DNA of 44,751 nucleotides, taken from NCBI GenBank assembly GCA_017643685.1, contig JAEPMY010000016.1, forward strand, positions 1-44,751. The letters run 5' to 3'. Shown here piece after piece: positions 1-44,751 of this stretch (position 1 is the first letter of the stretch; each line of letters begins with the position of its first letter). The notes under the pieces were generated by a model. The model saw nothing but the letters and a program-made list of their open reading frames with translations. It ran no database searches and had not been told where the DNA came from. The translations under genes were made by a program, and so were the position numbers. Origin of the DNA: Sneathiella sp. Its GTDB lineage: Bacteria > Pseudomonadota > Alphaproteobacteria > Sneathiellales > Sneathiellaceae.

Positions 1-277
1 GAACCATCATAGCTAATAGGCGGATAAAATACCGTATTTTGCATAAAAAATGCGTTATTGCGCACTAGACATTTTTACACTCAAATCGCCCTAACCATGA
101 AACCACCAAATCTGTAACGTGGGGGAATAACATCGCTTACAACTAAACAATAGAGACCTAAACCTGAGGAAAAATCGATATATAGATGATACCTGGTTCT
201 GGATTGATCCAATTCGAGGCGATGATAAGGAGTTTTCGATTAAATTCAGTGAAGAGTTTGGAGAACTGCCGGCTCGG
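1..277. other. Left-edge region upstream of the recombinase
   Basis: No gene of its own is supported in bases 1-130, which are AT-rich. A near-perfect palindrome occupies 26-40, with arms AAAATAC and GTATTTT around one central base. A small GCAT/ATGC hairpin follows at about 41-53. From 131 onward the reading frame of the recombinase is open and looks coding (see that entry). No tRNA end or obvious attachment site is visible. The island boundary may lie outside the window. Confidence 0.4.
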
Positions 278-2131
278 TTGCTGATTTTCGTTAAGCAGGC
301 ACTTATGCCGAGAGTAAATGCGAGAAGCAGATGTAGAGATCTGGAACTTCCGGACGGGCGCTTTAGCGTATCAATCCCTTCACTAAAAAGAACATTACTT
401 CATTTAAAATTCACCGTTTCTTGGCTCCGTAAAAATTACCCTAATAAACGACTTTCAGAACTATCTTATGAGCAAATCCAAGAGATGTTTTTAGCATATT
501 TGTCGGCCAAGAATTCTAATGGCAAGCAAGTGTTCCCAGGGGTGCGATCCTATAGCATATTATGCAGTTTATTTTGGTTTCATGAAAATTTACAGGACCA
601 GTATTTTGGCAATGAAATTGACGATGGTATAAGTGTTGCTTTGGAAAAAGACATCTTACTTTCCGATAAAGTTGAACAGTCAGCAAAAAAAATAAATCCA
701 AAGTTTGATTTCGTTGAGTGGAAAACGGGCACTAAACTAGATGGATTATCTATTTCTCAACAGATTGCATTGTTGTCGTATTCCTTGAAATTTTTAAAAG
801 ATGATAAAACCAAGTTAGTCATAGCGCTTACACGATTTCAACATCGAACAAAGAGAAAGCAATCACTTTCTACGACCCGGTATTTAGTAGACGGTGGGTT
901 TATGAGGATAGGGAAAAAACAAAATTCTCAATTAGACAGTGATACACAATCTCACAGAACAGTTATGTTAGAAGAGTTGTGCTCACAATTTGGTGGAGAA
1001 AAATGGGAAGATCTACCGAATTGGTTGGATACTTTTAGTTTTAAACAAGGGAAGGGCACAAACGGATCAAATTGGGAATATCAAGAAATCTTAATTGATA
1101 TTTTTAATGCAAGTGTACTCGTTTTTGCTTTGTTGACAGGTGCGCGTAGAAATGAATTAGAGTCTATTGCAGGGTCAGACATTGAAAGACAAAAAGATGG
1201 ATCTTACACATTTCGCAGCAGTATAAATAAGACAAACCAAGGCATATCGACTATTCGTTACATTGCGGGAGAGGTTGCGGAAATAGTGGATATTATTCGC
1301 AATCTAAAAGAATTTGAAGATCCAGATTTTCACGAACCATTGTTTAAGAGGGTGGCATCCAAGCCTGGGAGTGGCATGCGAGCAAACAAGGCTTCTGTTA
1401 ACTCTATTGCTGAAGCAGGGGCGGGTTTAAGGACTTTTATAAATCGCCGAGTGAACCTTTTTCTTGATAACTCTCTTCAAATCAAAAATTTTTATATGCA
1501 CAGTTGCCGTCATGCGTGGGCCGAATTTGCACTTCGTCGTTTTGATGGTAGTTCTGTTCCCGAACTTATACGTGAGCACTTTCGCCACAATTTTGGAAGT
1601 TATATGACAGACCGTTATATGATGGGGAAATTGTTGGAGAGTGAAGACATGGAACTTCAACTCAACCTAGAATATATTAGAGAACTTATTGGTAGGGCTG
1701 CAGAGGGATCCGAGCGTTTGTACGGCCCAGTTGGGAAGTATATTGAAGGGCTTTTGAAGAGCTTTGAATTTGTAGGCGAAGATGAGGTCGAAGAAATCGT
1801 AGATACTTTTCAGGGACATATTGAGCCTCATGAATATGGGTTCTGCCTAGTTCGCCCAGAGACAGTTTCCCAGGCTCAATGTTTTAACAAAGAAACTCAA
1901 TTGGCGGAGACAGATGAAGCCTGTTGGGAGAAGTGTGGTGGTTGCATAAACCGATTAACTCTCCCGACTCATCGTGAGGATTTAGTGCGTCAGGGGCAAG
2001 CTATGAAAGTATCAAGAGATGCTTTTGAAAAGCTAAACTTTACCTCTATTGTGAATGCTTATGACCAGCAACTTCATAGGTACAAGTCAGCAATTGAAGA
2101 AATCGACGCTGGAGAATCATGTGATGCCTGA
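278..2131 (+). CDS. Large tyrosine recombinase (integrase) with C-terminal Cys cluster
   Basis: This is a tyrosine-recombinase-family protein, the likely enzyme that moved the island. Numbered from the TTG at 278 (617 residues), the catalytic signature is Arg290 in TGARRNEL, the box His408-Ser-Cys-Arg411-His412, His437, and the presumed nucleophile Tyr447 in MTDRYM. Five cysteines follow (523, 535, 549, 553, 556), the last three as CWEKCGGC, suggesting a zinc-binding module. The family is much larger than phage integrases of about 400 residues and resembles recombinases of multi-gene transposons such as Tn554 TnpB. The start is unresolved. The frame is open from 131, and the upstream translation (for example DDTWFWIDPIRGDDKEF) looks protein-like, but it has no ATG or GTG. 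A GAGGA ribosome-site-like sequence lies at 166-170. The true start may be an unusual codon, or the 5' end may be damaged. The next gene overlaps the end by 8 bases. Confidence 0.85.
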   Translation: MLIFVKQALMPRVNARSRCRDLELPDGRFSVSIPSLKRTLLHLKFTVSWLRKNYPNKRLSELSYEQIQEMFLAYLSAKNSNGKQVFPGVRSYSILCSLFWFHENLQDQYFGNEIDDGISVALEKDILLSDKVEQSAKKINPKFDFVEWKTGTKLDGLSISQQIALLSYSLKFLKDDKTKLVIALTRFQHRTKRKQSLSTTRYLVDGGFMRIGKKQNSQLDSDTQSHRTVMLEELCSQFGGEKWEDLPNWLDTFSFKQGKGTNGSNWEYQEILIDIFNASVLVFALLTGARRNELESIAGSDIERQKDGSYTFRSSINKTNQGISTIRYIAGEVAEIVDIIRNLKEFEDPDFHEPLFKRVASKPGSGMRANKASVNSIAEAGAGLRTFINRRVNLFLDNSLQIKNFYMHSCRHAWAEFALRRFDGSSVPELIREHFRHNFGSYMTDRYMMGKLLESEDMELQLNLEYIRELIGRAAEGSERLYGPVGKYIEGLLKSFEFVGEDEVEEIVDTFQGHIEPHEYGFCLVRPETVSQAQCFNKETQLAETDEACWEKCGGCINRLTLPTHREDLVRQGQAMKVSRDAFEKLNFTSIVNAYDQQLHRYKSAIEEIDAGESCDA

Positions 2132-2774
2132 TTTCAGTATTTTTGATATGAAATTGGGAGAGGAAAAAAAGGAAGAACTTCCTGATTGGCCTGAATTTTC
2201 TAGCGGTAAAAATGTTGGAATAGCAAAAAAAATGTATTTCAACATTCTAGCTCGGAGAGATGATATCAAAACTCAGCTGAACAATGGAGTTGAGTTGAAA
2301 ACCCGACAAAAGAAAATTTTGGCTACTGATATCTCGGAAAGTGTAGGCAAAAACAAGTATTATTTGAATGCTCGTGAATTCCCAACTTTGAAGCGTTTTA
2401 TCGATGAGACTAATGATGCATTGTCTCGCATTCAGCCAACAGGGGCCGAGTTTTCACGCCCTAAGCGCGTGATGGGCAGAACTGAGCTTGTCAATAGAGT
2501 TAGTTTTCTAGAGAAAAGGTTAGAGACAGAAAACTTCTCTAAGATGCTAGATAGTCAAATTTTAAATCAGTTTGGATCAACTAGACAAAATTTGATTGAA
2601 GCACAAAAAGAAATAATTGAGCTAACTGAGAAATTAGCTTTGAAAAGGAAGAGTGAGGTGGATCTAATTGATCAAATTTCTACTCTTTTTGAAGAATTAC
2701 AGGCACTAAGAAATCAACTTGAAGAGTTAGGCGTTAAGCCTAATCCTCAAAAGTATTTAAAGGTGGTCAAATAA
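2124..2774 (+). CDS. Recombinase-associated HTH/coiled-coil protein
   Basis: This 216-residue soluble protein is of unrecognised family. The ATG at 2124 is chosen because GGAG lies just upstream at 2111-2114 and the start overlaps the recombinase stop, as in translationally coupled genes. Residues about 35-105 are helical and include KILATDISESVGKNKYYLN, which looks like a DNA-binding helix-turn-helix. From about residue 115 to the end the sequence has heptad-like Leu, Ile and Glu spacing typical of a coiled coil. Position and build recall accessory proteins of Tn554-like elements (TnpC) and other recombinase trios, which help the recombinase choose or bind DNA. That role is inference. It is followed at once by a 15-codon reading frame and then a second HTH/coiled-coil gene. 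Confidence 0.75.
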   Translation: MPDFSIFDMKLGEEKKEELPDWPEFSSGKNVGIAKKMYFNILARRDDIKTQLNNGVELKTRQKKILATDISESVGKNKYYLNAREFPTLKRFIDETNDALSRIQPTGAEFSRPKRVMGRTELVNRVSFLEKRLETENFSKMLDSQILNQFGSTRQNLIEAQKEIIELTEKLALKRKSEVDLIDQISTLFEELQALRNQLEELGVKPNPQKYLKVVK

Positions 2775-2821
2775 TGACAAGATGCAATTTCATTCAAGCT
2801 GATGGTTGGGGGAAAGAATGA
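2774..2821 (+). other. 15-codon mini reading frame bridging two coupled genes
   Basis: An ATG at 2774 overlaps the TAA of the preceding gene (TAATG). It runs 15 codons (MTRCNFIQADGWGKE) to a TGA at 2819-2821, which overlaps the ATG of the next gene at 2818. It could be a coupling leader that carries ribosomes across the gap. It could also be the remnant of a longer N-terminus of the next gene after a frameshift, or chance. Confidence 0.35.
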
Positions 2822-3231
2822 GTCAGCGCCAGGGCCAAATGAACATTGCCAGGGTTAAGGCTTGGATTGCTGAACGGGATGCCTTGCAAGACTACAATGA
2901 ATACCAACGGGGCTTTAAAGTAAATCGAGTTGTGTTATGTCGTGAATTAGAGTTTGCGCGTTCTGTAGTAACGCAGAACCCAGCCGTAAAGAAAGCTTTA
3001 GAAGACGCGGAAGAGCGATGGTACGGCGTTCCTCCTGAGGAAGAACCCAAGGCAATCCATGCGGCTCGCGAGCGCTCTGAAAAACGTGTTCAACAGTCGA
3101 AGAGACAAAATAACCAATTGTTTGATGAGATCGCAAAACTGAAAGCTGAAAACGCGTTTTTAAGGCGGCAATTAGAGCGATATCAGGCGATGGAAGAAGT
3201 TATCGCGCAGACTGGGTTGTGTCCACGTTGA
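2818..3231 (+). CDS. Second small recombinase-associated HTH/coiled-coil protein
   Basis: This 137-residue protein has no known catalytic motif. The ATG at 2818 is preferred over a TTG at 2806 because GGGGGAAAG sits directly in front of it. Residues about 28-62 (KVNRVVLCRELEFARSVVTQ and following) resemble a helix-turn-helix that begins with an Asn-Arg pair, as in small accessory proteins of recombinase transposons. The rest is rich in Glu, Lys, Arg and Gln and ends in a predicted coiled coil (about residues 87-125). It overlaps the helicase gene downstream by 13 bases. With its neighbours it completes a recombinase plus two accessory proteins. Its exact function is unknown. Confidence 0.75.
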   Translation: MSQRQGQMNIARVKAWIAERDALQDYNEYQRGFKVNRVVLCRELEFARSVVTQNPAVKKALEDAEERWYGVPPEEEPKAIHAARERSEKRVQQSKRQNNQLFDEIAKLKAENAFLRRQLERYQAMEEVIAQTGLCPR

Positions 3232-5414
3232 TTGTCCAAATAAAAAGGCAAAGAGGAATTAATCTACGTGTGGCAGATGAAGTCAGAGAGAACGGTTCCT
3301 TAGTTTACCGAGACAGACCACTGGTGCTTAAATTTCAGAAAAAGACTGCACCGGCGGCGACTCCTGGGACGGTCTGGGAAGTGGCTGGCAATACCTCTTT
3401 ATATCGCTCAACCGTAAACGGATTTTCTTTCTTGGAAACTAGGATGATTGTCAGCAAAGCAACGATGATCCGCCCTTCTGGAGAGCTACTGTCACGGTGG
3501 ATTGCTGCAAATATTGATGGCATTGGAGATGTTAAGGCAAGGCGTATAGTGCGTGCCCTACCTGACTTGAATAAAGTTATCCGCGATAAAAATGCGCAGA
3601 GATTAATGACGGTTAGCGGAGTCTCTGAAGAGCTTGCCCAGAGACTAATAGCAAATTGGCCTGCTGATCATTTGTATGAAACCATAGCTTGGCTTCAAAA
3701 TTCTGAACTCCCTTTACGCATTGCAGATCAGTTAGTCAGAGTTTACGAGAATGACGCTGTAAATAAGCTGAAATCCAATCCCTTTTTACTGACAGCATTT
3801 GGATTGGCTTTTAGCGATATTCTTAAATTGATCAATCGATTTGAAATTGAAGTATCGGAGTTTGAAGTGTTAGCAGCGATCGCTGAGCATATAACTCTAA
3901 AGTATACTCAACGCACTCAATCAACAGTTATACCACAAGAAACTCTTGTAAAAGAGGCTCAGAAACTCTGCAGAGATTTGGAGGTTTGTCATGCTGATTT
4001 GTGTCAAGCAGCAAAGAGCCGTGGGGTTCTGCTCAGAGTAGAAGGCGGTCTGCAAGCGATTGGCACAGCCATACAGGAGAACACTGTAGGGCATTTTTTT
4101 AAACGGATGGCAAGCCGCCAACCAGGAGCGGGGTGTCTTCTGGCTGCTTGGGAACGTGATGTAAACACAAGTATTATTGAACAAGCACTTAGAGATTTTG
4201 AAGGTGTTTTATCGTTCAAACTGACAAGGGAACAGCGATCTGCAATCGCAGGTGCAGTCTGTAGTCCTGTGGCTGTAATATCTGGAGGGGCGGGTACAGG
4301 TAAGACTACCATCCTGAAGGCTATTTTATCAGTTTACGAGAAGGTTGCGGATGGCCTGGCTGTATTTCAAATTGCCCTTTCAGGAAGGGCTGCTCAACGC
4401 ATGGCGGGGAGTACTGGACGGCCTGCAGTTACAATTGCGAAGTTTTTATATGATCATTTAGGGGAGCGTAAAGAGCCTCTCCCTGAGCATATACTTTTAA
4501 TAGTGGACGAAGCCTCCATGGTGGATTTGCTGTCTGCATACAAACTCGTTGGTATTCTTCCGGAAGCTACCCGGATAATACTTGTTGGTGATGCTGCGCA
4601 ATTACCACCCGTTGGAGCGGGCCTTGTATTTCATGCAGCTATGAAAAGTGACCTGCCCGTTTTCAATCTTTCAGAGGTTAAACGTCAGCGGGCTGAAAGC
4701 GGAATTCATTCCTTGGCGACTGCGATACGCAATAAAACTTATACCCGACAGCTGTTAGCCCCACTTCAAGGTGATGTTTACTATTTTCCAACTATGGATG
4801 CTGCTTTAGTAGTTGAAGAGTATACCAAAACAAGATCACTTGAAGAGTGCATTGTCATCTCCCCTACTCGCAAAGGACCACTTGGTGTTGACGTTATTAA
4901 TCGTTTAATTCAAAGCCATTTTGAGCAAACCAATCCCAAAGCACTACATTATAACGACGATCAATTCGGGTATATCCCTTGGATCACAAATGCAGGTACG
5001 AGCCTGCGATTGGGTGATCGAATTATGGTCACCAAGAACGATTACAAACTCAATATTCGCAATGGAGACTTGGGGTCAATTGTTCAAGTATTTGGTGAAC
5101 CTTTAAATGATAGTTTTGGTGAGATTGAGGTGAATGGAGAGATAATTCCGGTTACTCGCGAGATGCTCGAAAAATTAGATCTGGGTTACGCCACGACCAT
5201 CCATAAAAGTCAAGGTTCACAGTGGAAAAAGTGCATCTTAATCTTGCCGGGACACGCTGAAAAAATGATAGACCAATCACTGCTCTATACAGCGGTTACA
5301 AGGGCATCAGAGACTCTATCAATAATTGGGGATTGCGCACTTATTGAAAAGGCCATTGGGCGCGGTGCATATGCTTTAAATCGACTTACTAATTTAGGGT
5401 GTGTTTTGCGGTAG
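3219..5414 (+). CDS. RecD2-like SF1 DNA helicase
   Basis: This 731-residue ATP-dependent helicase is of the RecD2/TraA superfamily 1B type. Two helix-hairpin-helix elements (IDGIGDVKARRIV at about 99-111 and TVSGVSEELAQRL at about 131-143) precede the motor, as in RecD2. The motor shows Walker A GGAGTGKTT (356-364), the DEAS box (430-433), GDAAQLPPVGAG (457-468), IHKSQGSQW (661-669) and YTAVTRA (690-696). The family unwinds DNA 5' to 3' and acts outside RecBCD. The GTG start lies inside the previous gene, so all four genes of the module probably form one operon. A helicase encoded with a recombinase suggests a role in element transfer or replication-linked integration. This is inference, and it could also be repair cargo. 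Confidence 0.9.
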   Translation: MSTLIVQIKRQRGINLRVADEVRENGSLVYRDRPLVLKFQKKTAPAATPGTVWEVAGNTSLYRSTVNGFSFLETRMIVSKATMIRPSGELLSRWIAANIDGIGDVKARRIVRALPDLNKVIRDKNAQRLMTVSGVSEELAQRLIANWPADHLYETIAWLQNSELPLRIADQLVRVYENDAVNKLKSNPFLLTAFGLAFSDILKLINRFEIEVSEFEVLAAIAEHITLKYTQRTQSTVIPQETLVKEAQKLCRDLEVCHADLCQAAKSRGVLLRVEGGLQAIGTAIQENTVGHFFKRMASRQPGAGCLLAAWERDVNTSIIEQALRDFEGVLSFKLTREQRSAIAGAVCSPVAVISGGAGTGKTTILKAILSVYEKVADGLAVFQIALSGRAAQRMAGSTGRPAVTIAKFLYDHLGERKEPLPEHILLIVDEASMVDLLSAYKLVGILPEATRIILVGDAAQLPPVGAGLVFHAAMKSDLPVFNLSEVKRQRAESGIHSLATAIRNKTYTRQLLAPLQGDVYYFPTMDAALVVEEYTKTRSLEECIVISPTRKGPLGVDVINRLIQSHFEQTNPKALHYNDDQFGYIPWITNAGTSLRLGDRIMVTKNDYKLNIRNGDLGSIVQVFGEPLNDSFGEIEVNGEIIPVTREMLEKLDLGYATTIHKSQGSQWKKCILILPGHAEKMIDQSLLYTAVTRASETLSIIGDCALIEKAIGRGAYALNRLTNLGCVLR

Positions 5415-5438
5415 CTGGACTGCAATTTGATGCGTTAG

Positions 5439-5472
5439 TGTTGGTGATAAGAGAGCTCTTACCCTCACAACA
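5439..5472 (+). other. Long hairpin after the helicase gene
   Basis: An imperfect stem follows the helicase stop by 24 bases. The perfect inner arms are TAAGAG (5448-5453) and CTCTTA (5456-5461), and the outer arms TGTTG.TGA and TCACAACA pair around small bulges. No T-run follows, so it is not a standard intrinsic terminator. It may still stabilise or end the module's transcript. Confidence 0.35.
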
Positions 5473-5665
5473 TTGCGTTCGAGTTGCTCAACCTATGTTT
5501 TGGGCTACTTGAACGACTGAAGCTCTTTAGGCCTTTTGTTTTCGCCTTCGTTTCTGCGATGCTATTGTCAATTATATTTTAAAAAATTAGTAAAACATAA
5601 TTGATTATTTCAATATATTGCCTCCAATATACGTCATCATACTATATATAGGCGATTTCTCGGAT

Positions 5666-6244
5666 ATGAATAAGGAAGAAGGTAATTTTGAACAGGGTAG
5701 CAATGCCAAAAAAGAAAATAAGCAGAAAAAGAAATTAACAGCACAAGAGAAAGCCGCAGCCAAGAAAAGGGCGCTAGAGGGTAAGGCCCGCAGAAAAGCA
5801 TATAGAAAAGAAATTAGTAAAACAGGTGACCTACAGCCCTGGGAAAGCACAGCAGCACAGCAGGAACTGATAACCTCAATCTGCAGTCTTTTTAAAAAAA
5901 CTTTAGGAATAAGTTTGAAATTGAATTTTGATCCTCAATTCGATTTGGAGAGTTTCAAAGCTTTTGTTTCATCCTTTGGATTTAATCCTGCGCATAATGA
6001 TCCCACCCATTCAGGACTTCGTTTTATTAGTGGTGTTATCGAAGAAACAAAAACTGGTTGCTCTGAAAATTATATTGCAAAAAAATATAACTCTACTCCA
6101 GAGACCATTCAGTTCATCCATAGGATCTTGATTAACAGCGGTGTATCTTTGAAGGAAGAAGTTGAAGATTGTAAATTTTTAGAAGATGTCGTCTACGACG
6201 AAGATTATTTCGATAACCAATTTTATGATGAGGGTTATCACTAA
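5666..6244 (+). CDS. Hypothetical protein, basic N-terminus and acidic C-terminus
   Basis: This 192-residue protein is not recognised. The ATG at 5666 is preferred over an upstream TTG at 5618. Residues about 12-60 are dense in Lys, Arg, Ala and Gln and probably unstructured or nucleic-acid binding. The middle is mixed alpha/beta, and a stretch near residues 140-160 (CSENYIAKKYNSTPETIQFI) looks like a helix-turn-helix. The last 30 residues are rich in Asp, Glu and Tyr. The composition suggests DNA binding. It stands alone about 250 bases after the helicase gene and before the metal cargo, and may belong to the mobility module. Confidence 0.55.
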   Translation: MNKEEGNFEQGSNAKKENKQKKKLTAQEKAAAKKRALEGKARRKAYRKEISKTGDLQPWESTAAQQELITSICSLFKKTLGISLKLNFDPQFDLESFKAFVSSFGFNPAHNDPTHSGLRFISGVIEETKTGCSENYIAKKYNSTPETIQFIHRILINSGVSLKEEVEDCKFLEDVVYDEDYFDNQFYDEGYH

Positions 6245-6485
6245 CAGTTCCGGTATGGTGGCGCAAACGCACTAATTACAGAAATGGGGGCTCAAATTTT
6301 TAGTTAAAGAAACTGCCAGTATTTGAAGGGGTGCTGTCACCAATCGAGTGCGAAGAGCAGTGCGCTTCGAAACATAATTTAAAGGCTGCATGTCATGGAA
6401 GTGGCGTGATTAGAATCAACGTACAATCTGTAAAACGTGATTAAATTATCAATATATCGTACTTCGATTTAAAAAGTTTATAATA

Positions 6486-7100
6486 ATGTCAGCGAAAAAC
6501 CATAAACACCATAGAAAACCTGATTTATTGTTATGGGGATCAATCCTTACAATATTGCCGCTTTATATTATTCAAGTACTGGACGTGGTGGCCATTACCG
6601 ATCTTTATTGGTTGAACGAATTCAGTGTTACAGTATTTGATCTGGTTAATACCATTTGGCTGGGGGTATTGATCGGTATTATTATGGTGATGTTGCTGAG
6701 CAAAATTCCTCGTGAATTTGTCATGGCATTGTTAGGGCATAAATGCGGATTTTCTGGCATTTTGAGAGCAACCCTTGGTGGTGTTCTTCTTGATTTGTGT
6801 AGCCATGGAATATTGATGGTTGGAGCAAAGCTTTATGAACGAGGCGCATCAGCTGGTCAGGTGATCGCTTTTTTAGTAGCGAGCCCTTGGAATTCTTTTT
6901 CACTCACTTTGGTATTAATAGCCCTTATAGGCCTCCAGTGGACGCTTCTGTTTATAGCTCTATCATTATTGATAGCGATTATTACAGGTATGTTATTTGA
7001 TTTTTTGGTTTCACGTAGAATCCTGCCTGAGAACCCAAATGCGTTAGAAATGCCAGCTGATTTCCACTTTTCAGTGAAGCAAAGAAAAGATTACTCGTAG
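6486..7100 (+). pseudogene. UPF0718/DUF318 permease, N-terminal part (frameshifted)
   Basis: This is the first 204 codons of a polytopic membrane permease of the UPF0718 (DUF318, ArsP/YraQ-like) family. It has at least four hydrophobic helices and the family motifs LLDLCSHGILMVGAKLYERGAS and VASPWNS. The family exports metal-related or organo-metalloid compounds, and the substrate here is unknown. The frame ends at 7098-7100, while the rest of the same protein continues one frame away, so a single-base indel near 7064-7080 splits the gene. It heads a likely operon with the oxidase and cytochrome downstream. Either the gene is broken, or two half-proteins are made. Confidence 0.75.
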
Positions 7101-7120
7101 CTAAATTCGACAAGAAGTTC

Positions 7121-7522
7121 TTGGTGTTTACAGTCGTCGAAGGAATTGCAGAAAGCAGAATGGTACTGCGTTGGATACTATTTGGTGTCGTATTAGCTGG
7201 CTTGGTCAAAGCTTCTATCGATACAGATAGTTTCGCCACATATTTTGGTGCTACTTTTGGCGGGCTTGCATTAACAATTGTGGTTGCGACGATAATGGAA
7301 GTTTGCTCTGAAGGGAGTACTCCAATTGCAGCGGACTTACTTACGAGGGCGAATGCACCTGGGAATGGCTTTGCATTTTTAATGACCGGTGTGGCTACAG
7401 ATTATACGGAAATCATGATTTTGAAAGAAACAACGAAGACGTGGAAATTTTCCATATTCCTACCGTTAATAACGCTACCACAAGTATTCTTAATTAGCTG
7501 GATTATGAATTTTTTTGCCTGA
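7121..7522 (+). pseudogene. UPF0718/DUF318 permease, C-terminal part (frameshifted)
   Basis: This is the second half of the same permease, with about four hydrophobic segments and the conserved EVCSEGSTP motif. This frame is open from 7061 and reads FSEAKKRLLVAKFDKKFLVF before the TTG at 7121, which is the expected continuation of the N-terminal part. No ribosome site is evident in front of 7121. This supports a frameshift in one ancestral gene rather than two real genes. Confidence 0.7.
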
Positions 7523-7539
7523 CAGGTTTGGATATTGAA

Positions 7540-8922
7540 ATGCGACTAACTAGAAGAGAAGCTTTAATTTGTGCTGGCAGCGCATTAATTTCTGGTTTGA
7601 GCCCGAGGCTTGGCATGGCAAGTTCAGCTCATGAGTTGATTGCATCTGTTGGACAGTCTCAACTAGCTCCTTCTCAATACCCGAAAACAGAAATTTGGGG
7701 GTATAATGGCGAAATTCCTGGGCCGCTTATTAAAGTAAGGCGGGGCGAGTATGTCAGGAGGAAATTTGTCAATAAATTACCCCAATCTTCGACAATTCAT
7801 TGGCATGGAATACGAATTGACAACAAGATGGACGGTGTACCGCATCTTACGCAAGAGCTTGTAAAACCTGGTGATGACTTTGAGTATGATTTTGTAGCAC
7901 CGGATGCTGGTACCTATTGGTATCATCCGCACAATAAAACTTGGGAGCAAATGGCACGTGGGTTGTATGGTCCTCTGATTGTGGAAGAGGATGATCCTCC
8001 TGAAGTTGATGAAGATTTGACACTGCTAGTCGATGACTGGCGTTTAACTCAAGAAGCGCGTATTTCAGATGATTTCGGATCAATGATGGATTGGTCCCAT
8101 GCTGGCCGGTTGGGAAATTGGGTTACTGTAAATGGTATTGGAGACTACAAGCATCATGTTAAAAAACACCAGCGGATCAGGTTGCGCTTGATAAACGTTA
8201 GTAATTCCAGAGTATTTTCACTTGGCTGGAATGGCATGCGTAGCTGGCTTCTGGCTTTGGATGGGCAACCGGTTTCCAAACCAACAGAGATTAATAGAAT
8301 AGAGCTTGCTCCGGCACAACGTGTAGATCTTTTCGTAGATATTACAGGTGAAGAGGGCGGAGATGCTTTCTTGCTATTCCAAGATCGGGAGCAAAGTCAT
8401 AAAATTGCGTCATTTACCATTAACGCCGCAATGCGTAGTAGCTTATTGAACGCGCCGGCTTCACTATCACCAAACAACATTAGTGAAATAGGTAATCTTA
8501 AAACAGCGAAAAAAATTGACTTGATCATGGAAGGTGGCGCTATGGGAAGAATGCGAGGCGCTGTCTTAAATGGCGAGTATAGGAATATGCGGGACCTAGC
8601 GGCTTCAGGCCATTTGTGGGCTTTTAACAATAATGCAGGACTCACGGAAAAACCTTTGGCTGAAATAGAAATTGGTCAAACAGTGATAATGTCAATTGTG
8701 AATGATACTGCTTGGCCTCATGCCATGCATTTACATGGTCATCATTTTCGCCGGTTAGATAAAGGTGATCGTTTAGGGCCGCTTAGGGATACTGTTCTTA
8801 TGGAGAGAGGCGAAAGGATCCAAATAGCTTTTGTCGCGGACAACCCTGGTAAGTGGTTATTTCATTGTCATATGCTGGAACATTCTGCCTCTGGCATGGT
8901 TACTTGGTTAAAGGTGGCATAA
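7540..8922 (+). CDS. Tat-exported multicopper oxidase
   Basis: This 460-residue three-domain multicopper oxidase is of the CueO/SufI/CopA class. The ATG at 7540 gives MRLTRREALICAG, a twin-arginine leader followed by a hydrophobic stretch; a TTG at 7528 is less likely. All four copper signatures are present: HWHG, HPHN after YWY, HAMHLHGHHF and the type 1 box HCHMLEHSASGM. The family oxidises Cu(I) or small reductants in the periplasm and reduces O2 to water. There is no Met-rich insert, unlike the second oxidase in this island. The stop overlaps the start of the cytochrome gene (TAATG), so the two are translationally coupled. This suggests the oxidase may exchange electrons with that cytochrome. 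Confidence 0.9.
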   Translation: MRLTRREALICAGSALISGLSPRLGMASSAHELIASVGQSQLAPSQYPKTEIWGYNGEIPGPLIKVRRGEYVRRKFVNKLPQSSTIHWHGIRIDNKMDGVPHLTQELVKPGDDFEYDFVAPDAGTYWYHPHNKTWEQMARGLYGPLIVEEDDPPEVDEDLTLLVDDWRLTQEARISDDFGSMMDWSHAGRLGNWVTVNGIGDYKHHVKKHQRIRLRLINVSNSRVFSLGWNGMRSWLLALDGQPVSKPTEINRIELAPAQRVDLFVDITGEEGGDAFLLFQDREQSHKIASFTINAAMRSSLLNAPASLSPNNISEIGNLKTAKKIDLIMEGGAMGRMRGAVLNGEYRNMRDLAASGHLWAFNNNAGLTEKPLAEIEIGQTVIMSIVNDTAWPHAMHLHGHHFRRLDKGDRLGPLRDTVLMERGERIQIAFVADNPGKWLFHCHMLEHSASGMVTWLKVA

Positions 8923-9353
8923 TGCGCCCTTCTTATGTGCTCAAAATTGCTTTGATATTTGTGATTTGCTTTATCAATACTGGGGCCGTATTGGCCAATG
9001 GTAAGGCTTTATACAAAGAGTATTGCGCTTCTTGCCACGGTGTGGAATTGGAAGGTCAGGAAGATTGGAAAACGCCCAATGATGATGGCTCGTTAAAAGC
9101 TCCACCACATGACGCTAGAGGTCATACGTGGCACCATTCAGATCGGCTTCTTTTTTTCTACAGCAAGTATGGAGGAGATGAAGCTCTAAAAACAATTGGT
9201 GTTACTGGTGTTAAAAGTGCCATGCCAGGATTTAAGGACGTTCTTGACGACAGCCAAATATGGAAGATTCTCAGCTATATCAAAAGTACTTGGCCGAAAA
9301 GGGAAGCAGAGTATCAGAAGAAAATATCTGATCAAGATGCAGCAAATCAGTAG
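8922..9353 (+). CDS. Periplasmic class I cytochrome c
   Basis: This 143-residue single-heme cytochrome begins at the ATG at 8922, which overlaps the oxidase stop and follows AAGGTGG. An earlier in-frame start would lie inside the oxidase gene. Residues 1-26 form a signal peptide ending in VLANG. The heme box is CASCHG, and the likely axial Met lies in SAMPGFKD. Several His residues lie between. Its function is inferred as electron carrier for the upstream oxidase. Cytochromes of this kind are often found beside copper oxidases in metal-resistance islands. Confidence 0.88.
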   Translation: MRPSYVLKIALIFVICFINTGAVLANGKALYKEYCASCHGVELEGQEDWKTPNDDGSLKAPPHDARGHTWHHSDRLLFFYSKYGGDEALKTIGVTGVKSAMPGFKDVLDDSQIWKILSYIKSTWPKREAEYQKKISDQDAANQ

Positions 9354-9521
9354 ATTTAATAACGTCAAAAATTAAATTTGGCGGCACAAATACCTGCTGG
9401 CCAGTTGTATCTGGTAACACAAGAGGTATGCGACCCGTTTGCCGTAGTGCCTTAATCCAGTTCACTTTCGCCTAGCTAAATAAACGCTAGAAATTCGCGC
9501 CTAGATGAATAACTTATGGAT

Positions 9522-9791
9522 TCACTTAGGAGGCAATGCTGAAAGCTTATTATATATCAAAGCTGTTGCCCAAACCAATAAACCAGCCAGAAGTGTCCAC
9601 ATGACCAATCCGACGACAAACCCTTGAAAGTGCATTGTCCATCGATACTCATGGAAATCTGCGTGTAGCATATGCCCGCTCATTGCCATCATGGTTTCAG
9701 GTAACAATACAACGAAAAGAGCACATATCGACCAGACTACGGCCACTATAATAGCTGCGGCTAAACCGAGTTTGAAAGCGTCCAATTTCAT
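9522..9791 (-). CDS. DUF5676 family small membrane protein
   Basis: This 89-residue protein has two strong membrane helices (about 8-33 and 58-83) separated by a loop rich in Met and His (MMAMSGHMLHADFHEYRWTMHF). It matches the small DUF5676 family that is common in copper-efflux clusters. The ATG at 9791 with GAGG in front is chosen over a TTG at 9815. It is the last gene of the minus-strand copper locus, separated by about 195 bases from the EamA gene. It may assist metal handling at the inner membrane. The precise function is unknown. Confidence 0.75.
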   Translation of the reverse strand: MKLDAFKLGLAAAIIVAVVWSICALFVVLLPETMMAMSGHMLHADFHEYRWTMHFQGFVVGLVMWTLLAGLLVWATALIYNKLSALPPK

Positions 9792-9986
9792 TACGAACCT
9801 CTTTCTTGTATTCAAGAAGTATCTAACTTAAAAAAGGAAGTTAAGCTGATTTCATGAGGGGCTGCATTGTTTTAAATCAGTTTTTGATGATTAAAGGTGG
9901 CTTGCTTAAAGGGTTTAAATATAGGATAAAAAATTAGCGCAAGCGGATTGGAAACTTCAAGAATGGCCTCTCCAACTTTCTTGTAG

Positions 9987-10916
9987 TCATTTGTTGTCTT
10001 GGTTGGTTTTCTCCGCAGATAACGGTGTGTCGGACTTGCTTTTTGGCCAATTAACCAAGACTATTCCAAGAATTATTACACTGATACTAATTGTAGTGGA
10101 TTTGCTTATTTCTTCGTCAAAAAAGAGAAAACCTAGGACAAGACCAAAAATTGGTACTAAGAAACTGAATGCGTTGGCTTGGTTGAGTTCAATATCTTCC
10201 AGTACGTGGCACCATAGCCAGTAAGCCAACGCAGTGCCTGGTAATGCTAATCCCAGTAGGCTAACGATGAATGCTCCATTCCAGGTTATAGTGCTGATAT
10301 CCTCAGTCAAAAGACTAATCATTGCTAGAAAAAGACTACCTATTGTAAGTTGCCAACCCATTGCACTCAGAGCATCAATATGGCTGGCCGCTCGTCGTAT
10401 CAAAATATTACTGACGGTTATACCTAAAGCACTCAGTATTATGTAAAATATACCTATATTGTAAGAACTTTCAGTTTCAGAAATTAGTGAGGGAAGCGCT
10501 ATGATCAAAACTCCTGAAAAAGCTAATGCTAGTCCTGTAATACCTCGTTGATTGAGACGTTCTTTCAGGAATAAGCCTGTTAGCATAGCAGCCATTAGTG
10601 GCTGAGTATTCGCGATTACTGTCGCAATTCCTGGCGAAACAAACTCTGACGCATGAAACATTCCAAAAAATCCAAGAGTTGTTGCTCCTAGACCAATACA
10701 GCTAATTAAGAACCAATCCATTAAAGTATTGGGTTGCGGCCGTTTCATAATTACAGCGATAGTAAGTAGCAAAACTCCTGCTAAAAGAGCACGTAGGGTG
10801 GCAAAAGTAACATGTGGCGCATGAGGTAAACCAATTACGATCAGTGGGAAGCAGATTGCCCACAAAAACATTACAATAATAATTAGTACCCTAAGTCGTA
10901 GATTTATACTCGGCAT
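9987..10916 (-). CDS. EamA/DMT-family transporter
   Basis: This ten-helix drug/metabolite transporter has two EamA repeats, each ending in the typical NTQP...KERL and PIFG...FFDEEIS patterns. The ATG at 10916 gives a protein of about 309 residues; a TTG at 10928 is possible and would overlap the upstream stop. The substrate is not readable from sequence. It is placed directly after the ABC membrane protein gene and probably co-transcribed with it. It may export an amino acid or other metabolite rather than metal. Confidence 0.85.
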   Translation of the reverse strand: MPSINLRLRVLIIIVMFLWAICFPLIVIGLPHAPHVTFATLRALLAGVLLLTIAVIMKRPQPNTLMDWFLISCIGLGATTLGFFGMFHASEFVSPGIATVIANTQPLMAAMLTGLFLKERLNQRGITGLALAFSGVLIIALPSLISETESSYNIGIFYIILSALGITVSNILIRRAASHIDALSAMGWQLTIGSLFLAMISLLTEDISTITWNGAFIVSLLGLALPGTALAYWLWCHVLEDIELNQANAFSFLVPIFGLVLGFLFFDEEISKSTTISISVIILGIVLVNWPKSKSDTPLSAEKTNQDNK

Positions 10917-10924
10917 TTGATCTA

Positions 10925-12148
10925 TCAACCGGTTTTTTGAACTATTTCTTCATGGTCAGTTGGATATGCTTTCAGTCTTAAAAATTTGATCGTTTCATTA
11001 TATCTGATGGTTACGTCAGCGGCATTCTGATAATATTTGAATAGTTCTTTTAGAGGATTAGAAAATTCCTTATGGGCCGCAATAACTGCAATTAGTGCGC
11101 CAATGGTAAGTTGGTTTTCTATAACCAAGTAACCACCAATGGAATAAAAGAAAAAGGGTGTAAGGGCAGTCAGAAAATTGTTGATTGCTTTCATAAAGAA
11201 TTTGGTTTTATGGATCTTTTGCCTGATCCGTTCGAGTCTTCTTAAATGAGAACTGACAACCAAAATTCCCTCTCTGTTCTGAATGTGATGAGAGGATTGG
11301 TCTCCCAATTCTCCTCCAAGTGAGCGTATTTCAGATACTCGAAGACGAGCCAGTTTATTTACGCGTTTTTGTAGTTTTGGAATCAAGAAAAGCTGAAATG
11401 GAAGTAATGTGAGTGCTGCTGCTCCTAAAATGGGATCTTGCATAAACATGAAAAATAGTATGGTTATGAAGGTTCCGCCTTGAAAAACAGGTAGTGAAAA
11501 TACATCTGATGCAAATCCACCGATCGGTTCTAGTTCTTGTGTAATGAGAGGGATAATCTCAGTACGGCGCCTAGATCCCGAACCATTTCTCCAACTTTTA
11601 TAAACGTTTAACCTAAGGCGTCTCAAGAGATGTTCCCCAACTCTGCCTTTATAGACATTAAGCATATACTTTAAACCGCCACCAATAGAGATGGCGCTGA
11701 GGAAAACTCCACTTAATGTAAAAAGAAGCTGGTTTTGAGATAGGCTCCAGCCCAGAAAACTGATTGGTAAATCGCTAGCATTAATTACGTCATTTATTAT
11801 GATCTTGGGAAGCTCCAGTATCAGGTACAAAACTGGCATTACAGTTATTCCAAGAAATATGAGGAGCGCTTGTTGTTTTAAGGTGTTGCGAATAATGAAT
11901 GAAAATACGCTCGATCCAATAACAGTAGTAGGCAGTTCTTTATTATTGTGTCGTTGAATTTTCTCAAGCAACAGCTTTCTGTACAACTTGATTGTTATGG
12001 CAATAATCAACAGCGTGGAAATTGCTAATGGCGCCCAAAACACAATAACATGTAAGAAGGAATGCACCCACAGAGGCACTTGATCACTTAATGCGTGGCC
12101 TAAGTGCATTAATAGCCAATGTACTATGTTTTCGTAGTCGTTGTGCAT
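10925..12148 (-). CDS. ABC exporter transmembrane domain lacking an ATPase domain
   Basis: This 407-residue membrane protein resembles the membrane half of a type I ABC exporter. It has an extra N-terminal helix (about 25-55) followed by roughly six helices, and an intracellular-loop region around GSGSRRRTEIIPLITQEL. It stops soon after the last helix, with no Walker A, LSGGQ-type signature or Walker B. No ATPase gene is nearby. It is either a truncated exporter, a protein that recruits an ATPase encoded elsewhere, or a repurposed membrane scaffold. It lies between the copper ATPase and the EamA gene in the same direction. Confidence 0.7.
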   Translation of the reverse strand: MHNDYENIVHWLLMHLGHALSDQVPLWVHSFLHVIVFWAPLAISTLLIIAITIKLYRKLLLEKIQRHNNKELPTTVIGSSVFSFIIRNTLKQQALLIFLGITVMPVLYLILELPKIIINDVINASDLPISFLGWSLSQNQLLFTLSGVFLSAISIGGGLKYMLNVYKGRVGEHLLRRLRLNVYKSWRNGSGSRRRTEIIPLITQELEPIGGFASDVFSLPVFQGGTFITILFFMFMQDPILGAAALTLLPFQLFLIPKLQKRVNKLARLRVSEIRSLGGELGDQSSHHIQNREGILVVSSHLRRLERIRQKIHKTKFFMKAINNFLTALTPFFFYSIGGYLVIENQLTIGALIAVIAAHKEFSNPLKELFKYYQNAADVTIRYNETIKFLRLKAYPTDHEEIVQKTG

Positions 12149-12238
12149 TCCTTCTATCCTTAAGCTGTTTGAGCAAAAAGGCTCATGTTTCTAAAACTGT
12201 CTTATCGCCAATAGCTTAAGAGGCAGGGAAATGGTGGT

Positions 12239-14536
12239 TTAAATTTTCGATTTTCTTAGCCTGAGAGCGTTTAGAATGACAGAAACTGATGAAAGACTCA
12301 TAGCGGCTGCAGCAAAAATTGGAGAGATCAATATCTCAAAAAATGGATAGAGAATACCTGCAGCTATTGGAACGCCAGCAGCATTATAAACTAATGCAAA
12401 GAACAAGTTTTGTTTTATGTTCCTCATTGTAGATTTTGATAATCTGCGAGCTCTGACAATTCCATTTAAGTCACCTTTTACCAATGTAAAACCGGCACTT
12501 TCGATTGCTACATCTGCGCCAGTGCCCATAGCTATACCTACATCGGCTTGAGCTAAAGCTGGTGCGTCATTAACACCATCCCCAGCCATGGCCACTTTAT
12601 GTCCGGTCTTTTGCAACTCTTTAATGATTCGAGCTTTATCTTCTGGCAGCACATCGGCTCGGATTTCGTCGATACCCAATTTCTCTGCAACGGCCAACGC
12701 AGTTCTTTCATTATCCCCAGTGGCCATAACTATCCGGAATCCTTCCGAGTGAAGAGCATTCAGAGCATTTGGGGTGGTTTCTTTTATTGGGTCAGCAACA
12801 CTCACCAGCCCCGCGACAGCACCTTCTAGTACAACAAACATTACTGTTTCACCGCGATCTCTCCTTTCATTAGCCAGATTGGTGAAATTTTCTGTTTCAA
12901 GCCCCAGATCAGAAATTAATTTGCTGTTGCCTAAGGAAACAGGTTTACCGTTCACTACGCCAGTAACACCTTTTCCGGTAATGGCGTTAAATTGCTCAGC
13001 TTTTACAAGTTTTAGGCCTCGTTCTTCAGCTCCAGTAACAATTGCTTCCGCCAACGGATGTTCTGAGCCACGCTCCAAACTTGCGGCGAGTTGAAGTACT
13101 TCTGTTTCACCATACCCTGCATGCGGAATTACTTCGATTAGTTTTGGTTTGCCAACTGTGAGAGTGCCTGTTTTATCGACAATCAGCGTATCTATTTGAG
13201 CAAAGCGTTCCAGTGCTTCAGCATTTTTAATGAGTACTCCTATCTGCGCACCAAGGCCAGTTGCCGTCATAATTGACATTGGTGTAGCTAGGCCAAGTGC
13301 ACACGGGCAAGCTATTATTAAAACCGCCACCGCAGAAACCAAAGCATAAGCATAAGCAGGGCTAGGGCCCCAAATTGACCAACTAATAAAGGAAATTATT
13401 GCTATTAGAATCACAGCAGGTACGAACATTCCTGCTACTGAATCCGCTAGTTTTTGAATAGGTGCGCGGCTACGTTGGGCATTTGCGACCATTTCGACAA
13501 TTTGACTAAGGGTCGTGTCCGATCCTACTCGATTTGCCTTTATTATCAGGCTACCAGTTCCATTCAGCGTGGCTCCAGTGACAGGGTCTCCAGGGCTTTT
13601 TTCAATGGGAACAGCCTCTCCTGTAATCATTGACTCATCAACAGAGGTAAGACCTTCAGTTACTACTCCGTCCACTGGAATCTTATCACCTGGATACACT
13701 CGAATGAGGTCCCCAACGACGACTTCTTCCAGAGGGATTTCTTCTTCCCTGCCGTCTTCCCTGATTATCCTTGCTGTTTTAGCTGCAAGGTCAAGAAGAG
13801 CCTTAATCGCAGTGCCTGTGCGTTCTCTCGCGCTGAGTTCCATGACTTGACCAAGCAATACCAATGCGGTAATTACAGCGCCCGCTTCGAAATAGACTCC
13901 AACATTTCCATCTGAATCTTTGAACCCTGCAGGAAATATTTCTGGAATAAGAAGGGCTGCAATACTGAATAGGTATGCCGCACCAACACCCATACTTATT
14001 AGCGTGAACATGTTCAGGCTTCTGTTGAGAACCGATTTCGCACCTCTAACAAAAAAAGGCCAACCGGCCCAAATTATTACAGGCGTGCTTAATGCAAACT
14101 CCATCCAAAGGGCGTTTCTTTCGCCAACTAAATCTCTAATTACACCAAACCCCAATAAAGGTCCCATTGTCAAAATCAAAAGGGGAACAGTAAGGATAGC
14201 GCTGACCCACATTCGTCTTGTAAAGACAATTAGTTCAGGATTAGGTCCTTCGTCACCGGTCGGGACACCCATTGGTTCAAGCGCCATTCCGCAGATAGGG
14301 CAATCTCCCGGTTTATCTCGAATTATTTCAGGATGCATGGGGCATGTAAATTGAGTGCCTTTGGCATACGTATGCTTTTGTGTTTTATGTGCTCCCGATA
14401 GATAATGATGGGGATCACTTGAGAATTTGTCATGACATTTTTGCGAGCAAAAATGGTATGTAATTCCATCAAAATCATGCTTTGGTTTGTTTTTGTTCTC
14501 GTCAACTGTCATGCCGCATACTGGATCTTTGGCCAT
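12239..14536 (-). CDS. copA: Copper-translocating P1B-type ATPase
   Basis: This 765-residue Cu(I)-exporting ATPase sits in the inner membrane. From the ATG at 14536 it starts with a YHS-type metal domain (DPVCGM and YHFCSQKC) and then a heavy-metal-binding domain (TCPMHPEI...[11 protein letters not shown]). Eight membrane helices follow, including the CPC motif (410-412). Also present are TGEA (305-308), the phosphorylation site Asp454 in DKTGT, Glu-His-Pro with His493, and GDGVNDAP. There are no classical GMTCxxC domains. This build is common in environmental copper islands and exports cytosolic Cu(I) to the periplasm. The start at 14536 is favoured because it falls 4 bases after the stop of the permease gene, with GGGAA in front. 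It is probably co-transcribed with that gene. Confidence 0.95.
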
Positions 14537-14540
14537 GGTG

Positions 14541-15890
14541 TTAGTTCCCGTGAGTTTGATGGTTGGACTCTTCATTTTCGGCTGGATTTTTGGAAAGAAA
14601 GATCTTTTCACCAATAAAGATTAGTGAAATCCCAATAAGAGCCGAATATATGACTGCGATGTCTGAAGTTGCCTTTACGTATATAAACGCGCTTAGGACT
14701 ATTATGTCGAATAGGATTGCACAGATTAAGATAAAGGAATTGGCCCCAATTTCTTTTCGCAAGTAACGAAATATCCCCCAATGTACGGCGATATCCATCA
14801 GGATATAAAATATTGCTCCAAGAGAAGCTATTCTGCTTAGATCAAACAAGACCGTTAAAGTTATCGCTATGACAACAGTGTAAACAAGGGTGTGTTTTTG
14901 GATGTCGCCTGGCATACCGAAATGGCTATGCGGTACAAGCTTCATGTCTGTTATCATTGCCAACATCCTAGAGACAGCGAACATACTCGCAATGATTCCT
15001 GAAATGGTGGCAATTATCGCTAAGCCGACTGTGAACCATAATCCATAATCGCCAAACACAGGGCGTGCTGCTTGCGCTAAAGCATAGTCCTTTGCTGCAA
15101 CAATTTCGGTTACACTCAAATTAGATATAACAGCCATCGCAACGAGGAAGTAGATAAAGACACATATGACGATAGAAATGATGATGGCCCTACTAACATT
15201 TTTATGTGGATCAATAATCTCGGAGCCACTGTTGGTAATGGTTGTGAAGCCCTTGTAGGCTAGAATGGCCAATGCCATCGCAGCAATGAATCCTGATAAT
15301 GTAGTTTCTGTTGGACTAGTTGCAGCACTTTCGAAGGAATAACCAGAAATCCATATGCCAACGAGAGCAAATATGGCGATGGCCCCTATTTTAATAAACG
15401 CCATCATGAGTGCAAATAATCCAATTGTTTTATTTCCTGAAATATTAATCAGAAAAGAAAAAAACAATAACCCAACTGCCAGAGCAGTAATTATCCAAGG
15501 CTCAGTCGTCGTATCAAATAGTTGGCTAAAATAGGTTCCAAATGTTCTCGCAACTAAACTTTCATTAATAACCATAGAAAAATACATTAGAAGCGCGCCA
15601 GCAGCTGTCATTGTTGTGCGGCCATAAGCTTTTTCTAGGTACATTCCAATGCCACCAGCAGATGGATACGCATTGGACATTTTGATATAGGAATACGCAC
15701 TGAAAGCAGTCACTATTGCTGCTGCTAGAAACGCCAATGGAAATAAAGATCCCGCAAGTTCAGCTATTTGGCCTGTAAGTGCTAATATACCTGCGCCGAT
15801 CATGACCCCTGTTCCCAGAGATATAGCGCTTAGCAGGGATAGACTGTTTTTTTTGTATTGTGCTGAGCGATTTGAATGCGAATGTTGCAT
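14541..15890 (-). CDS. APC-superfamily amino acid permease
   Basis: This 449-residue amino-acid/polyamine/organocation permease has about twelve helices. Family marks include [11 protein letters not shown] near the N-terminus and [12 protein letters not shown]. Its short N-terminus is His- and Ser-rich. The stop lies 4 bases before the copper ATPase start, so the two are likely translationally linked. Why an amino acid permease sits in a copper operon is unclear. It might import His or Cys for metal chelation, which is inference. Related APC genes recur next to P1B ATPases in metal islands. Confidence 0.85.
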
Positions 15891-15987
15891 CGTCTCGTCC
15901 TGTGAATTAATTGATGATATATGGAGTGGAAAAGGTGAACAGCCTTTATTGCCTGTTAGTTATGCCACAAGGAAAGCGAAAGAGTGT

Positions 15988-16653
15988 TCATTGTGGATCA
16001 CCTTGTTTAAGGGCAAATTTTTTGCTCCAGTTTGGGATGAAAGCTGGCACGTGCCGAGCATAGACATCCCATGCTGAGCCAAATCGTGCACGGGAATCTT
16101 TTTCCTCGGATACTGCCAGCCGCCAATACATGACAACAAGAACCGGAAACATTGCTACTGTGAGAATGGTTGGCCATTGCAGTAGGAATCCAAACATGAT
16201 GAGAACAAACGCCACATATTGAGGATGTCGAATTCGAGAGTAGATTCCTGATACAGCTAACTTGCCATCTCTTTGAGCATTGTAGAGAACTCTCCACGCT
16301 ACCGATAACAACATGAACCCTGCGCCAATCATAAAAATACTAGTGATATGTAACGCATCAAAATGAGCATTACCTTCTAGCTCCAAGAATGTATGAAGCA
16401 AGTGCCCATTTTCATGAGATAAGAAATTGACAGTAGGATAGGTGTCCGACAACCACCCTGAGAATAGATAGATTGTTAATGGAAAACCGTACATCTCTAC
16501 AAAAAGCGCAACAATAAAGGCAGAAAAACCACCGAATGAACGCCAATCGCGTTTTGTTTCCGGCTTAAAGAAACTAAATGCGAATACTATAAAAATTACA
16601 GAGTTGAGTATGACAAGAATCCATAAACCATATGCTTGTTCTGTTTCTTGCAT
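15988..16653 (-). CDS. ICMT-like (isoprenylcysteine methyltransferase family) membrane protein
   Basis: This 221-residue membrane protein has about five helices. Its C-terminal region carries the ICMT/PEMT-type motif (SGIYSRIRHPQYVAFVLIMFG, then SEEKDSRARFG). The family methylates isoprenyl-Cys or lipids using S-adenosylmethionine. Bacterial members in copper islands have no proven substrate. The start overlaps the stop of the DUF2933 gene (TGATG), showing tight coupling. It lies midway in the copper gene row, so a function in membrane or metal stress is plausible but unproven. Confidence 0.85.
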   Translation of the reverse strand: MQETEQAYGLWILVILNSVIFIVFAFSFFKPETKRDWRSFGGFSAFIVALFVEMYGFPLTIYLFSGWLSDTYPTVNFLSHENGHLLHTFLELEGNAHFDALHITSIFMIGAGFMLLSVAWRVLYNAQRDGKLAVSGIYSRIRHPQYVAFVLIMFGFLLQWPTILTVAMFPVLVVMYWRLAVSEEKDSRARFGSAWDVYARHVPAFIPNWSKKFALKQGDPQ

Positions 16654-16901
16654 CAGTGTGCTCCCCCCTTATCATTTGAACCGGTTCCATTGTGGTTATG
16701 TCCTCGATGCATAAATAGATGCAGGAGAGGGCACGCCAGAAGTATGAGCCAGGGAAGGGCGCTGTACAGGTGTGCTGTATGCTCTGTAATGAGGTAGAAA
16801 GCGGCGAAAACCAAAAATACGATTAGGACAACTCCCTCTCGTGTCTGCCACCAGTGTTTTTTGCTTGAAGGTTTATGATAGTGTTCGTTGTCGTGTTGCA
16901 T
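16653..16901 (-). CDS. DUF2933 family small membrane protein
   Basis: This 82-residue protein has a His-rich N-terminus, one or two hydrophobic helices (about 22-60) and a C-terminus rich in His, Asn and Gly (MHRGHNHNGTGSNDKGGAH). This layout fits DUF2933, a family seen in copper-resistance clusters. The His-rich end could bind Cu or other metals. It starts 7 bases after the PCuAC-like gene and overlaps the ICMT gene, so all three are one operon. Confidence 0.8.
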   Translation of the reverse strand: MQHDNEHYHKPSSKKHWWQTREGVVLIVFLVFAAFYLITEHTAHLYSALPWLILLACPLLHLFMHRGHNHNGTGSNDKGGAH

Positions 16902-16908
16902 TTGGAGC

Positions 16909-17343
16909 CTACCTTTCTGCTATATGAGCAGTGAAAGGAATTTCCCCATTGGACATGATGAGTTTTAACTGAAGCTTCTTATTTGCCTTTAGAGAATTAA
17001 ACGAATCCTCTAGACGAAAAACCATATGGGAAGAGGTGAAGTCCCCTCCTTCCTCGGTAGTTAAAGTTAACGAACTAAGTTCAGAGTATTTGTTCTCGTC
17101 AACCTTCACTAAAATAGTAGCCCCCGCCTTACTGGGGCTGGAGATTCCTAGGATAGTGACATTACCTGAACTTACATTCCGAACAAAAAGCTTCAGTAAG
17201 CTCTTGTCACTGCTTTTACTTGGCGTGATAACGGCATGCTCAATTTCAACAGTTTGGTACACACTCGGGTCATCAGCGAATGCCAAAGCTGGAAATTGGG
17301 ACAGAAATAGAAAAACGAGGATGGGGTGTAATAAAATTTTCAT
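16909..17343 (-). CDS. Secreted PCuAC-like (DUF461) protein with degenerate copper ligands
   Basis: This 144-residue protein has a signal peptide (MKILLHPILVFLFLSQFPALA) and a beta-rich domain with the layout of periplasmic copper chaperone PCuAC (LKLFVRNVSSGNVTILGISS, then SSHMVFRLEDSFNSLK). In PCuAC, Cu is bound by a His/Met set of the form H(M)x10Mx21HxM. Here only SSHM survives and the other ligands are absent. It may be a diverged family member with another role. It is first in the row of genes leading to the copper ATPase. Confidence 0.6.
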   Translation of the reverse strand: MKILLHPILVFLFLSQFPALAFADDPSVYQTVEIEHAVITPSKSSDKSLLKLFVRNVSSGNVTILGISSPSKAGATILVKVDENKYSELSSLTLTTEEGGDFTSSHMVFRLEDSFNSLKANKKLQLKLIMSNGEIPFTAHIAER

Positions 17344-17377
17344 GTTGCAGGGTTCCTTATTAGAAACCTAAAGCCAA

Positions 17378-17404
17378 GGAAGATTGGTGTGGCCAATAAC
17401 TTCC
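17378..17404. other. Bulged inverted repeat between copB and the PCuAC-like gene
   Basis: The arms are GGAAG-ATTGG (17378-17387) and CCAAT-aa-CTTCC (17393-17404), with a 5-base loop. It lies after copB and upstream of the next operon's first gene. It could be an operator, since many metal-responsive sites have GGAAG-type arms, or a transcript hairpin. No T-run follows. Confidence 0.3.
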
Positions 17405-17427
17405 AAGGCTTTCGTTCAGTCGGTTGA

Positions 17428-18144
17428 TTAGAAGAGGAGTTTTGTCCCTATAACAAAAGACCAAACCGAAGTCTCTTCTCCCTCCTCTTTCGCAAAATCA
17501 GCTGTCTGACCAAATTTGCGTTCATAGGCTATACCAATGTAAGGAGATACTGTTCTGTCCCAAACATCGTAACTCAATCGCAAGCCAATTTCGGCAGAGT
17601 TGATACCAGAACCAACTCCGATATCCCGATCACTGGAAAAAGATCCTTCTATTTCTGCAGATGGTGTCAGAATAAGATAATTTGTTAGAAGAAGCTCATA
17701 TTCCATGTCCAAACTGGCAGATATATCTCCTTTTTCGCTAAGATACAGATCTGCATCTACCTCAATCCATTGAGGGGCCAAGCCAACTATACCAGCTACA
17801 CCGTACCAGCGATCTTCGCCATCTGGGCTATCAAGGCGAACGCCTCCTTTAATATCCCAGAAATCGGATATCGGAGTTTGAAGCGTGAGTTGGTTTCTGA
17901 ACTTTTCCAAAACATCTCCATCGAGATTGAATTCACCATTTCCTTCCCAACGGAGCTTTAACTCATCTGTTCCGACAAAGGCGTCCCCATTCCAAACGGC
18001 CAAATCCTCTCCGTGTTCTCCGGCACGATACTCAAACTCCTCCATTTGCAAACCGTAGTACAAATCTTCAGCCTGCACGATTGAGGGAGCGGAAATCATT
18101 GCTGTTAGTATTGTTGCGCTTACATATTTCACAAAACCCTTCAT
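17428..18144 (-). CDS. copB: CopB/PcoB-family outer membrane copper-resistance protein
   Basis: This 238-residue beta-barrel protein has a signal peptide ending near VQA (residue 25). Its beta strands alternate and it ends in the terminal Phe typical of outer membrane proteins ([10 protein letters not shown]). Family marks include MEEFEYR near the N-terminus, RWYG, and [13 protein letters not shown] near the C-terminus. CopB/PcoB proteins bind or pass Cu at the outer membrane and partner the CopA oxidase. This copy is shorter than many, and the usual Met/His-rich N-terminal extension is missing. The ATG overlaps the copA stop (ATGA), so it is translationally coupled. Confidence 0.9.
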
Positions 18145-19841
18145 TCTACCGATCCTTTCGCGTTTGAGTTCAATTCAGCGGTATCAGGACCACCTTCTAC
18201 AACTATTTTACGGAACATTCCCGCAGCAGCGTGGTAGGATAGATGGCAATGGAAAGCCCATTGGCCATTTGCATCAACTTCTGTTTCCGAGTAGACGGTC
18301 GTGCCAGGAGCAATACTAATTGTATGTTTGATAGGATCCCACTTTCCGGCACCAACATCCAGAATGCTCCACATTCCATGTAGATGCATGGGGTGGGTCA
18401 TCATGGTTTCGTTGACAAATTTAAATCTGACACGCTCGCCGTATTGAAGCTTAATAGGTTCTGCGTCGTCATATTTTACGCCGTTGATACTCCAGATGTA
18501 GCGTTCCATATTTCCAGTGAGACGAAGTTCGATTTCTCGTGTAGCTTCCCGGTCTTTATAGAGAGGTTTCTGAGCTTTTAAATCGGAATAGGAGAGAAAT
18601 TTCCCGCCATTTGCCGCTACCGGTTTTAGACCGCTACCAATTGCATAAAAGGGGTTGGGCTTTCCTTTCATCTCACTATGATCCATCCCCTTCATTGAGG
18701 AGTGATCCATCCCTTTCATCCCACTATGATCCATACCTTTCATTGAAGAATGGTCCATCCCCTCCATATTTCCATGATCCATGCCCATATCAGCCATCGT
18801 GAGAAGAGGACTTTTTCGCATTTCAGGGATTTCTGCTTCCATTCCGTTGCGAGGAGCTAATGTCCCTCTGGCAAAAGCTGTTCTTCCCATACTCTCGGCG
18901 AACAGCGTATAGGCTTTATCCTCTTTAGGGCGGACAATAACGTCGTATGTTTCGGCAACTCCAATCCGAAGTTCATCCACTTTGACGGGTTGCACATTAT
19001 TCCCATCTGCGGCAACGACCAACAATGACAATCCAGGGATCCGGAAATCAAAATAGGTCATTGCGGAAGAGTTAATTAGTCTCAATCTAATCCGCTCCCC
19101 TGCGGAAAAAAGGCCCGTCCAATTCTGTTTAGGCCCTTTGCCATTGATGAGAGGTGTAAATCCTTGCAGATCTTCGATATCTGTCGGCATCATCCGCATG
19201 CTGCCCCAATTCATGCGATCTTGAATAGTTTCGGACAATCCATTTTTTTTGGAGTCTTTGAAGAAATCACCCAGCGTTTGCTGCTTTCGGTTGTAGTAAT
19301 CCGCCACCATTTTCAGATTACGCATGATGCGTTTCCCAGAATGAGGGTGCTTGTCCGTGAACTGGACGACGTAATCACGATCAAATCGGAAAGGATCGCG
19401 TTTTTTAGGTTTTATGGTGATTGCACCATAGGCCCCATCTGGCTCCTGAAAGCCGGAATGGCTGTGAAACCAGTATGTTCCTGACTGAACAATTGGAAAT
19501 TTGTAGGTGAAGGTTTCCCCTGGTTTAATGCCATCAAAACTGATATCTGGCACACCATCCATTTGGTAAGGTAGGATTAAGCCATGCCAATGAATTGAAG
19601 TGGTTTCGGAAAGATTGTTGGTTACATTGATTGTAACCTCTTCACCTTCTTCGAATGAAAGAACAGGCCCAGGCGAAGCGCCATTATATCCAATTCCTTC
19701 TTTTTTAAACTCGCCAGTATCTATTATGACTTTGTCTACTGTGAGATCATAAGTTTTGGCTTGACTAATTGTTGGTATGATTGATGCGGAAATCGCTGCC
19801 ATAATACTGGCCCGAATGATTCCGAAGGAGGTATATTTCAT
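18141..19841 (-). CDS. copA: CopA/PcoA-type multicopper oxidase with Met-rich repeats
   Basis: This 566-residue periplasmic copper oxidase of the plasmid-type CopA/PcoA family is unrelated to the P1B ATPase that is also called CopA. It has a leader of about 28 residues, HWHG and WFHSHSGFQ in the first domain, and HPMHLHGMW and [12 protein letters not shown] in the last. Between domains 2 and 3 lie tandem Met-Asp-His-Ser repeats (about residues 352-394) that can bind Cu(I) through methionines. The enzyme oxidises Cu(I) to less toxic Cu(II). It is coupled to copB by a 4-base overlap. A strong terminator separates it from the cupredoxin gene upstream, so it probably has its own promoter in the 65-base gap. 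Confidence 0.95.
18660..18790 (-). repeat. Tandem 24-bp repeats coding for Met-rich copper-binding units
   Basis: Five copies of an 8-codon unit (MDHSSMKG and variants with G, E or N) sit inside the copper oxidase gene. The first copy reads MDHGNMEG. At DNA level the units differ slightly, mostly at third positions. Such repeats can expand or shrink by slippage, changing the number of Cu(I) sites. Confidence 0.85.
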
Positions 19842-19869
19842 GATTTTAACCCAGATAAATTTCTAACAG

Positions 19870-19900
19870 AAAAAGTGGCGCAACTAAGAAAAGTTGCGCC
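19870..19900 (-). terminator. Intrinsic terminator of the cupredoxin gene
   Basis: A perfect 8-bp stem (GGCGCAAC, 19877-19884; GTTGCGCC, 19893-19900) has an 8-base loop. On the minus strand it is followed after two bases by a T-run (TTTTT). It lies 7 bases after the cupredoxin stop. Confidence 0.85.
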
Positions 19901-19906
19901 TCAAAG

Positions 19907-20539
19907 CTATTTGAATTTCACTTTGCCCATCATGCCTGACTCATAATGGCCAGGAACATTGCAAGCGAATTCAAGTTCAGTTTCTTTGGAAAATTTCCAG
20001 ATAATCTCGGTTGATTTGGAAGGCTCAAGTAGAACACTATTTGGATCATTGTGTTCCATAGTTTTACCGCCCCCCATATCCATCTTCATCATATCATGAT
20101 TGATTTTGTCTGCTTCTAGGGCGCCATGCTCCATCATCATCATCATTTCTTCTTGATGATGAGCATGCATGGCTGCGGTTCCAATGTTGAATTCGTGTAC
20201 AAACTCTCCTTCATTTTTTACGATAAACTTTATTGTTTCGCCTTTTTTTACTGAAATACTTTCAGGCTCAAACAGATTGTCAAGCATGGTAATTTCAATG
20301 GAGCGAGTGACCTCAGAAGCTACACCAGGCTCACCAATCGACGCGGCGGCTCCATGCCCATGACCACCTTTATTATGCATTTGATCGTGCATTTTTCCGT
20401 GCATGTCTTTTTTCATTTTCTCATGCCCGCCTTCATGACTACCGGAGGCTAGTGCCAAGGAAGAACCCATTGAGATCATTGCAGCCGCGACAAGTACAAC
20501 ACTGGAGACGCGAGAAAATAGTGAATATGTGCGAGTCAT
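19907..20539 (-). CDS. Secreted cupredoxin with Met/His-rich regions
   Basis: This 210-residue periplasmic protein has a plastocyanin/azurin-like fold. The start at 20539 (MTRTYSLF) is preferred, with AGGA in front; a TTG at 20566 is also open. A leader ends near ALA. Next comes a His/Met-rich stretch (HEKMKKDMHGKMHDQMHNKGGHGHG). The cupredoxin domain has the copper ligands His in EFVHEF and Cys-His-Met in CNVPGHYESGM. A Met-rich insert (EEMMMMMEHG) may bind Cu(I). It is the first gene of the minus-strand copper locus after the 114-residue protein and ends in its own terminator. It probably buffers or shuttles periplasmic copper. Confidence 0.9.
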   Translation of the reverse strand: MTRTYSLFSRVSSVVLVAAAMISMGSSLALASGSHEGGHEKMKKDMHGKMHDQMHNKGGHGHGAAASIGEPGVASEVTRSIEITMLDNLFEPESISVKKGETIKFIVKNEGEFVHEFNIGTAAMHAHHQEEMMMMMEHGALEADKINHDMMKMDMGGGKTMEHNDPNSVLLEPSKSTEIIWKFSKETELEFACNVPGHYESGMMGKVKFK

Positions 20540-20692
20540 AATTTGATATCCTATTGACTTCCCCAATACTCAAGGCGCCATAAAGCTTGACTAACCACCC
20601 GATGGGGAAAATTAGTTTTAATTTTAAGTTGAGATAAGACGTGCAGAACCACTTGTGCCTTAAACACAGGTTACTGCTGTCGAGATATCAAA

Positions 20693-21037
20693 TTAGGCTA
20701 ATGGAGGTCGCCCAGGAGGAGTGTGAGAAATAGAGCTAAGACTGTTACTTACGATGACATAAACAACGCGTATGTCATTTAGCTTATCAGTGACACCAAT
20801 AACTTTGCTGAGTGTTACTGAACAGGATGCCATGCCACAATGCTCTGCACTATCATGTGTGGCTCTGTCTTGTTCATGGGAAAAATCTTCGATTCCGATA
20901 GTTACCGAATGAGTGACCCCGTCATGCTCTACGTGATAGGCGTTAATTGGAAGAACGGACAACAAATTTAGAGTAAAAAGCACAGCTATCAACAAGCTTA
21001 GCCCCTTATTCTTTGTATTTGAATTAATCTGTCCCAT
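20693..21037 (-). CDS. Small secreted His/Cys-containing protein
   Basis: This 114-residue protein has a signal-like hydrophobic segment (about 13-32) and a His/Cys-rich middle (YHVEHDGVTHSV, HDSAEHCGMASC). Its C-terminus, HTPPGRPPLA, resembles the Pro-rich ends of small copper-cluster proteins of the DUF2946 type. No further fold is recognised. It probably senses, binds or dampens periplasmic metal and may be co-regulated with the cupredoxin gene about 150 bases away. The family assignment is tentative. Confidence 0.6.
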   Translation of the reverse strand: MGQINSNTKNKGLSLLIAVLFTLNLLSVLPINAYHVEHDGVTHSVTIGIEDFSHEQDRATHDSAEHCGMASCSVTLSKVIGVTDKLNDIRVVYVIVSNSLSSISHTPPGRPPLA

Positions 21038-21645
21038 GATCAGATTCGTTATCCTATATTATACGCTTATTTTTCTGTATATGAGTTTTCCGCTGTGGAA
21101 GCAAGGGGTTATTGATCAACTTTATTTACCCTATATTGATTGGGGAGAAGATCATTATTATCAATCAAAAGTATGTGGATTCTCGTCTCACGGTAATAAA
21201 TTTCTTTCTTTAGCATCTGAGAGATATGGGCAGTTGGACATAGTAATAGGTCAATTTGCTCATTCTTTTCGAAAGCCTCTGCAATTAATATATTAGAGTT
21301 TTAGATTATTGCTATTGGCTTTGAATTCTCATTCGGAATTTTTTAAGCAGTGCTTTCTTCCCATTTTATTATTTATAGTTTTATCCTGAAACCTTAGGAG
21401 CATCTGGCTTAACTCAGTCAAGAATTTCGAATAAGATTATCTTTCGCAGTATTGGAAATGGAATAGTGCATCACATACATTAGAACTCACTCTGTTAGAG
21501 CCAACTAGCAAAGAATAAGGGTCTATGCAGTGTATTCTTATTTTGGAGGATGGTGCCCCCGATAACTAGGGATAAAGGCCAACGATACTATTAATTCAGT
21601 ATGAAAGAATATGTTAGCATGCAAAAGTGCTAATGCATTATATAA
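21038..21645. other. AT-rich 608-bp intergenic stretch
   Basis: No convincing gene is seen. A plus-strand frame at 21036-21296 overlaps the start of the His/Cys protein gene and is low in recognisable protein features. The stretch likely holds the promoter of the minus-strand copper locus at its left side and that of the MbcA/ParS-like gene at its right. No copper-type operator could be confirmed by eye. Confidence 0.5.
21614..21633. promoter_or_regulatory. Inverted repeat upstream of the MbcA/ParS-like gene
   Basis: TTAGCA (21614-21619) and TGCTAA (21628-21633) are perfect complements separated by 8 bases. They lie about 30-50 bases before the gene start and next to an AT-rich TATATAA stretch. 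Xre-type antitoxins often bind such palindromes to repress themselves. This link is inference. Confidence 0.35.
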
Positions 21646-21663
21646 ATGATGGAGTCGGACAGA

Positions 21664-22014
21664 ATGCAGCTTGAGGATGTCAAAGAGGGAGGATTTATAG
21701 TCCTGAGTAAATTGACAAAAGTTTTGCGGACAGATCCAAAAGAGATTGCTTGGACGATTGGGCTAAGCGAGAGAGCTTTCAAGGGTCAGTCTTCACTACA
21801 GTCTGCAGATACGCAAAAGCGCCTTTGTGACCTTGTTGATGTTCTTCTAACTATCGCTCCGCGTTTTGGCTCCCCCCTCATTGCTTATGCTTGGTATCGA
21901 TCTGAACCTGTGGCGGGTTTGGGGGGGTGGACAGCGATGCAGTTGGTCCAGGCTGGAAAGTCCAAAGAATTCTATTCTTATCTGGAGGCTATCGATGCTG
22001 GAGTGTATGTCTGA
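21664..22014 (+). CDS. MbcA/ParS/Xre-type (DUF2384) antitoxin-like protein, orphan
   Basis: This 116-residue protein has a C-terminal half matching the MbcA/ParS/Xre toxin-binding domain: AYAWYRSEPVAGLGGWTAMQ, then LVQAGKSKEFYSYLEAIDAGVYV. The N-terminal region (residues about 10-55) is a weak HTH-like helical part. The ATG at 21664 has GGAG 10 bases in front; ATGs at 21646 and 21649 are also open. Family members usually neutralise a RES-domain toxin or related enzyme encoded next to them. No toxin gene lies in the following 380 bases. It may be a solitary regulator or the remnant of a pair. Confidence 0.75.
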   Translation: MQLEDVKEGGFIVLSKLTKVLRTDPKEIAWTIGLSERAFKGQSSLQSADTQKRLCDLVDVLLTIAPRFGSPLIAYAWYRSEPVAGLGGWTAMQLVQAGKSKEFYSYLEAIDAGVYV

Positions 22015-22398
22015 CAGAGGTTTCTGGTGGATATCTTCAAAAATGCTCATGGGGGTTGAGTGGTTTCTTTGTTGCGAGTTAATCTGATACCCTCGTTAAA
22101 TTATTCGCTGAGTTGAAAAGTGGTGGGGAATTGGCTCGAATAATGGATTGCTCTATCTACAGCTTAAAAAAGCTAAGACTGTACATTATGTTATTTGTAT
22201 AATTTTATTGCGAAAAACAGTACTTTATACAAAGATTTGTAAAACTAAAAAACTTGTGAAGAATGGATTGGTAAAATTACAAATGAGCAGTTGTTTGTAT
22301 TTCGGTGAAAACGCGACGAAGGGATTCAAAATACTTGCTTTATTTGATTTACACTCACTCACTCATTCAAATACAAACAATAAACCTTTACTTTATGT
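22015..22398. other. AT-rich right-end region of the island, no gene
   Basis: No protein-coding signal is convincing. The stretch holds the TTTGTA-type repeats described separately and an AGCTT/AAGCT mini hairpin at about 22161-22174. A TAA at 22381-22383 closes the frame in front of the ytoQ remnant. It ends at the presumed junction with the chromosome near 22,399. Confidence 0.55.
22194..22380. repeat. Alternating TTTGTA-type inverted repeats at the island's right end
   Basis: Six copies alternate in direction: TTTGTATAA (22194-22202), TTATACAAA (22225-22233), TTTGTAA (22236-22242), TTACAAA (22277-22283), TTGTTTGTATTT (22291-22302) and AAATACAAACAA (22369-22380). The last pair is a perfect 12-bp inverted repeat that ends 18 bases from the chromosomal junction. 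They may be recombinase or accessory-protein binding sites. High AT content makes some copies expected by chance. Confidence 0.5.
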
Positions 22399-22821
22399 CG
22401 TGACTGGCGCGAAAGAATTCAGGACGGGGCCGAGGCCGCTGGTCTGCCCGTGATTTTTACAGGACCCATTACGGTGCATGAAGACAGCGACGATTGCGGT
22501 GTCGCTATTTTTGGCGCAGAGGAAAATAAATACTGGCACGACCATAAAGGCGCGCTGTTAAATTCTGTTCGGACAGGCACCTTGTTGAAAGAAGCCGATT
22601 TGGTGATTGTTCGTTTTGGCGAAAAATACAAACAGTGGAATGCCGCTTTTGATGCGGGTCAGGCTGCGGCGCTTGGCATCCCCTATCTGACGCTGCATCC
22701 AGCAGAACATGATCATGCACTTAAAGAGGTCGATGCCGGTGCTGCGGGCATGGCACGAGAGCCCGAGCAGATTGTGCAGGCCCTCAGCTACGTCATCAAA
22801 GGGGTGATGCCATCTGCTTAA
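22399..22821 (+). pseudogene. ytoQ: YtoQ-family gene truncated at its 5' end by the island
   Basis: The frame reads RDWRERIQDGAEAAGLPV and then the YtoQ family core (DDCGVAIFGAEENKYWHDHK, RFGEKYKQWNAAFDAG, HALKEVDAGA). The family normally begins with about a dozen residues ending in a (S/T)DWRE motif. Here the match begins exactly at DWRE, and the upstream frame is closed by TAA at 22381 with no ATG. The sequence before the junction is AT-rich island DNA. A shortened product could start at GTG 22450. YtoQ function is unknown; it is related to nucleoside 2-deoxyribosyltransferase-like folds. It overlaps the convergent repair gene at its end. Confidence 0.85.
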
Positions 22822-23924
22822 GGTAGGTGGAGTGTGAAAGGGGCGGATGCTACTTCAGCCCCGTTCACGAGAATACTGATGCGATGCGGCCCGGCATAAT
22901 GTTTCCGGGTCGTATAATCCACAAATTTGTGGGCCTTGGTGAAGGCGATTTCCCGCAGGTCGCTGCCTATTTCTTTCACCATGAAAACTTTGCGGGATGA
23001 TTTGTTATTTGCCTTTGCAAAATCCACCGCATATTCCAGCCTTAATTTTTCTGGGAGAGGTCCGGGTATCTCACCCGAGAAAGAAAAGGTCTGATTTTCT
23101 CCAAGGGTTAGATCATTGGAGGATAGCTCCAGCTTGATATTTATCACATCGACCGGGCCCATACCAAACAATGCCAATGCCCGAGGCTCACCTGCTTTCA
23201 GAAGCGTTCGTGTGCCGTGTTTGATTATCCAATTGGTATTGGCATGGCGACCGATCTCCGCCTCGGCAAAGGAGAGGACCACATCCGGGTTATCCTTCGC
23301 AATGTCATTGAGGTTATTCGCGACGCTTTTCTGGACAAATTTACTGTCATCTGCTGCAAGCGTTGTCAGGATTGGCAGTATCGGCGCGGGATCTTTTTTA
23401 AGCGCTGGCAGCGCCATGGCCCAAGGGAGGCGCGGGCGACAGCCTTCACTGGAAAAGCGGCGTACATGGGGATGGGTGTGATGGCTGAGCGATTGCATCC
23501 AGTCCATCATTTCATCTGGATACTCTTGAATGAAAGGTCGCACGGCCAGTTCTGATGTTGTGCCGTTATGAGTGAAAAAGCAGAGGGCGTCTTTGATCTT
23601 AGAGAGGGTTAGGTCCTTTCGCCTGTGCACCACATAGTCAGGGACGAACAGACATAGCATATCAGCGTATTTCTGAGCTGTTGGGGCGCTAATCACCGGG
23701 AGGATCTTTTTAAGGATCTCAATCCCGTTTTCGGGGTCTTCCGGCAGATGCTGACACAAAAGAGAGGTTAAGCGCGCCGCCCGTTCTTTCAGACTGAGGC
23801 CTGACCAGTCTTTAGTGAAGCAATCTGCCAGAAAATCGGGCTTTGAAACGCCATGTGGCGCCAGTTGGTCTGCGATAAAGCCAATGTAATCTTCTGAATA
23901 AAAGCTTCGAAGTTCTGCTGCCAT
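22818..23924 (-). CDS. DNA alkylation repair protein (AlkD-like HEAT-repeat family)
   Basis: This 368-residue protein's N-terminal two-thirds is a helical HEAT-repeat domain of the AlkD/AlkC type, with the family mark SSEGCRPRLPWAMALPALKKDP. A beta-rich C-terminal domain (about 258-368) follows, with immunoglobulin-like character. AlkD glycosylases remove bulky alkylated bases. Members with this extra domain are less studied. The start ATG at 23924 has GGGGGGA in front. The stop overlaps the end of the ytoQ remnant, converging on it by a few bases. Confidence 0.88.
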   Translation of the reverse strand: MAAELRSFYSEDYIGFIADQLAPHGVSKPDFLADCFTKDWSGLSLKERAARLTSLLCQHLPEDPENGIEILKKILPVISAPTAQKYADMLCLFVPDYVVHRRKDLTLSKIKDALCFFTHNGTTSELAVRPFIQEYPDEMMDWMQSLSHHTHPHVRRFSSEGCRPRLPWAMALPALKKDPAPILPILTTLAADDSKFVQKSVANNLNDIAKDNPDVVLSFAEAEIGRHANTNWIIKHGTRTLLKAGEPRALALFGMGPVDVINIKLELSSNDLTLGENQTFSFSGEIPGPLPEKLRLEYAVDFAKANNKSSRKVFMVKEIGSDLREIAFTKAHKFVDYTTRKHYAGPHRISILVNGAEVASAPFTLHLP

Positions 23925-23984
23925 GTGATCCCCCCATAATGTGAGGAGGAGTATACGGGGAGCCGGAGAGCATTAAAAGAAGAC

Positions 23985-24027
23985 AAAAAAGCCCGGCTAT
24001 CTTTTGCCTAGGGGCAGGATAACCGGG
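23985..24027 (-). terminator. Intrinsic terminator of ompW
   Basis: The arms GCCCGGCTATC (23991-24001) and GATAACCGGGC (24017-24027) pair with one mismatch. On the minus strand the stem is followed by a T-run (23985-23990, AAAAAA on the plus strand). It lies about 33 bases after the ompW stop. Confidence 0.85.
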
Positions 24028-24059
24028 CAAGCTAGAGAACTGAGGTAAAGCTTCTAACT

Positions 24060-24704
24060 TTAGAATGTGTAGCCGATGCCGATACCGAAGATCCAAGGAT
24101 CGATATTCACATCTTTGGCGTTAATGGCGCCGCCATTTACTTTCACGTCTGTTTCCAGAAACAGTTTTTTCACGTCAAAGTTCAGGGACCAGTTGTCGTC
24201 CAGTTTGTAGTCAAAACCAGCCTGAAGCGCGAAGCCGAAGCCGTCTTCATATTCCACGTCATTGACGGGCGCGCGCTCACCACCTTCGTTGTAGAAGATT
24301 GTGTAGTTGAGGCCCGCACCCAGATAGGGGCTGAAATCGCTTTTTGGCATGAAGTGATATTGCAGGGACAGGGTTGGTGGCAAAAGCCAGACATCACCCA
24401 GATCCGCATCACCTGGCAGTGTTGTGTTGCTGACGGTCACATCGTGCTTGGTGGTGGCCAAAATCAGCTCAGCGGCAATATTGTCGGTGAAGAAATAGGT
24501 AAAATCGAGTTCCGGAACGTAAGATTCGTCGATATTCGCCTGACCGCCGATCGCGTCAGTTGTACCGCTAGAATCTGGTGTTACGGCGATGCCGCGAAAA
24601 CGAACGAGAAAGTCGCCAGCTTCCTTTGCGATGGCGCCAGATGCACCGGTTGTTGCCAATATCGCTGCGCCCGCGAGAATTGATACCAGCTTGCCTGCTT
24701 TCAT
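24060..24704 (-). CDS. ompW: OmpW-family outer membrane protein
   Basis: This 214-residue eight-stranded beta-barrel has a signal peptide (MKAGKLVSILAGAAILATTGASG). Family features include FRGIAVTPD near the N-terminus, ELDFTYFFTDNIAAELI, LPPTLSLQYHF, SPYLGAGLNYT and a final aromatic residue (GIGIGYTF). OmpW proteins form a narrow hydrophobic channel for small nonpolar molecules and respond to stress. The frame is open further upstream into the M20 gene, but the ATG at 24704 with GGAGAAGTAAA in front is clearly the start. Confidence 0.93.
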   Translation of the reverse strand: MKAGKLVSILAGAAILATTGASGAIAKEAGDFLVRFRGIAVTPDSSGTTDAIGGQANIDESYVPELDFTYFFTDNIAAELILATTKHDVTVSNTTLPGDADLGDVWLLPPTLSLQYHFMPKSDFSPYLGAGLNYTIFYNEGGERAPVNDVEYEDGFGFALQAGFDYKLDDNWSLNFDVKKLFLETDVKVNGGAINAKDVNIDPWIFGIGIGYTF

Positions 24705-24828
24705 TTTACTTCTCCAATACTGATCGGAAGTTCGATCCAAGTTAAATTCGGTTGTCTCCCGTTGACGTTTGGATACGCCTGTTCTGGGAGGTGCGAATTG
24801 ATTGAGATCAACCGGAGAAGGGGGAGGT

Positions 24829-24858
24829 CCTGAATGTTGCAAAACAACAACATTCAGG
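24829..24858. other. Perfect 11-bp inverted repeat between the M20 gene and ompW
   Basis: CCTGAATGTTG (24829-24839) and CAACATTCAGG (24848-24858) are perfect complements with an 8-base loop (CAAAACAA). On the minus strand it follows the M20 stop by about 10 bases, but no T-run follows. It may terminate the M20 transcript or act as an operator for ompW. Confidence 0.5.
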
Positions 24859-24867
24859 TGAGTAGGA

Positions 24868-26040
24868 TCAGCGTCGTGGCAGCTGCGTTTCAACCAGATG
24901 TGCCCAGAGGCTGGCACCTGTGGACAGGATTTCGTCGTTGAAGTCATATTTGGGGTGGTGGACGGTATAGACGTGATCTTCATCCCGCGCACCAAGGAAG
25001 ATGTAAGCACCTGGACATGCCTCCAGCATAAAGGCGAAATCTTCACTGCCCATGCGGACGGGGGCTTCAGTATTCACATTATTCGCGCCAACGATATCCG
25101 CCGCGGCCTTGGCCACGATGTCAACCTCCCGGTCATGATTGACCGTGCAAGGGTAATTGCGGTGATATTGCAGTTCTACTTCCAAACCGAATGTTTTGCT
25201 AATGCCGTCGCAGATTTCCTGCATCCGGTTTTGAACGTAATCGCGAAGCTCTGGCGTTGTAGTTCTGACAGAAGCGGTGAGGGTCGCATCATGCGGGATC
25301 ACATTTTGTGTTGTCCCTGCGTGAAATTGACTGACGCTAATAACAACATTATCGACAGGACTGATATTTCGAGAAACGATTGATTGCAACGCTACATGCA
25401 GTTGAACCCCAGCTGTGATCGGATCGTTTGACCGCTGCGGGTGGGCTGCATGGCCGCCTTTCCCACGGATGGTGATTTCCGCCACATCGGCAGATGCCAT
25501 CAAAGTCCCTTTGCGGATATGGAAAGTGCCTTTGGGTTGATCTGGCATGTTGTGAAGGCCATAAACCGCATCGCAAGGAAAACGTTCAAACAGGCCATCT
25601 TTGACCATTTTATCGGCGCCCCCGCCACCTTCTTCTGCTGGCTGGAAAATGAAGTTGATGGTGCCATCGAAATTCTTGGTTTCAGACAGGTATTTGGCAG
25701 CCCCCAAGAGAATAGCGGTATGACCGTCATGACCGCAGGCATGCATTTTTCCGTCATAAATCGACTGGTGATCGCAGCCGGTCAGTTCCTGCATTGGCAG
25801 GGCGTCCATATCCGCGCGGATCCCAATTGTCCGGTTGCTGTTGCCCTGACCTTTCAGAATGCCAACAACACCAGTGACGCCGATCCCCTCATGCACTTCT
25901 AATCCCCACTCCCGCAATTTGTCAGCGACAATTTGCGCGGTGCGGACTTCTTCAAAACAAAGCTCAGGATGTTTGTGGATATCACGACGCCATGTTTGCA
26001 TGTCGTCATGCAATTCGGCAATCCGGTTATAGACAGGCAT
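24868..26040 (-). CDS. M20-family amidohydrolase (hippurate hydrolase-like)
   Basis: This 390-residue metallopeptidase-type amidohydrolase is of the M20D group. Zinc-binding and catalytic motifs are visible: GIRADMDALPMQE, HACGHDGHTA, PAEEGGGGA, GKGGHAAHP and GSEDFAFM. Relatives remove acyl groups from amino acids (N-acyl, N-benzoyl or indole-acetyl conjugates). The substrate cannot be deduced. The minus-strand hairpin after it suggests it is a single-gene transcript. Confidence 0.93.
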   Translation of the reverse strand: MPVYNRIAELHDDMQTWRRDIHKHPELCFEEVRTAQIVADKLREWGLEVHEGIGVTGVVGILKGQGNSNRTIGIRADMDALPMQELTGCDHQSIYDGKMHACGHDGHTAILLGAAKYLSETKNFDGTINFIFQPAEEGGGGADKMVKDGLFERFPCDAVYGLHNMPDQPKGTFHIRKGTLMASADVAEITIRGKGGHAAHPQRSNDPITAGVQLHVALQSIVSRNISPVDNVVISVSQFHAGTTQNVIPHDATLTASVRTTTPELRDYVQNRMQEICDGISKTFGLEVELQYHRNYPCTVNHDREVDIVAKAAADIVGANNVNTEAPVRMGSEDFAFMLEACPGAYIFLGARDEDHVYTVHHPKYDFNDEILSTGASLWAHLVETQLPRR

Positions 26041-26152
26041 GATTTCACTCTCGATTTATGATTTTCGTTTACCCCTATCCGGGGTTAGACCTCATCACTA
26101 TATCGAAAAATTGTTTTATATCACACAAAAAAGGAATGGCTGACTGTCGCGA

Positions 26153-29100
26153 TCAGGCTTGCTTTTTTTGAAGCCATTCAATGGTTTGTTCAACCGTATT
26201 TTGCAACGCAGGGAATTTCTCTTTTACCAGGGCTAGGTCGCTGGCGTTTTTCTCAATCACTGCGGCTTCTGCTGCCAACCGGTAGGAATACATGGCCCCA
26301 GCTGCACCTTTTAGGGCATGCGCGGCTTCCAAGATCATGGTGGCGTCCTCATTTGTGATGGCTGCTTCCATGTCTCTTACCTGTTGCAAGAAGCTGTCAG
26401 GGGCAATGGAGAGCATAGACTGCATGGCAACTTCACCAATTTGGTTCTGCAGGCCTTCGATTTCCTTGTCATCACCAATTGGTAATTCGTCTTGTGCTGT
26501 GTCTTGGGGCCCCGGGTTACTCATTACGCTACCTTCTCCTGTGTGCCGCTCCAGTATACTAAGTATTTGATCTTCTTTAAATGGTTTGGTCAAGACATCG
26601 TCCATGCCAGCGTTTAAGAATTTTTGCCTGTTTTCTTCAAATGCATCAGCAGTGAGACCAATAATAGGGACGTTTTGAGCCTTTTTATTGGATTTTATGG
26701 CTTTTGTTGCTGCAATACCGTCCATAATCGGCATATGGGCATCCATGAAAATCAGGTCAGGGATCTGTTTCTCAACCTCTTCCACGGCAAGGGCGCCGTT
26801 CTCCGCAACGATGACATCACACCCAACTTTTAGAAGGAAGGATTTCACAATCACGGCATTGACCGGGTTATCCTCTGCGACAATGATCCGAAGGGACTTT
26901 GGTAGAGAGGAATGAGTTTTCGCTTCATCGCGCGGCTTTTCTGTATCTTGCACCAGATCAACGGGGATCCGAACGGCAAAGATGGTTCCCTCCTGCGGTT
27001 TGCTATTAACCGAAATGGTGCCGCCCATCAGCTCCACCAATTTGGACACGATGGAGAGACCAAGACCGGTTCCCCCAAATTTGCGGGTGATGGTGTTATC
27101 TTCTTGGGTGAAGGGAGTAAAGATATCCTTTAGTCGGTTTTCAGCGATACCAACACCTGTGTCCGTGACTTGTAACTCGAGTACCCGCTCATGAGGGATG
27201 GGGAGAGATGGATCATTTGGACCCAAATTCATATCCACAGTCACAGACCCTTTTTCGGTAAATTTGATAGCGTTACTGACAAGGTTCGTCAGGATTTGAC
27301 GAATACGAACCGGATCACCGATCAGATATTGGGTGTCATCGGTTGGCAGGCTACTCAGTAATCGCAGACTTTTCTTCCGCGCCTGAGTTTGCAGAGGACT
27401 TAGTGTTGTTGAAACAAGTTCAGGCAGGTCGAAATCAGTTCTCTCGATTTCCATCGCGCCCGCCTCGATCTTACTCATATCGAGGATGTCATTAATGATA
27501 GCAAGCAGGTTATCACTGGAGGTCAAAATGGTTCGAAGGAAACTTTCTTGGTGTTCATCCAGTTTTGTATCCTGAAGCAGTTGCGCCATGCCCATGATAC
27601 CGTTAAGTGGAGTGCGGATTTCATGACTCATGGTAGAGAGGAACGTGGATTTCGCTTCGTTTGATTTTTCCGCTTCGATGCGAGCCTGGATTAGTTTTAG
27701 GCGGTCCATCCGGCGTTCCGTTACGTCCGTTTCAATTCCAATGAAGCCGGTGACATTCCCCTCATCATCGGTCAGCGGGTTGACGCTGATCTGCAGCCAG
27801 ATTTCGTCACCATCTTTTGTGTAGTTCAGAATTTCGTCACTAAAGGCCCGTTTAGTCCGCAAGGCTTCAGATATTCTGCGGGAGGTGCGTTTGCTCGTAT
27901 TCTCACCTTGCAGAAGATGCCCCGGCTTTTTGCCTTTCATATCTTCAAGAGTGTAGCCGGAAATACGGGTGAAGCCTTCGTTGATCCATTCAACGCGGCC
28001 ATTGGCATCCGTTATGATCACACCGTTGATTGTCTGACTGGCGACCATGGAGAGACGGGCCAGCTCTTCAGTCCGGGCTTTTACCCGTTGTTCAAGGGTG
28101 TCCTTCATTTCTTGCAAGGCAGTAATATATTCCTGCATGCTGTTGCTGCTTTTTTGAAGCGCTAGGGACAGGTCATCATATTCTACAATGGCGCTTCGCG
28201 GAAATTTCAGAGCAACATTCTCCCCCGCGAGGTCCGCAACGGTCTGACTTGCATCTGCAAGGCGCTGAATTGGGGAAATGAGAATACGGCCAAGAATATA
28301 CGCGATGGCCAAAGCGAGGCTCACTAATATTGCCAAAGAAATTAGCGTGTGGGTGCGGACTTTATACAGAACATCAACAATTGGAGCTGCTTTAGCGGAG
28401 ATGAAGACTTCGTTTACACCGGCTTTTGTAAGCGGCGTGGTCCGAATAAAATACTCACTTTTTGCCCAACGCGTCATCGACGGCATATCCCCGGTGGGAT
28501 TCCAGATACTAAGACCACCGTCCAGTTTTGTAATCGTCCCTTCTTCACTGGCGTGTTTATTAAACTTACCAAGGGTCAGGGGTGGGCGACCATCACTAAA
28601 GGTGATCAGGGCTGAGAGGCTGCCGAGCTGTACATGAACATCCGCGGGCTTCAGCAAAGTTTCTGCCAGTGAGTTATTGTTTAGATCCGCACCATCTTGC
28701 GTAATCAGGATTTCATTCACAATCACTGTTTGGTAGTCCAGCATTTGTTGTAGCAGGTTATCCTCCTGCAATGCTTTAACGCGGTAGCCGTTGACAATAA
28801 TCGGCACAGCGCCTGCTGTAATAGTCAGCAGGGTGAGAAAGCTGGTTACCATATGTTTGGCTGAGAATTGATGCCTGATTCTGCCTGAGCGCTGAAATAC
28901 AATTCTGCCGACGCTAACCGCCAAAGAGGCAATCACAGCGTTGAACACGCCATTGATGAATTGCTTAAGGGCGATTAGAGCGCTTCCATTAAACCCAAGA
29001 TCCAAAACGCCTTGGTAAAAGATGAAGACCAGCGGAATACCAATGAGAATCCAGTAGAGAAAATCGGCAAAGGCAATCATCTGGATGCGATGTCGAAGCA

Positions 29101-29374
29101 AGGCAACGAATAAAATCTCGCAAGAGAAGATCACGATTGCGTAAGGGTGGCCCCAAAGCACATAAGTATAAGTGCTAACAATGATACCAATGATAACACC
29201 AACCGTCCGGCCATATAGCAACAGACCAGCAAGGGCGAAGATTGATCCGAAGATTAAGCTGACAGAGAAAAACAGCGGGACATTATAATGGTTCGCAAGA
29301 AAACCGAGCCCAATCAGGATTGGTACGAAAAGATACATGTTTTTCGACGAATTACTGTCTTTGCGATTTTCCAT
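26153..29374 (-). CDS. Hybrid sensor histidine kinase (HAMP-PAS-HisKA-HATPase-REC-Hpt)
   Basis: This 1,073-residue membrane sensor starts at the ATG at 29374. Five to six N-terminal helices (about 10-165) are followed by a helix, an extracytoplasmic region (about 200-340), a further helix, HAMP (about 365-420) and PAS (about 440-555). HisKA has His584 in SHEIRTPLNG, and the ATPase domain has the N, G1 and G2 boxes (QILTNLVSNAIKF, DTGVGI, GGTGLGLSIV). REC has Asp878 in FMDAHMP, and a C-terminal Hpt has His1019 in EAAHALKGAAG. It performs an entire His-Asp-His relay and must pass the phosphate to a separate regulator, which is not encoded here. The signal is unknown. Confidence 0.95.
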   Translation of the reverse strand: MENRKDSNSSKNMYLFVPILIGLGFLANHYNVPLFFSVSLIFGSIFALAGLLLYGRTVGVIIGIIVSTYTYVLWGHPYAIVIFSCEILFVALLRHRIQMIAFADFLYWILIGIPLVFIFYQGVLDLGFNGSALIALKQFINGVFNAVIASLAVSVGRIVFQRSGRIRHQFSAKHMVTSFLTLLTITAGAVPIIVNGYRVKALQEDNLLQQMLDYQTVIVNEILITQDGADLNNNSLAETLLKPADVHVQLGSLSALITFSDGRPPLTLGKFNKHASEEGTITKLDGGLSIWNPTGDMPSMTRWAKSEYFIRTTPLTKAGVNEVFISAKAAPIVDVLYKVRTHTLISLAILVSLALAIAYILGRILISPIQRLADASQTVADLAGENVALKFPRSAIVEYDDLSLALQKSSNSMQEYITALQEMKDTLEQRVKARTEELARLSMVASQTINGVIITDANGRVEWINEGFTRISGYTLEDMKGKKPGHLLQGENTSKRTSRRISEALRTKRAFSDEILNYTKDGDEIWLQISVNPLTDDEGNVTGFIGIETDVTERRMDRLKLIQARIEAEKSNEAKSTFLSTMSHEIRTPLNGIMGMAQLLQDTKLDEHQESFLRTILTSSDNLLAIINDILDMSKIEAGAMEIERTDFDLPELVSTTLSPLQTQARKKSLRLLSSLPTDDTQYLIGDPVRIRQILTNLVSNAIKFTEKGSVTVDMNLGPNDPSLPIPHERVLELQVTDTGVGIAENRLKDIFTPFTQEDNTITRKFGGTGLGLSIVSKLVELMGGTISVNSKPQEGTIFAVRIPVDLVQDTEKPRDEAKTHSSLPKSLRIIVAEDNPVNAVIVKSFLLKVGCDVIVAENGALAVEEVEKQIPDLIFMDAHMPIMDGIAATKAIKSNKKAQNVPIIGLTADAFEENRQKFLNAGMDDVLTKPFKEDQILSILERHTGEGSVMSNPGPQDTAQDELPIGDDKEIEGLQNQIGEVAMQSMLSIAPDSFLQQVRDMEAAITNEDATMILEAAHALKGAAGAMYSYRLAAEAAVIEKNASDLALVKEKFPALQNTVEQTIEWLQKKQA

Positions 29375-29505
29375 CAAACCCAGCCGATAAAGTACTATTT
29401 TGAGTCAACTGACTCTGCAACAGATTCAAGCATAGCTTAGGAAGTCTGGGTTAACGATTAGTGAATGCGAATGACCCTAATATAAAAGAAAAACGGCGTC
29501 CGATC

Positions 29506-29757
29506 TCAATTTTTAGTGATGTTTTCTTGGCTGGTTAAAGAAGCGAGGGCAATTTGTAGGAGCGCTTTGACGGTTTCTTCTGAGGGATTAATGTCCAATT
29601 CAGATCCCGCATTCAGTAAACGGCCCGCCAACTGAAGGACTTTGTCCGGGTCTAAACTGACCGTCAAACGATGACTTGGGTCCGCGCCGTCAAATAGGGT
29701 GAGATAGACATTTTGTGTGTCGGTATTGGAGGTGACCTTAATACCTGTTCTCGCCAT
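29506..29757 (-). CDS. Conserved-looking small hypothetical protein
   Basis: This 83-residue soluble protein has no recognised domain. It is one beta-rich half (ARTGIKVTSNTDTQNVYLTL and following) and one helical half. A ribosome site (GGAG/AGGG) lies in front of the ATG at 29757. Codon use resembles its GC-richer neighbours, so it is likely a real gene. It sits alone between the kinase and the glutamate dehydrogenase. Confidence 0.6.
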   Translation of the reverse strand: MARTGIKVTSNTDTQNVYLTLFDGADPSHRLTVSLDPDKVLQLAGRLLNAGSELDINPSEETVKALLQIALASLTSQENITKN

Positions 29758-30216
29758 TTTCTAACCCTGCTCCAGATTTTTTTGAAGGATGCTGACAGTA
29801 TCCTATGGAAAGTAAATAGCAGATTAAGCTTATGTGAACCCAATTAAAAGCTGTGTCTTTGGATAACTGTCTGGTTTAGGGGGCAAAAAATGGATTTGCG
29901 AAATAATGCCTAACGTTTGTTTTGCAAGTATTTGATTTTATGTCAATTTTTTCGGTTGAATCTGTACGTTGGCAGGCCTAAAGATGAAAGTGGAGCAAAT
30001 TTAAGTTATTTCCTAGATAGTTATTTTGTCTTGATAATATTCATGTCACCACATTCACGAAAATACTACTCGATTATTTTCCCCTTTATTGTTGAATTTG
30101 GTCCTAGCGGCGCAACATATTCAAAATGACAAGAGATCGTTAACCATATACTGGTTAGTGTTTTAGAAATTTCACATATAAATGTCTGTACAACCGGAAC
30201 TCAAGGACATCTCAGC
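29758..30216. other. Intergenic region and glutamate dehydrogenase promoter
   Basis: This 459-base region is without a convincing gene and is AT-rich. A short plus-strand frame at 29917-30129 has no protein-like features. It holds the promoter of the large dehydrogenase gene at its right end, the TAACCA/TGGTTA dyad at 30141-30157 and the ribosome site AAGGAC at 30203-30208. Confidence 0.6.
30141..30157. promoter_or_regulatory. Palindrome upstream of the glutamate dehydrogenase gene
   Basis: TAACCA (30141-30146) and TGGTTA (30152-30157) are perfect complements with a 5-base centre (TATAC). They lie 60 bases before the gene start and may bind a regulator. The dyad length fits LysR- or GntR-type sites, but no specific protein can be named. 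Confidence 0.35.
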
Positions 30217-33200
30217 ATGGCACTGACGGCACAGGAACTCAAAAACGAACGGATCACCGAAATTCTGGAAATGATTTCGGGACGGTTTGAGAAGAAGCAG
30301 GCCGAAGACCTCACCATATTCGTTCAGAAACTTTATGAGAGAATGACGCCGGAAGACGTCCTTTCTATTCAGCCGGAAAATCTATATGGCTCGGCGTTGT
30401 CACTTTATAAATTTGCGGCCAACCGAAAAGCCGGTGCCTCAAAAATCCGTGCGTTCAGTCCAACTTTGGAAGAGCATGGTTGGAAGACCTCTCATACGGT
30501 GGTGGAGATCGTTAACGATGATATGCCGTTCTTGGTGGACAGTGTTACTGCGGCTTTGAACCAACGGGGGCTTAATGTCCATGTGTTGATTCACCCGATT
30601 TTGTGTGTAGAGCGGAATGCAAAAGGGGATCACACTAAGGTATATGACCCTTCTAGTTCTGCGAAGGCAAAAGGCAAACCTGAAAGCTTTATGCATATCG
30701 AAGTGGATGAGCAAGGCTCTCCCGAGGTGATGAAGGAAATTGAGGCTGAATTAGCGGCGGTTCTGGATGATGTTCGTGCCTCAGTTGAGGATTGGAAACA
30801 GGTTCTTGGAAAAGTTGACGAGATTACGAAATCCCTGAAACCAGGGTCTTTGCCGCTTGAAGATGCTGAAGTGGAAGAGGGGATTGCCCTTCTGAAATGG
30901 ATGGCGGATAACCATTTCACCTTCCTTGGATTTAGAGAATATAATTTCAAGGTTGAAGGTAAAAACAAATCCGAAAACTGGGAGCCTGTGCCGGGTTCTG
31001 GTCTTGGCATTTTGCGCGATCCAAAACGCCGCATTATGTCTGGCAAGGCAGAAGTCTCCCCTGAGGTGAGCGAGTTTTTACATCGCCCTGAATTGATCAT
31101 TGTGACCAAGGCAAATGCGCGCTCAACCGTACATCGCCCGGTACAGTTAGATTATGTGGGTGTTAAGAAATTCGATAAAAACGGCGATGTCGTTGGCGAA
31201 TACCGTTTCACAGGTCTCTTTACCTCTGCGGCGTATAACCGCATTCCGCGGGATATCCCTTATCTTCGCCGCAAGGTTCAGAAAACACTGGAAAAATCCG
31301 GATTTGCCAAGAGTAGCCATGACGAAAAGGCGCTAGCACATATTCTGGAGACTTATCCCCGTGATGAGTTGTTCCAGATCTCCATCGATGAGCTGTTTGA
31401 TATTTCCTGTCGAATCCTCTCGTTGCAGGAGCGCCCGCGTATTGCAGCATTTCTCCGCCGGGACCGGTTCGAGCGGTTTGTCTCGGCGCTCGTTTTTGTG
31501 CCGCGGGAGAAATATAACACCGATATTCGGCAGAGCTTTGCTGCGATTTTGGCGGACATGCACGGTGGAGAGATTTCTGCCCACTATTCGCAGGTCGGGG
31601 ATGATGTCCTTGCACGTATTCACTTTGTGATCCGCTTACCCGCCGGCAAAAAGCAGGAAGTTGACGAAGAAGTGCTGGAGCAGCGCCTTGTAACCGCTGC
31701 CCGTGAATGGTCCGATGATCTAAACGATGCTTTGCTGGAACATTGGGGTGAAGTGAAGGCCCTGAAACTGAAAGCACGCTACGGCGATGCGTTTCCTGTG
31801 GGGTATCGGGCCCGTTTTAACGCGAACCTTGCGCTGAGGGATATCGAGAAGCTGGAAGAGGTGTCTGCGGATGGCCGTGTGGGACTGAACCTCTACCGGT
31901 GGGTGGGAGACCCGGATAACCGGGTTCGCTTCAAGGTGTATAATCTAAAAGATCCGATGCCTCTTTCTGATTGCTTGCCAATGATTGAAAATATGGGTCT
32001 GAAGGTTTTGTCAGAAAACCCATACTTGGTCCGCAGCGAACAGATGCCGGATGGTATCTGGATCCATGATTTCGAATTGGAAGAGCCATCGGGGCATGGC
32101 CTTGACCTGCAGCAGCTCAAAGTCAAGTTCGAGGAAACTTTCCGCCGCGTTTGGCAAGGAACGACCGAAAGCGACGGATTTAACCGTTTGGTGATGCGGG
32201 CTGGACTCAGTTGGTCTTCTGTTGCTATTTTGCGGGCATATGCGAAGTATCTCCGTCAGGCGGGGATTACATTCTCACAAAGCTACATGGCGAACACACT
32301 TTATGATAACGCTGAGATTAGCGGCCTTCTGGTTGGACTGTTCCGAACCCGATTTGATCCGGATTTCGAAGGGAAGCGGAACGCTAAAATTGAAACGTTG
32401 CGTCAGCAGATCCATGATGCATTGGAGCAGGTTGTCAGCCTTGACGATGACCGGATTTTGCGACGTTATCTAAATCTGATTGAGAATACGCTTCGAACCA
32501 ATTTCTTCCAAGAGGGTGCCGGGGAAGCAGAGAAGCCCTACTTCTCCTTTAAGCTGGAAAGTCAGAAGATTATCGATCTGCCTTTACCGCGTCCCTATGT
32601 GGAGATTTTTGTCTACAGTCCTCGGGTTGAAGGTGTTCATTTGCGCGGTGGTTCTGTGGCGCGTGGGGGGCTTCGCTGGTCTGACCGCCGAGAGGACTTC
32701 CGGACGGAAATTCTGGGCCTCATGAAAGCCCAGATGGTGAAAAATACTGTCATCGTGCCTGTGGGTTCAAAAGGAGGTTTCTATCCAAAACGCCTGCCAC
32801 AAAATGGAACGCGAGAGGAAATTCAAGCCGAAGGGATTGCTTGTTACCGTATCTTTATCTCCGGCCTTCTGGATTTGACAGATAATCTGGTTGCCGGTGA
32901 TGTTGTACCGCCTGCCCGTGTGGTTCGTCATGATAGTGATGATCCTTATCTGGTGGTTGCTGCGGATAAAGGCACCGCGACCTTCTCTGATATCGCCAAT
33001 GAGGTGGCGATATCATATGGCTTCTGGTTGGGGGATGCCTTCGCTTCTGGTGGCGCCGCTGGCTATGATCATAAGAAAATGGCGATCACGGCCAAGGGTG
33101 CCTGGGAATCTGTGAAACGACATTTCCGCGAACTTGGTAAAAATATTCAGGAAGAAGAATTTACCGTTGCTGGTATCGGGGATATGTCCGGTGATGTGTT

Positions 33201-35052
33201 TGGCAATGGCATGTTGTTGTCGCGGCACATCAAATTGGTGGCGGCCTTTGACCACCGAAATATCTTTATTGATCCAAATCCCGACGCGGAAAAAAGCTTT
33301 AAAGAGCGGGAGCGGATGTTCAAGCTACCGCGGTCGTCTTGGGAAGATTATGATGCAAAACTGATTTCCAAAGGTGGGGCAATATTTGATCGGAAAGCCA
33401 AATCAGTAACGCTAACACCAGAAATCCAGAAGCTTCTGGATTTAAAAGATAAATCCATGACACCGAACGAATTGATCTCGGCGATATTGAAAGCCAATGT
33501 GGATCTGTTGTGGTTTGGTGGTATTGGCACTTATATCAAGGCTGGTCACGAGAGTAACTCTGCCGTTGGGGATCGGGCTAATGATGGCATCCGGATCAAT
33601 GGTAAAGATGTGCGCGCCAAAGTTATTGGCGAGGGCGGTAACCTGGGGGTTACTCAATATGGCCGGATTGAATGTGCGCTGAACGGCGGCAAGCTCAACA
33701 CGGATGCGATTGATAATTCTGCCGGTGTGGATTGTTCTGACCATGAGGTAAACATCAAAATTCTCCTTCGTGCGGTGCTGGATGATGGCGAAATGACTGA
33801 TAAGCAGCGGGATCGCCTGCTTGCAGACATGACGGATGATGTCTCGGCCCATGTTCTGAAAGATAACTATCTGCAGACACAGGCGCTGACGACAGCGGAG
33901 CGTCAAAGCATTGCCAACTTTGAAGAGCAGGTCCGCTTTATGCGGGCTCTTGAAAAGCAGGGGCGCCTTGATCGCGCGGTTGAGAACCTGCCAGATGAGG
34001 AAGAGCTTGCTGACCGCCGGAATGCGGGTCAGGGGCTAACCCGTCCTGAAATGAGTGTGCTGTTAGCTTATGCCAAGATGACGCTTTACTCTGACGTGCT
34101 GCAGACAAATCTGCCGGACGATCCATTCTTTACGACGTGGCTGGAGGAGTATTTTCCACCACAACTTCGTAAAAAATACAAAAAATACATCGAAAGTCAT
34201 CGGTTGCGGCGTGAAATTATCACAACGATTGCGATTAACAGCCTGATCAACAGAGCGGGCATCACGTTTGTGATGCAGATGGTTGAGGAGCTGGGCGTTG
34301 GTGTTGATGATGTTGTCCGCGCGTATGCGTTGGTCACGGATGTGTTTAATCTGCAGCAGCTTTGGGCGGATATTGAAGGTCTCGATAACATTGTAGCAAG
34401 CCATGTTCAGGGGCATATGATCGATGCAACACAGATGCTGCTGCGCCGGGCGACACTTTGGTGTCTGCGTCATTTGAATTCTCCAATTTCCATTCAGGAC
34501 AATCTGGATGAATTAGCGCCTGCGATGTTGGCCCTTGAAGAAGAGCTTGAGGATCTGCTGAGCGAGGAAGGCTGTAAAACGTTCCGTGAGCGGGTAACTT
34601 ACCTGACCGAGACGAAGGTGCCAGAAGCGTTGGCACGTCGTGTGGCCTCATTGGCACCGCTTCGTTCATCTTTGGATGTGGTGCAGGTGGGCAGAACGTC
34701 TTCTCGGGCCACCCCTGAGGTTGGTAAAGTTTATTATGCCGTCGGTGCGGAACTGCATCTGGACTGGCTGCGCCTTGCCGCGGAAGCAATTGAACCTGAA
34801 AACCATTGGGAGCGCCTTGCCGTCACGGCTATTATTGATGATCTTTATGGTCAGCAGCGGGCGCTTACAAATACGGTATTTGCGACCGCAGATGGCCATA
34901 AAGGGATTGAGGCGTTTAATCACTGGCAGGATCAGAACAAAAACCCGGTTCGCCGTTGCAACCAGCTGATTGAAGAGTTTAAGTCTTCTGGGGGAGTGGA
35001 TGTGTCAAAGCTGGCATTCGCCAACCGTCAATTCCGCTCCATGATTAGCTAA
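30217..35052 (+). CDS. gdhZ: NAD-specific glutamate dehydrogenase, large (about 180 kDa) type
   Basis: This 1,611-residue enzyme converts glutamate and NAD+ to 2-oxoglutarate and ammonium, feeding the TCA cycle. Its length fits the large class known from Caulobacter, Azospirillum, Pseudomonas and Streptomyces. An N-terminal regulatory part (about 1-700, with ACT-like segments) precedes the catalytic core, which includes GGSVARGGLRWSDRREDF, VGSKGGFYPK and NEVAISYGFWLGDAFASGG. A C-terminal helical part follows. The start ATG has AAGGAC in front. It is probably monocistronic or followed by the MFS gene in the same direction. Confidence 0.95.
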   Translation: MALTAQELKNERITEILEMISGRFEKKQAEDLTIFVQKLYERMTPEDVLSIQPENLYGSALSLYKFAANRKAGASKIRAFSPTLEEHGWKTSHTVVEIVNDDMPFLVDSVTAALNQRGLNVHVLIHPILCVERNAKGDHTKVYDPSSSAKAKGKPESFMHIEVDEQGSPEVMKEIEAELAAVLDDVRASVEDWKQVLGKVDEITKSLKPGSLPLEDAEVEEGIALLKWMADNHFTFLGFREYNFKVEGKNKSENWEPVPGSGLGILRDPKRRIMSGKAEVSPEVSEFLHRPELIIVTKANARSTVHRPVQLDYVGVKKFDKNGDVVGEYRFTGLFTSAAYNRIPRDIPYLRRKVQKTLEKSGFAKSSHDEKALAHILETYPRDELFQISIDELFDISCRILSLQERPRIAAFLRRDRFERFVSALVFVPREKYNTDIRQSFAAILADMHGGEISAHYSQVGDDVLARIHFVIRLPAGKKQEVDEEVLEQRLVTAAREWSDDLNDALLEHWGEVKALKLKARYGDAFPVGYRARFNANLALRDIEKLEEVSADGRVGLNLYRWVGDPDNRVRFKVYNLKDPMPLSDCLPMIENMGLKVLSENPYLVRSEQMPDGIWIHDFELEEPSGHGLDLQQLKVKFEETFRRVWQGTTESDGFNRLVMRAGLSWSSVAILRAYAKYLRQAGITFSQSYMANTLYDNAEISGLLVGLFRTRFDPDFEGKRNAKIETLRQQIHDALEQVVSLDDDRILRRYLNLIENTLRTNFFQEGAGEAEKPYFSFKLESQKIIDLPLPRPYVEIFVYSPRVEGVHLRGGSVARGGLRWSDRREDFRTEILGLMKAQMVKNTVIVPVGSKGGFYPKRLPQNGTREEIQAEGIACYRIFISGLLDLTDNLVAGDVVPPARVVRHDSDDPYLVVAADKGTATFSDIANEVAISYGFWLGDAFASGGAAGYDHKKMAITAKGAWESVKRHFRELGKNIQEEEFTVAGIGDMSGDVFGNGMLLSRHIKLVAAFDHRNIFIDPNPDAEKSFKERERMFKLPRSSWEDYDAKLISKGGAIFDRKAKSVTLTPEIQKLLDLKDKSMTPNELISAILKANVDLLWFGGIGTYIKAGHESNSAVGDRANDGIRINGKDVRAKVIGEGGNLGVTQYGRIECALNGGKLNTDAIDNSAGVDCSDHEVNIKILLRAVLDDGEMTDKQRDRLLADMTDDVSAHVLKDNYLQTQALTTAERQSIANFEEQVRFMRALEKQGRLDRAVENLPDEEELADRRNAGQGLTRPEMSVLLAYAKMTLYSDVLQTNLPDDPFFTTWLEEYFPPQLRKKYKKYIESHRLRREIITTIAINSLINRAGITFVMQMVEELGVGVDDVVRAYALVTDVFNLQQLWADIEGLDNIVASHVQGHMIDATQMLLRRATLWCLRHLNSPISIQDNLDELAPAMLALEEELEDLLSEEGCKTFRERVTYLTETKVPEALARRVASLAPLRSSLDVVQVGRTSSRATPEVGKVYYAVGAELHLDWLRLAAEAIEPENHWERLAVTAIIDDLYGQQRALTNTVFATADGHKGIEAFNHWQDQNKNPVRRCNQLIEEFKSSGGVDVSKLAFANRQFRSMIS

Positions 35053-35115
35053 TAAAACCCTTCTCCTTTTCCCGGTTCTGGGCCACTATATGCCCAGTTA
35101 TCGGGGAGGGGGCTT

Positions 35116-36468
35116 ATGACATCATCAACAGAAGCATCGCGGCTTGGAAAATTCTCATGGGCGTTGTTTGATTGGGCCAATCAGCCCTATTTTACTGTAA
35201 TTACCACCTTTATTTTTGCACCTTACTTCACGGCAACTGTGGTCGGCGATTCCGTCACCGGTCAGGCATATTGGGGATATACCCAAGCCATTGCCGGATT
35301 TGCTATTGCCATTTTTAGCCCGATTTTAGGATCTGTTGCAGATGCGGGCGGGCCCAGAAAACCTTGGATTTTCGTCTTTGTATTGATTTGTGCACTTGCC
35401 AGTATTTCACTGTGGTGGGCAGTGCCGGGGATGACATCTGGGTTAATCTGGATCTTAGCGGCCATTGTGGTGGGCACCATCGCCGTTGAGTTCTCTCTCG
35501 TTTTTAACAATGCAATGCTACCGGGATTGGCGAGCCCAGAAAGTATGGGCAAGCTGAGCGGTTTTGGCTGGGGCCTTGGATATCTGGGGGGGCTTATCGC
35601 CCTCTTTATCGTGCTTGTCGGTTTTTCAATGCCAGAGGAGCCGCTTTTCGGGCTTGATAAGGCCGCACATGAACATGATCGGCTGACCGGTCCGCTTTCT
35701 GGTATCTGGTTTCTTATTTTCATCCTGCCGATGATCTTGTTCACCCCGGATGCAAAGCCGGCCGGTATCAGCCGCGGGGAGGCAATTAAAACAGGTTTAT
35801 CGTCGCTTTTTGCCACGTTGCGGGGTCTGAAAGGATATCGGAATGTGGTTTATTTCCTGATCGCGCGGATGTTTTATAATGACGGTATTCTTGCGCTTAT
35901 CGGGTTTTCCGGCATTTATGCCGCCGGTGTTTTTGGTTGGGAGACCATGACCCTCGGCATTTTTGGAATTCTGATTAATGTTTTCGCAATTGCGGGCTCT
36001 TTCATAGGGGGCTGGCTGGATGATAAACTTGGCTCCAAACCCACTATTGTCATTTCTGTCCTTGGACTTTCTTTTGCCTCTGTTGGGGTGCTGTCCATTG
36101 GGGATGGAGAGGTGTTATTTGGTATTCCTGCCGCGATGCCCGTAGAGGGGGGTAGCGTTTTCGCAAGCCCCGCAGAGCAGGTCTTTATGGGGTTTGCTGT
36201 GATTATGGGGATTTTCTTTGGCCCTGCACAGGCTGCAAGCCGGACGTTGGTCGCGCGCTTGTCTCCACCAGAAAAAATGACAGAATTTTTTGGTCTCTTT
36301 GCCTTATCCGGGAAGGCAACCGCTTTTGTCGCCCCGTTGTTAATCGGGGTGGTCACAAGCCTGACGGGAGAGCAGCGCCCAGCGATGCTGGTGATTTTGG
36401 TCCTTTTACTAATCGGCGCAGCGCTGATGAGTTTTGTAGAGGAAAATCATAGCCGAAAAAGTGCATAA
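35116..36468 (+). CDS. MFS transporter, UMF1/Atg22-like family
   Basis: This 450-residue membrane transporter has about twelve helices. It has the family-typical FSWALFDWANQPYFTVITTF near the N-terminus and the MFS loop DAGGPRKPW (about 75-83). The UMF1 family is related to yeast Atg22 vacuolar amino acid effluxers. Bacterial members are thought to export amino acids or nucleotides, but the substrate is unknown. It follows the dehydrogenase by 63 bases in the same direction, which would fit export of amino acids or nitrogen. A strong bidirectional terminator follows it. Confidence 0.88.
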   Translation: MTSSTEASRLGKFSWALFDWANQPYFTVITTFIFAPYFTATVVGDSVTGQAYWGYTQAIAGFAIAIFSPILGSVADAGGPRKPWIFVFVLICALASISLWWAVPGMTSGLIWILAAIVVGTIAVEFSLVFNNAMLPGLASPESMGKLSGFGWGLGYLGGLIALFIVLVGFSMPEEPLFGLDKAAHEHDRLTGPLSGIWFLIFILPMILFTPDAKPAGISRGEAIKTGLSSLFATLRGLKGYRNVVYFLIARMFYNDGILALIGFSGIYAAGVFGWETMTLGIFGILINVFAIAGSFIGGWLDDKLGSKPTIVISVLGLSFASVGVLSIGDGEVLFGIPAAMPVEGGSVFASPAEQVFMGFAVIMGIFFGPAQAASRTLVARLSPPEKMTEFFGLFALSGKATAFVAPLLIGVVTSLTGEQRPAMLVILVLLLIGAALMSFVEENHSRKSA

Positions 36469-36495
36469 AAAAGGGCGGTGAAGACCGCCCTTTTT
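36467..36495. terminator. Bidirectional intrinsic terminator
   Basis: The perfect stem GGGCGGT (36473-36479) / ACCGCCC (36484-36490) has a GAAG loop, flanked by A-run (36467-36472) and T-run (36491-36495). It serves both the plus-strand MFS gene and the minus-strand YbjQ gene that converge here. Confidence 0.92.
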
Positions 36496-36515
36496 ATCAG
36501 ATATGAGATGGCCTG

Positions 36516-36830
36516 TTATTCTACAGTTACAGCTGTGCCTGTGGCAACAACCATAAGCATGCTTTCGCCCATAACCTCTGTGTCGAGATTAACGCCAACA
36601 ACCGCGTTGGCGCCAAGCTCTGCGGCTTCTTCCATCAGCTCTTCCAACGCCACATTCCGAGCTTTGCGGAGTTCTTTTTGATATGCGCCGCTGCGGCCAC
36701 CGATAACGTCGGTAACGCGAGCAAAGAAATCACGTACAAAGTTGGCACCCATTACCGCATCACCGGCAACAATGCCGTGATACTGTGTGATGCGTTTGCC
36801 TTCGACGGAACCAGTTGTAGAAATAATCAT
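36516..36830 (-). CDS. YbjQ/UPF0145 family protein
   Basis: This 104-residue soluble protein matches the UPF0145 (YbjQ) family. The family forms a pentameric ring and has no assigned function. Marks include [40 protein letters not shown] and [11 protein letters not shown]. It is encoded 26 bases downstream of purH in the same direction, so it is probably co-transcribed. Confidence 0.9.
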
Positions 36831-36856
36831 GGGGAACCCTCTTTATCTTTGAAACC

Positions 36857-38455
36857 TTAGTGACGGAAATGTCTCATGCCAGTCATCACCATTGCAAGGC
36901 CTGCTTCATCAGCGGCGGCAATTACCTCGTCATCACGCATGGAGCCACCCGGCTGGATAACGGCAGTCGCACCGGCTTCTGCAGCAGCCAGAAGACCGTC
37001 AGCAAACGGGAAGAAGGCGTCAGATGCGACAACAGAACCTTTAGCCCAAGCTTCAGTCTCACCCGCATTATGCGCAGCTTCCAGTGATTTGGATGCCGCA
37101 ATTTTTGAGCTGTCGACGCGGCTCATCTGACCGGCGCCAACACCAACTGTTGCGCCGTCCCGTACATAGACGATGGCGTTGGATTTGACGTGTTTGCCAA
37201 CTGTGAAGGCAAATTTCAGATCTGCCATTTCCTGCTCAGTTGGGGCGCGTTTTGTCACCACTTGCAGTTCTGGTCCTGCGGTCAGTGCATTATCGCGGCC
37301 TTGTACAAGATATCCACCGGCGAGAGATTTCACCAGACGGCCACCTGCTTTTGGATCTGGAAGACCCCCTGTCAGCAGCAGACGAAGGTTTTTCTTCGCT
37401 GCGATCAGTGCTTTTGCCTCATCAGATGCGTCGGGAGCGATGATCACTTCGGTGAAGATTTTGGTAATTTCCTCCGCTGTGGCGGCATCCAATGTCTGGT
37501 TCAGGGCAATGATGCCCCCAAATGCGGATGTGGTATCGCAAGCAAAGGCCCGACGGTAGGCGTCTGCCAGTGTATCGCCCATGGCAACACCGCATGGGTT
37601 CGCATGCTTGATGATCGCGCAGGCCGGGCCAGAAACCTCTGGGGCAAACTCAGCAACCAATTCAAACGCGGCGTCTGTGTCGTTATAATTGTTGTAAGAC
37701 AGCTCTTTACCCTGGATTTGAGTGGCCGTTGCAATACCGATGCGTTTTTCTGAATTGGCATAGAAAGCTGCAGATTGGTGTGGGTTTTCACCGTAGCGAA
37801 GCGTCTGTTGCAGCTCACCCGCCATGACCAGGCGATCTGGGAAGTCGTTCCCCAGTTGCTGTGCATACCAGTTAGAGATCGCAGCGTCATAGGCACCTGT
37901 GCGCGCATAAGCTTTTGCGGCGAGGCTCTTGCGAAGCTCAATGCTTGTCTTGCCGTTATTGCTTTTAAGCTCGGCAATTACTTTTTCATAGTCACTTGCA
38001 TCGGTGACCACATTAACGAAACCGTAGTTTTTCGCAGCAGAGCGGATCATCGCTGGCCCGCCGATATCAATATTTTCGATGCAGGTATGGAAATCGGCGC
38101 CTTTAGCAACGGTTTCTTCAAATGGATAGAGGTTTACGACCACCAAGTCGATGGCACCAATATTATGCTCATCCATTGCTGCGACATGATCGTTATTATC
38201 GCGAAGAGCCAAGATGCCGCCGTGGATCATTGGATGCAGGGTTTTAACGCGCCCATCCATCATTTCCGGAAATTTTGTGTGTTCGGCAACTTCTTTAACT
38301 GGAACACCTGCATCTGCAAGCATTTTAGCGCTGCCGCCGGTGGAGAGGATCTCGACACCAAGATCAGCAAGTGCCTGACCAAATTCGACAAGGCCAGTTT
38401 TATCAGAAACAGAAATGAGAGCTCGGGTAACAGGGTGTAAGTCGGTAGCAGACAT
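36857..38455 (-). CDS. purH: Bifunctional AICAR transformylase/IMP cyclohydrolase
   Basis: This 532-residue enzyme catalyses the last two steps of purine synthesis to IMP. The N-terminal cyclohydrolase domain starts [19 protein letters not shown] and contains [14 protein letters not shown]. The transformylase domain contains [13 protein letters not shown] and the metal- and substrate-binding stretch ([18 protein letters not shown]). The ATG at 38455 (MSATDLHPV) matches the family start; the earlier in-frame codon at 38530 adds unrelated sequence. It is a standard gene next to rpe and rsmB in many alphaproteobacteria. Confidence 0.97.
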
Positions 38456-38709
38456 GTGGGCGGTCCGTTTTATGTTGGGAAACTGAACATTGCGGGCGCT
38501 ATAGCATGACAGGCGGGTTTTCGGAACCACCTAGGGACCATTTTCCCAAGAAAAATGCCAAAAAATAGCTCCCAGAAGTCATTCGCATGAAAAAAGTGCA
38601 AAAGCTGACAATTTAGACAGAAAAAAGAGGTGATCTGCGTCCCTTCGTTGACAAGAGAGAGGGTTTGGTTCTACCTATTCGCAACACTATTTTCTGATAT
38701 GGAATACCG

Positions 38710-40020
38710 ATGACGATGACCCTGCCATCCGCCCTTGATGCCGAGCAAAATGTCGACAAAAATATGAAGATTTCCGTCGTGGGACTGGGGTATGTGGGGT
38801 TGCCTCTCGCTGTGGCGTTGTCTCGTCAATTTAATGTAATCGGTTTTGATATCAGCAAAGACCGGGTGTCCGAGTTAGAGGCAGGTCACGATCGGACAAT
38901 GGAGATTGACCCACCGGTTTTGCGGGCCAGCACAGTGACATATACCACGGATATTGCCCAGACAGCCGAAGCCGATTTGCATATTGTGACCGTTCCAACT
39001 CCTGTGGATGAAGGCAATAAACCGGATCTGAAACCACTGGAATCTGCCTGTAAAGCGATTGCGCCGATCATGAAAAAAGGATCTATCGTGGTAGTGGAAA
39101 GCACGGTTTATCCGGGTGTGACCGAGGATGTGTGCGGACCAATTCTGGAGGCAGGTTCTGGGCTGGTTTGTGGTCAGGATTTTTATCTAGGCTATTCTCC
39201 TGAACGGATTAATCCGGGGGACCGGGTGCATACGGTTGATAAAATCATCAAGGTGATCGCCGGCCAAACTGAGCAGGTGGCGGATATCTTGGAAGTCGTT
39301 TATGGCGCCGCCACAACAGGTGGGACCTTCCGCGCACGGAATATCAAAACGGCTGAGGCTGCAAAAGTAATCGAAAATGCCCAGCGGGATATCAATATCG
39401 CTTTTATCAACGAGGCGACGATGATTTTCCAAAAACTGGGTATTTCCGCTTATGATGTGCTGGAGACAGCGGGGACAAAGTGGAACTTCCTCAATTTCAC
39501 ACCGGGCCTTGTCGGTGGTCATTGCATCGGGATTGATCCTTTCTATCTTGCTCACCGGGCAACCGAAGTCGGTCATGATCCAGACTTGATCCTGACAGGG
39601 CGCCGCATCAACGAATCCATGGCTGGTTTCATTGCGAATAGTGTTGGAAGCCGTATTCCAGCGGGATCAAAAATTTTGGTTTTGGGTCTGACGTTTAAAG
39701 AGAATGTGCCAGATCTTCGGAATACCAAAATCACTGAGATTGTCTCTGGTCTGCAAGAGCTTGGCCATAGTGTTGATGTCCATGATCCGTTGGCAGATAA
39801 AGCAGAAGCGCAGCAGTTTTTTGGTATCGATTTAATTGGCACGCTGGCCAATTTACAAGGGTATGACGCGATTGTGGGGGCTGTTGCCCATAGCGTTTAC
39901 AAAGAATTGTCGGATGTCGCGCTGGAAAGCATTATCAAGCCGGGTGGCCTGATTGCAGATGTGAAGGGTATCTGGCGCGGGCGGGAATTGTCTGAGGCAA
40001 CGAAACGCTGGCAGCTCTAG
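38710..40020 (+). CDS. Nucleotide-sugar dehydrogenase (TviB/WbpO-like)
   Basis: This 436-residue UDP-sugar 6-dehydrogenase has an N-terminal Rossmann motif (VVGLGYVGLPLAVAL, about 23-37), PTPVDEG, STVYPGVTE, GYSPERINPGD and the catalytic Cys in GGHCIGIDPFYL (about 272-283). Relatives oxidise UDP-GlcNAc or UDP-GalNAc to uronic acids for capsule or Vi-type polysaccharides. The exact sugar is not decidable. The first 18 residues are an extra lead. The gene lies on the opposite strand to purH and the heparinase gene and interrupts an otherwise common gene cluster. Confidence 0.93.
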   Translation: MTMTLPSALDAEQNVDKNMKISVVGLGYVGLPLAVALSRQFNVIGFDISKDRVSELEAGHDRTMEIDPPVLRASTVTYTTDIAQTAEADLHIVTVPTPVDEGNKPDLKPLESACKAIAPIMKKGSIVVVESTVYPGVTEDVCGPILEAGSGLVCGQDFYLGYSPERINPGDRVHTVDKIIKVIAGQTEQVADILEVVYGAATTGGTFRARNIKTAEAAKVIENAQRDINIAFINEATMIFQKLGISAYDVLETAGTKWNFLNFTPGLVGGHCIGIDPFYLAHRATEVGHDPDLILTGRRINESMAGFIANSVGSRIPAGSKILVLGLTFKENVPDLRNTKITEIVSGLQELGHSVDVHDPLADKAEAQQFFGIDLIGTLANLQGYDAIVGAVAHSVYKELSDVALESIIKPGGLIADVKGIWRGRELSEATKRWQL

Positions 40021-40023
40021 ACT

Positions 40024-41679
40024 TTAAGCTTCTTCTTTTTTGCCCATCTGGTGAAAGGCCCATTTGATACTAAGCTCATCCGGGCCGTGGATTTGACCAC
40101 GCAGGACAATTTGCTGGCTTTTCCGTGCTTCTCCCGGTTGGCTGCAATAGATGCTTTCTTCCAGTTTCAGTTCTGACAGGCTGGAGATAAATTGCCATCC
40201 AATCCCCTCTGGTGTCATCAGAAGAAGTTGGCGTCCATTCATGGCTCGGGAGAGACTTAAATCCGGGTGCAGATGGAAACGCACAATAAATTCGTGGCTC
40301 TTATCGGCGTCACTGAGCACCTTTACTGTATCTTCACCTCGTAAACTGGTTCCACTTTCATCCATGAAGAGACGACGGGTGTGAGCCAAGCTCGCTGACT
40401 TTTCATATCCTCGATTTGTAAAATCAATCCAGATATTTCCGCCATCTTCCAAGACATTAATGTCAGGATCTTCAGTTCCCATCTGTTTTTCGAGGGGTTT
40501 GAACTCGGCGTTGGTTTCCTGATAGCTGAGGGTTGAATGGGCGGCCGTTGCCGCTAGCGCTTTAGCCCAAGGCGAGCTTATGTCAGGATGAGCGCCGCAA
40601 TTGACCACAATACGGTCGCGGCCATGGCTAAACTCAATGGCCCCGGCTCCGTGATAGCGATGCCCCTTAGGGCGACCGCCTTGTCCCGTTTCCATAATGA
40701 CTAGCGATCTGCCAACACGCACCCGTTCAAATCCGCCATGTGGTAAGTGTAGCGGGGGACGTCCCATCGCTTCGCTCAGCGCCAGAATATGATCAGCCGT
40801 CCCTTCATTTTCGCTTAAGCTACCATCAAATAACGCCATTTTGCCGTCGCCATGCTGGAAAAAGCGGACAGCAGGTGCAAGGCGATCGATTGCCCGTATG
40901 AGATTTTCTGGTAGTGGCTTTTCAAGGCGGCGCAATGTTTCCCGAAGATTGATCAGATCTGTTAGAGCGTTCAAGTGTTGATCGGGCGCGCGGCTGACAT
41001 GGCAGCCGTCTGGCAGAATGACTTTATCTATTTCTTCCAGTAAGCGGGCCTTAAATTTGCTGGCATCCCCTTGGCTATCTTTGAAACAGGCTGACCCAGT
41101 ATAGAGCGCAAGAAAAGGCAGGAATAAGTCATCGCCTTTTGCAAAATACCGGCAATAACGCTTCAAATGTTGCATTTGTCGGCGAATAGAGCGGATAAAC
41201 TTGTAATTGAAGTCGCCATCATTACTGGTCAGCAGAAACTCACTTTGTTGCATCCAGCTGAGTAACCGGCGCGCCAGTATATCTGCATCCCAAATATGGG
41301 GGTGATATTCGTCGAAACGGGCAATCCAGTTTGTAATCAGGGAACGCGCATGACGTTTCGCACTATCACTTCCATTGGCCGCAAAATCTTTGAGCCAGCC
41401 AAATTTATGAAGTTCCTGATGCCAGTATAAAGGCATCTTTTTCGCAAACCACGGCTCTTCACTGCCAAGACGCGCGTCAAGACCTTCTAGCAGGAAATTA
41501 CCATGAAACAGGCGATCCGCCCGCTCTGCGTCCCCAGGAATAATATCAACCGGGGTAAAGAGAAGGCGTTTTGGAATGCGACCTTTGAGGGAGCTTTTGT
41601 AGAGGGAGGACGAAAAGAAAAGATCGACCGCCGACTTCCGGGCAGGAAGAACATTAAAACCGGATTGCTTAATGCCCAT
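40024..41679 (-). CDS. Heparinase II/III family protein
   Basis: This 551-residue protein has an N-terminal helical barrel-like region (about 30-330) and a C-terminal beta-sheet domain of the Heparinase II/III type (HYHGAGAIEFSHGRDRIVVNCG and following). Family enzymes are polysaccharide lyases. This branch, found between purH and rpe in alphaproteobacteria, has no demonstrated substrate. GAGGGGG lies in front of the ATG. It is co-directional with rpe and rsmB. Confidence 0.88.
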   Translation of the reverse strand: MGIKQSGFNVLPARKSAVDLFFSSSLYKSSLKGRIPKRLLFTPVDIIPGDAERADRLFHGNFLLEGLDARLGSEEPWFAKKMPLYWHQELHKFGWLKDFAANGSDSAKRHARSLITNWIARFDEYHPHIWDADILARRLLSWMQQSEFLLTSNDGDFNYKFIRSIRRQMQHLKRYCRYFAKGDDLFLPFLALYTGSACFKDSQGDASKFKARLLEEIDKVILPDGCHVSRAPDQHLNALTDLINLRETLRRLEKPLPENLIRAIDRLAPAVRFFQHGDGKMALFDGSLSENEGTADHILALSEAMGRPPLHLPHGGFERVRVGRSLVIMETGQGGRPKGHRYHGAGAIEFSHGRDRIVVNCGAHPDISSPWAKALAATAAHSTLSYQETNAEFKPLEKQMGTEDPDINVLEDGGNIWIDFTNRGYEKSASLAHTRRLFMDESGTSLRGEDTVKVLSDADKSHEFIVRFHLHPDLSLSRAMNGRQLLLMTPEGIGWQFISSLSELKLEESIYCSQPGEARKSQQIVLRGQIHGPDELSIKWAFHQMGKKEEA

Positions 41680-41695
41680 GGCCCCCTCTTAAAAA

Positions 41696-42358
41696 CTATC
41701 GACCTAAAATGGCGTTAATATTCGCCGCATACTGGTCCGGCTCACCTTTGAAGGCGGCAGACCCTGCAACCAGCAAATCAGCACCCGCTTCGATGACCTG
41801 TGGTGCGGTCTCGGCTGTGATGCCACCGTCTACTTCCAGATAAATATCGCGGCCTGTTTTATCAATCATTTCCCGAAGGGTGCGGATTTTATCCAGCTGG
41901 GATGGGATGAATTTCTGGCCGCCGAAACCTGGATTAACGCTCATCACCAAAATGAGGTCCACCACATCCATGACATGTTCAAGGGTAGAGGCCGGTGTTG
42001 ACGGGTTCAAAGAAACACCTGCTTTAATCCCGTGGGATTTGATCAGCTGCAAGGTTCTGTGCAGATGTGGACCCGCTTCCTGATGAACGGTAATGATATC
42101 TGCACCTGCATCAACGAAATCGGCAATATAGAGATCAACTGGTGAAATCATCAAATGCACATCAAATGGTTTTTCAGTGCATTTACGAACGGCTTTGGTC
42201 ACAGAAGGGCCAAAGCTGATATTCGGAACAAAATGCCCATCCATAATATCCACATGAATGAAATCGGCACCGGCTTTGTCGATGGCGGCAACTTCCTCGC
42301 CTAGCTTGGAAAAATCGGCGGCAAGGATCGATGGGGAAATCTGTACGGGTTTCTGCAT
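41696..42358 (-). CDS. rpe: Ribulose-phosphate 3-epimerase
   Basis: This 220-residue TIM-barrel enzyme interconverts ribulose 5-phosphate and xylulose 5-phosphate in the pentose phosphate pathway. Clear marks are [54 protein letters not shown] and EVDGGI. AAGGAAG lies in front of the ATG. It is in line with rsmB and the heparinase gene. Confidence 0.97.
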
Positions 42359-42411
42359 TGTCTTCCTTAGGCACCGGATACGTTAAAGGGCCGATGCCAT
42401 CTTCCTCTATT

Positions 42412-43710
42412 TTAGCTCTGTTTTACAAGTCTCGCGGCAAAAAATCCATCCATGCCACGGGCTTTTGGAATTTCATGGGTCCCATAATGGCAAGGAAAGG
42501 CTCGTAAATAGCCCTTCTCACTAACCACTTCGGTCAGTTCAGGTAACTCTTCCGGTTGCACCGGTGAAAGGGTGATGTCAGAACGGGCAGCAAGCAAGTT
42601 CTCAATCTGCTGTTCTCCCTCCTCCGGTTGAAGAGAGCATGTGCTATAAATCAGCGTGCCGCCGGGGGCCAGTTGATCAACGGCTGCATGCAGCAGCCGG
42701 GTTTGCAATCCGACCAGCTTATCAACATCTTCTTGGGTTTTAAGCCATGCGACATCAGGATGGCGGCGCAGTGTTCCTGTACTGGAACAAGGGGCATCCA
42801 GCAAAATGGCATCAAATGGGGTTGCAGGCGCGAAACCAACGGCATCGGCTGCTTTCACCTCAACCTTAAGGCCAAGGCGATCCATATTTTCTTCCAACCT
42901 TTTCAGGCGTTGCGCCGAGCGGTCAAGCGCGGTGACTTCTGCCCCTTTGAGGGCCAACTGGATTGTTTTGCCGCCCGGGGCCGCGCATAGATCAAGAACG
43001 CGTTTGCCTGTCAGGTCACCGAATAATTTGGCGGGTAGGCTGGCTGCGAAATCCTGTACCCACCATTCACCGTCTTCATATCCTGCAAGCTCTGGCACAT
43101 TTGCACCGTCAACGAGACGAAGATGGCCAGTTGGTAGCAAAATAGCGCCGAGTTTCTCTGCCCAGCCCTCTGGGTCAGATTTCACGTTAATATCAAGCGG
43201 AGCTTCAAAAAGCCCTGCTTTGGCAATTTTAGTAGCCGTTTCCTTGCCGTAAGCCTCGCTCCAGCTTTTATAGAGCCATTCTGGTGTGTTGGTCCGCCCC
43301 TTATTCATCCGCTTAAGAAGCTTTTCACCCTGACGATCAGCGCGGCGCAGGAGTGCGTTCACCAGCCCCCGAAATTTGCTGTTTGCTGGGATCAGTTCCA
43401 CGGTTTCGTGAACCGCGCCATGGTTTGCAACTTCCATAAACAGAACCTGAGCCAGCCCAATGCGAAGGGCACCGCGCACATTCTTGGCGGCCTTTGGAAG
43501 GGGGCGGTCCAGCATTTGGTCAATCAAGGCATCAATGATCCCTAGATTGCGAAGCGTCGTAGAGGTAATAGCCCGGGCAAGCGAGCGATCCAGCGGCTTG
43601 AGATTTTTTAGGCCTTCTGGCAGGACATCTTCCAGAAGCTGGTTTTTCTCCAGCACGCGGGAGAGCATAAGGGCAGCACGGCTGCGTGGGTTTGGGCTTT
43701 GTGTGTTCAT
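42412..43710 (-). CDS. rsmB: 16S rRNA (cytosine-C5)-methyltransferase
   Basis: This 432-residue enzyme methylates C967 of 16S rRNA (E. coli numbering). It has an N-terminal NusB-like RNA-binding domain (about 1-130) and a SAM-dependent methyltransferase domain. The motifs are LDLCAAPGGKTIQLA, the catalytic DAPCSSTGTLRRHPD and YSTCSLQPEEGEQQ. The ATG at 43710 is preferred over the TTG at 43728. It is upstream of rpe and probably in one operon with it. Confidence 0.95.
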   Translation of the reverse strand: MNTQSPNPRSRAALMLSRVLEKNQLLEDVLPEGLKNLKPLDRSLARAITSTTLRNLGIIDALIDQMLDRPLPKAAKNVRGALRIGLAQVLFMEVANHGAVHETVELIPANSKFRGLVNALLRRADRQGEKLLKRMNKGRTNTPEWLYKSWSEAYGKETATKIAKAGLFEAPLDINVKSDPEGWAEKLGAILLPTGHLRLVDGANVPELAGYEDGEWWVQDFAASLPAKLFGDLTGKRVLDLCAAPGGKTIQLALKGAEVTALDRSAQRLKRLEENMDRLGLKVEVKAADAVGFAPATPFDAILLDAPCSSTGTLRRHPDVAWLKTQEDVDKLVGLQTRLLHAAVDQLAPGGTLIYSTCSLQPEEGEQQIENLLAARSDITLSPVQPEELPELTEVVSEKGYLRAFPCHYGTHEIPKARGMDGFFAARLVKQS

Positions 43711-43803
43711 CGTCGCTATGTAGGCCAAAAACCCTGCGGGGTCTATAGCGCGAATGCGTTAATCGTGATAGACAAACAGAAATTATGTAAATGGTAGCAC
43801 ATC

Positions 43804-43989
43804 ATGACCGAAAAACCTGAAAAAGACACGGAATTGGATCAAAAGCAGGTGGAAAATACGCCTGAAGATAAAGATGCGAATCCTGCCCACAAGCTGAAAC
43901 AGGCTGATGGTGAAATTGGCGGTCCAAGCGGATTGGAGCCAACCCGCTATGGTGATTGGGAGCGCAAAGGGATTATTAGCGACTTTTAG
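43804..43989 (+). CDS. DUF1674/SDHAF4-family small protein
   Basis: This 61-residue protein has an acidic, flexible N-terminal half and the family mark [19 protein letters not shown] at its C-terminus. Its eukaryotic relative SDHAF4 assists succinate dehydrogenase flavoprotein assembly. A similar role here is inference. It overlaps the convergent EamA gene by a few bases and is divergent from rsmB. Confidence 0.9.
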
Positions 43990-44751
43990 GCGCTCTTTTT
44001 ACCCCGTTCTGCAAGCCAGATACCGCCAAGCACGAAGGCCAGCGCAGCCCCGTGATATAGCTCAAACGGTTCTGACAGAAACAGGACCGCCATACAGGCC
44101 GCAAAAATCGGCACCAGATTGACAAAAATGCCCGCCCGGCCGGGACCAATAAGGGTAACGCCTGTAATAAAGGTGAGCTGCGCAATAAAGGATGGTAAGA
44201 ACGCAATGGCTGCGATCAAGATCCAACCTTTGGTCGTTGGAAACTGCATTTGCCCTGAATATGCTTCATACGCGACCAACGGCATACACGTAATAAACGC
44301 TGCAATTGCCATGATGGCAAAGAAGGACAGTGCGGATACGTCTGGTTTGAATTTCAGGGCCACCGTATAGAAACCATAAACAATAGCGGCGATCAGGATC
44401 AGGATATCTCCATCATTGAAAGCAAGCGTTTTCAGGGTTTTAAAGCTGCCGGCAGAGGTAACCACCACCACTCCGATGATGGTCACCAGAACACCACAAA
44501 TTTGTTGAATGGTCACCGGTGTTTTAAATACCAGAAATGATCCCAAAAACACGATGATAGGCATAGCGCCTTGAATAATGCCGATATTCACCGCCGTTGT
44601 ACTGTGGGCGGCGATGTAGAACATGGCGTTAAAACCGGTAAATCCGCAAGCCCCCATAATCATGAAATAGCCAAGGCGGGGTTTCAGCTTCGGCCAGTCT
44701 CGAACCAGATCTTTTCGGGCAATAATTGCCAGCAAAACCAGTACAAATGTC
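43986..44751 (-). CDS. EamA/DMT-family transporter, N-terminus outside the window
   Basis: This drug/metabolite transporter is cut by the window edge. About 255 residues are visible, with around eight to nine helices and the two EamA repeat ends ([40 protein letters not shown]). The frame stays open to the last base. The substrate is unknown. Confidence 0.9.

Follow-up and report, generated by a model that had tools for sequence, protein, structure and literature searches.

The window analysed here, 44,751 nucleotides long and comprising the whole of contig C127 of a draft genome in 186 contigs, opens with genes for a large tyrosine recombinase, two small proteins, and a RecD2-like helicase, and the question raised by this locus is what such a helicase does at the end of a recombination operon. 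The initial annotation regarded the four genes as one unit, chained by overlaps of 8, 1, and 13 bases and beginning with a recombinase gene at position 131. All four frames are open on the plus strand, that of gene 1 from 131 to 2131 and the others as listed in Table 1. The overlaps of 8 bases between genes 1 and 2 (2124–2131) and of 13 bases between genes 3 and 4 (3219–3231) are present; the 1-base overlap is one between gene 2 and a mini-ORF (2774–2821), not between genes 2 and 3, and the spacing from the stop of gene 2 to the start of gene 3 at 2818 is 43 bases. A start of gene 3 at 2774 was rejected, since that frame stops after 15 codons. The mini-ORF is connected to gene 2 via TAATG and to gene 3 via ATGA, perhaps with coupled translation.

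The window contains no start codon for gene 1, the beginning of which is found on another contig. The first 140 bases of C127 recur without a mismatch at the ends of contigs C64 and C28, and the sequences diverge immediately beyond, which indicates an assembly branch at a repeated element. The minus strand of contig C61 carries the genes of a XerC-like recombinase of 395 residues and of a protein of 781 residues, overlapping by 17 bases, followed by the first codons of the third gene and by the other end of the repeat, an end that is also common to C21 and C128. The 8-bp duplications outside the repeat pair uniquely in three cases out of three (C127–C61, C64–C128, and C28–C21), and therefore the repeat is an IS present in three copies, which we take to be IS66-like. 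One copy, as judged from these junctions, interrupts the third operon gene, that of the large recombinase, near its start. A start at TTG 278, or a frameshift, was ruled out for gene 1, since its frame opens inside the IS end. The join between C61 and the window is supported independently of the IS by genus mates. The operon thus has six genes rather than the four initially annotated, with genes 1–4 of the window being its third to sixth, and their order is a catalytic recombinase (395 residues), the 781-residue protein lacking catalytic motifs, a large catalytic recombinase, a small protein, a VPA1267-like protein, and the RecD2-like helicase.

Table 1. Features of the 44,751-nucleotide window (contig C127), with strand and the basis of each assignment.
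Feature	Position	Strand	Basis
Right end of the repeated IS interrupting gene 1, common to ends of C64 and C28	1..140	+	Contig-end comparison
8-bp target duplication, identical to 8 bases outside the IS on C61	141..148	+	Junction comparison
Gene 1, large IntB-like tyrosine recombinase lacking its first codons (on C61)	149..2131	+	Frames, contig junction, alignment
Gene 2, small protein, 216 residues, no family detectable	2124..2774	+	Frame, family searches, model
Mini-ORF, 15 codons, bridging the gene 2 stop and the gene 3 start	2774..2821	+	Read from frames
Gene 3, VPA1267-like/DUF6262 protein, 137 residues	2818..3231	+	Family profiles
Gene 4, RecD2-like helicase, 731 residues	3219..5414	+	Family profiles, tree
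Cargo region	5415..21037		Family profiles
Multicopper oxidase	7528–8922	+	Family profiles
Cytochrome c	8853–9353	+	Family profiles
Copper P-type ATPase	12239–14614	-	Over profile cut-off
CopA-type oxidase	18141–19841	-	Over profile cut-off
CopI-like protein	19907–20566	-	Below profile cut-off
End motif TTGTTTGTATTT, right island end	22291..22302	+	Motif search
Inverted copy of the end motif	22369..22380	-	Motif search
3' part of ytoQ (target gene); island end at ~22401	22402..22821	+	Genus-mate comparison, TIGR03646

The limits of the element were located by comparison with stretches from seven genus mates (G265, G389, G041, G391, G399, G387, and G168). Homologues of the genes flanking the element on C61 and of the window gene from 22450 on are found together in four of the seven (G265, G389, G041, and G391); G399 covers the window side only, with its contig beginning near ytoQ, and in G387 and G168 genes of both flanks are present, with no match to ytoQ in the stretch. 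An uninterrupted ytoQ, representing the empty site, is present in G389, G399, G041, and G391. In the genome described here ytoQ is split, with 16 codons on C61 and the remainder in the window, and the window part passes the YtoQ model TIGR03646 (157 bits, cut-off 155.35). The island comprises 3,711 bases on C61 and 22,261 in the window, about 26.0 kb in all plus one copy of the IS, with a GC content of 0.382 in its C61 part (including the IS end) and 0.417 in its window part, compared to 0.497 in both flanks. The 44.7-kb window contains two copies of the motif TTGTTTGTATTT, inverted relative to each other, at the right end of the island (0 expected from 100 shuffles), and the first ten bases of the motif are likewise found in two inverted copies within 12 kb of C61, at the left end; within the window and these 12 kb, the end motif is confined to the ends of the island. 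Taken together with the copper-resistance genes of the cargo region, this anatomy very probably represents an integrated, site-specific, cargo-carrying island inserted in ytoQ, in agreement with the initial assignment of the genes to the recombination unit of a large island. The frame directly following the helicase gene (5618–6244, 208 residues) matches no family in Pfam, NCBIfam, or PADLOC, and an ArsP-type permease is split over two adjoining frames at 6486–7522 (profile positions 7–140 and 172–294).

The recombinases were compared with those of SE elements (intA-tfp-intB-srap, e.g., SE-6283 on pSEA1), with the SE loci taken from plasmids, pSEA1 first, as well as with a distant three-recombinase locus from Paraburkholderia. 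In hhalign, gene 1 matches the IntB profile at 85.8% over 277 columns (next best 5.7%), and the 395-residue protein matches the IntA profile at 94.9% (next best 13.9%). The 781-residue protein reaches at most 2.6% with any profile, including Tfp, and gene 2 at most 0.2%, including Srap; the reversed sequences of gene 1, gene 2, and the 781-residue protein, a control set that did not include the 395-residue protein, reach at most 0.7%. HMMER matches the 395-residue protein to IntA at E 2.7e-7, and the IntB HMM gives no match to gene 1 at E 0.01, with BLASTP of gene 1 against the single IntB sequence of pSEA1 giving E 0.005. In an alignment of gene 1 with nine IntB-type proteins, Arg333, His451, Arg454, His480, Tyr490, and Cys566 are invariant, and Cys572, Cys578, and Cys581 are nearly so; the annotation of gene 1 as a large tyrosine recombinase whose C-terminal part has a Cys cluster is thus borne out by conservation. 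The RHRY feature of SE elements is present in gene 1 and in the IntA-like 395-residue protein, where the His and Tyr following HxxR were read by eye, and is absent from the 781-residue protein. The latter has neither the HxxR nor the box-I pattern, as is also the case for Tfp of SE-6283, and two other Tfp proteins have one or both patterns at scattered places. The single-sequence model of gene 2 is all-helical, with a poor mean pLDDT of 51.

Judged by motif order and weak sequence similarity, the core resembles that of SE elements, and the plan of the operon appears SE-like, with a match that covers the positions of IntA and IntB, but not those of Tfp or Srap. The order of a catalytic, a non-catalytic, a large catalytic, and a small protein, the RHRHY residues, the Cys cluster, and site-specific insertion are all shared with SE elements, although the second and fourth proteins are longer here (781 and 216 residues, compared to 581 and 135 in SE-6283) and the VPA1267–helicase pair is added. 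The reported hosts of SE elements are Gammaproteobacteria, whereas the host of the window is a probable alphaproteobacterium, a difference of host range and not of mechanism; the search described in the accessible part of the SE paper found no homologue of Tfp or Srap in Alphaproteobacteria (PMC10214605). The host assignment is drawn from PurH: in the 15 records listed out of 72 with PurH in the plasmid collection, identity is 62.2–65.6% for the nine from Alphaproteobacteria and 55.3–56.2% for the six from Gammaproteobacteria. No 16S gene was found in the genome of origin, nor in 277 kb of a genus mate, which yielded four tRNAs. Five loci from Burkholderiaceae (L231–L235) carry SE-like relatives of IntB, a range wider than that paper reports.

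Close relatives of gene 1 were scarce in the collections searched. Searches by tblastn of plasmids, genome contigs, and viral contigs found none, 289 genomes of the class gave only the genome of origin, with no second copy found in it, and an HMM combining gene 1 with SE proteins found, among 385 genomes of the class, the genome of origin and one weak match (G355). Family searches with gene 1 gave only DUF559 below cut-off in Pfam and nothing in NCBIfam or PADLOC, and a sequence search of the PDB gave only chance-level caspase matches. The proteins of gamma-mobile-trio (GMT) islands and GInts also gave no matches to this core. The NCBIfam GMT models do not match genes 1 and 2 at E 1, nor the two C61 proteins at E 0.1; our own GMT profiles match neither the operon recombinases nor gene 2; and phmmer of these four proteins against GMT and GInt-type proteins found nothing at E 10. 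Gene 1 was rejected as GmtZ (5.1% in hhalign) and gene 2 as GmtX, which is not among its five best profiles, all at 0.2%. Membership in GInts was likewise rejected, with the profiles from loci L014–L016, called GInt-type by layout alone and not against published gin genes, giving no match at E 0.01 to gene 1 or to either C61 protein; the ginD profile gives no match to gene 2.

The two genes that follow the core lead to different relatives. Gene 3 matches DUF6262, which we take to be TnpC-like, just over the cut-off, and VPA1267_fam with 82.4 bits (cut-off 90), together with coiled-coil-like side matches. Of the HTH and coiled-coil parts initially ascribed to both small proteins, only the coiled-coil character of gene 3 has a counterpart in these results, and the HTH parts were not borne out. 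The matches support gene 3 as a probable distant member, or outlier, of the VPA1267 family, which sits in GMT operons, and in this respect the annotated resemblance of the plan to GMT islands holds. The VPA1267 profiles also weakly match proteins that occupy the place of Srap or GinD (E 0.0006–0.011), which may point to remote kinship but is given no weight here.

Family profiles agree with the annotation of gene 4 as RecD2-like. It has the RecD2 layout of HHH domains and an SF1B helicase core, with HHH_RecD2, HHH_5, AAA_30, and UvrD_C_2 over cut-off and SH3_13 below it, and scores 363.8 bits with the curated RecD2 model TIGR01448 (cut-off 500); by these profiles it is a predicted RecD2 relative, not a standard RecD2. 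Its best match in PADLOC is the type IV CRISPR RecD (E 8.8e-59). Among 60 genomes searched, which include the genome of origin, the DNA of the helicase gene has no match in any other. In the 385 genomes of the class, the best non-self match of the protein is the GInt-type helicase of G361 (E 8.4e-63), above generic RecD2, and the mobile helicases of G028 and G257 rank low (E 8.0e-35 and 3.0e-29). In a tree of 32 helicases, seven from multi-recombinase operons lie on one side of a branch (100/99); six operon helicases are again together when two long rows are omitted (100/100), and the grouping recurs in 100% of 200 bootstrap trees in both versions. The tree has long branches, uneven composition, and no outgroup, and a test with two mobile rows says little, such that the result lends support to, and is not proof of, a grouping of operon helicases apart from generic RecD2. 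On Salmonella plasmids, helicase relatives covering residues 77–720 or less adjoin merR in many of the listed records. No VPA1267-like gene was found in the 80 best viral helicase relatives, among the 600 matches listed.

The pair formed by the VPA1267-like gene and the helicase gene was followed in loci fetched via VPA1267 or recombinase queries, in which counts are not frequencies. It occupies the same slot, mostly with overlapping frames, behind three types of recombinase operon. The pair is found behind gmtY-gmtZ-gmtX in L008, L010, L011, and L059 (with a weak VPA1267-like gene in the last, E 0.023), as well as, with broken parts, in L012 and L240. It is found behind three recombinases and a small protein in L005, L006, and L239 and, with broken parts, in L009 and L013; L005, L006, L009, and L239 match the profiles from L014–L016, and L013 is matched by profiles built in part from L005, L006, and L009. 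The third type is the SE-like operon of the window. In L238, a VPA1267 gene is accompanied by a helicase fragment, and no recombinase was recognised in the part of the locus examined. The helicase is absent from L236, where VPA1267 is present, and from L237 and L014–L016. No helicase of this type was found in any of 54 SE-like loci from genome contigs, of which 45 have all four SE genes, 13 extend less than 4 kb beyond intB, and several come from the same genomes; by title, all are gamma- or betaproteobacterial except one "Proteobacteria" MAG. Nor is such a helicase annotated after srap in the stretches examined of SE loci L061–L068. A GMT-like trio on contig C93 of the same genome (L023, 3550–9225; GmtY-like, 476 residues; GmtZ-like, 1166 residues; and a protein of 254 residues) is below NCBIfam cut-offs and has neither VPA1267 nor helicase.

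In the plasmid collection, 151 records have a GmtY relative (E 1e-10) and 73 a helicase of this type (E 1e-60). Among the 60 GmtY records listed (of 151), 18 are also among the 60 helicase records listed (of 73), as are 26 VPA1267 records out of 40 listed (47 in all); four of the other 14 VPA1267 records were fetched, and all four have adjoining helicase frames (two split, one a fragment). The helicase was not found in the 54 SE-like loci and is missing from some GMT and GInt-type loci; it is therefore optional, and relatives would not need it to move. The initial proposal of a dedicated helicase is weakened to that extent, although the small protein beside it does match a family tied to islands.

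The helicase had also been thought to set this cassette apart from GMT islands, which turned out not to be so. Plasmids annotated with gmtY and gmtX have the order gmtY, a VPA1269 or integrase gene, gmtX, VPA1267, and a RecD-like ATPase, an arrangement that also recurs under older gene names; NCBI annotates the genes of these operons as gmtY, gmtX, VPA1269 family, and VPA1267 family. With VPaI-6, presumably the GMT prototype, the operon described here shares a VPA1267-like gene followed by a RecD2-like helicase gene at the end of the recombination operon, although its recombinases and gene 2 have no match to GmtY, GmtZ, or GmtX. According to the accessible part of Hurley et al. 2006 (PMC1464126), VPaI-6 spans VPA1254–VPA1270, and the primers for its gene VPA1266 are listed with an 1879-nt product. 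Each primer has a match in a single locus, the forward one in L010 (at 9468) and the reverse one in L011 (up to 11346); both sites are inside helicase genes (9426–11591 in L010 and L011) and span exactly 1879, and the primers show VPA1266 of the Vibrio island VPaI-6 to be this predicted helicase. The word "helicase" occurs once in the accessible text of PMC1464126, for another island, and is absent from the main texts of the SE paper (PMC10214605) and the GInt paper. GInts (ginABCD) are similar in having four core genes, three recombinase-like proteins, and cargo downstream, with some loci carrying the same helicase pair; they differ in that, as far as the GInt description at hand goes, their third protein is the odd one, the catalytic order here being different. 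Tn554, by its description in the accessible part of PMC10214605, shares a large recombinase, a small accessory protein, and site specificity, although it has three genes. RecD2 and XerD are mentioned on Akkermansia islands in PMC9241678, the accessible part of which does not describe this operon. By its gene neighbourhoods, the predicted helicase is thus an old neighbour of such recombinases and its presence beside them is not new. The operon of the window is a new combination of known parts, and its apparent novelties are the joining of the pair to an SE-like core, the occurrence of such a core in this class, and the spread of the pair over three recombinase types.

RecD2 helicases have 5'-to-3' polarity. 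SE elements move by a strand-biased, copy-out-like route with nicked circles, as described in the accessible part of PMC10214605. Since the strand displaced in copy-out needs unwinding, a 5'-to-3' SF1B helicase encoded in the same operon would be a fitting motor. The explanation that we prefer, and consider reasonably probable, is that the window carries most of the operon responsible for recombination of an integrated island, in which the helicase aids copy-out movement. The two catalytic recombinases would nick and join the ends as in SE elements, the small proteins would hold the complex together, and the VPA1267-like protein would load or couple the helicase, which would unwind the freed strand or a nicked intermediate and allow copying into a circle. 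Being optional, the helicase would assist the process, perhaps in larger islands, and would be neither involved in the cutting chemistry nor a core part. For a role of the helicase in movement as such, we consider the case evenly balanced. A broader proposal, which remains tentative, is that the VPA1267-like protein and a RecD2 subfamily of its own kind make up a portable motor of two genes that has been added to at least three cores (GMT, GInt-type, and SE-like) and powers strand displacement when large islands move by copy-out; the window would then represent a further, alphaproteobacterial lineage. Confidence in both readings is held down because HMMER misses the link to IntB and some of the pair loci are broken; the L238 locus also speaks against the preferred explanation.

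The pair could instead be cargo, such as a defence or DNA-repair module with no part in movement. Its optional nature, the presence of RecD-like helicases in PADLOC models, with the CRISPR match given above, and the shortened relatives beside merR on Salmonella plasmids are all compatible with this reading, which we nevertheless hold to be unlikely, because random cargo would vary in place and the pair does not, occupying one slot with mostly overlapping frames behind three recombinase operon types. We give still less weight to action of the helicase after excision, in replication of the circle or its protection from host nucleases rather than in strand exchange. The domain make-up is that of RecD2, and generic RecD2 is linked, in the accessible parts of the sources, to replication-fork stress and mismatch repair; the tight operon link to recombinases is compatible with either role.

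The state of this particular copy is a separate matter. With its third gene cut by the IS in the assembly, the island may not now move by itself, and, as no second copy of gene 1 was found in the genome, the cassette could be a dead remnant that is little guide to a working system, a reading that we regard as a serious one, just short of even. However, the other frames of the operon are open, the catalytic motifs of gene 1 and the helicase motifs of gene 4 are present, and the ends of the island are recognisable; such a reading, moreover, speaks to the present state of one copy and not to the nature of the system.

Genes for resistance, virulence, or defence are carried by islands of the SE, GInt, and GMT kinds. 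The locus described here places an SE-like core in a probable alphaproteobacterium. As the pair recurs in one slot behind three types of recombinase, and relatives that naturally lack the helicase can serve as controls, the role of the helicase becomes directly testable.
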